Origin: Acanthopleura granulata
Taxonomy: Eukaryota; Mollusca; Polyplacophora; Chitonida; Chitonidae
DNA length: 64,000 nucleotides
NCBI GenBank assembly: GCA_016165875.1
Contig: JABBOT010000007.1
Coordinates: 15,279,441-15,343,440, forward strand
Reading direction: 5' to 3'
This document shows, piece after piece, positions 1 to 64,000 of the stretch (position 1 is its first letter; each line of letters begins with the position of its first letter). A program made the translations under genes and the position numbers. Below the pieces are notes generated by a model. It saw only the letters and a program-made list of their open reading frames with translations, had not been told where the DNA came from and did no database searches.

Positions 1-762
1 ATTGTAAGCCTAAGTTGATCATAAATCGCTATGATCTTGATTTTAGCCCTCACTTACAATCGACATCCTCTTGCATGAAGGAATGGTAAGCTATGATCGT
101 CTTATCTCACAATCAATAATTACAATCACTATGACCCACTAAAAAATATTTACAATTGACCTAAACTTAATTTTGAATACAAATACTTGCCTTAGGTAGG
201 CTGCTAGTTAGTAATGTTCACCTTGGGTTGGATTATTAGTGCAATTTAATCGTCTCAAAGAGGTGTTAGGAGAAGTTTTTCATGTTGTTGTTATTAGCTG
301 TTGAATCATGATGACGTGAACACTCTTCTGAAAATGAAGGTAAGAAAAAGTTACCGACTGGTACATTGTCCATTTACACAGACCACCTTTATGGACGAGT
401 CGAATTTGGCATACGATTGCGATCTGAACTGTGAAAATTACAATCCCCTTACAATTCCTTGGAGCAAGTGGCGTAACTTATTTTTACAATCAGTCAGTTA
501 ATTGTAAGGTTTGCAATCCACTGTATCTACAATCCCTTTGTGTGCGAGGGCCCTGGTGACTTTCAGGCCAGTGCCTCTAACCATCAGATCCTGACCCTTG
601 TCCCCAAACACAAAGACACATGATAGTGTCGTCCAAGTTGGAGATCAAACTTGCAAACTGGATGTTACCGGCTTCATGAACCACAACGGCAGAATGGTTC
701 ATTGAATGTATCTTACTTCTCAATTTTTGGACATGTGCTATCTCTTATAAGTATGTATGTAT
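1..762. other. PPIE intron sequence, no recognised feature
   Basis: AT-rich intron downstream of PPIE exon 8. A 66-codon open frame at 301-501 resembles nothing I know and is probably chance. No cyclophilin-like exon is visible on the minus strand. Confidence 0.6.
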
Positions 763-1003
763 GTTTCAGTTTTACGTCGTTCTTAGCAATGTTTCAGTTA
801 TATGACAAGGAGGAGTCCTAAGAATGTATATATCTATCCTGTGTCTTCTTGCAGCAGGGTGAGTCCATAGTGCCAACATGCTGCCACCACTGAAACATTA
901 TGCTGAAGACACCAGGCTTGACACCCCACCAAGTCACGTTATGTTGACACTGCGCAAACCAGTACTGTTTCCTTGCTCTAACCTCTGAGTGCTGAGCTAT
1001 CTT
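763..1003 (-). repeat. Dispersed SINE-like repeat
   Basis: Includes a GTTTTACGTCGT segment, then CAGCAGGGTGAGTCCATAG and GACACCCCACCAAGTCACG. The word order matches a repeat I remember as common in marine invertebrate genomes. Family name and boundaries are not established. Lies in the PPIE intron after exon 8. Confidence 0.5.
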
Positions 1004-1109
1004 CAAAGTACAATGCCCACTGATGTATATTTTCCATCAGTACTTGAGATTTTTCAAAAGTCATGTCAGAGTATAGATGTCATAATTATCAGAAGGGGAG
1101 GCGCAGACC

Positions 1110-1275
1110 TTCATATGTGATGGGTTCTATCACACTCCCACACCTAGCACACTCCAGAAACAATATCTAGGTGTGCTAATAACACACACCTGAAACAATG
1201 AAGAGCCTGGGGTGTGTGAATCTAGGAGTACAAATCAGGTACTCTGCCAGGCGTGTGATAATCACACTGACATTT
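1110..1275 (+). repeat. CACACCTG-type dispersed repeat, copy 1
   Basis: Shares CACTCCCACACCT, GAAACAAT..TCCAGGTGT-like and GTGTGAATCTAGG words with 46395-46560, and in reverse complement with 5940-6115. Rich in near-palindromic CACACCT/AGGTGTG words. Confidence 0.6.
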
Positions 1276-1777
1276 ATTCCTTCAATTTAGAGTAGACTTC
1301 CACCTTACATTCAAAGCCAGTTTTACTCCCAAACACAGACTGAAGAGCTTATTTGTACCAACCGATATGTCAGAACATGTCATAAACTACATATAGAGTA
1401 CAAAACAACAGACTAGTTCGGGATAACAACCACGGATAATCGTTGTTCGATTTTGCATGGCACTGACGTTACTTCGTTGTTGCGTCACACTATGACGCTG
1501 GTCTCAATTGTAATGTCAGAACCATTATTTTGATACAATGTTGCCTCCACAATGGTGAAAAAAGAATTCTGGCTATTGTTGCCATTTTTTGCTGACCAAC
1601 ACTGTGCACTGTGATGCAGGGCGCATGTCTCAGAGCTTATGCCGAAAGGGTCAATTACACTAATCTTCCAATCCCTCACTGGTGAAAACTTTGCCCACCG
1701 AATGGTTAAAAATCGCAGAGAGCCCAAGCCAAACTTTCAGTGCTGCTGCCTGGTAAGTCATTATGTGAAAAGGATAC

Positions 1778-1857
1778 GAACTGTGGAATGATCCGATGGA
1801 AGATGCTGCCCTTATAACCAAACCCTTTCTCGTGGTTACATAAGCATCTGAAATTCT
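1778..1857 (-). CDS. PPIE: PPIE exon 8 (catalytic Arg, residues 169-195)
   Basis: Encodes [18 protein letters not shown] then IFHRIIPQF. The acceptor is TTTCTCAG. The donor GTATCC is weak, but it is exactly where the family has an exon border before MCQGGD. It is the last PPIE exon in the window. Confidence 0.9.
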
Positions 1858-4800
1858 CTGAGAAATAAAAATCAGAATCATGAGAGAGTAGCTCTACTGC
1901 TTGGGACAGAATTAGCATGAAGTTGATTACAAAATTATCTATGTTGGTGTTCATGTAATATACCACAACATTTACAGCTATTGTAAATGACCTAAAATTT
2001 CGTCCCAAAAAGTTCATTTTTACAGGCAAACACATGTCATAAAATATTATTTCTGGTGATAAAACTCAAATCTTTCCAATAGGGTACTGTCCAACCTTCC
2101 AAACAAACCTCAAAACAACTTTCTGAAACCAACAGAACTCCCAGAATCAGGAAAAATTAGCAACTTAGTCCTGGAGGAATTATTAGGTCATTTAGGGTAC
2201 TTGTAGTTTCAGTAAAATCAAAACACTAACTGTAGGGAGATACAGACTAACAGACGACTTTCAATTAAAAGTGGAACTTGAAATCAGACTAAAGGTGCAG
2301 AATTAGCATTTTGAAACAAGTACTACCAAAGCTGCGTTGACAAGCCACATAACAGATGATCAAAATTAAAAATCAGCACTATTTATTTGATTGGTGTTTT
2401 ACGCCGTACTCACTTATTTCACTTATACGATGGCGGCCAGCATTAAGGTGGGAGGAAACCGGGCAGAGCCTGGGCGAAACCCACGACCATCTGCAGGTTG
2501 CTGGCAGACCTTCCCACATACGGCCGGAGAGGAAGCCAGCATGAGCTGGTCTTGAACTCACAGCGACCGCATTGGTGGGAGGCTTCGGGTCAAAAAAATC
2601 AGCACTATGACATATGTATCTTAACGTAGTTAACATTTTTGCCAAGTTTCACTGCAATGAGATTAAGTCTGTCAGAGGAGTAGGAACAGTTAACAGATGT
2701 TGGACAGACATGCACACAGACAACAGAGCAATGAAAAAGAAATATCAATACATAGAAATTATGTCTTGATACATCTACAACTGGATCAAATATCACTGAA
2801 ATCAAACAATATCTGTAACAGTAGAGGCATTTGGAGAGAAATATTAACATGTGCTGGACGATCAGATGGACAAACAATCATCAAAACTAAAAATCGATAC
2901 TGCCAATGATGTATCTTGATGCAGTCTACAATTGTACCAAGTTTTGTTGAAACTGGGCAAAAAACTGTAGGAGGACCATTTTGAAAGAATTGTTTAACAG
3001 ATGCCAGACAGACATATGGACAATCAAAGAAAAATGAACACGGGGACTACATGTATTAAGGGGAGCATACTGAGAAGCACAAAGCAACTGAACAAGATTG
3101 AGATAATTTCTGAGTATCTGACTCATCTACCTGCTCATTCGGTACATGTACATCTGTCTTTAATAGACCATCTTCATATTTCAAATTTAGTTCAACATAA
3201 CATGACAATGTATAGCGTCAAGAAGATAGCATCATAAAACATGCATGATGACAAACTCTTTATGCCAGTTTGGTGCAGGATAATAATGATACTGAAAGGA
3301 CAAAACATAAAGACGACCAGTTTGATACAGTGTGACACTGACTGGCGAAAGCATGAGGAAGGCCAGTTTGGAACAGAGTGACACGGAATGGACAAAACAT
3401 GAAGGTCAATTTAGTAGAGGATGACACCGAATGGGCAAAATATGAAGCTCAATTTGGTAGAGGATGACACCGAATGGGCAAAATATGAAGAAGGTCAGTT
3501 AGAAAGGGCAAAAGAAGAAATTGTCCAGTTTGAATGGACAAAGTGTGAAGGCCAGTTTGGTACAGAGTGACACTGAGTGGACAAAGTATGAATAAGGCCA
3601 GTTTGGTACAGGACCGCACTGAATGGGCAAAATATGAAGGCCAGTTTGGCACAGGCTGACACTGAATGGACAAAATATGAAGGCCAGTTTGGTACAGGAC
3701 TGCAATGAATGGACAAAACATACAGAAGGTGAGTTTGATACAGGATAAACGGACATAATTATAGATGTAAGGGAAAGGATGTATGTTTGTAACCATGGTA
3801 ACAGTAACCTGCTGTCTTGGGAACCACGTCGGCCCGCAGCTCGATCACAATTCTTCCCACGCTTTTGTTACCAATGGTGATGTCCATGAACACCTGGGGA
3901 TTTGTCCGTGCTTTTTTCCCGCCGCCTCCCTCCTGTAGTGATAACAAGGAACACGAAAAACTCAATGGAGCTCTTCAAATTCAGTTTTCAGAAAAGATAA
4001 CAAAAAGTCTAGCCAACTAATGCATCCAGTTTACAAGCTGGTGAATAAAACAAGTTTTGTGCATGGTAAATTACACAGATACTATATCTCCATGACACAA
4101 CTGTTACACAACAAATTACACAGATACTATATCTCCATGACACAACTGTTACACAACAAATTACACAGATACTATATCTCCATGACACAACTGTTACACA
4201 ACAAATTACACAGATACTATATCTCCATGACACAACTGTTACACAACAAATTACACAGATACTATATCTCCATGACACAACTGTTACACAACAAATTACA
4301 CAGATACTATATCTCCATGACACAACTGTTACACAACAAATTACACAGATACTATATCTGACACAACTGTTACACAACAAATTACACAGATACTATATCT
4401 ACACCTATATGACACAACTGTTACACAACAAATTACACAGATACTATATCTCCATGACACAACTGTTACACAACAAATTACACAGATACTATATCTGACA
4501 CAACTGTTACACAACAAATTACACAGATACTATATCTCCACGACACAACTGTTACACAACAAATTACACAGATACTATATCTCCACGACACAACTGTTAC
4601 ACAACAAATTACACAGATACTATATCTCCATGACACAACTGTTACACAACAAATTACACAGATACTATATCTCCACGACACAACTGTTACACAACAAATT
4701 ACACAGATACTATATCTCCATGACACAACTGTTACACAACAAATTACACAGATACTATATCTCCACGACACAACTGTTACACAACAAATTACACAGATAC

Positions 4801-7800
4801 TATATCTCCACGACACAACTGTTACACAACAAATTACACAGATACTATATCTCCACGACACAACTGTTACACAACAAATTACACAGATACTATATCTCCA
4901 CGACACAACTGTTACACAACAAATTACACAGATACTATATCTCCATGACACAACTGTTACACAACAAACACCACAAAGTCTTTTACTATTTTGCATTTCC
5001 TACAAAATGCTTATGGCTTAAATGCTTACAAATGATTTATCACGAATGCTTTTAACAATTTCTGAGATCCGTACGCAGTAAATGTGTTGTGTTTCTAAAC
5101 AGATTTTTGTTTCATGGAGAGAAACCTCTTAACATGCCATTAGGTTAAGTGCTAGATGTTTATTCAAGCATATTCTGAGGGCATTATTCTTTGCACAGCT
5201 GACTGCTGAAGTTACACCTTCTGTGAAGCCCTGAAACTGGCAAAAATTATCATTGCAGTCTCATAAATTAAATTAAAAAGGTGCATAAACTGCACTTAAA
5301 GTTGACCTTTCACATATGAAAAGCTTAAGGAATCATGGTATTCGTCAGCTATGGCCTCTTTTGTTTCAAACCTACCTCCTCTGTGGTCTGGGCTGGGCGT
5401 TTAGCACCCACCTCCTCCTCTCCTACTTTAAGTGTGGCCCCTGAGTGTTCTTGTAGCCATGTGTCATCAGCCCAAACTGAAACCAAAAGGCACAGAACTG
5501 TATAACTTCAGGTAATTACAATCTACAGTTAATACAAGGCCAAAGAACTGCAGATCATCAGATCTATATTTTCACTTTTTTTTTCTTATGAGAATACAAA
5601 TGGACCTCTAAACATTCATTGTACAGAAATCCACCAGAATATAGCTCAAATCAAAGCAGTTCCTCAAGTGAAAGCTTCAATACATATAGCAGAGAACTGC
5701 TTTGGGGGACACAACGCGCATAACTTTATTGATGTGAAATAATGTATATTAAATTGTAATAAATTTTTTTCATCAGAAACAGAATCCCGAAGTTCTGGTT
5801 TACACAAATCCCAGACAGAATCAGATTCTCTTGTGTTTTTCTCTGAGCAGCACGGGTGAAGTAAATTCAAAATCTTTGACTTGACCTTAAATGAAATTGA
5901 ACTGTGTTCCTCCTGAAAAACGGGAGAATCAGGCCTTCCTTTTTTCATTTTAACCAGGAGTGTGATTATCACAGCCCTTGTAAGAGACCAGGAGTGTGAT
6001 TTGCACACCTAGATTCACACCTCCCTGATCAATCATTATTTCAGGTATATCAGCACACCTGGATTTTGTTTCAGGTGTGTAGATGTGGGAGAGTGATAGC
6101 ACGCTTGAAATACAAAGGCCCTGAGAACACTCTGACTGTCTGACAGGCTGTCACACAAGGTATGAATGTATGGGGTTAAAATGTACTTACTGGCCCTACT
6201 GGACCCTTCCTTCACTTTCATTGGCTTCGCAAGGTTTACCCGGATTGTTCTGCCAAAGAGTTCTGAGTCATTCTGGAACAAAGATAACACACACATAGCT
6301 CTCAGTCATTCTGTGAACAGCAGTAACACATAGGGTTTTGAGTCATTCTCTGAACAGTAACACAGGGTTTTGTGTCATGTGAGCAAATGTAACACATACT
6401 ATACTCAGTCAAGCTGTGAACAACTGTAACACAGTTCTGAGTCATTCTGTGTTACAATGGTATCATATGCAGTTCTGAGTCATTCTCTGAACAAAGGTAA
6501 CAAACAGAGTTCTCCATCATTCTGTGAACAGTGATAACACAGTGAATTTGGAGTCATTCTGTGAACAGCTATAACACAGCTAGCTCGGAGTCATTCTGTG
6601 AACAACAGTAACATGAGCAATTCTCAGTCATTCTGTGAACATGGTGAAGAACACAAACACAGTGAAAAAAGTCAACGCGAATCTGAGTATTTCATAGACT
6701 GCGGTTACAGCAATGCCAAAGTAATTCAGTCAACAGAGATAAGGAAACATACAATAATGCTCAAGATTATTTCATTGATGAGTAATGGTCAGATGAAAAA
6801 TGCAATCATCTTATCCTTTGATCAGTTACTCTGAATTCGAATTTGGATTGATATGAGAGAAAAAAACTAGCGTTAGTGCACACAGTTTTGTAAAACTCTT
6901 AGTACAAAAATCTTTACATACAGTCATCTTCCTTCAACCATTTAGCAGACCAGTGATATGCATTGAATTATTATGGCTCTACACCATACCATCTGTATTT
7001 CAGCATTATCGATACACGTCCAAAAACTCACCATGTTGTCAATGGCCGCCGCCGCATCCTGTATAAAAGAAAGCAGGCAACACCATTACAAAACAGTCAC
7101 AAGGCACTCACAAAGACCATCATTAAAGATATGCTTGTTGCAGGTGTCCCCACGACCCTCCTAAACAGGACCCCTTTTATGGGGCTTTAGGTGGAATTTC
7201 ATTTTTTTATTTTTCTCTCCATGTTAATTTCTTTAAAATCATTATCTATTTCATTAGCAAGAATAAAAAAAAGAACTTCCCTCCCAACTAATCCCATTAT
7301 TTGGGACGCGGTTGTGTTACCCCTCAACAAAGCCTTTTTTCAGGATGGCCCAACTGTTCAGGTTCCGATGTAACTGAAAACAGTTTCACTGCCCTCTCAC
7401 AAGCATTTAAATAATTTGTTCTATTTGAAGTTACCCTAAATGACGTTTTGTTCTCTCCTTTGTTAAATCGCTCACTTTTCTTCATGCTGAAATTTCAGTG
7501 GAGTTTAGAAATGTGTTTGGAGGTTTCTTTCGTACTTAGGATGATTTCCTAATGACAATATGTAAGTTTCAGCACCAGAAATAACAATTTATAATATTAA
7601 TCCGCTGTAAAAAATCTATTTTTGGGGGGATCAAAATCTTAGGTCATTTAAGGTCGCTGAAAAAGATGGTACATGTAAATTATCAGATATTATGTACTTT
7701 GCCTTACTCGCTTTTTACACCGAACTCAGGAAAATTTCACTCATACAAAGGCTGCCAGAGTAATGGTGGGAGGAAACTGGGCAGAGCCCGGAGGAAACCC

Positions 7801-10800
7801 ATATCCATCGAGGGTTGCCGGCAGACTTTCCCACCTATGGCCCGAGAGGAAACCAGCATGAGCTGGACTTGAACTGTGACCGCATTGGTGAGAGGCTCCT
7901 ACATGTAAATCAATGCAAAACTCAACCACGGAGGCTGACTCTGGATATTCGATTTCATATCTGTGTAATAATCTAAGAGACATAGAAATTTAACCATTTA
8001 CTTGATTGTTTCTTAACATTATATTCAAGCATTATTCACTTATACATCTACAATGCAATCAGTTTTGGCGGGGAGGAAATCAAGTTTGTGGGAGGAAATC
8101 TGTGGACATCTGGCAAGATAAAAATTTTCTTCAGTGTGATGTACAAATGTGCACATAATATTTATGGAAGACAGGCAGTCTTCAACAAACATCAGACAAT
8201 ATGTAGATTCTGATGTGTTTGATTTGAGTTTTTATGCCATACTCAGGAACATTTTACTTATACGACAGCCACCAGCATTATGATGGGACGAAACCAGCTT
8301 TAACCCATGTCCACCCGCAGGTTGCTGACTGACATTCCCACATATGGCTGGAGCGGAAACCAGCATAAGGTGGATTTGAACTCACAGCGAGTGCACTGGT
8401 GAGAGGCTCCTGGGTCAGTGCACTTCGCTCACACACTAACCACCTCAGCCACGATGGCCTCTGTGAAGGTTTTCAGATCCGATGGGAAGCTAATTCACCA
8501 GGATTAGATTAATCTACCACCACACCTTGGGACAGCATGGAAATGCACACCTACCTCAGCCAGCTCGAATTCGATGAAGGAAAACCCCCGATGTTTTTCT
8601 AATAAAAATGAAAAGACAACACACAAGAATGTAGGTACATGCATAAATGTCATGTTATAGGCACACCATTACATGTTATACTAATGACACAGAGATTAAC
8701 CCCACATGCACACCATTCTTGAGACACTGGGGCCGTGTTTGAACTTTAAAGTGCCACCATGGTCAGAAAACAAACAGCATAGAAATATAAAATTCATATG
8801 AAAGAAAGCCTATGGAACAGGAAGCCTAACCCCATGGTTCATAAGGATTTTCGACACTATTTAACCCATATAGCCAAAGATTCCTTAAAAAAACAGAATC
8901 TTGTGTCTGTGTCCATAAAATTTTCCTGGTGTGACATGATAATACCTGCCATCAAATAAAGCATTTGGGCAGGGATGACGTCAACGGCGTCTGAAAAGGT
9001 AGCATCATTTGTGGATACACGTCTGTGATTTGTGACATGATGTGGTCGTGAGTTATGTCACACAAGGCAATGATGAAAGGACAGAAAAATTTTGTCTTCA
9101 CATTCCCTGATGAAACGTACAATATCAGTTTTAATACACTGCAATATTTTACAATTTAGGACAGCAGTTCTGACTGTCTCAATTTCAATCATTTTACACT
9201 GCATTTAACACACATGTTTTGTCACCAAAGTATATCTTTCAAAAAGAAATCACAGTTTCTCTTGAAGTGTATCTTCCCTATCTGCATTGTGCCATGAAAT
9301 TGTTTTGTTTGAGTACATGGTCGCCGGTGCAAGTCACTCTTGCTTTTTGTGCAACTATTTTTTGCTTTAGATACTAATTGTTTTTTTGTTTTGTCTTAAG
9401 TTTACAGGAACCAACAATAAACTCTACCTAAACTGTGCACATATATATCTAGCAGGGCTTGGCTAAAGGGAATTACAAGCAATTTATGTTACTTTCATTG
9501 CACTTCACACTTTAGAATAATTCCAATTTTATGACACCCTTGAATAGCTAATTTTTGTCATTACTGAATAAACAACTTTCCTTTATCTTAGGAATTCAAA
9601 TTTATATCCAGCCAGCTGATTTCTGTCTTACCAGTTTCATAATCCAGTGGAATTTGGATATCAGTTATTTCACCGAATGGAATAAAAGCTGCATGCAAAA
9701 TTTTGTCATCCACCTCTTCTGCCAAGCCACCTGTAACAAATGAAAGGGGGAAAAAGCCTGTGAGATATGCTAACCAGTATTGTTTCATTTTCTTGTCCTG
9801 TCATCGTGACATTTTTACCCTTAAATGAAAATTATAAGATGGGTGATAACTGCAATAGGAAGCATGCATTATATAGTGGCCAGTTATATGGTTAGATGGA
9901 TAAGACGAGTCAGCATTGCAGTTGTATCGGGAGATCAAGCTGGTCTGGACAAAACAGGGAGGCGGCTCTCGCAAATCAATGCTAAAAGATGTGATTTCAC
10001 ACTAGTTACTCTTCTTCAGTTAACTTTTCTTTTCTGATCTTTGCTCCCACAAAACTTAGGCAAATAAACTTTATTGACACCAGGGCAGTTACAAGTTCAT
10101 CATGGGCCGAGAGCGATAGCCCTGCATCGGAAAGGCTGAACAGCAGCAGCATCGTTAACTAAACTGAAATCACCTCTTTTAGCATTAGTTTGCGAGAGAC
10201 CCCACCCTGTGTCTTCCAAATCCTCGTGATCTCTCGAGATGACTGCAATACCGAATTGGCTTATTGCTTCAGGAGGTTTGACTAACATTATGGATGTGCA
10301 CACTCTTTTCCGCGAGTAGTGAAGACATGGTTGATGCATTTGTTGGTTGCAGACCCACTTCTTAAATGTACATTGTGAAAGAGAGATTCTTTAATGAATT
10401 TATGTCAATTTACCACATGACAGCAGTCTACTTTCACAACAGTAACACATTTTCATACATTTGGCTGTAACAACCGTTTATATTATTCAGGACTACTTTT
10501 TTTTCTTCATTTTTTGCTCGGCACACTGCTGTTTTAGACAATAAGCAGTCAGCATTTCAGGAGTCTCACAAATTCACGCAGGTTGAAGTGAGATAACAGT
10601 GGTGAGGGGTGTGAGGTGTTCTTGCTAAACATATGATTTTAGATTATGAGATAAGCTTGACTCATAACATAAAACCATGTTCATGTTGACAGGTTCTGCC
10701 AAAAAAATAAAAAGTAGTACAATTGACTATACACCATCAACAAGTATTAACAGAGTACCAATTGAAAGAGTGTATACCCAAAAGCTGCTTGGTTTACATC

Positions 10801-12450
10801 TGGATGAAAACCTCATGTTTAATTTTCATGTTAATCATGGACGCACAACAGCTTCAAAATTGCTTTCCATCTTCAGGAAAAACAGGACACATTTCCCAGA
10901 AAACATTCGACTGCTGTCTTATAACAGCTATATACTACCTCACATTTATTATTACTTAAGTATTTGGGGGAACTGCTCTAAAGACCTTCTAAATCGAGTC
11001 TTCAAACTGCAGAAAACTGCTGCCTGTCTTATAGTGAACATTGAAGGACAGACCCCAACAACAGTTCTTTTCCAAAAGTTAAAACTGCTCAATATTTATC
11101 AACTTGTGGACTACTGCAAGGTTATCAATATATAGAAATCCCTTAATGACTGTTTCCCAGCCTATATGTCAGCTCTATTCTCAGTTGAATTGAACTCAGC
11201 CTACTCTGATCCATTACTGCAGTTAAACTAAACACGCCTTTCCCAAGAACTGAAATTTATAAAAAAAATCTTTATTTTACTCAGGACCAGTTCTGTGGAA
11301 TGCTTTGAGTTAAGAAATTCAATGGTCTTCATTGGTTCAATGTTATAAGAATCGATATTTTCAAAGGATTATATACTGAAAATGATACTTCATTTTGAGA
11401 ATGCCTTTGTAACACTCATGAGCTCATGTGCAGATGAGAAGGGGATGGGAAAGGGCCATCACCCACTCTCTGGTTCTGTGCTTTGAACATGTGTATCATG
11501 AGGTTCCAACTTCTGGAGGGGATAGGAAGGGGTCGGTAATGGGCCGTCTCCTACTAACATGTCTCGTCCACTGGTTGGAATAGTTATGATGGCAAAATTC
11601 CCACTTGCTTTTATAATAGTTTCACTGTTTAAGTACTTTGTGTTGATTTAATATGCCACTGTATATCTACATACATTGTTTTCAAAATATTGTTGCAAGT
11701 GGTTTACACAATCAAAATTTTTCAAACGCATATGTAATGTAATATGTTGTTTCAATTTGTTTGTGTCTGAGGGCCACAGGGTAGATCAACCCAGTGCTGA
11801 CTGAGTATACTGTATTTTACCCTCTTGAAATGAAGCCATTATTATTATTAATAATTATTATACACCCCGCCCTCTGATCTTGCGTCTACCTGCATGAATG
11901 ACTCCCGAAATGCCCACTCGGTTTACATGTACTTCTGATATTTACCTGCACTGTACCTGATTTAACTGAGCATCAACTACTTCTAAAAGTACCAACAATT
12001 TCAATTTAATACCTCCTCCACGAAAGGAGGACTATTTTATCTATGGAGTTTTTAAAACAAAGATCATCTATCTATCTATAAAATTTAATCAAATTTGATC
12101 ACATCTGTCCAACTCCCTATCTGCCTGACTGTAACTTTCACGATCCACTGAACAGTATTGACTAGCCTAGATGTTCTGTCCACAGTTCGAAAACTAGTAC
12201 TGACATTTACTATTCCTATGCTGTACAGATACAGTAGTACGTATTTTACCAGGTCTGCGATAGCACGTGTGAGTTTACAAAACGACAAGAAACTTTTCTG
12301 GAGAACTTGAGGGATCGTAACTGATGGGTGCGTGCTTATTACAAGACAATCCGAGCGAACGTTTGATCACTATTAACTTTTTTCACATAAGAGATAACAG
12401 GGTGAAAGTTTGTCAGCCTTACCAACGTAAACTGTTCGCTTCGCCGCCAT
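1778..12450 (-). CDS. PPIE: Peptidyl-prolyl cis-trans isomerase E (cyclophilin-33), 5' two thirds, 8 exons
   Basis: Coding exons in order of transcription: 12450-12423, 9730-9632, 8598-8555, 7058-7032, 6272-6191, 5476-5376, 3932-3809, 1857-1778. All join in phase to give 195 codons. Residues 5-80 form an RRM, with RNP2 (VYVGGL, 7-12) and RNP1 (RGFSFIEF, 46-53). An acidic linker follows (about 95-135), then the cyclophilin fold from [18 protein letters not shown] carries the arginine (R190) equivalent to the catalytic Arg of cyclophilins. The family is nuclear and spliceosome-associated, binds RNA through the RRM and isomerises X-Pro bonds. The start is fixed by an in-frame TAA at 12474-12472. 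About 105 residues, including the rest of the active site, should lie beyond position 1; I found no exon for them in 1-1777. The gene is divergent from SMC6. Confidence 0.95.
1982..2199. mobile_element. MITE with AAATGACCTAAAATT ends, copy 1
   Basis: Starts TGTAAATGACCTAAAATTTC and ends TTAGGTCATTTAGGGTA, so the termini are inverted. The interior (GTCATAAAATATTATTTCTG, CAGAACTCCCAGAATCAGG) recurs at 20840-21047. Confidence 0.65.
2383..2593 (-). mobile_element. tRNA-derived SINE, 5'-truncated, with target-site duplication
   Basis: Minus-oriented copy of the main SINE of this window. It is flanked by the direct repeat AAAATCAGCACTAT (2369-2382 and 2595-2608), the mark of target-primed insertion. 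The box A part of the head is missing. It is inserted into the 150-bp tandem repeat. Confidence 0.85.
2609..3040 (-). repeat. Tandem repeat, unit about 150 bp, in the last PPIE intron of the window
   Basis: Reverse complement of the SMC6 intron 19 array: TTTCACTGCAATGAG, GTTAACAGATGTTGGACAGA, ACATCTACAACTGG and CAGTCTACAATTGTACC recur at about 150-bp spacing. At least two to three diverged units; more lie left of the SINE at 2383. Confidence 0.65.
3264..3750. repeat. Degenerate minisatellite, unit 43-48 bp
   Basis: About eleven units of the type AAGGCCAGTTTGGTACAGGA + CACTGAATGGACAAAATATG, ending 59 nt below PPIE exon 7. Period varies. The minus-strand open frames here just read through the repeat. 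Confidence 0.85.
3809..3932 (-). CDS. PPIE: PPIE exon 7 (start of cyclophilin domain, residues 128-169)
   Basis: Encodes a GGGGKKAR tail of the linker, then [20 protein letters not shown] and [11 protein letters not shown], the first two strands of the cyclophilin barrel. The acceptor is ACTACAG; the donor is GTTACT, which is weak. Confidence 0.93.
4066..4967. repeat. Highly regular 45-bp minisatellite in PPIE intron 6
   Basis: About 20 head-to-tail copies of a 45-bp unit starting ACACAACTGTTACACAACAA and ending ATACTATATCTCCATG/CCACG. Three copies are short (CCATG lost) or have an insert (near 4360-4400 and 4490). Because 45 is a multiple of three, open frames repeating 15 residues run on both strands; these are not genes. 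Confidence 0.97.
5376..5476 (-). CDS. PPIE: PPIE exon 6 (linker, residues 94-127)
   Basis: Encodes [13 protein letters not shown] and an acidic linker ending QTTEE. The acceptor is TGGTTTCAG and the donor GTAGGT. The tryptophan-containing start matches the PPIE linker; the rest is poorly conserved, as expected. Confidence 0.9.
5940..6115 (-). repeat. CACACCTG-type dispersed repeat, copy 2
   Basis: Reverse-complement relative of 1110-1275 and 46395-46560, lying in PPIE intron 5 just downstream of exon 5. Words shared on the minus strand include GGTGTGAATCTAGGTGTGC. Confidence 0.6.
6191..6272 (-). CDS. PPIE: PPIE exon 5 (end of RRM, residues 67-94)
   Basis: Encodes [17 protein letters not shown] and the following basic stretch. 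The acceptor is TTGTTCCAG and the donor GTAAGT. The acceptor and first codons are copied many times in the adjoining minisatellite (6258-6655). Confidence 0.94.
6258..6655. repeat. Minisatellite of about 36 bp copying the PPIE exon 5 acceptor
   Basis: About eleven diverged units of the type GTTCTGAGTCATTCTGTGAA + CAGCAGTAACACA. The first unit is the real exon 5 border (GTTCTGAGTCATT is exonic). Read on the gene strand, most units recreate GTTCACAG followed by AATGACTCAGAA. Confidence 0.85.
7032..7058 (-). CDS. PPIE: PPIE exon 4, 27-nt micro-exon (residues 58-66)
   Basis: Encodes DAAAAIDNM, the start of RRM helix 2, phase 0-0. The acceptor is TTATACAG and the donor GTGAGT. Without it the RRM would lose nine residues in frame. 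Confidence 0.92.
7432..7655. mobile_element. MITE, related subfamily, in PPIE intron 3
   Basis: Left end TTACCCTAAATGACG and right end AGGTCATTTAAGGTCG are inverted. Its interior GTAAGTTTCAGCACCAGAAA and ATTTTTGGGGGGATC match the right half of 36786-37273. Confidence 0.55.
7700..7903 (-). mobile_element. SINE copy, minus orientation
   Basis: Carries AATGGTGGGAGGAAACTGGG and ACCGCATTGGTGAGAGGCTC; the head beyond box B is lost. Confidence 0.8.
8000..8110 (-). mobile_element. SINE 3' fragment, degenerate
   Basis: Only the tail region is recognisable (TTGATTGTTTCTTAACATTA, TTCACTTATAC) plus a decayed GGGAGGAAATC. Confidence 0.45.
8216..8464 (-). mobile_element. SINE copy, full length, minus orientation
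   Basis: Extends from the tail (GAGTTTTTATGCCATACTC) to the tRNA-like head (GCTCACACACTAACCACCTC, read in reverse). Ends 90 nt before PPIE exon 3. Confidence 0.8.
8555..8598 (-). CDS. PPIE: PPIE exon 3 (RNP1, residues 43-57)
   Basis: A 44-nt exon encoding [15 protein letters not shown], which contains RNP1 with its two RNA-stacking aromatics (F48, F50). The acceptor is TTTATTAG and the donor GTAGGT. Confidence 0.93.
9632..9730 (-). CDS. PPIE: PPIE exon 2 (RRM, residues 10-43)
   Basis: Encodes [15 protein letters not shown] through PLDYET. The acceptor is TTGTTACAG and the donor GTAAGA. Closely matches the vertebrate PPIE RRM as I remember it. Confidence 0.95.
9905..10275. mobile_element. 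Foldback element (inverted repeat, arms about 95-110 bp)
   Basis: Left arm (about 9907-10005: CATTGCAGTTGTATCGGGAG, GGCGGCTCTCGCAAATCAAT, GATGTGATTTCA) is inverted in the right arm (about 10148-10262: TGAAATCACCTCTTTTAGCA, TTTGCGAGAGACCCC, ATGACTGCAATACC). About 140 bp separate the arms. In PPIE intron 1. Confidence 0.7.
10677..11400 (+). pseudogene. Non-LTR retrotransposon (LINE) reverse transcriptase, 5'-truncated C-terminal fragment
   Basis: The open frame 10677-11135 reads like the end of a CR1/Jockey-type ORF2: [18 protein letters not shown], then [34 protein letters not shown] and a [10 protein letters not shown] segment, all in the usual order. The catalytic palm (YXDD) lies upstream and is missing. 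After the TAG at 11133 the same frame still reads like LINE sequence ([14 protein letters not shown]) but with stops, so this is a dead copy. Plus strand, inside PPIE intron 1 and antisense to PPIE. The element's 3' end may be the (ATT)n run near 11840-11870. Confidence 0.8.
11833..11870 (+). repeat. (ATT)n run, probable LINE 3' tail
   Basis: GAAATGAAGCCATTATTATT and more ATT units, resembling the short tandem tails of CR1-like LINEs. About 430 bp after the last recognisable LINE coding sequence. Confidence 0.5.
12423..12450 (-). CDS. PPIE: PPIE exon 1 (residues 1-10)
   Basis: Encodes [10 protein letters not shown] and ends at a GTAAGG donor, phase 1. The ATG context (AAGATGG) is good, and an in-frame stop lies 24 nt upstream. 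Confidence 0.93.
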
Positions 12451-13785
12451 CTTTAGATAGGGTCCATTCTGTTACGTATGAGAACAACAAAAACTGATGA
12501 CGCTATTCAGGGTGCCCTTTACATGTCCATTTTCGTCGAAGTAAAAAGTTCTGTTTAAACTACTAGTCAACATTTTCAGAAAGCTTAAAATGCTAAAAAA
12601 AAAAAATAAAAAATTAAAAAAAAAAAAAAAAAAGGGCATATTGAAAAGAAAGAGTCTATTCCTGCTATTGAAGCTGAGTGTGTATTCTAGGCCTGGCACC
12701 CCTTACGTCATTAGTGTGTGTTTGTGCGGACAAACTAGAACTAGGGCTATTTTAAGGTACGGAAATTCTAAACCTCTTCCGGTTCAAACACGTCATTTGT
12801 GCAAAAGCGGGAAGAAACAGAAGGCAGGCGGAAAATGAAACCTCTTGTAGTCAAACCGAAGCCTTAGTTTTCCATCCACACTTCTTATGAACAAAAAAGC
12901 TCACAGCGTAAGTTAGCTGTTGGACCGAAAGCAAATCGGCTTAGGAGATACTAGTTTGAGAACGGAGTTGTGGGACGCGGTTTGCTCAATCCATGGCTGT
13001 CTGATATCTGCATGTATGTGTTTCTGGCAATGTGTCTTCCGTGTGGTTAGCAGCGCTACATGACATTTAAAAATTCTTCGGAAATACATAAACCATATAT
13101 TTTTTGAAATCCTTAGTCCCCACAGAACATCTTTAGAAAGCTCTGATTTGTCCAGAGGCAATAGTTCTGATGTAATTTGCCATGATTATTTGAAAATGAA
13201 AGTAAATTTTACTTAAAAACAAAAATAATACTGTTATGAAGACTGTGGAGACCTAAGGTCACACTTCGTCCATAAAAATGTCTTCACATTCAAGTTTAGT
13301 TTAACTTTGAAAACACACAGTTTGTACATACGTAAAATCTTTTTCAAGTAGATAGGAGATTAAAGAAAGGGATTACACAGTTCACATTTTTTGATTAAAT
13401 GTTATTTCTCTCCTCTGTCAAGAAATGGGGACTTTGAGGCCAGGATGGGTTCACCAGCACCCCATATAGCCAGTCACTTGTAACATCGCTAATAGGGTAG
13501 TCAATCAGGCCCCAAAATCGTCAAAGTCGCTCTGCATCTGGATCTAGTGTGATAAAGCCGTCTTCAGAAGAACATATCACCAAGCGCATCTTAACACATC
13601 AGATTTGCAGCAGCATCTAGGGGATTTTAAAGGATACATGAAAAGGAACTCTCAAACAAAGATTATATTTATAAGCCAAATGAAGAAAATTATGGCCAAA
13701 AAATTTTTTTTTAATTTTCCATTTTTGTGATATATTTTATACCTGTTAGTTACACCTCTATTTTAAGTGTAGTTTCTGTCAATGG
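12451..13785. promoter_or_regulatory. Upstream region of PPIE in the divergent spacer
   Basis: Between the PPIE start codon and the SINE at 13786. Both genes point away from it, so it must hold the PPIE promoter and perhaps that of SMC6, whose 5' UTR is interrupted by an intron (acceptor TTGTTCACAG ending at 14840). A poly-A run sits at 12594-12633. I see no TATA box or other core element I would defend. Confidence 0.35.
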
Positions 13786-13932
13786 TCGGACCAGCTCATA
13801 CTGGCCTTCCTGGGAAGGCCTGCCAGCAACCTGCTTAAGGCCGTGGGTTCCCCCCGGGGTCTGTCCGGTTTCCTCCCACTATAATGCTGGCCGCCATCGT
13901 ATAAGTGAAATATCAAATAAATAAATAAATCA
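13786..13932 (+). mobile_element. SINE copy, plus orientation, 5'-truncated
   Basis: From CCAGCTCATACTGG to ATAAGTGAAATATCAAATAA with an (AATA)n tail. Confidence 0.8.
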
Positions 13933-14059
13933 ATGGTTGGATTTTTCTGGAAATTACGTCATCATTGAATTTGTCGGAGAGTGTTGTAAACCCCCAAAGT
14001 GCTCTGAGCCCGATGAGCCCTGGTGGCTATAGTGACAAACCCGAGTGTATATTAACTGG

Positions 14060-14642
14060 TCAATCGGTGCCATTTTGTTTTTGGACTGAGATCTTCTGCG
14101 AGCAAACAACGTAGTCATTCCTAGATATTTTGCTCCATTCAGATATATTCGGTGTGCCATTTTTGGTTGTTCCAATAACAGTGGCAAAGATTCGGGCATC
14201 GGCTTCTTCAGATTTCATGAAGGTGTACGTTGTTGACCTAATTAGTCAGGGACCTGACCTATGCATGTGAACGTGCTGCCATTGAGCAGCGAAACTTACA
14301 ACAATGACAACAGACTGTTGATAATGGACAGTGCCACATATGTGAATAATTCTCAATATGTAGAATGTAAGTAAATTTAAGTTTATTTACCTACCAGTCA
14401 GTGTTGCCAAGTTGGCCAGTATTAGTGTCACCATTGGCGTCAGGCAATTCCAGATCCGAATTCTCAGAGCTGTCACTGTCGAACTCCTCCATTAAAAGAT
14501 CGTAGAACTTTGAGTATTTTCTCTTGTACTCGTAAATGTTATTACATATTGTAAACTGCATAATAAAATATAAAAACTGACCTTGCCTTGTATCCTTTAA
14601 GCTATTTTGAGAGACATGGGGAGTAGTGAAATCAGCAGTCAT
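14060..14642 (-). CDS. Candidate two-exon gene of unknown function (141 codons)
   Basis: Exons 14642-14395 and 14237-14060 join in phase across a 157-nt intron (donor GTAGGT, acceptor CTGACTAATTAG), ending at TGA 14062-14060. The product would have an acidic serine-rich centre (MEEFDSDSSENSDLELPD) followed by MKSEEADARIFATVI and SEWSKISRNDYVVC. I do not recognise it. An alternative acceptor (TTTATTATGCAG, exon from 14555) would drop the first part and leave MEEF as the first methionine. It lies between the divergent PPIE and SMC6 starts. The joined frame and acidic composition favour coding; the short length and lack of a known relative argue against it. Confidence 0.3.
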
Positions 14643-14860
14643 TCTCCTGTTATTTTACCTATCGTAAAATGCCTAAAGCACCTACGAATTCCATGTTGAA
14701 CCTCAGCCTTGTTCAGATTACTAACTCATGTACACCTTGCATGAAATGCCAAACAGCCTTACTCTGGGACTCCCTACATAGAAAACTGCCTCTTAGTACA
14801 AGCCTTTCGTTGTATATATGTATATGCATTTGTTCACAGAGGTAGAAGTTGGTAAAAATC

Positions 14861-14989
14861 ATGTCTAGACGTCACCGAGGGTCGGCTGCGGTGGAGGCGG
14901 GGCCGTCAAAGCGTCGCCGTGGGGATGGCGATTCAGAGGCTGATGAGATGGAGATGTCACAAGCCTCTGACTTCAGTTATCAGGAAGTG
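14861..14989 (+). CDS. SMC6: SMC6 exon 1 (residues 1-43)
   Basis: Basic then acidic disordered N-tail ([26 protein letters not shown]) with a nuclear-signal-like KRRR. In-frame stop 18 nt upstream; donor GTAAGG. The acceptor-like TTCACAG at 14834-14840 suggests a non-coding 5' exon upstream. Confidence 0.85.
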
Positions 14990-15263
14990 GTAAGGAGAAT
15001 TTGGATTTGACATCAAAGTTAAGACGCTTGTGAATTGAGATTCATTGGGTCATCCTTTCAAAGTTTGTTGTGATAGACAACACAACCTTGTTTCAATAGA
15101 TAGGGTCAGTTGGTGGTAGCGAAATACATGGAGTTTTTTTTCTTATTCTCGCTAATGAAAAGGATAAGGATTTTAAAGTAATTAACATGGAGAGAGAAAA
15201 AAGAAAGAAATCTTTTTGAAGCCCAATAAAACTTAAGAGAAGGGCCCTTTTGTGGAGGGTTTA

Positions 15264-15298
<35 letters not shown>

Positions 15299-18200
15299 AA
15301 TATACATATATATATATATATATATACATATTTTTAATGATGGCCTTGGCAGGGCTTAAAGTTAGTGACTAATGGGTGGCAAGTTTGACTAAAATTATTT
15401 AAAAATTATTTAAAAATTAAAGTTATCAGTGGGCCAGTTCGCTGATCCAGACTTGCATCAGAATCAACAGGTTCCGGATTGTTACATGCAGCTAATGACA
15501 GTTAACCCACAACATTGTTAAGTTGTATCCACTACTCTTCAGTCAGCTTAAACATGTGAACTTGATACCATATGGAAACCCAGAGTGATGCACTAAGTGA
15601 TGACTATCAAGAGACAGAGATCATGACACCCAGAGTCCAGACTGTCATGATACAGTGAAGAGCGTGTGTTTTTCTTTCTCCATAGTTTGAGTATACTTGT
15701 CTCCAAGACATTTTTTGAACATTGTGTGTTGGACGTGGATAACTGTTGGACTTGTGAAAATGTTTGTGTTTGAATTTCACCTTGTCATGTAGTGTGCAAC
15801 AACAACACATGTACTGGATGCCATATGTTAGTTATGCAAGCCAAGGCTGTTCTTATTTCCAGTAAGTGAGCATAGGAATCATGCTAAGCTCTATATACAG
15901 ATACTTGTGGTCAAGTGTACTTGTTTTGCTGACATTATTTTATTATTATTTTCTTCTTACTATTATTTTTTTTTTTAAGCATGGTTGGTTCTGCAAACGT
16001 TCAACACATTTTTTTTTCTGCTTCTAGTGACTGATCACATGACTGCTTCAATTGAAATTATATCATTGCTTATCGACCATGAAGAAATTAAACTACTTGT
16101 AACGTCTTAAACATTTTGTGGTGTACTTCAGCGTTAACCCTTTCTGCATACAGGGGGGATTCGTTGTTCAGTCGGTTAACGCGCTAGAGCAGCATGACCT
16201 AGAAGCCTTCAACCAATGTGGTCGCTGTGAATTCAAGTCTACCTCATGCTGGCTTCCTCTCTGGCCGTACGTGGGAAGGTCCGACAGCAACCTGCGGATG
16301 GTCGTGGGTTTCCCCTTGCTCTGCTCGGTTTCCTCCAACCATTATACGCCGTTGTATAAGTGAAATATTCTCAAGCACGATGTAAAACATCAATGAAAAA
16401 ATAAATTTCTTCCTACACAGGATAGAAACCTCATTTGAAGATGACGTCATTGGAAAACAGTAACATGATATTCAATTAGTCCACGGAAACGGAGACATTC
16501 TGTGAACAAACAGGGCAAGATAACCTATTTTCTGGAGAGGCCTTCACAATCTTATGGTTGTGTGTTGATATTTGAAAGACCGACTTGCTATATCAGTCTA
16601 CATGTATGTGTGTATCTGAAGCATAAAACCTGTGGACATGTATGTTTATATCTTCAGCGTAATCTTCTGCTTTCTGAAGCATCGGCGTCTTTATTTGAAA
16701 CATTTTACCCTTTCAGTATCGAAAGGATATATAGATGTAAATCAGATAAATGGAAGAGAATTGTCTCTGTGTATGGATGTCCAAGGCCCGGAAGCAGGAA
16801 CTTGGCGTCATTTTATTGACGTCAAATCTTCCTTTCCCAGCTCAGTATAATGACGTCACATTAAGGGGGAACCATACAAGTTGTGCAAACTTCTCCCATC
16901 GGACAGGTCTTCTTGCAGACTTTGCTGTCAGTTTGGAATCAGGGCACACAGGATCTTGAATTTTTGGGTACATATGCAATAAAGTTTGGGGAACATTTTG
17001 CAGTACTAATCAGCAGCATCGGCAAGACACAACCACGTTTATCCGATGTTCAACTTACCTTTGAATGATACACCTTTCTTTCAGAGGCCTTCTCTCCAGC
17101 AACAATATAAATGCACTAGAAACATTCCCAGGAACACTTTCTATACAGTGCTACCAAGATATTCATACAGTAATGTCTCTAACTCCATGAAAAAATAAAA
17201 ATACAACCAACTGCACTAAACGCCATTTCCAAGCACGCGCCATTTTGTTAACATGGTGCTCTGTTTACAATCTTTATCAAAGTCAAACTTCTGCACTACA
17301 TTTATCCTATAGCTAATGACCACTGGTTAGCTTGTAAACCAATGTTTTTCATGATAATAAGCAATACTGGTTTGTAAACGAGCCATTTTGGGTTCAGAAG
17401 CGCGAATTGAAAACGGGCTACTTTCCGTTGTGTTGTTATTGTTTCGATGACTCTGCTGAATGATATGGCTGGCAGCGAGAGAGGTGTTAAACTTTTTGTG
17501 AGGTGTTAGATCTATTGCTGAGTGTAAATATTAGAAGCATACCATAGGAGAAGTTTTGCAGAATGTTTAAAGTACATTCTTACTGCTGCTGGAGGTGAGG
17601 ATTTGAATGGAGCTGTGTAGCCACAAACATTATGTTGAGAATTTTATAATTTTGTTGTCTTTTGAGCTATACTGTTTATTTTTTGTTGCAAAACTTTCCC
17701 CATATATTGATCTTGATGACCAGCAAGATTCACGGAACATTGGCTCAGGGTCCTGCTTCACAGTAGTGCCACCTCACGAGGTTAAAGAATGTGTCAGTTT
17801 CCCCATTGTGCCTCAGTGAAATGACACGTAGAGGAATAGCTGAACAAACAACTTTCCGTTCAACAAATTCGGCTCAGTTACATTTGTTTGTCATTGCTGA
17901 TTGATAACCTTTATTCGACTAATTGTGTTACAGAAAGAGGCAGAAGTTGGAATTGTGGAGAAAGTGTCCCTGAAGAACTTCATGTGTCACAACCGGCTTG
18001 ACATCAGTTTTGGACCCCACGTGAACTTTGTTATCGGCAGGAATGGCAGTATGTACACGTCCTTGTCTTTAAGGTGTTTCTCTACGAAGATTCCTATACA
18101 AATAGTAATCACGCATGCGGACTGTGTCCCTTGGAAAATGGCTCATCTAGAAGTAGTGTTGATAGTGTGCCCATCGGAGTTTGCAACCAAATATTGTCAA

Positions 18201-21200
18201 ATTCAGTATGCCCGATGATAAGCGATATAGCACATGCAAACACAGATGTCACTTCCCAAGTCGGCAGTTGGGACGGACACTGTGTGAGAGTCGAAATAAA
18301 CAAGACTGAGGTGCCCTTCACCAGCTGGTCCCACCCCATGCCCTTCAGAGGCCAGATTAGGCCCTAATCCCCCAGTTGCTAGTTACCCGAAACAAGTAGT
18401 CATTGTTAATCTCTCCATGGTGTATATGGGTTAGCTCCCTCCTGTCAAAAGCTCACTCCCGTGGTTGTAATGTGTTTTCTCCAAAACATGGCTGAGAAAT
18501 AAAATCCTTGTCGTTTATTCCCATCAACCAGAGAAGTAAATAAATGAACACCTAACATTTATGGTTGGAGTCCCGACAGGAAGGGTTTGTCTGACAATAG
18601 GGGAGTTGGGGGAGGGGGGGCATCCTTGAACTTTAAATCCTTGTATCTGGAAGTCAACAACGTCTATCATCTTGTGTAAGTGATTAATTGCCAATCTATT
18701 CTGACATTGCAGATAATGTTTTTTTGGAAGGGTGAAACATTGATAAATGTCCGCATGTGTTTGTTTCAGGTGGCAAGAGTGCCATTGTGACAGCCTTAGT
18801 GGTGGGGCTAGGAGGGAAAGCAGCCATCACAAACCGCGGCTCAACCATCAAAGGATTCATCAAAATGGGAAAACAGTATGCCCTTTGTATTTCTCGATAT
18901 ATTTGATCGGTGTTTTACACCGCACTAATAAATATTGCACTTGAGTGTATTTTGTTCTTCAACTTTGTTCACGAAACACATTTCAAGCTTCACATCTTAA
19001 CATTACACCTCATAAGATGTATATATTGGTGTTTAGATATTTCCTTGATTTCCTCCCGCAATAATGCTGGCAGCCATCGTTGAAGTTAAATATTCTTGAA
19101 TACGGCATAAAAACCACCAACAGCCTTCCTGTTATGCTTTGCTTTCCATTAAATAACTGTAATCCTTTCCAATGCTAACTCAAGATCAAAGCCTCACCTT
19201 CGCAATGTGGGAAAGTAATACTTGACCCATTCCAAATTAGTCATAGCTGGGGCCCCAGGAGGTGTTTCCTGTAAACTTGATTGATCAGATATCAAGGGAG
19301 TCATTTCAGTAGAAACAATCAGTGAATAGTCAATTATATGAGATTTTTTGTTTACCAGTGATTCCTATATGTATATATACACATCTACGTACATTTGTGA
19401 TCATTCAGTGTCGTCGAAATCACACCAGAATTGAAACAATTCTACCTTTCTACACATTAAAATTTCTTCACCTGAAAAATAGACCTCATGCATTTTGGGT
19501 CACAAGAAACAAATAGTCGTTTGAAACATATGTCTTTGATTTTTACCTGTGAATTCTCTGGAAGTGTCTACTAAAACACTGCTGGTCATGCCTGGGGAGA
19601 GCTTTCTAAGAGGGCGAGGCGTGAGAAGAAGTAGGGGAGGGTTTACCGGTAGTTGCCTTTAGCCTGGGAACGTGTCGTGTTAAGGTGTGTTACACACAGT
19701 GACATCTGTTCAAAGCAATCTTACATTGTGTTAGAAATCATGTGTCAAGGCCCCCTCCCATCCCCCTGCACTTAATCTCATGTTACTGCGGAGCCTTCAA
19801 GTAAGTGTAAGTGTGTTAGTTTCAAAGGTGCCCAGGACTTAAGAACAAAGGCCGGGATTATAAACTTGCCAAGAAATGCAAACGAGAACAAGTCTAGTGC
19901 TTTGATAATTTACAACATAGTTACAATTGATGAGCGCCAGACACTGTGACAGCACATGTACAGGGTTTAGGGATGGACAGTTTGACAGGATTTACCTTCA
20001 ACGCACGAAAATTACACTTCCATAAAATGTCAGCTCTTTACTGTTAAATCGGAGGCTATCAGGCCCTCTGGGTGACCATGCTTGAAGGAATGCAGGTTCA
20101 GCTTTAGGCCATACAGTTTTTGTGGTGGGTAAGGTAGCTATAATCCACTTTCTTTGTGTACACACAAATCAGCCACCCGTCTCGGTGGCATTCTTAGAAG
20201 TTCAGATATCTGGGAAATGGGGTGGGTGTTTATTTGAGAGTGTCTGAAAAATTTGGAGAATTACGGTAACCTCCAAGTTCCAAAACCAGCTTGATCCTTG
20301 CTTGAGTTTTATATAATGAGCTGGTATATAAATTTGCTTGATACATTGTGAGTTCACTGTTTTCCATTGTTTTTTTTTTCCAGGGCAGGAGAGGTGGAGA
20401 TTCGCCTGCGGAATCGCGGCACAGACGCTTACAGACCAGAGGAATATGGTGATGCCATTGTTGTTGAGAGACGATTCACAGCTGACGGGAGCAGCACCTA
20501 TAAACTCAAGTCCAAAACAGGTATTATTTACATGCTAGAAATGAAGACACATGCTTATTGAATTACATGTAATTTCATCTAAAAAAGTGCAGTTTTAGAG
20601 GTAAATAAATGTCATAAAATATTATATTTGTGGCTGAAACTTACATTTTTCAACCTTAAAACACCCTTCGACATGTAATAGAACACACAGAATCACGAAA
20701 AATGAGAGACTTTAGTTATGGATGAAATTTTAGGTAGTTTAGGGCACAGTTATATGTTGGACTCTGCCAAGGCTATTTGTGTGGTCCAGGTACAATGTGT
20801 GGGATCACAAGTGGATAACAAACTTGTTGTGATTTTATCTTACTGCAAATGACCTCAAAAATCTTCAGAGGCAAATAAGTGTCATAAAATATCATTTCTG
20901 ATGGTGAAACTCATCTTTTTCAAGTAGGGTATCTTCCAACCTCCCAAAGAAACTTCCAAACAATTTTCTAATATCAACAGAACTCTCAGAATCAGGAAAA
21001 AATGTACAGCTTTAATCATGAACGAAATTTTAGGTCATTTAGGGTAATTGCTGGCAGACAGTTTAAAGATGGTGCTCGCCTCCTTGGCTGTGTTGCTGCT
21101 GGCTTCTGATTGATTCTGATTGACAGGTAAGCTGGTTTCTACAAAGAGAGAGGAACTGAACCACATCTTGGATCAGTTTAACATTCAGGTGGACAACCCT

Positions 21201-24200
21201 GTGGCCATCCTTAACCAAGACACTAGCCGCTGCTTCCTCCACTCAAAGAATGCTACTGACAAATATAAGGTAAACTCAAGCTGCCTTAGCCTTTAGGAGC
21301 TGTCTGTACCTCGTGTGTGAGTGTAGCTCGTAATGTTGTGAAGGATCAGGTGTGAAAAGGTGTGGGACGGCGGGGTGGGGGAACTGCCTGTGTGTGTGGA
21401 TGGGGAGGGGAGAGGTCTGGGTAGGGGGAGCAGAATGGAGTCTAAGGAGATTTTACATGTACTTCGACCATCCACCTGTTATGTAATATGTGGCATCTGG
21501 CAATCAGCATGTCTGTATGTTCGATGGTAGGTTCTGTCTGAAACCATGTCCTCTAAACACATCTCAGTTTTAAGAATCTCGTCACAAAACATTTCAGTTT
21601 TGGCCAGTTTACTTAATGGTCTTTTTACAGGTTAACATCACAAATTTTAGCCTATCCAAATTAAATTTTGCCAGTCCAACTTAGTTCATTCTAGTCTTTG
21701 TTAAAGTTTGCCAGTCCAAATTAAATTTTGCCAGTTTAAATGAGGTTTTGCCTGTCCAGGTGACAGGTGGAAGGGTCTGTTGTACTGGTTGTACAGTGTG
21801 TGTAATTGTTCTCCTAGTCTGTTTGTATACTGTGTGTGATTGTTCCCTAAGACTGGTTGTACCATGTATGTAATTGTTCTCTAAGTCTTTTTGTATACTG
21901 TGATTGTTATCAAAGACTGGTTGTACAATGTGTGCATTTGATCTCCAAGACTGGTTGTACAGTGTGTGTAATTGTTCTCTCCTTGGCAGTTCTTCCTGAA
22001 GGCCACCCAGTTGGAACAGATGAAGAGTGATTATGCCAAAGCTAATGAACAGCGTCAGTACACCTCAGAGATCATACAGAAAAAGGAACAGGTTAGTGGG
22101 TTCCCATGAGGAAAGTGATGAGGTGCAAGGAAATGCTCTCTGTGTGCCCTCTTACAGTGACACCTGTCCACAAGTCTTCAACCAGTGGACCATATACTCT
22201 GCTCAGCTAATGCTGGCCCTCTTGGGTTGTATGTTGGAAGGTCAGTCAGCAACCTGTGGATGGTCATGGGTTCCCCTGGGCTCTCTTCGGATTAATCCTT
22301 TCGCAGTGCTGGCCACCGTCATACAAGTGAAATAATTGAGTATGGCTTAAAACACAAATCAATTACATAAATGAATATACTGACTCAGAGGCATGGGTTA
22401 GGAACAGGTGGGATCAACACTCACATGTTCTTGCTAGGAGAGAGAGCTGAAATACTTGCAGATATGGCATTAATGAACCATTCATTGAAATCCTTGAGAA
22501 GTACTTGAATTTTGTTGAAAGGGTTGAAAGTCCTTGAAAAAGAGTTTATTTGGGGACAAACTTAGGTCCTGGAAAGTTCAGGTACTTAATTTTTCCAGTG
22601 TTAAAGATCAATTTGGGTTCATAATGTACAGGTAAATGAACTACCGAAATGGTTTCATGAAAGTTCGTGCTCAAACTGAATGGCACTGAAAGTGCCGGAA
22701 AACATTTTCTTTCATGGGTTGGCACTCACTTGATTTCTTGCCCTACTAGGTTTGTCTGATGCCAAAACACTGGGGCTATAGAATATGCAGATTCTGGTTA
22801 ATAAATTCTATTATCATTGATTTTGCTGGTCCATTGTAAACATTTACTGATGGAGGAAAAAATTTGGCTGGTTCCTTGTCATTTGCGTGAAATGTATGAC
22901 AAAACACACAACAGATGTTAATGAACTGCTTCCTGTATATATTTACTGAAGAAACGATAGTTAAGTATTATGAAATGTGTCATAATTTTTTTTATTTCTT
23001 CCAATAAAAATTAAGTTGCTGCTCGGAAAAAAGAAAGAAAAATTTCATCTGAGTTGGTTGCAAGCAGATTGTCAATCAGAAAGTCCACCGATTTGATAGT
23101 CTGCTTCAGCTTGCCTTTTTTATTTCAATTTTAGGCAACACACACTCATGGGTATGGACATTATAAATTCACTGGAATTGCTAATTGTTTGATGGAATAT
23201 TCAGTTAATATACATTTGCATTGGTTCAGGTAGGCCTTAGGATTTTTGACAGGGTTAACTAAAGCTTGCCAAGTAAATACTGATTGTCCTTGGAAGTGTT
23301 GGTAAACATTTTCTTTCATGGGTGGGAACTCTGGTGATGGTATATGTATATAGAACCATGTAGAAGAAAAATGGCTTTTGGGTGAAGTGTGAAACAAGCA
23401 TGTATATCTGTAACTAGTATAAATGAGTATTCTGTAGCCTATTATGATTAATGACTTAAAATTTCACCCAAGAAAAGTGCAGTTTAAGAGGCAAGTAAAT
23501 ATCATAAAGTCCTAATACACTAACAGTGAAACTTGTCAATGCTGACATCTTGTCAATACTGACCACACGGGTTGGTTGACTTCTACATGTATCCCAAACC
23601 CCTGTTATTTTTATTGAAAACGCCTCATTGCACATTTCTGAGATGAACAAAACTCTCAGAACCTATCATAATGTGCAGCTAAGTCTTGGGCCAAATTTGA
23701 GGTCGTGTACCATAGCTTCAGTTCCCAGGATATGAACGTGGTGTGGAATCTACTGTTGTTGTGGTATCCTTAGAAATGTAATGCTATGTAAAAATGGCGC
23801 TGTTTGCCATGAGTTACGTCGTTGTAGAGAAGTTGCACCATCATTGCAGACTCTGCCCACTCTGGAGAGGGAAGTGCTTGACTGGGAGCAGAAGTTTAAA
23901 GCTTTGTCTTGCGTTGAAGATTTGAAGAAAAAATTACAGCACTTGAAACATGAAATGGCTTGGGCTTTGGTGCAAGAGAAAGAAAGGGTGTGTACCAACT
24001 GTTACTTGATTGGGCCTGTACTGTAAGTTAAATGTTAAGGTTTGTACCGTCTGTTAGATTTAGGAGATTTGTATCTGTTAGATCAAATCGTTTGTACCAT
24101 CTTTTCGATGTGAAGCTGTGTTCCTCTGTCATGTGTTAGAGTTTTGTATCATCTGTTAGGTGTCAACTAGGGCTGTATCATGAGTCAGACGCTTGAACAA

Positions 24201-27200
24201 TCATGTCAGTGTTTGTACCATCAGTTTGATGTTATTATTTATACAATATGCTTTAAAATTTTTTCAGGCATCTTTAATTTTGGTAGGTGTTTAGAATTAT
24301 CTACTGTTTATGCTTAATTTGTGGGCAAAAAATTTAAAGTGCATCCTGAGACTTTTTATAAAAAGCATTGACATGCAAACTTTTTTCCTTTTATAGTTGA
24401 TGAATTTGCATAAACATAAAGTGTTTTTATTTTAGGGTTTGGAGCCCCACTTAAAAGAACAGCAACAAGAAGAAGCGAGGATGCCCAAATTTGTAGCCAA
24501 AGTAACTGAAGCTGGGGTAAGTTGCCTAGAAATGCACTTTGGTAGTTCCTGAATTTACAAGGCCTTAGTAAGTGAAGTGTCCAAATCACAGCTCAAGCTG
24601 TCCAGCAGTGCAACAAGCTACGGTTTAGTCAGTAAGACTCTGCCATTGCTTCAAGGAACAGCCAACAACTTTGCCTATGCTTTATAAGAAAGCAGCATTC
24701 TGGGTTTATTCTGCAAAACGCGGCTTTCTAAGGTTTCCAAGCTGCAAAGTAGAACGTCAGTCCTTCTGGCAAGCTTGACATAAAAGGCGGCTCACGTGGG
24801 CCGGGTGAAGGGAACTGGTCCATATCAAAACGTTGTGTTGTCTTTTATATGGGCTATGGGTTTCCACCAACGATAGTGCTGGCTATCATCGTTGAAATGA
24901 AAGATTCTTCAGTGCCGCGTAAAGCACCAGTCAAATATACAAATAAGTAAATATTAACCCTTTCGCTGCCGAAGTCGCATTTTTGCGCCATACACTTTTC
25001 CTCCGTCAAGTGCCGATGTCGCATTTCTGCGCCGACCTATACATGCATTATTAAGCCGTTGATTTTTCTCTACGGGGAAGAGTTATCGAACCTGATAATA
25101 GATGGCGTGTGAGGGCCGTGTATAAGCTTCAAAATGGCTTATAGTTTTCTATGTTGATGTGCCATGAGAATCGGATAAAAACTGAGATTTAAGTGGAGAT
25201 TTTTTAAAGACAATGGCACGTAAACTGACAGTGTCTGAAGTCATTGACGAACTAGACCTTGCCTACGATTCTGATTCGGGCCCGGAATTTGAAGGCAACA
25301 GCGATACGGATGATACGGCTGATGATAACTTAGACATTTCTGAAAACCTCGGAAGTGATTACGGTGATTTCGGCAATAACCTAGCGGATTGTGATGGGAC
25401 AGAAGACGGAGGTATGCCTGTGGACATTGGGGACACTGACACTGGTGGCGGTGGTGATAATGCAAATCGTGGCATTGAGGGAAATAATTTCCATTCCCTA
25501 GCAAATGTTTCTAATGGCATCCAAGTTTCTCTTCCTCAAACACCTGTGCCGACTGTGGCGAGGGATAGGGGTTCGGATCGGGTCAATGGTGGACTTGGTC
25601 GTGGCAGAAATGTGCGTGGACGTGGCAGGGGTGGGCGTGGTCGAGGTAGGGGTAATGGTACTCGTGATGTGAATGAAATGGAACCAGAGATAGGCGGTCG
25701 ATGCCCAAATAACTGGGTACGAATTGATACCCCAGATGTTGATTCTGGCCCCACATATACACCGGACACATCATGGTGCCCTCAATTTATGCAAAGTGGA
25801 CAGTATGGGGGTGGATTTCTGAAAACCGATATGACCGGCAAGGAACCTGTGGATTTCTTTCACAGTTTTTTTCCACCCGAGATATATACACATGTTGCTG
25901 AACAGACTAATTCCTATGCTTTACAGTATTTCGATGACCCAAGCCTTGAACTGTTGCCTAATTCTAGATTGTGGGAATGGTGTGAAACAAATCCTGGTGA
26001 AATCCGTGCTTTCATTGCTTTGGAAATGGCAATGGGTTTGTGTAGGAAACCTGCCCTCAGCAGCTACTTTGAGAAATATTGGCTCACACCTACCCCAGCA
26101 TTTGGAACAGTAATGTCTCGCAATAGATACCAGTTACTTCTTTCATTTCTGCACATGAATGACAATGTTGATAGAATCCCCAAAGGTCAAGTTGGCTATG
26201 ACCCTCTGTATAAGGTGAGGCCAATTATAAGTATGGTCAAGGACAAATATGTCAAACTTTATCAACCACAGAGAGAAATTTCAGTTGATGAGGCTATGCT
26301 AGGCTTCAAAGGAAAGTTGGGAATAAAACAGTATATGCAAGACAAGCCTACTAAGTGGGGAGTAAAGCTGTGGTCCCTATGTGACAGCAATAATGGCTTC
26401 ATGTTGAAATGGAATGTGTGTGTTGGGGCAGGGGAAGGCAGTGTTTCCGAAATTGTGAAGAGATTATTGGAGCCAGATTTCTATGATAAGGGATATTACT
26501 TGTTTTGTGATAATTTATATACATCAGCTGATTTGTTTTTTGAACTGAAAGATAGAGCAACTGGTGCTTGTGGTACACTCCGAAGTAACAGAATAGGCAA
26601 TCCTGTGTCCATTACTCCACATGTGAGAGGCGCACGTAATGATGCGACAGCGAGATACCCGCGCCCAGTCCTAAAAAAGGGTGATGATCCTATGTTTTTC
26701 ACGAAAAATGGTATGCTGTGTCTGTATTGGCAGGACAATGGGACTGTGAGACTTCTAACTTCAGTTCATGGAAATGATGTTATTTCTAAGGAAATTCGAA
26801 AACGTGGGCAGGGGGCTGGTGAGGGGCGTATAGTTCATAAGCCGCAAGCTGTTGTCCAATATAACAAGTATATGGGAGGTGTAGACAAGTCAGACCAGCT
26901 AAGAGCTTATTACTCATTTGAGCGTAAGACAAGGAAATGGTACCAGGTAATTTGGCATTTTGCTATTGAGATTGCCCTTATGAATGGATTGATTTGCTAC
27001 AATCTTGCAAATCCTGACAAGCAAATGCAATCACATAAGTTTCGCCAAAAGGTAATTGACAGCCTTCTTGAGGGCCAAAGAAATTTTTATAGGGAGGAAA
27101 AGAAACAAATGCGTGTTCAAAATAAACACCCCTTAGCTAGGCTGACTGGTCGACACTTCCAAGCAGAGTACGCGGATAAGAAATATAGACCTGACTGCAA

Positions 27201-30200
27201 TGTCTGCAGTGACCGAAATGTTCGGCGTGTACAAACAACATTTTATTGTAAACAGTGTAATGTCCCTTTGTGCAAACCTTCAAAGAATTGCTTTGAGAGA
27301 TACCATACTGTTTTGAATTATTGAGCAAGTAAACACTAGTAAGAAGAGAAATACATGTAGAAGGGTTTGAATTTCTTGGCTTTCTGATGAATAGACTTTT
27401 CTGCCATTGCGCAGCTAATATCGAGGAAAAAGAAAAACAATAGCCACACTTACCCTCTGAATATTTTTTTATCCACAATCAGTATTATTTGAAAGTTGTA
27501 TGATCATTTCATTATTGTACATGTAAAAGAAGGCAAACAAGGTATAATTCTTACTATGAAATGGATGTTATGTACTAATGTACATAAATGCAGTCATTTT
27601 CGTCCTGCGAATGTTGTTACTTTCTTTCAGAAAACAAATATTTTAAGGGTAATAAAAATATCTCTGCATAATAATGGAAAATAAAGGCCTTACAAAGTAA
27701 CATAAATGTGTTTTAACTCTTTTTTTATAGAAGAATCATTGCATTTTCAGCCAAATAGAAGGTGTTTATTGTAAAATTACTAAACCTCATTAAATATTCA
27801 AAATGGCGGTATGCAAATTAGGTCATGACCCTATTTTGCATATGATAAAATTAAAGTACATATAATGCTGTTCAAACTTTGTATACAATGTTTTTTCCTA
27901 TCTGCAAGACGTTTCAGTGAAAAGCTCTTTGAAATACCAATGGCATATATTGCTGTTTTTGCTTGGCAATTGAGGGGCCAATGAGCTATATTGGCTCGGC
28001 AGCGAAAGGGTTAAGGTAGTAGTTCAGCATGGAGTGTTTCTCAGAAAAGCTTGATTGAAAAACTATTTAAGTTTGCTATATACAATTGAACTAAAGTAAA
28101 GAAACATAAGAAAAAAACTTTCTGTGAAAGACCTGTATTTATGGTTAAATTTCTTGCTGGTATGATTGTTTGCGCAAGGTTTGTGTTTTATATTGCTGAA
28201 ATTGTTTGCAGGAGAAGCTAGACAGTTGTATGGAGCGTCATAAGATTGTCCAGGAAGAATTAAAAAAGCTTAGGCAGGAGTTAAATGCCCTTAAGCCCAC
28301 ACTGGTGGGAGGAAAGAGTCATCTGACAGAGAAAAAAGATGAGCACAGAAAGGCTCAGGTAAGGGAGATCACTCTGGATAAACTGATATTGTTTCCCACC
28401 CAACGCACTTTATGAATAAGCAGTTGTAGAACAGTAGGCTTAAGTGGAATGAATTTCGGACCAGCTGACCAATTGACTTGGTATTGATAAAAAACTGCCA
28501 ATGGCAGCATCTTTGCTACTGCTTCCAAAGCCTTTTCTGGACATGAATCAGTACATTGGCTGAAGAAGAAAGGTAAATCCACCATGTTAACAGGTTTAAA
28601 GAGAGTTAAACGTACCAGCGAGTGCGTTGTTTCTGGAATACAATGTTTGACATGGAATCTGTTGTGTCCCCGGTTGGATGAGACACTCAGTGTTGTTACA
28701 AAGTCATGGGTTTTTTTTTGGTTTTTTTTAAATGTATGGCTGCACACACAACACGTTTTACAATGGTAATTAATATTTTGGTATAAGTTTTTTTTTTTTA
28801 ATTTTTCTCACATCAATTTTTTTTAAATCACCTATCATTTTCAAGAGCCGAAATAAAAGAAAAAAGAATTCCCTACTGACCGACTGACCGTCCGACCGTC
28901 CCTGTTTTGTCTCATAAGGGTCAGGTTATGCTCAACAGTTTTTGAAGGATGGTATAACATGCAACAGAGGTGTGGATAGAAAAGTGCTTGCGTTTTCAGA
29001 TGGACTTCAGGAGAATGGAAGGAGAACTGAGGAACATAAAGAAAGATCGCAACCAAACCTTGGAGAGGATAGAAGAAATTCGAAACACGTAAATATCACA
29101 ACTGTTTATGTCAGCAATAGCTTTGGTACCCATTATGGTAAACCTTATAACTATTTAAATATTTAGGTGAAATTGGAGGATAAAGCTATGCTTTAGTGGT
29201 TAGAGGCACTTGAACATACAAGGTGTGGGTTTGTGTAAGATGAACAGCCATTGTATAAGTGAAAAGCTCTTGACTATGTCATAAAGCATCAATCAAATAC
29301 TGTACATAAATACATCAACCAGAACATGCCTTTATGGAAAATGGTGCATAACTTTTTATGTATTCTATGCAGTTACACAGCAATGCATTATATAGTCATT
29401 ACAATTTCCCAACTCACATATTGACCAAAGTACAACTAATAACGGATAATTCTAAAGATGTTTTAGATTTAACCTGTCAGGTGTCCAGTTCTGCTACATG
29501 TTCTTTTTAGAAAGTATTATAGGGAATAGACGTGAAGTAACAATTCAGAAAAATGAATTTAACATTTAAGAATGTCATTTTTTTCCTCCCCTGCATGCAG
29601 GAATATTGTGTTGTTTTTGTAAGGGTCACTCAGGCTACAGTGCCAGACCTGTCGGTTTGTCAGAGGTAAATGATTCGGAAGACAAATCTTTATCAGCATA
29701 TTTGAAATGAAAAAAAATTTAAGTGACTTACCATTATGCTGATAGTTTTCACAGAGTTAGAGGTGTGCGCACTTTCGTTTTGTTTTTGTGCTCCTTTCAA
29801 TTTTCACAGGCCCTACGCTGGCTTGATACTCTTATAAAATCTTCCATCATCAAAGATCGTGTATCTGCCATAGGCCTACTCATAAATATTGCTTCACTCA
29901 CTGAACATAGAAGGTCAATAGCAGTTGAACAGTGGTGAATTTGGATCAGTACTCATTGTGGTTTTGCCGCAGATCAGACCAAGCAACTGTTAGGCCAGCC
30001 CTACCTGCCACTGAGTACAGTGGTTATGTCAAGCGAATTAAATCATATTTCAAGGAATTTAGAACGAAGGTGACATATTCTGGAATGGTACAGGTCCGTA
30101 TCCATGTGTACCTACCATAAACAATACAGGCCTGAAAGTAAGTTCAGGTTTAAACTTGTTTAAAATACATCAGAAGTCACAAGTTGGTAATAACGAAAAT

Positions 30201-33200
30201 TGGACACCTTATAATTTGCCATGCATGCCTCACCTGAAGCATAGTTTGTTAAAAAGTAGAGAAACTATATGTTGGCTGGATATCAGTGAAATTCCCCCCG
30301 GCCCCTTTCTTAGGGTAAACATTCATATATGTATGCTGCTTAAAATGTTAAAGAGTTAGACTATGTAAATTATGGTATACTAGTTAATTATATACATACT
30401 TTATCTTACTACAAAAAAAAAAAAATGTTTTCTGTAACTTTCTTTCAGGGAACCGATTTTGTGTTTCTTGTTTGTCGTGTTGGTTCCCATGAACGTAAAA
30501 CACAGAAGTGAAGAGTCTTAGGCCAGTGTGGGTGAAATCCCCAGCCTGCAGGCAACAATTCAAATGTTTATCACTATTTTGTGAATTTTCTTTCCTCATA
30601 AGACGATTCTCAAATCTCATGGCCTGGACGACAAACAGTTGATGGATGAAAATGTGAAATTATGATAGATTTACTTGTCTTGGTCATAAACAAAGGCCAG
30701 GCGACAGAATTATCTTCATGAAATAAGCCTGAGCATTCGTCATGGAAGGGGGCCTCTGTGGGCCTCAGTCGGTTAGCGAGCTAACGCAGCGCAATGACCA
30801 AAGCCTCCCACCAATGCCGTCATCGTGAGTTCGAGCCCAGCTCATGCTGTCTTCCTCTCCGGCCGTAGGTGGGAAGATCTGCCAGCAACCTGCAGATGGT
30901 CGTGGGTTTTCCTCGGGCATTACCCACATATAAGTGAAATATTCTTGAGTACTGTGTAAAACACCAATCAGATCAAATCAAATCAAATCATCATTGAATA
31001 CATTTTAGTGCCTAAAGGCTCTAGTTTTATTGTATATATCTTTTTTTGTTATCATTTACATGTATAATTTGTGTGCTGCTTTTTGTGAGTGAAATAATTT
31101 TGCTGCTAACTGCATTAAGATCATGTTTATTCTGTTCACTTCTTTTGCAGGAAAAGTGACCTTTAGCAACAAAAATATTGTTTTATAGAATTTTAATTTA
31201 CCTCTAAAAAATACATTTTCTGGAGGAGAATTTAAGGTTTTCAGAGTAGCTGCACAACTAGCTTCATTCCTGAATGATAACCCCTGTGACTGAAGGCAGT
31301 TCTGCAGTCATAAATCAGGACATCTGTGACTGGTTTACCGACAGTGAGTCATGACATCTGTGTCTGTTTTAGTGGGCATGAATCTTGACCCCTGCATCTC
31401 TTTTAGTGACAGTGAATCATGACCCCTGTGTATGTTTTATTCGCAGTGAGTCATGACCACTGTCTCTCCTTTAGCAACAGTGAATCATGGCCTCTGTGTT
31501 TTAGCAACATTGAATCATGAGCCCTGTGTCTGTTTTAATGACAGCAATCATGACATCTACAGGCTCCCAGGAGGCCCGTTTTTCCTATTTTTCCCTATAT
31601 TTTTCCAGTTTTTCCTGTAATTCTAACAACTTCTATGAAAATGGGTTCCATATTTTTAAAATGTTGACAATCATGTATCAACATTTTATATGCACCCTTC
31701 AGCAATACTCCATCCTACCTCAGGCAGTCAGTGACACTCATCTAGGGACAGTTAAGGAGCTATTTAGGTGTCAAAAACCTCTATGTCTTAAAGGCAAGTT
31801 GAAGTGTTGAAGGCTGGAACAGCCTGAATTGCTTCTCTAAATGGTAAATAAGTTGCAGTGTATTAAAACTGATTTTGTTCATTTCGTCAGAGAGTTCATA
31901 CGTGAATCCTGACACTCTGTTTGTTTTAACAACAGTGAATCATGGCATCTGTGTTTGTTTTAGGGACAGTATCATGACATCTGTGTCTGTTTTAGCAACA
32001 GTGAATCATGACATCTGTGTCTGTTCTAGGGACAGTATCATGACATCTGTGTCTGTTTTAGGGACAGTATCATGACATCTGTGTCTGTTTTAACAACAGT
32101 GAATCATGACATCTGTATCTGTTTTAGGGACAGTATCATGACATCTGTGTCTGTTTTAGCAACAGTGAATCATAACCTCTGTGTCTGTTTTAGCAACACT
32201 GAATCATGTGTCTATTTTAGCAACAGTGAATCATGACCTCTGTGTCTATTTTAACAACAGTGAATCATGACCTCTGTGTCTAACAACAGTGAATCATGAC
32301 CTCTATGTCTGTTTTAGGGACAGTATCATGACATCTGTGTCTGTTTTAACAACAGTGAATCATGACCTCTGTGTCTGTTTTGGGGACAGTGAATAATGAC
32401 ATCTGTGTCTGTTTCAGAGCACAGAATGATTACGAATCAGAGAGGCGTGCTCGGGAGGAGAACATCCGCTCTTTGGAGGAAAAGCTACAGACCTACGAGG
32501 CTCAGAGACAAACCACAGACCACCAGCTGGGCCAGTTCCGTTCTGCTGTTGCCAAACATAAAGAGGATGGCTTTAAACTCAGGTGCTCTAAATTCTCAAG
32601 TATTGTACAAAATGTTTTTTTTTTTTGTTTGTTTTTTCCCAGGTACATTATTAGCTATGCTATACCATGTAGAAAGTAGAGAAGAAGTGGTGAAAACACT
32701 TGGAGATGCTGAACTGGTGGTCGAGAGCACCTGCTTGTTAAATCTATACTCCGTCTCAGTCCCGTAATCATGTTAGGAGACCCTAGATGTGACCTAAGGT
32801 GTAGCCGGAATAAGTGCGCATTCAGATGTACATAAGGACCTTAAAACGCGACTTTTGAATTCAATCAGACTTCATGAAAACCTCTTCAGTGGCCCTGTGA
32901 AGAGCATGAATCAGTCAGTCAAATAAAATGTGTCACGTGGAAAAAGCCAAACTGTAGGTAAAATATGGTAGCCTGAGTCACTAGAGAGATGGAGAATAGG
33001 TTCTTTCCACCTGCCAGGATATATGGTTTATGTAATAAATGTCTGTCTGGTTGGGAATCCTGTGTTTACGTTGTTACATGTATATTGTGTGAGGCCATGT
33101 TGGATTGCTCATGTTGGAAATTTGTTATTTTTATTTTATTTTATTTTATTTTTTTTTTTTTGTGGGGAAAAATCGTAATTGACAAAATATAATTTCACAT

Positions 33201-36200
33201 ATGTGAAGTGGTTTGTGACAATTTGACTTACATCTGAATTCATGAAATCCTGACATTCAGTAGGGCTCAGAATGAGTGGATTGAGTTTCTCATAGTTGAG
33301 TTTAACAGAAGTCTGTGTTACCTCTGTGTGCGACAGTGAGGAAGAAAGAACGCTCCAGCGAGGAATCACCGAGAAGATTCGTTACAAGCAGACATTAGAG
33401 GGTGCCAGGACTGACCAGCTCAAGCGCTTCGGAAGTTGGGTGCCGGAAGCCATGAGACTCATTGACGAGGATGACAGACAAGGGAAGTTCAAGCACCGCC
33501 CCAGGGGCCCAGTGGGTAAGGGGGTCAGAGAATTGTACCAGTTACATCGTTCATATTCCTAAATATAGACATTGCTTCTGGCCTAGACTGTCTGTTGCCA
33601 TTACAAAAATAGATTATCGTACTTCAAACATGTCAAAATGACTTGGAGCCAAAACTTGGATGGAATCAAATGAAATTTTTTGGCATTAAGTTTTAATTTT
33701 CTTCAAATCTAAAATTTGATTTCCCCACAAAAGTTTACGAATTTTACAATTTTCATTTGTCAGATAATGCTTTCAACAGAGTGCACCGTTTGTTGATTAT
33801 TATCATTATTATTCCCCCTTCCCCAACAAAAGAGTACGGTGCTAAGCAACAATAAGGTAAATGAATTAAAACAGAACAAAACTTTTTAGGTATAATCCTG
33901 GTATATATCAGCAAAGATGAAAAATGTCTTCCTTTCGGTGCATCTTGTGAAAAGTATATTGCCTGACAAGTGACACAGAATTGTCATGGCTGGTTGCTGA
34001 TGAGTGCAATTGTGGTGACAGGTGCCTGTTTTAAGCTGAAGGACCCCACCTGGGCACTGAGCATGGAGAGCTGTTTGAAGTCCCTGATTCATTCATACTG
34101 CTGTGACAACCACAGCGACGAAGCTGTCCTGGAGCAGATCTTCCACAGGGTTTGTCCGGAGGGGAAAAGACCGTCCATTATTGTCAGGAAATTCAAGGTC
34201 AGTGCTGCTAAAAATTTCTGGTTACGAGAAAAAAACAAACAAACAAGTAAACACATCTGTCGTTGATGTTTTTGGTATATGCTCCAGTGAAAGAAGGTGA
34301 AAAAGAGGGAATGTGCGTGCATTTAAAAGTGATGGTAAACTTGTTTTCAACACACCCATTTATCAGGGAAGTTGTTCTGCCATGCTGTGAATAAACTCTA
34401 CCATAGTGATGTTCACAAGGCGTGACTTTGATATGTTTTACTGGGGAAAATGTGTATTGATGTGTCAAGTGCAAGGAATTAGTAAAAGAAAAGTCTATCT
34501 ACACTACTGTGTTGTAAACATTAACAACTCCATTTTGCGGAGATTATGATATTAAACAACAATAATATAAAATAAATGTATACTGCAAAGGCCTTTAAAG
34601 ATGACTGTTAACCATTCCTTCTTTCTTTTTTATTTTTTTTTTTTATTGTTTTTTTGCAGAACCAAATGCATGATGTGTCAAAATACGTGAGTGTGAATAC
34701 TTTACTTTATGATGAAAAATGTATCTGTTTCCAGTAATGGAACACCAAAATTTTTCTGTAATCCTTCCTTTACAGAAGAAAACACGTACATGTGAGAAGA
34801 AATGGAAGGGTTCTTATTTAGCAGCTACTTGGGATCTGTTTTGTAAAAACTACCGTCATGTCACCTGTTGGTAATTCTTACAATTAACAGAATGGTCTCA
34901 ATTTATTATGTGCAGGTGGTTAAATTTATCTGAAGAAGGTTGATTTGTTATTTAATCAGCAACCTGCGAATGGTTGTGGGCTCCCCAGGATTCTATCCAG
35001 TTTCCTCCCACCATAATGCTGACTGCTGTTGTATAAGTGAAAAATTTGTATGGAACGAAACACCAATCAAATAAATAAAAAAAGAAATAAATGACCTACC
35101 TGCAATCTTTGATGTGACAACATGTAATCAGTACATTGCGATAATGTGCCTGTTGTGTTTGCTCTGGTTTGACAGATGGCACAGAGTGACCGTTACCAGA
35201 CTGCCCTACAGTTAGTGGATACAGATGACCCAGTTATTCTCAACTGCCTAATTGATCAGGTAACCCCCAAACTTTTATGTGTGAAGATGTTCATGTGGAT
35301 GATCAGCCATTGGGTTCACATTCTTCTTTATTTAGAAAGATGGTCATGTACCATACCATATTAAAGCTGCAGTTTGGCTTGTATAAATTGGAGTTAACCC
35401 TCTTCCTTTCACTGTTTTGAACAACCAGTATCTACCATGTAAACATTCTGAACATAATGAAAGGTAAACTACATTGTTTAACCTCCCGGAATGTAGACTA
35501 CATTGTAAACATTCTGAAATTTAAACTGCATTGTAAACATTCTGAAATGTTAACATTTTATGCAGTCTTTAAAGCAAACCTTCATAAATGCAGTCAACAA
35601 AAAACTGTCAAAGAAAGGTATGACAGGAACTGAAGTATTGTTAATGTGAAGTGTGGTGTAAATTATTAATGTATGGCTTTGCAGAGAGGAGTGGAGAGTA
35701 TTCTGCTGATCAAAGACAATAATGAGGCCAGAAGAGTTATGCAGAATTCTCCCCCCAGAAACACTAACGAGGTACATCAGTGATACGTTGTCTCAGTTGT
35801 GTTTATCCTACAGCTCTTTCATACCCCAGCTAGTCTGTTATCCATCTTTGGGTCCTTGTTGGCTGTAAGAGGTGGTATACACATCAGGGACTTCCTGCAG
35901 GTGAAATTGTGCACATCACGTATGGGAAACTTTATCAGTTACTTGCCAAAGGTGGATGGTTTATCCCAGGCAATCTGGTTTCCTCAGTCCATGACATTGG
36001 TTTCTGGTGTATAAAAGAAATACAGGTGCTCATGAGTATAGTATTAAACACTAATCAATCTGTCAGCTGTTTAAACAATTGTAATTTCATAGGTGCACAT
36101 TCCACTGCTTTTCTGACGAAGACTTAATCCTTTTGTAATTCAAACTATGAAAGACTAGCTGAAACCCTTCTCTGAATTTTGACTGATGACATGTTCATGT

Positions 36201-39200
36201 TATCTTATGGTACAATCTGCTCATGGTACAATCTACTCATTGAATAATCTGTTCATGGTACAATTTACTCATGATACAGTCTGCTCATGATACAATGTGC
36301 TCATGGTACGATCTGCTCATGGTACAATGTGTTTCCAAATGTAATCAGATTGATCCTGTCATGATCTAGTGTTTACGTGCACAGCAGACCTGTAGGATTT
36401 ATTTGATTGGTTGTTTACATGTACTCAAGAATGTTTCACTTATTTAACGGCGACCAGCATTATGGTGGGAGGAAACTGGGTAGATTTGTAGGATCTCAAA
36501 GTTTTACAGTTGTGCAGCATCACCTGGATGTAGATATAGAAAAGCGCGACATTATCAGCAATACCGTGCATTACCAAGTGCCCATGACTCATATCCCTAC
36601 TTTAAACCTGAAATTGGTGAAATTTGGCCCGTCTTCACCTTCCCTCTTCATTCACATTAACTGTAAAACAACAACAACGTGGTGCGCCTTGGGATAGTAC
36701 GGTCTCTCTTATTGGTTATTCTGTATTATGTTAATAAGTCATCTGTTAAATCACTGTATCAGACTTGTGTGGTTTATTATCAGAGTTACCCAAAATAACC
36801 TAAAATTCTGTTCATGACTAAGTTGGTTGTATTTCCTGATTCGAAGAGCTCTCTTGATTTCAGGCTAATGAAACTTGATTGCTTGTTTCCAGTCATGAGA
36901 ATTTTTCAAGAGGGTGCAGGCAGGGTCCCAGTTTTCATTAATCATATCCTGGTACATGCAAGTACAGATGAAATTATCTCCCTTTATGGACTAAATGACT
37001 CAGAGTTACTCGCCTTTATGCATGGCCCATCATGTTCTAGACCTTGGAAATAATGAAAAAATGATGCGGGTAGTAAAACTACATGCGGACAGTGATGGGA
37101 AATTAGCAGTCAAGTTTCAGTGGCCTTACAAAGGTGTGTTAAGGTTTGTTAAGTAGCTAGGATCATGTCCTACTGGAAAAATGTAAGAATCAGCACCAAA
37201 AATTATCTTTCACAACATTAATTTGGCTCTGAAAATACATTTTTGGGGGCAAGAGTTTAGGTCATTTAGGGTAGTACATACAACTTGAAGTCTACAGAGC
37301 TCTGCATGAAGAGAGTATCAGATACCAAACCAAACTTGTTTGCATTTTCAGGCCTTCACTGCTCAGGGAGATCAGCTGTACTGCCGGCCCACCTTCAGAT
37401 ACTATTCCTACGAGAGGAACACGGCCCAGTTCCTGACAGCTAATGTGGAGGAGAACATTACTGCGTGTGCATCCGAGATTGATGCACTTAACAGCGATTT
37501 GCATGCGGTACAAGGTCGTGTGCGCGAGGTTAACGCTGTGCTCCAAGACAACCAGAAACAGGAGCGGCGCACGGCAACGCAGCTGATGAAGATACGAGAC
37601 GCCATCAACAAAATACAGTTGGTGAGTAGACCGACACAGGAAGGCCGTATATATATTAATATTTGCTCAGTAATCACCCTGCTGAATTGTTGGTGAAGAA
37701 GCCGTTGAAATTGTGTGTGATTTAAGTAAATCACATATAACTTCACATGATTTGTGGCCAACAAATCATCTTTCTGTGCTACAGAAAGCACAGGAAAGCA
37801 GTTTACTGGTGGAAATTACTTTAGTGTAAGTACCCTCTCTCCGCAGGCTGAAAGTAAAACCTGTCCCATATAACTGAGATGTATTTTCTTTATTTATTTA
37901 TTTGATTGATTTGTTACACTGTACTCAAGAATATTTCACTTATATGACGACAGCCAGCATTATGGTGGGAGGAAACTGGGCATAGCCTAGGGGAAACCCA
38001 CGACCATCCAGAGGTTGCTGGCAGACCTTCCCATGTACAGCCGGAGAGGAAGCCAGCATGAGCTGGAGTTAACTCACAGCGACTGCATTGGTGGAAGGCT
38101 TCTAGGTCTTTGCGCTGGGCTAGCGCACTAATCGACGGAGGCCCCTAACTGAGATGTAGTTTCTTCGGCTTCATGTGTCTGTCTACATGGCTTAGTATCT
38201 TAAAATCCAGTGGTTCCACTGATAATGTAAAAGAAATCATCTTCTGTATGTAATGAAGGCAACACAAAATGATGAAATATTTAGTGTAAAATGATTTCAT
38301 TTTTTGGAACAACACTACATGAATTTTTATTTAGAGCGTAGCATTTGTAAATATAAATTAGTGATGCGTGAAACCCACGCAGTTTGAAGGTTGTAACGGC
38401 TACCAGTTTGTCATTTTCCTGTGAGCAAGTTCAAGCCAGTTAGTGGCAAATGAAGTTTTGGGCTAGAATCCAGCTCTTGCTGGTTCAGCTTCGGTTTGAG
38501 GCAGCAAGTAGAAATGTTCTTTGTTCCTCGTGAGTTCAGTCCCATTTCATGTTGGCTTTCTTGCTAGTCTCACATGGGAAGGTCTGCCAACAACGTGTAG
38601 ATAGTTCTGAGTGCCTTCCAGGCTCTGCCTGATTTTGTCCTGCCATAATGTTGGTCGTCGTCGTACAAGTGAAAAATTATGACAGTGACCACTGATTAAA
38701 AAAATACTGACATGTACTTGTTTGTATTTGACAGGAAATCAGTGAACTGAAGAGTATAGAGGACCCTGTTCCTGTTGATGTGGCCACCCTGGTGAGTGAA
38801 TCTTAATAGGAATGACCAAACAAACATGAAGGTAGGGTCAGTGAAAAGAGCAGGGAAAACTGTATCTAAAAATACCCTCAGTCAATTTTTTTAGATTTTT
38901 TTTCTCCAAATTAAATTGTATGGTGGATTTTATGGACCATATCGAAGATGTGGTTCACCAGTGACATCACACCAATCTTTCTCTAGTCCTAAAGCAATAA
39001 TTTAATCTCATATTAGCATTTTCAAACACAGGCAAACATTAAAGGAATACTCATCAGAAGAACTTTATTCAGAGCTGAATGTTAAGGTGTACAAGAAGGT
39101 GTCCAGTCACAGGAGAACCACATCAATGTGGTCCTTAAAATCCACCATACAATCAAAATATTTGACTGCGTTTAATTTGGTGAATAAAAATCTAAACAAT

Positions 39201-42200
39201 TGAGTGAATTTATTTTCAGACACAGTTTTTCGTGGTCTTTTCACTCACCATAACTTTACTTTTGTGTGGTCTTTCCTTTTAAATAAAGATGCTTGGGCTA
39301 CGTACTGCTTAGCAGTGTCTTTACTACACAAGACACTCTCCCTCCTTGACCAGTTTCCCCACCCTAGTCATACTCCATAGCACTGTTCCACAGGAAAGTG
39401 TAGAAAGACTCAGGGACAAATACATAATTTTCTTTAATGTTGAAGCATAATTTTTATGCACATCTTTTTCAGAAACATGGCTAGAAGTGACATGTAAGCT
39501 TGTTTGGTCTCTGTCATTAGGCACTTGGCAGTGTTTGCTAAGGGCTCCTGGTCATCATATGACTGAAAAATTTTTAAGTATGTACAGTCCAGTGTATGTC
39601 TTAGAATTTTTATAGCATATTATGGGAATCTGTTCAACAAGAGAAGAAAAAAATCTTCTTAATTGGCATGGGTACCAAAACAGGGTCAGTATACTTCTCT
39701 GCACTTGGGAAAACATTTCCGAACTGTTTTCTCTCAAGCTTTAGGAGCTGCAGAATTCTGTTGACTTTCCTATTCTTCACATTATTAATGTACATTTAGA
39801 ATGTGTCCTGAACATCTAACAGTTCCAACTGTGGTCAACCTCATTTTTGATGCTTTAAATACAGCTTTTAAATACAGTTTTCTTAAGACCATTCATAAAA
39901 AAAAAATTGATTTTATGTAACACCCCTAAAAAAAACTGTGTGAGTGGTAGATGGGACATTTTTTTTTTTTGTTGAAATTTTTTACCCCATCTTTTGATCA
40001 TCTGGGAGGGACATAATGCAGGACCCATCAAGTAAGGACTTAACAGAAATACATGTGCTCTGCAGTAGTGGAACAAAAGAACAAGTGGCATCTACTTGTG
40101 ACAGAAGTCCAGGCCTCCACTGATTACCTTATTTTTAAGGTTGAGAAATACTTTGAGCTTTAACATTAATTTAATCACATCAGAAATATATCTTGATGTA
40201 GCCTGGTGATCTCAGTGGATTAAGTGCCCAAGATTTAGACTCTTAATAGTCATGTCAAAAACCTGGAATGTTAATAGTATGTTCATTATCTTACAACAGG
40301 TAAGCAACAGGATTGCAGATTTGATATTTTAGCTAACTAAACCCAGAATAGGAATGTTATATTCAGTGACACATTCATTTATTAATGCAAGAAGCAAATA
40401 AAATAAGTTTTGTAACACACTTTAGGTGAAATGGTCGAAGAGTACAAAACTAAGGAAAGTATGGATATACATATATACTCTTTTCCATAAAGTTTCATGT
40501 CATGCAAACACTGAGCCTAAAAGATGGTACATTTTCAATATGAAGATGAAAAATTGAAATATTTCTATTTTCTTTTAAGGTTCTTTGGACTCTGTAAATA
40601 AAAAAACAAACAAACAAAAAGCATGAAAAGTGTATTCCCCATACAAGTACATTGCATGTGCATGGCTATGTTGACTGTAAGCCCCCATGTAGGCCTTTGC
40701 TCATATGGCTGTCTCATATATTATAAAACACGTACATTAGGAACAGGAGAGCCAGGATCATGTCACATTGCATGAAGTTTAAAGGGTGAAACTTCAGCAT
40801 TTTCCTCGCACATGAACTCCTGTCTATCTGGAAATCATCTGTCTTTTTCAAGCCACCATAATCTTCAGTATTTCCACATCACAACAGTGTATCAGTGAAA
40901 GGATACATGTTTTATCAAAGTAATCAGTGGGAAAAATCACCTTTTTAAAAAAATGGATGTCCCGAATAGGTACTTTTTGTGTACCAGAAGAAGGGGATCA
41001 GGAGGGGGCGTAAAAGCTGAATCCCTCATAAAAATGGGGGCTCTGTTGGGGATTCTTTGATAACTCTAGGATTAAAAGACAAAAATTCCGTTTTGATCTT
41101 GTGACTGTAAATTTAAAGTTCTAAATTAATTTGTCACAGTGGGTACTTGATACATAGATATATATATCCTTCTAAGACAGAAATAATTCAATTCACAAAT
41201 AGTAAAGAGGGGTATCATAAAGAAAACATTTTAGTGGATTTACTGGTGGGGAAAGTGTTCATGCATATATGCACAACAACAGAAATAGAACATTATTGCC
41301 ACGGTTTTAAATGATTGAGACAATTATTTATTCAAACTAACAATCACCAATAAAAATGGTGGTAACAGGCTCCTTGTAGTTTAATTTTTTTTTTTTCAAA
41401 ATTTTGCTAAGAACATGCGGCAGAACAGCCAGTAGGCCACAACACTTGAGAGTCGGATGGTGTACAGTGGTCAGAGCCTTTACGCAGTGACACCTAGTTG
41501 TGTCCCTTTCTCTTTGCAGAAAAGGCTCCAAGGGAATATTTAATGGGTGTAATGAAGTTAAAATGTTTTTGTTGACTTTAATAACAAATCACTGTTGAAT
41601 CAAACTGATAAAGTGAACTAACCGGACGTTTGATAACCAATGACGTTCCAAAATTTCCAACCATTGGTAGAAAATATGCATTCTTGTACGTTAGAGGAGT
41701 ACTTTAGAGACAAAACATTGTCCCTAAATGAGACTAAGTTTGATATAATTTGTTTGTTTCTCACCTAAGCTTAACCCTTAACTCTCCACCTAATTTTTTG
41801 CTCATACCTGAACTTTCAAAAGCACATAATAACCTTAAAACAATCTTATTGATGCCTGCTGCTTTAATGTTTTCTGACCTCAAATAAATTGAACTTCACA
41901 AAACTACTCTTTGAATGGCCCTGTGTGTTGGTGGAATCAATCATAACGAAGGGAAATGTGTCAGGTGAAAAATGCTAAACTGTAGTAAGATGTGGAAAAG
42001 GTATACTGTGCAGCACTTGCCTAAAAAAAAACAAAACAAAAAAACCTCTATCCTATACCTTGATTACAGCAGCATCAAACAGCCACCTATTATGACACAA
42101 ACAAATCAATTTTTGCTTTATTTTTACAATAACTGTGTATAAATGACCCATTCAAAACCGCCTTAATGATTGAAAAGGTTGAAGATTTACAGTATATCAG

Positions 42201-45200
42201 AAAGATTATTAAACTTGTCAGTTTCTATGCCTGTTGAATGTTAGACATTCAGTCTTTTAATTTGCTTCATGTACTCAGTGAGGGCCAGAGTGCTAGATGT
42301 CAACATTTTGCTGGATATTGTAGATTTTGTGAACTGCGATTTTTCCTGGAAAATTTCGTGATGTGTTGGATGTGCTTTTGTTTTACAGGAAGAGGAAGTG
42401 GAAAGTTACAATGCTCAAATTGAGAAACTTGAAAAACAGTGCGAACCTAAAAAGGCTGCCGTGGAAAGCTCGAAGGCCGGGGTGGTTGAGGCGGAAGCAG
42501 AGCTGCGCAAACTGGAGCAGCAGATGGAAGAGCTGAAGGAGAAAGGGGAGCCTATTCTGGTGAGGTGTCTGCCGTAAGCTTTGCAGTAGAATTCTTCACA
42601 ACAGATGACGATCTTAGTGAAGTACGCATTCCACTCCAAGAAAAGACTTAACATGCATCGTTGACAAACATGTAATGTATGTGGAAACTGGATGGTAATG
42701 ATGCTTAATGTAAACGGCCTGTATCTTGACAAAGCGGTGTGGATACATTTTCGTTTCGAACACCTTGTACATGTCAGGATGAAGCATTTTTATTTACAAA
42801 ATTATGACAGGTTGATCAGGGAGAATCTTTCAAATGACCCCAGAATGACCTGGGAAGTTATTTTTGCCAGTGTCACAGTGTTGCTTGTATGGCCCATTGA
42901 CAACCATGTTGTAATTTGCAAGTAAGTTAGCTCTTATAACAAGGATTTCAGTATGTTACTTTTTTCTACTAGTCACAGACCAGCAGAGGTTATGTATTAG
43001 CGAGCTCTCTGTTGTCCATCTGTCTGTCTGTTTGTCTGTCTGTCCGGCATCTGTTAACTTTTCCTTCAAAGGCTTCTCCTCCTACAGTATTTGTCTGATT
43101 TCAGTGAAACTTGGGTCAAGTGTAGACTACATCACATTCATAATGTTGATTTTCCATTTTGATTGTCGGTTGTCTGTCTTTCTCTCAGTCTGTCAGGTGT
43201 CTCTTAACTTTTCTTTCACATCGTTACTCCTCTTACAGTTACTGTCTGATTTCACTGAAACTTGGGTCAAATGTAGACAACATAAAGATACATAATTCAT
43301 CACATGGATATTCCATTTTGATGATCCTGTTATCCGTCTCTGTCTGTCTGTGTTAACATTTCTTTTAAAACAGTACTGGTCAAATAGTTTTTGTACAATT
43401 TCAGTGAAACTTGGTTAACGTGTAGGCTACAGCAAGATATATCATTCGTAGTTTCGATTTTCCAGTTCAATGATTGGTTGACTGTCTGTCTGGCCGTTCA
43501 TCCACCATGTTAACATTTCTGTCAAAAATCTACTACTCCTGTAGTATTTATATGATTTCAGTGAAACTTGGTTCAGGTGTAGACTACAGCAAGATACATA
43601 ATTCGTAATATCGATTTTCCATTTTGGTGACTGGTTGTGCTTCTGTCTTCGTTTATCTGCCATGTCAACATTGCCTTCAAAACCCTACTTCTTCAATTTT
43701 TGGCCGATATTAACGAAACTTGGTTCAGGTGTAGACTACAGCAAGATACATAATTTGTAGTATCGATTTTCAATTCCCATGATCAGTTGTCTGTCTGTCT
43801 GTTCATCCAGTATATGCTAACATATCTTTCAAAACACTGTAACTCCTCCCACAGTGTTTGTCTGATTCCATTGAGAATTGATTTAAGTCTAGAATGCTTC
43901 AAGATACATAAATCATAGTATCAACTTTCCATTTTCAGGATTAGTTGTCTGTCATATAAACATACATAAATCAGTTCTGTGATAATGTTCCCAGACCGGT
44001 AGAGCTGCTGTCTTATCAGACACTCTGGTTTGACCTAACTTAATACAAGCAGCCAGTTTTTTTTCTTTCCACGTACAGGATGAATCCACTTGCATTGCAC
44101 ATGATGTTGAAAAGGCCCGGCATCACAAAACCCATTTCACCCAGAAGCTTAAGGAACAGGAGAAAAAAATCCAGGACATCAAGAGGATCATTGAGAAATA
44201 CCAGAAAGAACTAGAGGTAACTCTTTCAATTGGCAGTGTTAACCTTGTCTGAAAAGTTCATTAGGCCATCCTTATAAATATGTTCGTTGAGGCGCAACTC
44301 GGCCCACCCTTCATGTACTGTATACCATGACGATTTACTAACACCGGCAGGCTTCAAAGGAACAGGCCGTATGCCTCCTACGAGCAACCCTGACCTCGGT
44401 AATAACGTATAAAAACATCTGCTATGGATCGCCCAACATAGTATTTCCAGAACTCGGCTCATTGCTTGAAGATTCATACAGTCATGTACGTCTGTAATTG
44501 AATGTGCTTGATCGGAAAATTCTGATTTGGGATAACAGTTGGTGCTGAAAAGAGCCTTTGAGTAGTCGTCGTTGTTGTTCATTTATTGTCCAGTCAATTC
44601 TGTCGTCGTACCACAGCATGTTCTCTTAGAGCTTGTTAATCATGCCGTCTAACTTCCCTGTATAAAGCCTGTTACGAGAGAAGATATACTCACTAGGACT
44701 TTCCAATCCCCTCTTCTCAGTATCTGATCGTCTTTCCTTAGATGAAGTGATTTTGCATTCAGTAGTCAGCCCTTGCAAATGGTGATGGCATTCAGCAAAA
44801 ACCGTCGTAAATGTTGCCGTTCTTACAGCGGCAAAAAAAGTGCCGTTGTATGAGGTATACTGTGAATGACCTGCTGCTGAATATTTGCACATAATTAAAG
44901 TGGTAGTTTTGTTCTTTTCTTCCAAAATTTCGTTCATGGCTGAAAATGGCTTGAAAACTGATGCACTGGCCGCTACAGTCACTCACCTACTGTGGCTATT
45001 TTTAGGACGTACAGGCAGGAACGAACAGTTCGCTGTGCACATTTCTGTAATAGTGATTTAAATGGTGAAGGCACAAAAAGGTGAAAAATGTGGACTTCCG
45101 TCTATTAAGTAGAAAGTGGATGAGGATGGTTTTGGAGGCACTCAGAAAAAGCCTGAATTTCTTCAAGAGATATAGTAGGTCGATAAAATACATCTCGAAT

Positions 45201-48200
45201 TTGATGGAACTGCTCTTGATGACTTCCTCGCTCATGTTGCGCAATTTTACCTGTATTCAAGATTAAAAAAATTTTATGCCCTTCCAGGCTGTATGATGAA
45301 GATTGAAGTGGAAACTACAGTGAAAACATAACAGTTTTCAAGATGTTTTTGATACTAGAACGCCCTTACATTTCGGGGCCAAGAGTATGGTAGGTTACGA
45401 GACTTCTCAAAATGGCTGCCAATGGTGAGCCGTTTGAAGTTCTCACAGCCAATCTGACCACAAGACTTCCAGTTAATTAGTTTCATCAGTAAATGTAGTA
45501 AATCAAGAAGATAGGATTCAACTGGAAAATGACATAGAAATGCGCCAAAAAAGTAAGTTTAAGTGCCACTTCGAGTTCGGAGGTCTGGTGATGGATGATG
45601 GGGTTGCGGTAATTGTCAGAATTTTAAAATAATACCCGAAGTCCATGGACTATCTGTACACACAGAATTGCAAGACAGCAGATGCTTTATGCACACATTT
45701 AACTGTATTAATGTGCCTTTCTGTGTCTGTCATTGACGAAAAACAGATTCCTTGAAAATGCCATCATGATGCGATTTCCCAATCGCATTTTTTTTTGCCC
45801 GCATCAAGTGAGCCACAGCATGTTTTCACCAACTTAGCTGCAGTTACCCTTAAGGTAGATGAAATGGTTACCACACCATGCAACCAGCTATATAAACACT
45901 GATGTACTTGCTGACACAGTGAAAACGAAGAAAACATAACGTAATGTAAGTTCAACTGACGAGCAAGCTATTTTTTTGGCAGTGCCACCAGGTGCCACGA
46001 AAGTAGATTGAAACAACAACAACACGACAAATTCCACATCAGTATAACAGTAATCCGATATGTAAAAGTGATATGGTATACAGCTATAATTATTCTCTTG
46101 TGTGGAATTCTTTTGGCTTAATTATGCCGCCCTGTGATCGGAGGGGCCCTCTGTCAACGACCTAGGCTCCCGGAACCTGCTGTGATCAAACTCGCCAGTA
46201 GCACGTGAGTCACCTGACCATTAAGGTGTTGGTCCTCGGTGGTAAATCATCATAGTATGTGGTAAGGGCCTACGCGGAAGTTTGTAATGGTATTTTGACA
46301 AAAAGTTTTTTTCTTTTATTTTTCTCCATGTTTATTTTAAATCCCTATCTTTTTCAAGAGCTTGGTTTTGTCTAGGTAATACCAGACCCTTGTATTTCAG
46401 GCATGTTATCACTCTCCCACACCTGGCACACTCCTGAAACAAAATCCAGGTGTTCCAATAACACACTCCTGAAATAATGTCCAGGGAGTGTGAATCTAGG
46501 TGTGCAGATAACACTCCTGGTGTTCTGCAAGTGGTGTGGTAATCACACTCCTGCTCAGAAACAAGAACGAAGACAACGTAATACTTCCTCACCATTTGAT
46601 CATCTACTATGTCAGGTAGTTCAGGAGCTTTATTTGGTGGCCGTTTCAGTCTGACATTGCAAAGGCTAAACAGATTTGCCCGGAACGGATTCAGACACGA
46701 AGGAAGGCTCAAGACCTAGACAGCGAAATCGGTCAGATAATGAAGAGGATTACAAGCGAGGAGAAAACGTCAGTATCAAAACAGTATGACTCAGTAGGAG
46801 GAGGTGTGTCAGCCCAGAGTATGTGTTATGCACATGTTGACTCCGCATTAGTCACCTATCAGTAATGGGGCCTGTTTCATGAACAGGGTGTAAGTTGTAT
46901 CAGACAAAGGTGCCAAAAAACAAACAAACAAACAAAAAAAAAATAAATAAATAAAAAAAAAAACATTGGAGGCAGAGTACGCATGTAGGTACTGTTAATT
47001 AATAATCATGAAACACCTGACATGAAAATAGTAACAGGTGACAATGGATGTAGATGAACATTTTCTTAATCATCTGAATTTTCTCTTACTGGTTTATCCT
47101 TACTTGTGAAAATAAACAAAGATTCTAGTTCATGGCACCAGTTTAAAACTGGGACATGTCTGATAATGGTTACTGTGAAGGAAATTCTTATGGACGAGTT
47201 ACTGGTCAAGTTTATTTTTATAATTATCTTAAAATAGATAGGCTGCAGATTTAGAGAAATTAAGTACACTTCTGCATTATTTATCAGTGACGATTACTGA
47301 CTTCATTGGTTCTTGGCTTGTAATCTTCTCTGGCAAACATCTGTTGGCCATGAACAAAAGAAAACCAACTTTTATAACGAGTCAACCTGGCAAAAAATGT
47401 TTGTGTCTGGCCAAAAAAAATATTTGTTTATTGTTGTAAGCCATCTATCAAAGTTGATGAAAGATGGTCAAGAAAGAAGTCAGGAGCCGAAATTGCAAAC
47501 TACAAGCACAATCTGTGTGCCTTGAAAGTTGCTGAAGCTGGCACCATTGGACGCCAATGGGGAATAACCAGCCACACTCGGTGTGCCCACAGTCACTCTG
47601 GCTATGGTAAAGCCAAAAACAAAACGATCTAGAACCATGAAAGTAGGCAAAGTTAATTCACGAGGATTAGCAGAGACTAAGAAAACTGATCGTCATGTTT
47701 GATTTTACATGTCCCTCCACTGCCTTCTCATGTCTAAAATACCTTCTTCTCATAACTGGCACAAATTGCTCCTGTAGTATTTTGAAAATGTTCAAATTGA
47801 GTTTTGTAAAATTTTGAATATGTCTTTCCTAAACAGCATTAATTAAATAAATATAACCAGGAATTGAGTTTTTTACGCAATCGACCAACCGAATACCAAT
47901 CTGTCAGGATGACTTTTAGAAAACCCTGCATGACGACGCATATTGTAGAGATTTGTCGCCATGGCAATTACTTTTGACAAAACGTTACACCCTCTTAGTA
48001 AAGTGGGCCCCTGGATGGACCTACAGGTTTACACCATGTTTTACTTTGGGTCTGCTTAATTAGTTTTGCAGAATTTTATTGAAAAACACTCTTATTTCTG
48101 ATGAAGAACCAGGTACACTGCTTCACCATGACCAGTTTAATACGGATGGTGTTTGATTTAGTCCATTTTCAACCAGAAAATTTGTTTTGTTATTTTTGTT

Positions 48201-51200
48201 GTGGTATCTCATATGTAGCCCTCACTTTGATGGCTCAAGTGAGAAAGAAATGTCTATAAATGCTGATATTCATAATTGTTTGAATATTGGGGAAAATATG
48301 AAACACATTAGTTGGCTTGCGCAAGTTTTACTGTATAAAAATTCTTGAGTACATCATTATACACTGATAAAATAAATTGAATCAACCAGCAACAGCTGTG
48401 CATGCTCATATTTGTGATACCCTTAGGCTTATATATCCTTCAGCTGATGTAACTTGTCTGAATATGTTGGTAGCCGTGGAAACCAGGAGGAGATAACTCG
48501 AAAGTACTATGAAACCAAGAACGCCTTTGTGAAAATCCGCAGGGAGATTCAGCAGCTGAAAACATTCATCAAGGTATGGAGTTTGAATCGTTGATTGGTG
48601 TTGTAGTCTTAGAAGATGGTATTGAGTTTTTTTTAGGCTTCCAAGCTAATAGCTAATAGCTTGGAAAGCCTATTGTTATCGTACGGATTATTATTATTCT
48701 TCTTAATATTATTGTGATTGCTATTATTATTTTTCTCTGGAACACATTGTTTGGGACAGTAGGAAAACCGGAACCGCCACCCAGCTTAACAATACTAGGT
48801 CTTAGAGACTATCTATGAGAAAGTTTTCTGCATAATTTTGAACTGCCTGCGTGACCTACGTTTGCGGCCATGTTGACATCCAAAGAAAATCTTCGAACTG
48901 CATCTTCTTCAGGACGGCTTTACCAGTTGCTCCAAAAATTGGCATGCTGGTAGAATGTGATGGGGCAAATGTAAGTTGCGGTGCTCTTGTTTCTATCTGA
49001 AAAACTCTGGAAGTTTGCTGCTTTGCATATTTGTCACATGACCAAAAATATTTGAAATTGAAATACACCAATAGTGTAGGAATATTTTGTTTTAATTTAT
49101 ACTTATTACTCGCTGAATTGTAAATGTAAGAAAAACATCTGAAAAACATAACATGTATTAAATCATGTGTGTGAGACATTTGGGCTCTCTTAAAAAAGCA
49201 GACCTGTACGCTTTCGGAGTGTTATCACAAGTCTGACATTATTTCTTTTCTTCCATGTATAGTTTTCTCTTAAATTACAATCAAGTCACATCTGGATTTA
49301 TTTGGAAGTCACTTGCCAGGAAACTTGCCAGGAATTTAAAACTGCAAATTGGTATGTGCAAATGGCCTTATTTGTTCTGTCTGTGCCTAGAAGTCTCGAT
49401 TAACTGTGTTTCACAAATTCATGAGTACACATGTACAGTATAGTTAATTGCACATTAACGGCTATGAAGAATGTACGAATTTTGCTACCCAGTGAAGTTT
49501 GCCATTCTAATCACATATCTCACCTTCCTTTTTTTCTCTGATGTATAGCATTGTCGCAAACTGTAAAAAGCGCAAGTTAGGTCATATGTTCAGGTCAGGT
49601 GACAGAACAATCATACAGCTGTAAAGCTTAAAACTGGTGAGTGCACAGGCTTATAAGTGCACTGTGCCTATGTAAAAAATTTTAGCCATGCTTATAAATA
49701 TACCACTTGTAAGACCTAGAAAGACCCAATCTGCTATTTTTTGCGAACTTTCAAAGACATATGTTGTAGGCTGTATATACACTGCATTGGTCCCACCACG
49801 TTTCTCAAAATGTCGGCATTGCACAACTATTGATACAAACTTTAGAGCGTGCTGCGAATACTCTGTGTGAAGTTTGACATGTGTAAAGACGGCTTGGAAG
49901 CCTTATAACTGCAGGCAGTTCGAGTTTTTTTTTTTCTCCTATTTGACAAAACATGGAGTTTATATTTCAGTTTTTGTTTTAGTTTGCAATACTTTTGGCT
50001 ACCTACAAGAATTCTCCTTAAACAATGATGGATAAATAGTTATCTGGGTATATTGATGGATATTAATTCTTTTCCCTATGACTTCCACTGTAAGTAAACT
50101 GTTTTACCGTAATTTCTCCATAAAATGGGACACTCCATATTTGAAACATCCTGAAGTAAACCGGGAAGATCACACAGGTCTCCTGCGACGACTCACACTG
50201 GGTGCTGTTGGCCTGCCAACAAGGCTATATACATGGCCTAGACTACTGCCCAATGTAAGCTGGAAATTTATAGTCTCTATACAGTATGCCAAAAAATATT
50301 CTAAGTAGAATTGAACTCCCAGTCACACAGTGTTGGCACACGATTTCACACCCGAAGAAGTTTTCAGATGGGCTCATATTTTATGGTAAGTGCAATACTT
50401 TCCGCCTTCAACCATGTTAAATAAACCGATAAACCTCAAATTAATTATACTGGCAGTACATTAACCTCGTTGCATTTGTCAAATTTATGAACACATCATA
50501 TTATAAAACAGACCGAGGACAGGGTAATTTAGCCGAATGCTGGGATGGGCAGCTATAGTTGTTGTTATACACGGTCATAATTTTCTCCATAGTAATCCGT
50601 AGCCAGTTTTTCTTCGCCTACAGTTCACATGAAAGTGACAAGTCAAAAAGAAACAGTTACCAGTAGGTAGATGTACTCGAAGTGAAGATCACAATTGTCC
50701 AGTGATAATCCATTGCCATTTAATAACTAATCTGTCTCTGTAAGCAAAAAGTCTTGCGGTTGCTTGTTCGTCCATGCATGTATTCTGCATGTAATACACA
50801 AAAATTCAAACCCACAACTGTCATGGTAAAAGAAAAATACTTCATAACTGCATGTATTAGTTTCTTTTTTGCACAGGAACTGTATATACAAGCCTGAATT
50901 TGATAAACACTGCAAAATCCAACTTTAGGATATAGTCGAGTCTATATATTTGCAATGGAATGAACTGATACAGGTGTGCACATTTCACGCTGCCGTGCGC
51001 AGTTGCAATCTTATGCAAATTACCTGTCAATAAGTGATGGGTTGTAGGCCCTCAGTTTGCAGTGTCAGCATGGAAATCCTGCAAGCCTTTGAAAATATTT
51101 TTCTGAGGTGTTTGCTGGCGGTTATAAGAGTGAGTACAGAGCAGAAATCTGGGCATGTACACATACCAGCGTTTGAAGAGTGTGGTAACATACATCATAT

Positions 51201-54200
51201 GGCCGACATGAGACGACCAGTTCAATCAAGTCCAACGGACATGTGGTAGCCCAAGGCAGAACTTCAAAGCTTCCACGTCACCAGCCCTTCTGAGATTGTT
51301 CTGAATTTGAAAATTTGTTTTGGTATCAGATGCTTTGCATCAAGTTCCCACGGTCAGAGGCCTCCTCCACATGCATTTCTTCTTCTCTCTATTGCTGTAC
51401 AGTACAAGCTAGACGAAGGATCAGTGTACAGATTCAGTGCACATTTGATTTAAAACCGAGAAATATGCTTGTACATTGCGGTCGTCCCGTATCAAGTCGT
51501 TGACATGATATTTCACTCTCATGGAGGTATGCGTGGATTGACAAACTAGTGAAACTCAGTGAGGTGTGATGAAAGCATGGACTGTAAGTGACTGAAGACT
51601 GGTAACCTGTGTTACTCCCCACTGAGAGTTTAGGACTTAAGGCAACAGCCCTCGCAAGGCATCATGTTATACACTTGCCCAAAAAGCGTCCCATATTATG
51701 GAGTAACTACGGTATTCTAATACGTTAACCCCAGGACCATTGCCATTTGTAACTGTTATGCTGTAAGTTGTTTTGTTTTTCATTGCCATTTACACAGGGA
51801 TTTTCTAGGCACTTTCTTGTTGTCAAGAAATATCGGAAAATTGAGTATTAAACAAATTTCTTATTGATACCTTGGTGATGAAAAAATATTGAGTTTTCTG
51901 ATTTGATCATATTGAGAGTTCAAAATGAAATTGACTAGAAAATCCCTTGGTGGTCCCAGTAACTTTTATTTACATGTAGGTATGATGTGATTAATATGTT
52001 CCTCACATAAAAGTTCTGCCAGAATTTATATGTAGGTGTAAATTTGCAAACTAATTGTTGTCAGAATGTTAATCTTTTGTTTCAGTGCTTAAGAGAGTCT
52101 ATGTCTGTTCGTGTAAAAAGACACGAGATATTAAAGGCCTCAATATCCTGGAGGACTAAGTTGCATTTCCAGCATTACATATTATCCTCCCAGTTAGAGG
52201 GCAAGTTAATTATAGACCACAGTAAAGAGGAGTTAAGTCTGTGTGTAAGTTTTCCATGAGAGTAATTTGTAGCTAAGGGAGATAATGCCTACCATATGTC
52301 GGCTTGTAATCGGTTCTTCACCCTCCCAAACTTACCTCAGCAAAGTGCAAGTAAAGGCGAAATGAATGGCAGAATAAAATCAAACAGCCATAACAAATTT
52401 CAGTGGGTGGAATTTTTGCTCATGGAAATTTTCGGGACATTCACCACTTACATTTTTGGTCATTATAGCTTTCATAGAACAACAGTTATAACCCCCACAG
52501 TCAAAATACTACATCAGCCAAGCTGTACCCCCCACAGTCAAAATACTACACCAACCAAGCTGTGCTCTCCATGGTCAAAATACTACATCAACCAAGCTGT
52601 ACTCCTCACAATCATAATACTGCATCAACCAAGCTGTATTCCCCCCAGTCAAAATACTATATCAACCAAGCTGTATCCCCCACAGTCAAAATGCTACATC
52701 AACCAATCTGTACTCTCCACAGTTAATATACTACATCAACCAAGCTGTACTCCCCACAGTCAAAATACATCAACCAATCTGTACTCTCCACAGTCAAAAT
52801 ACTACATCAACCAAGCTGTACCCCCCACAGTCAAAATACTACATAAACCAAGCTATACTCCCCACAGTCAAAATACTACATCAATCAAGCTGTACTACCC
52901 ACAGTCAAAATACTGCATCAACCAAGCTGTACCCCCCACAGTCAAAATACTATATCAACCATGCTGTACTCCCCACAGTCTAAATACATCAACCAAGCTG
53001 TATCCCCCACACTCAAAATATTACATCAGCCAAGCTGTACCCTCCACAGTCAAAATACTACATCAACCAACACACATGGGTCAATCCCGTACCCTCACAA
53101 TCAAAATATGTCAGCCAATTCCTTACCCTCACAGTCAAAACACATGGGTCAATCCCATACCCTCACAGTCAAAATATGTCAGCCGATTCTTTACCCTCAC
53201 AGTCGAAACACATGGGTCAATCCCCTACCCTCACAGTCAAAATATGTCAGCCAATTCCTTACCCTCACAGTCAAAACACATGGGTCAATACCCTACCCTC
53301 TGTCAAAGTACACGTGTCAATCCCTTACCCTCACAATTAAAATACATCTATAAATCACTTACTTCTCAATATCACATATACAAGGCAATAAGTTATCCCC
53401 TGTTCAAAATATGCCAACTAATATAGACTCATCCTCACAATCGAAGTGCAAAAATGTACAAGATCTAGTATAGGTTACAAAACTGCACAGTAATAATGGT
53501 GAAAACTGCTTGCCATTTCACCAATCGCTGGACAACATGTGGAGTTGTGTATTAAACTATCCATGTGATACCAACCAAAGTAAGGTCTTGTTGCGATTAA
53601 TCCCGTGCACCTGCTGCTGTAGGTTTGTGAAGGGACATAACCGTGAACGGGCCCTCCTTCACTGGCTATGCATGTGTGTTGTGTCTCTATTTTGCTGACT
53701 CTCTTGTCTGTTTCAGCGGTTAGAAGTCGTGATGATACACCGCCAGAAACAGTACTTTGAACTGCGGCGTATGATCGCCATGAGGACAAAATATTTCTTC
53801 ATTGTGATGTTGTCCAATAGGCAGTACACTGGCAAAATTAGCTTTAATCATGCAAAGGAAACTCTTGAGATGTCTGTAAGTGTGGAGTGGGGTTATCTGC
53901 CCATTTGTGAGTGGCATTATGCGTGGATGTGTGGTTTTTGTTGTGTTGTGAAGGAGGGGATGTGGGGTGTGGGCATGGTTGTCATTCTTTTTAAAGGGAA
54001 GGGATGGGTTAGGGCCTGTCCTTTGGCAGAATTAAGACCTCCCATCTTTTCCTGATATCTGCTGTCACCCAATTTTCACAGTGTAATTGTCAGAATAAGA
54101 GATTTATAAACTTGACTTTAGCTAACCTGGAACTTGGTTATGTTTAGTGCACTTTCCTCACAGGGGTCAATGATGTGCGCCACAAAAACAGGTTTGCCTT

Positions 54201-57200
54201 GAGTTTGAAGAAATTTGGAGTTCATATATCCTGATTTTTCGTTAGTGATAACGACTACACCTGTCATCACCATGTGGACAAGTGTAACGAAAACATGGTA
54301 TGACAGCTGTGATTTGAGAATCAGTTGACCAGATTGCACCAGTTGGCATCCTGGAAAGAAAAGTATATTAAAGGGCTGCATTGCAGTAACGACTGGGTTC
54401 CAGGTTAGTAAGTGCAAAGATTCAGAGCAGTAAATGATACTGCAAAGCTGGGAAGCTGAATGATCTCAAGACTTCATCCAACAGCTACATTGGTATGATT
54501 TGGTGATGGTGGTTAGACAGTAAAGCACAGAAGCCATATGAAAATTTCTGTTGGTTTCCGCTAATTTCGTTTTCATTACTCGTGTTCAAGAACAAATCAT
54601 TAAAACTTCATCTACGAGTACAAGAGAGGAAATATTTGCTGTATGTTAGGCTATTGTTAACCCCCTGCTGATTTCCTCATTGTTAACACTAGACGAACAC
54701 AGTTTCTTAGTCTGTCTATAGCCGTATGGTTTTGCCACTGAGGGTCTACTACAAGTAGGGTTGAGAATATGACTTAATCGAGACTGCATCTAGTTTATCC
54801 ATGCTCTACATAGGCTTGTATTTCAGTGTGAATTCCCTTTAGGCCTTTGCATGTATTAAAGTTTCATCAGAAACATTGTTCAAGAGTCTCTTTTGATCGT
54901 GGCTTGTGGTTGCTTGTTGTTATTGTACTGTGTCCTGTTATTCTGTGGTTATTCTCTGCTGTTGGAATTCTTTGATGCTTTTTTTCAAGCTGATCTGAAT
55001 GTGTATGTGTTTGTGAATGTACCATAGTAATATTTGTTGGTAGCTGTTCCTCCACACCTTGTCTTGTATGTTTTTGCCGCACACTCTATACTTGTGGCAT
55101 GATGTGATTAAACCCCTGTTGTGTACACATAACTTTCATGAATTTTTATTTCATTAAATGTCTTAAATCAGCACGTACATATGTGTTCAGAAGAAAATTA
55201 ACTTTGGCACAAGGAAAGATAATTCTTTACTCTCGTGCTACTCAACTTTTATTTCTTAGATGATTGAAATTAATTAAACCCTTAATTTAGCATATGTTGT
55301 CATAGGTACGCAGCTGTAATCTAGAGTTTAAAAAAAAAAGCAACAATTAGTTGATCTGCTAAATCTGGTCTCATTGCATGACATTTATAGTTTGACATTG
55401 TTTATTCAACGTCCTGCTTGTCCCTTAGGTTCAGCCTAATAACTCGGAGGCAGAGAACCCCCGAGTGCCGGGATCAAAGGACATGCGGTCCCTGTCGGGA
55501 GGCGAGCGCTCTTTTGCCACGGTCTGTTTCATCCTGGCCCTCTGGGACGCCATGGAGTCGCCCTTCAGGTGTCTGGACGAGTTTGATGTATTCATGGTGA
55601 GTATGAGGTTTATGCGTTAATGGGGAATATGAGGTTGATGTGTTAATGGTGAGTATGAGTTTGATGTAGTCATGGTGAATGTGTGGTTGATGTGTTTGTG
55701 GAGAGGATGCAGCTCATGGTGAGTCTGAGCTTGATGTGTTTATGGTGAGTCCAGGATTGATCTGTTTATGGTAAGTATGCAGCTGATACATCTGTGGTGA
55801 CAATAAAGGTGTTGTGTGCATGGTGAGAATGAGGTTGATGTGTTTATGGTGAGTGTCAGGTGTGTGGTAGGTATGAGGTTGCTATGCCCATGGTGAGTAT
55901 GAGATCGATGTGCGTTTGTGGTTAGCATGAGGATGTGTTCACTTTGAGTATGTCTAAACATTAACCTATAAAGTGATTTTTTAGGCAAAAATAGATGAAA
56001 ATTAGCCCTTTCAATAAGTAATGCACTCGCAGGGATCAGAAGCTTGCTGTGCAACACCTAGATTAGGGCCTTACGTTATCTACCACTCCACTTTAGACAT
56101 ATGTGATATTGTTGTCACTGACAAACATATGGCATGAAGGTGTATAGTAGTTGCAGCCAAGGCTGAGATTGTATGGGGGGGGGGGGGAAGGGTAATCAGG
56201 GTGTACACGTAGCTGTACTGTATCCCTCTCACTCCCATCATATCAGTCACTGTGACACAGGGGCTGTGGGTTCAATCCTGGCCCTTGACGGGGAACGTGT
56301 ACAGTTCCCCAGTTTCGCAGTTCATGTAGTCTTTGTAACAGTAAGTGGTTGACAATACTCATATGCTGTTTGACTGTGCAGAAATTTGTAGAACTTTTCT
56401 TCCACCAGTATGGTGTGCATATTTGTGTGGCATACGTGGAAAGTTGCCACTGTGTCACACTTGGGGGAAGTTGCCACTGTGGCACACTTGGGAAAGTTGC
56501 CACTGTGGCACACATGGGAAAGTTGCCACCGTGGCCCATGGGAAAGTTGCCACTGTGTACTGTGCGTCAGTAACTTCCCAAAGGTCGGTGGTTTACACCA
56601 TGCACGCCACGTATACAACTGACAGTCATTGTGTAAGTGGAGAGAATCTTGAGTATGACAACGAACAACAATCAAATAAATGAATAAATCTCTTCCCCAT
56701 CCCCAGGACATGGTGAACCGCCGGATCAGTATGGACATGATGATGGAAGTGGCCAGTGCTCAGACAGGTCGACAGTTTATCTTCCTCACCCCACAGGACA
56801 TGAGGTAAGTCCCTCAAGTTTGATGTTTTCTTGGGTGACATACGGTGTACTGTCTGATAGTGGGTTGGTTCATGGAGGTGGAATACAGGAGTTTTTGAGT
56901 TCAAACTCTTTCATCGCTGAAGGTAAAAGAAGTTCTACCGTACACTGACCATGTGACCCATCAGAAATGTTAGGCAGTTATCAGAGGCTCATTACAGAGA
57001 CATGAAAAAGTGTGGAGAAATTTACAGAAGTAGTTTCACTGAAGTACTTATTGTCAGTGCATTTAATGAAATATATTGTTGGTTAGGGTCAAGTATCAGC
57101 TTCTTTCGCTGATGTTTTCTTCATTGTTTTGTTGGGATTTATGTGCAGTGATTATGTCTGGAGTAGTGCTTTCATTTATTATCCTTTTAGTTTTATGTCC

Positions 57201-59626
57201 GGAAAGGTCAACGAATGCTCTTGCGCTATTTTGACGATGGTAACGGTAAATGTCACATACCCATTGGTACACGGTAAATGTAGGGAAAAGATTTACATCA
57301 TGTAAGATAGCCTGCATGAATGTATTTAACAGTTCCTAATTGTATTTAGGCCTACCTTGCAGCAGTCAAGCGCTTGGGTAGTCGTTAAAATGGTGGAAGT
57401 TAGTTATCATATTCATACGGCGGGTATGTCATTTGACCTGGCCACTTGGGTTACTGCCCAAGAATAACCGACTGGACTAGAGTAAAAACTGGAATTGAGG
57501 GGATGGTAGTCTATCGAGATGGATTCAGGGTGTTATTTTAAAATTCTGACATTCTTCACAACCCTGAGTCCATCAACCGTACTCCAAAAAATGGCAGCAA
57601 ATCTCTGAGCTTTAAGATGGATCTGCTTTCGCTGTTCGTGTTCGTGTCACGTATTTGACCTTGACCCCTTGGGTTACTGCCGAAGAATATATAACAGACA
57701 GGTACCTTACCTGTGCAAATTTCCAGGCAGTGTACAAGTCACACAGGAAGTGTTGCTCGCGGTTGGAAAACATGCAAGTTTTGTCAATCAAGAAGATTAA
57801 ATCAAATCACACGAAATAAAGTATTGTCATCTATATGATAAACACAGGATATAGCATAGAGGCAAAAGTGTGTGAAAATGAGGATTTTGCAGTGAGAAAA
57901 TCAAAGGTACTAGCATTCTCTTTCACAAGAGCGAAACAACAACCTATATTACTTTTTTATTTTCTAATCAACTTTAGTAGGCGGCAGTTCTGCCGTCCAC
58001 AGCCATTGAAAATTGCCACCTGCTGACTACTGATGAACACCTTGATGTGCATAAACTTTTGTTTCTTAGGTTACGTAGGTTAATCTGTCATAATTTTCAA
58101 GCATGTGCAGCTTTGTGGACAGTCTTATTCAGTATTGAAAGAAATGTGTTGCCCATTTTCATTTGATTTTAAATGTTGAGTGCTAGAGAACTATGTGATT
58201 TTCGGTTCATTTATTCATTTATTTGATTGGTGTTTTGCAATGTACTTGAGAATATTTTACTTATACGACGGTGGCCAGCATTATGAGGGGAGGAAACCGA
58301 ACACAGCGTCAGCAAAACCCACGACCATCTGCAGGTTGCTGGATTTTCAGTTTAGTGTACATGAATATGCTACTAATGCCTCTTCCTCATCCTCACATAT
58401 TAGGTGTCTTGATTCAAATTAGCAATTTTAACATACGAAATAACTGTTAACTCTGATGTTGAATGATGGATCTGTAAACTTTTTCAAAATTTTACTTCGT
58501 TTCATTAGAGAGTAATATCTGTACACATGCATTTCATATGAGTGTACTACATCTGTTGATCAGTTGTTTTCTATGGGGTTTTGAGGATTTCCATAATATT
58601 GGTGTTAGCAGTTGAGTGATTCTGTGCAAGGTCTCCAATCAGCTGACAATCCTCAAACCACAATCAAGTGGTGACCGTTTTCAGTTGAGAAAAAACATTT
58701 AGCTGATGCCCCTCATCAGTTACAAGCAGTGGTGGTATATCTGAAGGGTCCAAGGCCTCCAGCCAGCATCAGGCCGAAAATTTTGCCCAACACAAAAATT
58801 TATAGCAAACATGTGCTGTATTATGATGTGTTGCCTTGATCGATTGCCACGTTCAGCAGTGGTACAAATAATGAAGATATTTTGGACTTAGTTTGTGCTC
58901 ACACTAACCAAACAAATAGAAGTGGTAAGGACTTAATTGCAGAATTTTGTTAGGGAAAATGTCTTCAGCCTTACCGCAGATCACAATATGACGTTCTAGT
59001 GTAATGCATTCTCTTTAAACTAATGTCATGAACTGGGGAAGAAAAGATTGATATAAAATTGTGCAGAGTACTGCTGCTGGGCCTTCCATTATAGATAGGC
59101 ACATTGTGCGTGGAGAAGACTAACAGATTTTACTGGAAAGCAACTGTTCACTTGTTACGAGAAGAATGAAATTAGAAGAAGGGCAATAGACCCATTTCGC
59201 AGCCTTTTGGCTCTAGTTTAATTACATACACTTAGAAAAGGAGAAAGTTTTAAGTAGATGAAAAATGATAAGCTGGGCATTTGTGAACTTTTACAGATCA
59301 AGTGACAAAACAATGATGCTGTCCAATTAGTGGTTGATCTTTGATATATCGCTCCTGAAAAAAAAAAAAAAAAGAAAAAACTTGTAAATGTCACTTCGAA
59401 AAATCTTGAAATGTGAATGAGGACAAATTCATGAATCCTTTTAATACATAAGTGTAGTATTTATCTTTATCTCCTTCATTTTTGGATGGTATTTTTTTTT
59501 TGTTATTTTTTCTTCAGCCAACTACACTCTACAACTAATTTACGAATCTACCGTATGCCTGACCCAGACAAGTGTCAAGGTGATCAGGCAGTTGAGAAGT
59601 CATCCCAGGAGGAGGACGAGGATTAA
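14861..59626 (+). CDS. SMC6: Structural maintenance of chromosomes protein 6, complete, 26 coding exons plus one alternative exon
   Basis: Exons: 14861-14989, 17934-18048, 18770-18875, 20384-20520, 21127-21269, 21990-22091, 23850-23987, 24436-24516, 28212-28358, 29000-29088, 32418-32582, 33337-33515, 34022-34197, 34660-34686, 35176-35259, 35685-35771, 37352-37621, 38735-38791, 42389-42559, 44079-44216, 46650-46768, 48474-48573, 53717-53875 (alternative 52086-52244), 55429-55596, 56707-56804, 59518-59626. All are phase-consistent and give 1097 residues, close to the roughly 1090 usual for animals. Walker A GRNGSGKS is at 78-85, the Q-loop NQD at 192-194, coiled coil at about 210-460, hinge about 470-700, second coiled coil to about 900, signature LSGGE at 995-999, Walker [11 protein letters not shown] at 1021-1030. 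SMC6 pairs with SMC5 and the NSE subunits in the nuclear SMC5/6 ATPase, which acts in recombinational repair, replication-fork stability and silencing of extrachromosomal DNA. The start is fixed by an in-frame TAG at 14843-14845. A piggyBac element lies in intron 8. Confidence 0.96.
14990..16150. other. SMC6: SMC6 intron 1, 5' part
   Basis: No gene seen. Holds the AT microsatellite at 15268-15332 and otherwise unremarkable AT-rich sequence. Confidence 0.6.
15268..15332. repeat. (AT)n microsatellite, imperfect
   Basis: Two runs of TATATATA joined by GTATATATAAATATACA, forming a nearly self-complementary stretch. Confidence 0.95.
16151..16407 (+). mobile_element. SINE copy, full length, plus orientation
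   Basis: Head TTGTTCAGTCGGTTAACGCG (box A-like) and GAATTCAAGTC (decayed box B), then the conserved body GGCCGTACGTGGGAAGG and GGATGGTCGTGGGTTTCC, and an A-rich tail. Sits in SMC6 intron 1. Confidence 0.85.
16408..17933. other. SMC6: SMC6 intron 1, 3' part
   Basis: No recognised element. Overlapping open frames at 16502-17068 in different frames show no family resemblance and are probably chance. Confidence 0.5.
17934..18048 (+). CDS. SMC6: SMC6 exon 2 (residues 44-82, start of ATPase head)
   Basis: Encodes [15 protein letters not shown], the conserved first strand of SMC6 heads, to VIGRNG; the Walker A loop is split by intron 2. Acceptor TGTTACAG, donor GTATGT. Confidence 0.95.
18049..18769. 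other. SMC6: SMC6 intron 2 with an unexplained open stretch
   Basis: 18074-18367 is open for 97 codons on the plus strand, and 18109-18339 is open for 76 codons on the minus strand. GC is higher than in the flanks. I recognise neither translation. Confidence 0.4.
18770..18875 (+). CDS. SMC6: SMC6 exon 3 (residues 82-117, Walker A)
   Basis: Completes GRNGSGKS with the nucleotide-binding K84, then [14 protein letters not shown] and [11 protein letters not shown]. Acceptor TTGTTTCAG, donor GTATGC. Confidence 0.95.
18904..18945 (-). mobile_element. SINE tail fragment
   Basis: TTGATCGGTGTTTTACACCG followed by ATTGCACTTGAG: only the 3' end of the SINE is left, 28 nt after SMC6 exon 3. Confidence 0.5.
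19047..19113 (+). mobile_element. SINE 3' fragment
   Basis: TTTCCTCCCGCAATAATGCT to AAATATTCTTGAATACGGC: the 3' part of the SINE. Confidence 0.65.
19114..20383. other. SMC6: SMC6 intron 3, nothing recognised
   Basis: No gene or repeat unit identified. A poly-T tract precedes the exon 4 acceptor. Confidence 0.5.
20384..20520 (+). CDS. SMC6: SMC6 exon 4 (residues 117-163)
   Basis: Encodes [14 protein letters not shown] and [19 protein letters not shown], the head's beta-sheet. Acceptor TTTTTTTCCAG, donor GTATTA. Confidence 0.95.
20571..20747. mobile_element. MITE of the same family, copy 2 (degenerate)
   Basis: Interior AAAAAAGTGCAGTTTTAGAGG and GTCATAAAATATTATATTTG, ending GATGAAATTTTAGGTAGTTT. 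The left end is eroded. It lies directly after SMC6 exon 4. Confidence 0.55.
20840..21047. mobile_element. MITE of the same family, copy 3 (good ends)
   Basis: Left end TTACTGCAAATGACC; right end GGTCATTTAGGGTAA, its near-perfect inverse. No coding capacity. It ends 79 nt before SMC6 exon 5. Confidence 0.7.
21127..21269 (+). CDS. SMC6: SMC6 exon 5 (residues 163-210, Q-loop)
   Basis: Encodes [21 protein letters not shown]193 is the Q-loop glutamine of SMC heads. Ends [12 protein letters not shown]. Acceptor GATTGACAG, donor GTAAAC. Confidence 0.95.
21643..21763. repeat. Short tandem repeat, about 22 bp
   Basis: Four to five units around TTTTGCCAGTCCAAATTAAA, just upstream of the exon 6 acceptor minisatellite. 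Confidence 0.7.
21778..21989 (+). repeat. Minisatellite of about 34 bp ending exactly at the SMC6 exon 6 acceptor
   Basis: Six units of the type CTGGTTGTACAGTGTGTGTA + ATTGTTCTCTAAGA. The last unit ends TTCTCTCCTTGGCAG, the functional acceptor. Confidence 0.85.
21990..22091 (+). CDS. SMC6: SMC6 exon 6 (residues 211-244)
   Basis: Encodes [15 protein letters not shown], where the coiled coil begins. Acceptor CCTTGGCAG, donor GTTAGT. The acceptor is the last unit of a minisatellite. Confidence 0.94.
22198..22375 (+). mobile_element. SINE copy, diverged, plus orientation
   Basis: CAGCAACCTGTGGATGGTCA, GTGCTGGCCACCGTCATACA and GTATGGCTTAAAACAC, tail CATAAATGAATA. Lies 107 nt after SMC6 exon 6. 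Confidence 0.7.
22376..23447. other. SMC6: SMC6 intron 6, no gene
   Basis: Contains a duplicated word (AAACATTTTCTTTCATGGGT at about 22696 and 23305), suggesting a further diverged repeat. Otherwise nothing recognised. Confidence 0.5.
23448..23709. mobile_element. MITE of the same family, copy 4 (degenerate)
   Basis: Contains AATGACTTAAAATTTCACCC, GAAAAGTGCAGTTTAAGAGG and CAAAACTCTCAGAACC, as in the other copies. The right terminus is AAATTTGAGGTCGTGTA. Confidence 0.5.
23850..23987 (+). CDS. SMC6: SMC6 exon 7 (residues 245-290, coiled coil)
   Basis: Contains [15 protein letters not shown], a conserved SMC6 landmark. Acceptor TCATTGCAG, donor GTGTGT (weak). Confidence 0.92.
24436..24516 (+). 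CDS. SMC6: SMC6 exon 8 (residues 291-317, coiled coil)
   Basis: Encodes [18 protein letters not shown] and then KVTEAG, phase 0-0. Acceptor TATTTTAG, donor GTAAGT. The next intron carries the piggyBac. Confidence 0.9.
24849..24953 (+). mobile_element. SINE 3' fragment, interrupted by the piggyBac element
   Basis: GGGCTATGGGTTTCC, GTGCTGGCTATCATCG, GCGTAAAGCACCAGTC and an AAATA-type tail that runs straight into the TTAA target of the piggyBac insertion. Confidence 0.65.
24958..24972 (+). repeat. piggyBac left terminal inverted repeat
   Basis: CCCTTTCGCTGCCGA directly after TTAA; perfect inverse of 27996-28010. Confidence 0.95.
25213..27324 (+). CDS. piggyBac transposase (PGBD4-like), 703 codons, intact
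   Basis: Catalyses cut-and-paste transposition at TTAA. Residues 1-100 are acidic ([16 protein letters not shown] and more Asp/Glu). About 125-150 is an RG-rich stretch ([19 protein letters not shown]), unusual in length and possibly nucleic-acid binding. The DDE_Tnp_1_7 core runs from about 205 to 600, with the three catalytic aspartates in conserved contexts: D359 ([13 protein letters not shown]), D433 (LFCDNLYTS) and D558 (GGVDKSDQ). The C-terminal cysteine-rich domain (662-698) has CNVC, CKQC, C687, C693 and H698. There are no stops or frameshifts, and the family length is normal (about 550-700). It is a single exon, as usual for the family. A domesticated gene is possible, but intact ends and TTAA flanks point to a mobile element. 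Confidence 0.96.
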   Translation: MARKLTVSEVIDELDLAYDSDSGPEFEGNSDTDDTADDNLDISENLGSDYGDFGNNLADCDGTEDGGMPVDIGDTDTGGGGDNANRGIEGNNFHSLANVSNGIQVSLPQTPVPTVARDRGSDRVNGGLGRGRNVRGRGRGGRGRGRGNGTRDVNEMEPEIGGRCPNNWVRIDTPDVDSGPTYTPDTSWCPQFMQSGQYGGGFLKTDMTGKEPVDFFHSFFPPEIYTHVAEQTNSYALQYFDDPSLELLPNSRLWEWCETNPGEIRAFIALEMAMGLCRKPALSSYFEKYWLTPTPAFGTVMSRNRYQLLLSFLHMNDNVDRIPKGQVGYDPLYKVRPIISMVKDKYVKLYQPQREISVDEAMLGFKGKLGIKQYMQDKPTKWGVKLWSLCDSNNGFMLKWNVCVGAGEGSVSEIVKRLLEPDFYDKGYYLFCDNLYTSADLFFELKDRATGACGTLRSNRIGNPVSITPHVRGARNDATARYPRPVLKKGDDPMFFTKNGMLCLYWQDNGTVRLLTSVHGNDVISKEIRKRGQGAGEGRIVHKPQAVVQYNKYMGGVDKSDQLRAYYSFERKTRKWYQVIWHFAIEIALMNGLICYNLANPDKQMQSHKFRQKVIDSLLEGQRNFYREEKKQMRVQNKHPLARLTGRHFQAEYADKKYRPDCNVCSDRNVRRVQTTFYCKQCNVPLCKPSKNCFERYHTVLNY
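27996..28010 (-). repeat. piggyBac right terminal inverted repeat
   Basis: TCGGCAGCGAAAGGG directly before TTAA. Confidence 0.95.
28212..28358 (+). CDS. SMC6: SMC6 exon 9 (residues 318-366, coiled coil)
   Basis: Heptad-like charged sequence [19 protein letters not shown] to [10 protein letters not shown]. Acceptor TTGTTTGCAG, donor GTAAGG. Confidence 0.92.
29000..29088 (+). CDS. SMC6: SMC6 exon 10 (residues 367-396, coiled coil)
   Basis: Encodes [17 protein letters not shown] and ERIEEIRN. Acceptor GTTTTCAG, donor GTAAAT. Confidence 0.9.
29245..29312 (+). mobile_element. SINE 3' fragment
   Basis: TTGTATAAGTGAAAAGCTCT and CATAAAGCATCAATCAAATA: tail portion only. Confidence 0.5.
29313..30747. 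other. SMC6: SMC6 intron 10, 5' part, nothing recognised
   Basis: AT-rich, no repeat unit or coding stretch I can support. Confidence 0.5.
30748..30990 (+). mobile_element. SINE copy, full length, with box A and box B
   Basis: The clearest head in the window: GGCCTCAGTCGGTTAGCGAG (box A-like) and GAGTTCGAGCCCAG (box B), then the body and a (TCAAA)n tail. Shows that the family is tRNA-derived. Confidence 0.9.
31285..31555 (+). repeat. Minisatellite of 32-34 bp in SMC6 intron 10, first block
   Basis: Diverged units of GACAGTGAATCATGACC + TCTGTGTCTGTTTTAG. Separated from the second block by about 340 bp of unrelated sequence. Confidence 0.8.
31893..32417 (+). repeat. Minisatellite of 32-34 bp ending exactly at the SMC6 exon 11 acceptor
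   Basis: About 15 units alternating two types (AACAGTGAATCATGAC.. and GGGACAGTATCATGAC..), each ending CTGTGTCTGTTTTAG. The last ends CTGTGTCTGTTTCAG, the real acceptor. Most units therefore carry a pyrimidine-AG splice-acceptor look-alike. Confidence 0.9.
32418..32582 (+). CDS. SMC6: SMC6 exon 11 (residues 396-451, coiled coil)
   Basis: Encodes [19 protein letters not shown] and [12 protein letters not shown]. Acceptor TCTGTTTCAG, which is the last unit of a long minisatellite; donor GTGCTC. Confidence 0.9.
33337..33515 (+). CDS. SMC6: SMC6 exon 12 (residues 451-511, hinge entry)
   Basis: Encodes [20 protein letters not shown] and [10 protein letters not shown], matching the conserved LKRFG..VP and GP.G of SMC6 hinges. 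Acceptor TGCGACAG, donor GTAAGG. Confidence 0.95.
34022..34197 (+). CDS. SMC6: SMC6 exon 13 (residues 511-569, hinge)
   Basis: Encodes [20 protein letters not shown] and [10 protein letters not shown], typical of SMC6 hinges. Acceptor GGTGACAG, donor GTCAGT. Confidence 0.95.
34660..34686 (+). CDS. SMC6: SMC6 exon 14, 27-nt micro-exon (residues 570-578)
   Basis: Encodes NQMHDVSKY, phase 0-0, after a strong polypyrimidine tract and TTTTTTGCAG; donor GTGAGT. The position matches the EIYDV segment of vertebrate SMC6. Confidence 0.85.
34957..35092 (+). mobile_element. SINE 3' half
   Basis: CAGCAACCTGCGAATGG, TTTCCTCCCACCATAATGCT, GTTGTATAAGTG, tail (AAATA)n. Ends 84 nt before SMC6 exon 15. Confidence 0.75.
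35176..35259 (+). CDS. SMC6: SMC6 exon 15 (residues 579-606, hinge)
   Basis: Encodes [20 protein letters not shown], matching the VLTALEI..VVANSLID segment of the family. Acceptor GTTTGACAG, donor GTAACC. Confidence 0.94.
35685..35771 (+). CDS. SMC6: SMC6 exon 16 (residues 607-635, hinge)
   Basis: Encodes [19 protein letters not shown], a strongly conserved hinge strand. Acceptor GCTTTGCAG, donor GTACAT. Confidence 0.95.
36211..36330. repeat. Short tandem repeat, about 17 bp
   Basis: Seven to eight units of CTGCTCATGGTACAAT in SMC6 intron 16. Confidence 0.85.
36401..36487 (-). mobile_element. SINE 3' fragment, minus orientation
   Basis: TTTGATTGGTTGTTTACATG, ACTCAAGAATGTTTCACTTA, GCATTATGGTGGGAGGAAAC. 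Confidence 0.7.
36786..37273. mobile_element. Longer member of the TTACCCTAAATGACC family (about 490 bp)
   Basis: Left end TTACCCAAAATAACCTAAAA; right end TTTAGGTCATTTAGGGTA: inverted and about 17/19 matched. The right interior (GTAAGAATCAGCACCAAAAA, ACATTTTTGGGGGCAAG) is shared with 7432-7655. It ends 78 nt before SMC6 exon 17. Confidence 0.6.
37352..37621 (+). CDS. SMC6: SMC6 exon 17 (residues 636-725, hinge exit and coiled coil)
   Basis: Begins [19 protein letters not shown], matching AFTADGDQV of SMC6, then the descending coiled coil. The longest coding exon (270 nt). Acceptor CATTTTCAG, donor GTGAGT. Confidence 0.95.
37892..38144 (-). mobile_element. SINE copy, full length, minus orientation
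   Basis: Runs from the TTATTTATTTGATTG tail to the head GCTAGCGCACTAATCGACGG; 271 nt after SMC6 exon 17. Confidence 0.85.
38520..38690 (+). mobile_element. SINE copy, diverged, plus orientation
   Basis: GTTCCTCGTGAGTTCAGTCC, CACATGGGAAGGTCTGCC, TGCCATAATGTTGGTCGTCG. Ends 45 nt before SMC6 exon 18. Confidence 0.65.
38735..38791 (+). CDS. SMC6: SMC6 exon 18 (residues 726-744)
   Basis: Encodes [19 protein letters not shown]; the DVATL end matches vertebrate DIATLEDE. Acceptor TTTGACAG, donor GTGAGT. A long foldback element begins 11 nt after the donor. Confidence 0.92.
38803..39282. mobile_element. Long foldback MITE flanked by TTAA (about 480 bp)
   Basis: TTAA, then TAGGAATGACCAAAC at the left; GTGTGGTCTTTCCTT and TTAA at the right, near-inverse. 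The inverted arms extend to about 165 bp each (TGTATGGTGGATTTTATGGA at about 38918 against TCCTTAAAATCCACCATACA at about 39133), around a loop of roughly 130 bp. No coding capacity. The ends differ from those of the resident piggyBac. Confidence 0.8.
39283..42388. other. SMC6: SMC6 intron 18, 3' part, nothing recognised
   Basis: Three kilobases of AT-rich sequence without a supported gene or repeat unit. Poly-A and poly-T runs near 39898, 39960 and 41384. Confidence 0.5.
42389..42559 (+). CDS. SMC6: SMC6 exon 19 (residues 745-801, coiled coil)
   Basis: Encodes [19 protein letters not shown] to [11 protein letters not shown]. Acceptor TTTTACAG, donor GTGAGG. Confidence 0.93.
43005..43960 (+). 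repeat. Tandem repeat, unit about 150 bp, in SMC6 intron 19
   Basis: About six diverged units with the words GTCTGTCTGTC, TTAACTTTTC, GATTTCAGTGAAACTTGG, GTGTAGACTACA and AAGATACATAATTCG. Same family as 2609-3040. Open frames on this stretch are by-products. Confidence 0.75.
44079..44216 (+). CDS. SMC6: SMC6 exon 20 (residues 802-847, coiled coil)
   Basis: Encodes [20 protein letters not shown] and [12 protein letters not shown], matching vertebrate KRHYEEKQKEHLD. Acceptor ACGTACAG, donor GTAACT. Confidence 0.92.
44217..46394. other. SMC6: SMC6 intron 20 with unexplained open stretches
   Basis: On the minus strand 44226-44582 and 44626-44982 are each open for 118 codons. On the plus strand about 45100-45330 reads like a broken frame with several stops. 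None resembles a family I know; it may be a decayed element. A word around 45600-45640 (GTCAGAATTTTAAAATAA) recurs inverted near 57530. Confidence 0.35.
46395..46560 (+). repeat. CACACCTG-type dispersed repeat, copy 3
   Basis: Best preserved copy: CTCCCACACCTGGCACACTC, TCCAGGTGTTCC, GTGTGAATCTAGGTGTGC. It sits about 90 nt before the SMC6 exon 21 acceptor. Confidence 0.65.
46650..46768 (+). CDS. SMC6: SMC6 exon 21 (residues 848-887)
   Basis: Contains [11 protein letters not shown], a hallmark of SMC6 near the C-terminal neck. Acceptor CCGTTTCAG, donor GTCAGT. Confidence 0.94.
46769..48473. other. SMC6: SMC6 intron 21, nothing recognised
   Basis: AT-rich with a poly-A stretch at 46915-46965. 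No coding or repeat structure I can support. Confidence 0.5.
48474..48573 (+). CDS. SMC6: SMC6 exon 22 (residues 887-920)
   Basis: Encodes [19 protein letters not shown] and QQLKTFIK, returning to the head. Acceptor TTGGTAG, donor GTATGG, phase 0 at its end. Both exon 23 versions can follow it. Confidence 0.93.
48635..49903. mobile_element. Putative DNA transposon or MITE with 12-bp perfect inverted ends (1.27 kb)
   Basis: Left end AGGCTTCCAAGC, right end GCTTGGAAGCCT. The left end is followed by a second inverted word, making a terminal hairpin (AGCTAATAGCTAATAGCTTGG), then GTACGGATTATTATTATTC. No transposase is seen, so it would be non-autonomous. Target duplication not clear. In SMC6 intron 22. 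Confidence 0.55.
49904..52085. other. SMC6: SMC6 intron 22, 3' part
   Basis: Checked for further copies of exon 23; none seen. Open frames at 50078-50308 and 51034-51249 have no resemblance to it or to known families. Confidence 0.5.
52086..52244 (+). CDS. SMC6: SMC6 alternative exon 23a (53 codons)
   Basis: Exactly 159 nt, phase 0-0, acceptor TTTTGTTTCAG and consensus donor GTAAGT. Encodes [16 protein letters not shown] to [17 protein letters not shown]. It aligns without gaps to exon 23b (16 of 53 identical: L2, M6, R9, K11, I20, RTK 23-25, F28, Q36, GK 39-40, H45, KE 47-48, L50). Open throughout. It is less like the vertebrate segment, as I recall it, than 23b is. Either a mutually exclusive exon or a decaying duplicate; the unbroken frame and splice sites favour use. 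Confidence 0.8.
52488..53420 (+). repeat. Minisatellite of about 37 bp between SMC6 exons 23a and 23b
   Basis: About 25 units in two subtypes: CCCCACAGTCAAAATACTAC + ATCAACCAAGCTGTA (52488-53070) and CACAGTCAAAACACATGGGT + CAATCCC (53070-53340). Nearly every unit has CCCACAG or CTCACAG, a weak splice-acceptor look-alike. The 376-codon open frame over it is a by-product. Confidence 0.92.
53717..53875 (+). CDS. SMC6: SMC6 exon 23b, canonical version (residues 921-973)
   Basis: Encodes [19 protein letters not shown] to [17 protein letters not shown]. By memory about 23 of 53 positions match human SMC6 without gaps. It packs in the C-terminal ATPase lobe just before the signature motif. Acceptor TCTGTTTCAG, donor GTAAGT. 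Confidence 0.92.
53876..55428. other. SMC6: SMC6 intron 23, nothing recognised
   Basis: No third exon 23 copy, no repeat unit, no supported coding sequence. Confidence 0.5.
55429..55596 (+). CDS. SMC6: SMC6 exon 24 (residues 974-1029, signature motif and Walker B)
   Basis: Contains [18 protein letters not shown] (ABC signature) and [11 protein letters not shown] with catalytic D1023-E1024. Acceptor TCCCTTAG, donor GTGAGT. Its last 18 nt and donor form the first unit of a minisatellite. Confidence 0.96.
55579..55935 (+). repeat. Minisatellite of 26 bp starting in SMC6 exon 24 and copying its donor
   Basis: About 14 units of GAGTTTGATGTGTTTATGGT + GAGTAT. The first unit is the end of exon 24 (encoding EFDVFM of Walker B) plus its donor; later units keep ATGGTGAGT in at least six copies. 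Confidence 0.9.
56433..56563. repeat. Short tandem repeat, about 26 bp
   Basis: Five units of GAAAGTTGCCACTGTGGCAC + ACTTGG, inside a region with a tRNA-like GTGGGTTCAATCC at 56267. Confidence 0.9.
56707..56804 (+). CDS. SMC6: SMC6 exon 25 (residues 1030-1062)
   Basis: Encodes [16 protein letters not shown] and [11 protein letters not shown], the strand after Walker B. Acceptor CATCCCCAG, donor GTAAGT. Confidence 0.95.
56805..58210. other. SMC6: SMC6 intron 25, 5' part
   Basis: No gene. Around 57530-57590 it shares, in inverse, sequence with 45580-45655, so a dispersed repeat is present. Confidence 0.45.
58211..58342 (-). mobile_element. SINE 3' half, minus orientation
   Basis: ATTTGATTGGTGTTTTGCAA, ACTTATACGACGGTGGCC, GACCATCTGCAGGTTGCTGG, then stops abruptly. 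Confidence 0.75.
58343..59517. other. SMC6: SMC6 intron 25, 3' part, nothing recognised
   Basis: AT-rich; poly-A at 59359-59374 and a polypyrimidine tract before exon 26. Confidence 0.5.
59518..59626 (+). CDS. SMC6: SMC6 exon 26 (residues 1062-1097 and stop)
   Basis: Encodes [14 protein letters not shown] and an acidic tail QEEDED, as in the family, then TAA. Acceptor TTTCTTCAG. It is 2.7 kb from exon 25. Confidence 0.93.
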
Positions 59627-59838
59627 GCCAGAACAAATGGAGCAGGATTGGTTAAGTGGGAGGTGAGGAGTATCCACAGTGTCAGAGCACAATGATTTGT
59701 TCTCTGTGTTTCTGCCTGGATGGAGTTATGCATGCTTTAATGAGAAAAAGCTCAGCTGAGAAGATAGTTGTGAGACCATTTCTTTGGTGACAAGAAGATC
59801 AGTCTCCACGGAGGGAGTTTTGTCCCTTTGGTGAGGAC

Positions 59839-60277
59839 AATAAACCCCCAGTGGACAGTAAAGACAACTGTTCTTAGTGGAGAGGGTTACATGTAAGTGC
59901 CTTTAGTGTTCTTGAAGGATTTCAAGAAAGGACGGATGCAGATGCATTAAAACTGATTATGCATATATTTGTTAAGATTCAGTTGTTATGGTAAATGTTG
60001 CAAGGAAAATTCATTTGCTCAGATATATGTACGATTGTGTTAATTATCTGTAAGAATTAACAATGGCGCATGTGCTTTGTTTGTCCAAACATTGAACAGA
60101 AGTAATCAGATGTTAACAATTCAGTGTTGTGAAACAAAAAAAAAAAAAAACTGCAAAAATCAAATTGTTGAAAAGTCTAGTCTCTGATGAACTTTTGTTG
60201 TTTGTTTTTTGTGTTAATCTTATGTTTACATGCATATGGAACAAGTTGTTTTGTGGAAATCCCTCTTGCATAATAAA
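59839..60277 (+). terminator. SMC6: SMC6 3' UTR poly(A) signals
   Basis: AATAAA occurs at 59839-59844 and 60272-60277. The second has T-rich sequence after it and is the more likely end; the first would give a short 3' UTR. Confidence 0.5.
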
Positions 60278-62191
60278 TGTGATTTTCTAACGTTATGATG
60301 TAGTTAACATTATTGCAAAACTCTTATCCATTTTCACATCGTCATTTGTCATGGTCCACTGGTTGGAAGCATTAGCCTTTCAATCTCTAGGACACACAAG
60401 ATGCCGAGCCAAACCGGTCCTTGAAGAGGGAATGTGTAGATTATCCAGCTCACACTGCTGGTGAGACCTTGACGACAACTTGTGTGGTTCGTTTGCGCAT
60501 TTTCCAGATGTTAATTTGTTCCTGTAACTTCTGGGACTGAGCTGATGTCTGGTTGTGTAATGTTGCCGTTTATCAAATATGTTCACGGACATCTTTGCAA
60601 ATACATGCAAATAAGTTGCGTGTTAATGTCCAGTAATTTTGGTTTTCTCTGGCCACTTTTTCACAAAATTCATACCTATGCTTTGCTGTTGTTTGTTTGT
60701 TCTCTGGTCTGTGGCTGTTGATGGTTTGGCAAAGTTGAATGCTCTCTGGCTTGTCATGTTCTTTGGCTTGTCATGTTCTTGGCTAAGTTTTGTGGACATC
60801 GTACATACATGGTACCTTGCTATCATCAATCCTGAATCCTCTGTCATGAATGAGCAGGTGGCCATTCTTGTTGCAGGTGATCATCGAGGCTGTGTTCAAA
60901 TCCAGCTTTTGGTGGTAGGTTTATGTCAGGATAGACTGATATATGGGTACCCAATGAACGGTTAAGGCTTTAACGTCTTCATCTTAGTGTTTGTTGTGTA
61001 ACCCTTTTGTTTCCTACTGAGTTGGATCTCGAGACTGCGTATTTGAGGAAAGAAACAACACCTCAATATTATTCAGGGAGGTAAACATACCAGCTTATAT
61101 GTTATGTGACATGCTTGATGCTGTTTGAAAGGTCATCTGTATTTAATATGTATATTTGCTCACAGCCTACAAGTTACAGCGGGGTAGTTATGGCTCACTG
61201 TGGGAACTCTGGTTTCCTCCACCCCAAAACCTGAATGACATCAAGAAAGCCGTCGTGTTTCAGAATAAATTGATCACCATGTAGTCAAGTAAATAAATGA
61301 ACGCGAGCAGTTGTTAATAAACTCTTAACACCTACGTACATAAGATCTGGGAACTTCTCAATTTTATTGTTGCCTCTAGTGTCAGGAAAACAATAATGGA
61401 TGTACTGCTGCACACAATATCATACGATAAAAGTTGGTGTAGGAAAGTATAAATTAAGGCACCTCTCAGCACGGCTTACATGAATCTGAACGTGCGAGAG
61501 GGAAAGAGAGTGGCTGTACACACATATACACATTGCACAGATAAGGTGTACAGTAAAGTACAACTGTCATGGTTTGCAGATACACACACAGCTACACTAA
61601 TCTCCATAATGATTAAAATGGAGTACAAGGAGCAAATTCTGAAACAAATCAAGAAAATATAATAAATATCTATAAGGATAAACTTGATAAATGGCACTGG
61701 AGTGGACATGAACAGAAAATAAAAGACTACAAAAGAAGGTAAGCAATGAAAATCTTTTTTCACATACAGAAGGAAAACACTTTCAAGCGGTACATTTTCT
61801 GCTTACATCCTCATGTGTAATTGGGACAGATTGGGCCAACGCTATTTATAATCCAGAATCACAAACATGCAAACATCTACTAGATTCACATATTCCTAAC
61901 AAGCAATGTCTGTAACGCAAAAAAGTTCGTTCAGTTATTTGTTTTACTATCATGATTAACTTATATGATCATGTGTGCAAGTTTACACTGGTTTCACACA
62001 GGTTTAAGCTACAATCTACACACATTACACAAAGAACTGTACTCACTATAAAACAGCAAGATTTTTTTCTAAATATTACTGTCTTGAACTCGATGATTAA
62101 TTTTGTTTTCATCAAGTTCTTTTACCAATTGAATCACAGGAGGACTGACATACACTCAAAGGACAATGGACACCAACACCTGTGATTATAT
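60278..62191. other. Spacer between SMC6 and the TIR gene
   Basis: The two genes converge here. A 108-codon plus-strand frame at 60639-60965 contains a perfect short tandem word (GGCTTGTCATGTTCTTGG type) and is not recognised. No RNA gene seen. Confidence 0.45.
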
Positions 62192-62404
62192 TCAAATTTA
62201 TTTTATTGGTGTTTGACGTCATACTTAAGAACATTTCACTGATACAATGGGGAGCCAGCATTATGGTAGGAGGAAACTCACGACCATCCCAGGCTGCTGG
62301 AAGTCTGTCCCACAGACAGCTGGAAAGGAAGCCACAGCATGAGCTGGCCTTTAACTGACAGCAACCACACTGGTGAGAGGCACCTGAGTCATTACACTGT
62401 CCCA
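62192..62404 (-). mobile_element. SINE copy, minus orientation, in the 3' flank of the TIR gene
   Basis: TTTATTTTATTGGTGTTTGA tail, CATTATGGTAGGAGGAAAC, GGAAGCCACAGCATGAGCTG. It has the same sense as the TIR gene, and its tail carries the first AATAAA words downstream of that gene's stop. Confidence 0.75.
62197..62207 (-). terminator. First AATAAA words downstream of the TIR gene, in a SINE tail
   Basis: TTTATTTTATT on the plus strand gives two overlapping AATAAA on the minus strand. I found neither AATAAA nor ATTAAA between the stop codon and here. Confidence 0.4.
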
Positions 62405-63267
62405 GCATCTACCCATATAGGACCAGAGTGTTTTGTGAAATTTGATAAATTTCTGATCGGAACAACTAATAAAAGTGTTGGCATCAAGAGTATCATTTTA
62501 AGGCCTTTATGTAGTGGTAACTTGTGAATGTTCAATTTTTACAGCCCAAACTTTCCTTTAAATACAGTATGGCCGAAAGAGATATCTGTACTCCTGGTAA
62601 ACAGCATGAAGCCACTGATAAATCTGTCTATACTTGTGTGCACCAATACACAAGCTACTGAAAATGCCAATATGTGTGTGCGAATTCTTGTATACTAAAG
62701 GAGTAGCTGTTAAAAGATGCATGGATTTGATGTAGCAGTATCCCCTGGCAAAGATCTTAACTGTCCACACACTTTCCACTGACAACAGTTTTGGCACTGA
62801 GCCTCAAGTCAGGAAATGGCATGTGCGCTTCTTTACAATGTCACTCTTTTTGCACTATTCAAGCTCCTGTCACATCAATTTGCAACACTTTACCTTTGTT
62901 CAGTTACTCTGAAGAATATGGGCTAGACTTCTATTGAAAATTGTTCACCTAAATCTAATAATATGATGCCAATATATATTTTAAAGTAATGGATCAGGCC
63001 ATGACTTTAGTCATCAATTGCAGCTTCTTTCTTTCCAAAATAAAGATTAACATTTATCGTGACAGTCCTCTTCGAAGCAAACAGCTACATGGAATGCTCT
63101 GTTCACTAACCTGAAATCAAAATTGTATTACTACTGTCTAACAACAAACACCTGTAGTGTGTCAAACATGTCATAAACCATTACATTTACAGTGTATGTA
63201 AAAACAAAACAAAACAAAAAATTTACTTTAAAAACCTATCTTCCTAGAACGCTGTATTTTCCGACTT

Positions 63268-63779
63268 TCAGGAATTCCCATCACTTGAGATCATTTTATA
63301 CACCCTTTCCACTAAATGTGGCAAGTTTTGTCTGAACAGGCGATCAGTGCTTAAGTCCATGAAAGAGACCTTGGCCAGGATTTTGCGCACCTGTGGCGGA
63401 GCGCCCTCTGTTGGTGAGAAGCGGAGCAGGACGGGCAAGATGGGTTTGTTAAGGCTGTCGGCCAGGGACAGATCCTTAGCACAACTGTCACTCTGCAGGT
63501 ACTTGGGAGTGACGCAGCTCAGAACCAGACAGGCGGTCTTCATGCTACGCTGGATCTGGCCCTGCAGTGACTCACTATGTGTGTCCAGGTGCGAGAGAGA
63601 GCTGCGACAGCTCATGCTGCTGTGGCCGCGCTGCGTCATCTGGATGTCTGCCCAGCACGAGAAGCCGTACTTTTCCAGGGTCTGCTTGATCTCTTCCACA
63701 CGGTCTTGCATGTCCCACTGGTAGCTGATGAACACCTTGGGGTCGTCGTCCGATGACCACAGCGGTATGTCTGCCGGAA
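63268..63779 (-). CDS. TIR-domain protein, last exon (partial gene)
   Basis: The terminal exon begins after TTTTTAAG at 63780 and ends at TGA 63270-63268. It encodes PLWSSDDDPKVFISYQWDMQ, helix 1 and EKYGFSCWADIQ, then LVLSCVTPKYLQSDSCAKDL, KPILPVLLRFSP and a final helix ending MISSDGNS. This order is a TIR fold: VFISY is box 1, CWADIQ strand C, LVLS..Y the loop before the conserved CxxE helix, and PILPVLL strand E. Family members act as immune adaptors or NAD-cleaving enzymes. At the position of the glutamate used by SARM1-type enzymes this protein has aspartate (SCAKDLSLA). It is most like invertebrate multi-domain proteins carrying a C-terminal TIR. Upstream exons lie beyond 64000, so the full architecture is unknown. 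Confidence 0.88.
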
Positions 63780-64000
63780 CTTAAAAACATCACGCCATAA
63801 TGAGCATTATAAAACAAGGCTTCTACACACAATAAACCTTTCTAAGCTTTCAATTAAGTGCATGCATTTGACCAATCACAATCCATATTGCTACAAGTAG
63901 GTCACCCGGCCGTCCCACACACTTATTACGTGGGGAATGAAATGAAAAGTGAAGTTGTAACATGGGGTCATGGGACATTGGATATGGTTTATGACGGATC
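63780..64000 (-). other. Intron of the TIR-domain gene
   Basis: Upstream of the last exon on the minus strand. No further coding sequence is visible before the window edge. Confidence 0.6.

Follow-up and report, generated by a model that had tools for sequence, protein, structure and literature searches.

A tandem pair of homologous exons, probably used as alternative cassettes, in the SMC6 gene of the chiton Acanthopleura granulata

Results

The SMC6 locus

The window analyzed here, that is, the whole stretch of 64,000 nucleotides from Acanthopleura granulata, contained an SMC6 gene (Table 1). Human SMC6, which served as the tblastn query, gave matches that formed a collinear exon series along the plus strand, and 21 coding exons could be placed with GT-AG borders, besides the two exons (23a and 23b) that are the focus of this study. 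No position could be assigned to the 5′ end or to two of the internal exons, one between 23987 and 28212 and the other between 34197 and 35685, and the three blocks between the unplaced exons were each in frame and lacked internal stops. Identification as SMC6 came from the collinear family match and the presence of both the signature motif and Walker B. The best solved relative was human SMC6 (9lwi_A), against which the C-terminal part scored 184.6 bits with 23a and 205.5 bits with 23b, and the closest database proteins, among the best 120 of 1971 relatives, were SMC6 from the molluscs Gigantopelta aegis (53%) and Haliotis asinina (54%). The constant exons flanking the pair were exon 22, which ended at AAG/gtatgg with a translation terminating in ...KTFIK, and exon 24, the acceptor of which read cttag/GTTCAG.

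Several other features were noted in the same region. An SMC6 intron harbored an intact-looking piggyBac element with 19-nt terminal inverted repeats that were 100% complementary, TTAA at both ends, and an open reading frame (ORF) of 703 aa with DDE_Tnp_1_7 and zf-Tnp_2 domains; its insertion is possibly recent. Tandem repeat units took up a large part of the intron that separates 23a from 23b. Elsewhere in the window were a satellite-like tandem array with repetitive ORFs on both strands, and a 155-aa ORF containing a TIR_2 domain (E 2.9e-15) that is perhaps part of an innate-immunity gene adjoining SMC6.

Table 1. Features of the SMC6 region, in window coordinates
Feature	Position	Strand	Basis or remark
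Satellite-like tandem array	4009..5055		
SMC6 gene, coding part found	17934..59626	+	tblastn with human SMC6, in-frame check, stop codon
piggyBac element	24954..28014		
piggyBac ORF	25213..27324	+	
Exon 22 (constant, upstream)	48474..48573	+	start is the sole one in phase with exon 21
Exon 23a (a-type alternative version)	52086..52244	+	sequence comparison, splice sites, profiles
Intron between 23a and 23b	52245..53716	+	1472 nt
Tandem repeat units of 37 nt and 68/34 nt	52493..53347		
Exon 23b (canonical version)	53717..53875	+	sequence comparison, splice sites, profiles
Exon 24 (constant, downstream)	55429..55596	+	signature motif LSGGER; LDEFD (Walker B region)
ORF with TIR_2 domain	63268..63735	minus	

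Exons 23a and 23b are a homologous pair

The coordinates, length (159 nt each), phase (0-0), open frames, AG acceptors, and GTAAGT donors that the initial annotation had given for 23a and 23b were all confirmed. Its alignment of the two translations also held for every residue it had named as shared, although the count of identities over the 53 residues was 17 rather than the 16 it gave. The two are thus neighboring internal exons of equal length and phase, 1472 nt apart, with compatible splice sites and homologous protein sequence.

Both exons aligned to residues 918-970 of human SMC6, and to no other part of the gene, with 16 identities to the human protein for 23a and 23 for 23b. None of 200,000 residue shuffles reached either the identity or the BLOSUM62 score of any of the three comparisons (23a-23b, 23a-human, and 23b-human). 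At the 23 columns in which 23b equaled the human residue, 23a agreed at 12, while in the other 30 columns it matched 23b at five and human at four. At the nucleotide level, 23a and 23b were identical at 21 of 53 first, 25 of 53 second, and 15 of 53 third codon positions; the third positions appear saturated, yet the protein can still be recognized, suggesting an old duplication with constraint acting on the protein.

The similarity was specific to these two exons. Among 19 open segments of the form AG-159 nt-GT on the plus strand between 17934 and 60000, only 23b (+113) and 23a (+67) scored above zero against human SMC6, the next best reaching -21, and across the entire window the minus strand offered 24 such open segments, the best of which scored -26. 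Frames of 159 nt drawn from SMC6 introns were open in 282 of 4829 samples (5.8%). Chance similarity, or an unrelated open frame, was ruled out by the shuffle test together with this segment scan, and a second haplotype left in the assembly was rejected because no more than 61 of the 159 nt of 23a and 23b were identical. A search for a third copy in the rest of the window, run with 36 exon-23 segments, gave no match with an E-value below 0.03.

Splice sites and exclusivity

When the 379 AGs between exons 22 and 24 were ranked with a matrix built from the other acceptors of the gene, the acceptor of 23b came first and that of 23a eighth. The AG-free stretch ahead of the acceptor was 82 nt for 23b and 19 nt for 23a. 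Given an in-frame AG located 21 nt upstream of the 23a acceptor, use of which would add seven residues, the exact start of 23a in Table 1 is tentative. Both donors were perfect on the intron side and weak on the exon side (TGT, TCT), with scores of 2.5 and 2.6 bits, as compared to 1.5-10.5 bits for the 20 other placed donors (leave-one-out).

We found no exclusion mechanism within the window. The frame between exons 22 and 24 is kept with 23a, 23b, both, or neither, such that removal of double inclusion by a frame shift is unsupported, as are steric blocking, considering the 1472-nt intervening intron, and a splice-class mismatch, considering that both exons are GT-AG with GTAAGT. Nor is a far-upstream branch point of the kind outlined for OGDH (PMC7969005) suggested by the 82 AG-free nucleotides before 23b. 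A repeat search of the introns exposed six pairs of arms that were 72-85% complementary, and competing intron pairings were at shuffle level, the longest exact complementarity being matched by 37-62 of 100 shuffles and the 11-mer counts by 29-62 of 100.

Counterparts of exon 23a in other molluscs

The whole-protein search returned 1971 SMC6 relatives at E <= 1e-20, and we scanned the best 120 of these with profiles of the a-type (23a-like) and b-type (23b-like) segments. The scan assigned 113 proteins to the b-type, a count that includes the undecided Lineus and Babylonia sequences discussed below, four to the a-type only, two to an a-type directly followed by a b-type, and one to neither; the six a-type carriers were those from which the a profile was built, and their own scores in the scan are therefore not independent. 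The a-only proteins among these 120 were from Haliotis rufescens (isoform X1), Crassostrea virginica (X1), C. gigas (X1), and Mercenaria mercenaria (X2), and hence span gastropods and bivalves, while those with both segments, in the same order as in the window, were from Mytilus californianus (X4) and Pinctada imbricata (P0009). The database was clustered at 90% identity, which largely hides sister isoforms behind one representative, so that the number of a-type species given here is a minimum. The a-type proteins encountered were annotated gene models, with none seen in a transcript-sized contig; the sequences are public, and automatic annotation already lists the a-type among numbered isoforms.

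The window itself was left out of the a profile, and 23a scored higher with this profile than with the b profile (46.1 vs 33.7 bits), whereas 23b was the reverse (37.0 vs 99.9 bits). In leave-one-out tests, five of the six a-types preferred the a profile, and the Mytilus segment preferred the b profile (36.9 vs 42.0 bits). With tblastn, five of the six a-type segments matched 23a at E < 10, in all cases better than 23b, which two of these five also matched at a lower score. The best were the segments from Mytilus (1.8e-7) and Mercenaria (6.5e-7), while the Haliotis a segment had no match in the window at E < 10. Conversely, all 23 b-type segments scored best at 23b, as did five undecided or other segments, including that of Lineus. 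A directed search with seven a-like segments recovered seven proteins at E <= 1, two of them undecided (Lineus and Babylonia) and all already present in the whole-protein list, and a protein search aimed at 23a-plus-23b words gave 24 candidates, none at E <= 0.001.

The initial annotation's proposal that 23a is a real variant of an SMC6 exon is borne out by these relatives, in which the exon is neither absent nor broken: database proteins from four molluscs carry its counterpart in place of the canonical segment. The mutually exclusive use that it had put forward as a candidate may not be strict, as two of the 120 proteins, the gene models Mytilus californianus X4 and Pinctada P0009, contain both versions. 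With double inclusion modeled in Mytilus X4, we refer to the pair as alternative cassettes, which would mostly be used one or the other but not strictly so.

Some further proteins deserve mention. The segment of isoform X2 from the nemertean Lineus longissimus (P0028) scored 46.5 bits with the a profile and 50.1 with the b profile and was placed with the a-types by the tree, and that of X2 from the caenogastropod Babylonia areolata (P0033) scored 21.1 and 36.7 bits and was placed among the b-types; both segments are divergent and match neither type closely, and these isoforms may represent further alternative versions. Pinctada imbricata had two SMC6 models on different contigs, P0009 with both segments and P0015 with the b-type only, reflecting either an additional SMC6 copy or an artifact of the assembly.

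Origin and divergence of the a-type

We pursued the history of the exon using a tree of 36 segments, in which the six a-types, 23a, and Lineus were split from the rest with an ultrafast bootstrap of 93. The profile and tblastn scores place 23a closer to a-type than to b-type segments, with moderate support from the tree. A separate duplication in every lineage was rejected (AU test, p = 0.001). The most distinct change common to the a-types was at segment position 43, which was F in all 24 b-types and I or V in all six a-types and 23a (Lineus having F), and a preceded b in all three cases where order was visible (the window, Mytilus, and Pinctada). The pattern of kept and lost consensus residues in 23a agreed with that of the a-types at 12 of 15 columns, which is suggestive only (Fisher p = 0.09), and the human and Limulus b-types matched the same pattern at 10 of 15. 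The simplest, though tentative, account is a single duplication before the gastropod-bivalve split.

A point that counts against it is the divergence of the a-types from each other. Across six lineages, five of whose b-types were stand-ins (from a congener, another copy of the gene, or a related genus), mean identity was 30% among a-types, barely above the 27% between a- and b-types, as compared to 70% among b-types. The a exons of C. gigas and C. virginica were nevertheless identical at 50 of 55 residues (985 of 1102 for the whole protein), and thus the a-type diverges fast across lineages yet is not visibly decaying within one.

This low identity among a-types is also what would be expected had the second exon arisen by separate duplications in several mollusc lineages, followed by convergence, the alternative that survives best. 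The AU test did not reject joining 23a with 23b, that is, a separate origin of the exon in the window (p = 0.246), or joining the Haliotis a segment with gastropod b segments (p = 0.086), and independent origins have been reported for the mutually exclusive exons of mrp-1 (PMC7434440). The rejection of a separate origin in every lineage, the bootstrap value, position 43, and the shared a-b order all argue the other way, and we regard several origins as rather unlikely. Such a history would be compatible with use of both exons, and its likelihood overlaps with that of the explanation we prefer, an old tandem duplication retained in molluscs.

Structural context of the segment

In predicted structures, the exon 23 segment formed the end of the long C-terminal helix plus a two-strand hairpin ahead of the signature helix. 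In the Haliotis a-type the helix extended to 958, followed by strands at 962-969 and 974-981, and in the Haliotis b-type to 956, followed by strands at 960-967 and 972-979. The two folds agreed over the segment (pLDDT block means of 75-86 and 81-89), an agreement that is partly built in, as both models share one alignment, and that indicates compatibility rather than proof.

The initial annotation had anticipated effects on ATP hydrolysis or partner binding. By alignment and predicted fold, the former now appears less likely and a change in the neck and partner coupling likelier, since the exon covers the end of the coiled-coil neck and the beta-hairpin and not Walker A, the signature motif, or Walker B. 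In Schizosaccharomyces pombe, Nse4 binding specifically requires Smc6 residues L965, L972, and R975, and L964, L968, and E969 have an effect on stability as well (PMC7297730). Judged by spacing, residue 965 would correspond to the I of FIK at the end of exon 22, and 968, 972, and 975 to L2, M6, and R9 of exon 23. These three residues were present in both 23a and 23b, and R9 was found in all eight a-side segments (the six a-types, 23a, and Lineus) and in the 24 b segments tabulated. In yeast, the head contacts DNA through the N-lobe (PMC9191643), outside of exon 23, and Nse5/6 opens the Smc6-Nse4 neck gate (PMC10191858). With the Nse4-contact residues kept, DNA contacts elsewhere, and gate opening by Nse5/6, both forms would be expected to retain binding of the kleisin Nse4 and to differ in the gate or in neck-head coupling.

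Discussion

Collectively, the explanation we consider probable is an ancient tandem duplication of SMC6 exon 23 that was kept in molluscs, where the two copies are used as alternative cassettes. Splicing would join exon 22 to exon 24 via one of the two, with 23b giving the canonical protein and 23a giving an Smc6 with a divergent, faster-evolving neck helix (approximately the last 34 coiled-coil residues entering the head) and beta-hairpin. Molluscs thus probably make two forms of Smc6, a DNA-repair motor protein that is otherwise highly uniform. In A. granulata, both exons would be used, usually singly, and both products would adopt a common fold in this module and retain binding of the Nse4 kleisin. 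The likeliest effect would be an altered response of the neck gate, at the Smc6-Nse4 contact, and of the head to ATP or to a loader of the Nse5/6 type, in preference to a change of the ATP site itself.

An alternative in which 23a is an optional extra cassette, transcripts containing either b or a plus b (a 53-residue insertion) and a-only forms being rare or mis-modeled, is in keeping with the a-then-b arrangement of Mytilus californianus X4 and Pinctada P0009 and with the in-frame double inclusion possible in the window. At least three genera nevertheless supply a total of four models that have a in the absence of b (one from Haliotis, two from Crassostrea, and one from Mercenaria), and a repeated helix end and hairpin inside the head would presumably be hard to fold, making this alternative improbable. 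That 23a is a relic no longer used in A. granulata would suit its long branch (1.0 vs 0.08 for 23b) and its acceptor, which is poorer than that of 23b, but the exon has no stop, its exact length, and intact splice sites, and retains the family-wide invariant L2, R9, R23, K25, F28, G39, K40, and H45 despite saturated third positions, such that we consider disuse very unlikely. Finally, it is hardly credible that the a-only proteins derive from a separate paralogous SMC6 gene rather than from alternative splicing: the two Pinctada imbricata models on different contigs indicate that extra copies occur, yet a single gene holds both exons in the window, in Mytilus californianus, and in Pinctada P0009, and the names of the a-only proteins label them as isoform X1 or X2 of a gene.

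Returning to the favored reading of alternative cassettes from an old duplication, alternative SMC complexes are known through subunit paralogues, and we know of none that arise via splicing of the ATPase head. The initial annotation's statement that an alternative head exon in SMC6 had not been described agrees with our search of the open-licence literature, partly judged by title, in which no alternative, mutually exclusive, or tandem-duplicated SMC6 exon was described; an oyster study in that literature places smc6 in a gastrula germ-cell cluster. If the cassettes are used as we propose, molluscs would naturally supply two Smc6 variants with the rest of the protein unchanged, through which to probe the roles of the neck-head junction in loading, in loop extrusion, and in the silencing of extrachromosomal DNA. 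The annotation of SMC6 in cultured shellfish would be corrected, and a gene described by one reference isoform would be seen to be capable of hiding an old second form. More speculatively, and with considerable doubt on our part, molluscs and perhaps other spiralians might possess two Smc5/6 complexes that are alike except for an exchangeable Smc6 neck-head module and predate the gastropod-bivalve split. The fast-evolving a-form would then be a specialized complex whose neck gate is altered and whose role might lie, for instance, in germ cells or in defense against viral or extrachromosomal DNA.

With respect to known systems, the proposed difference connects to the neck gate of yeast Smc5/6 (PMC7297730, PMC10191858, PMC9191643), in that exon 23 spans, by spacing, S. 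pombe Smc6 L968, L972, and R975; those accounts, as far as they bear on the neck, deal with one neck per species and no splice variants. The pair also resembles mutually exclusive tandem-duplicated exons (PMC9741552) in that two adjacent, homologous internal exons share their length and phase, with one-or-other isoforms in relatives. It differs in that one-or-other use in SMC6 is suggested by gene models, two of which join both exons, and in that SMC6 is an SMC ATPase; the string SMC is absent from the main text of PMC9741552. Another parallel is exons 6a and 6e of coq-2 in helminths, annelids, and molluscs (PMC7434440), likewise a lineage-restricted second exon version that is common to molluscs, hosts such as human having one. 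As presented in that source, the coq-2 pair is supported by RNA-seq and by mutants and is tied to a known switch of product, whereas the SMC6 pair is known here from sequence. Moreover, two highlighted residues distinguish the coq-2 forms across species, while the SMC6 a-type diverges widely.
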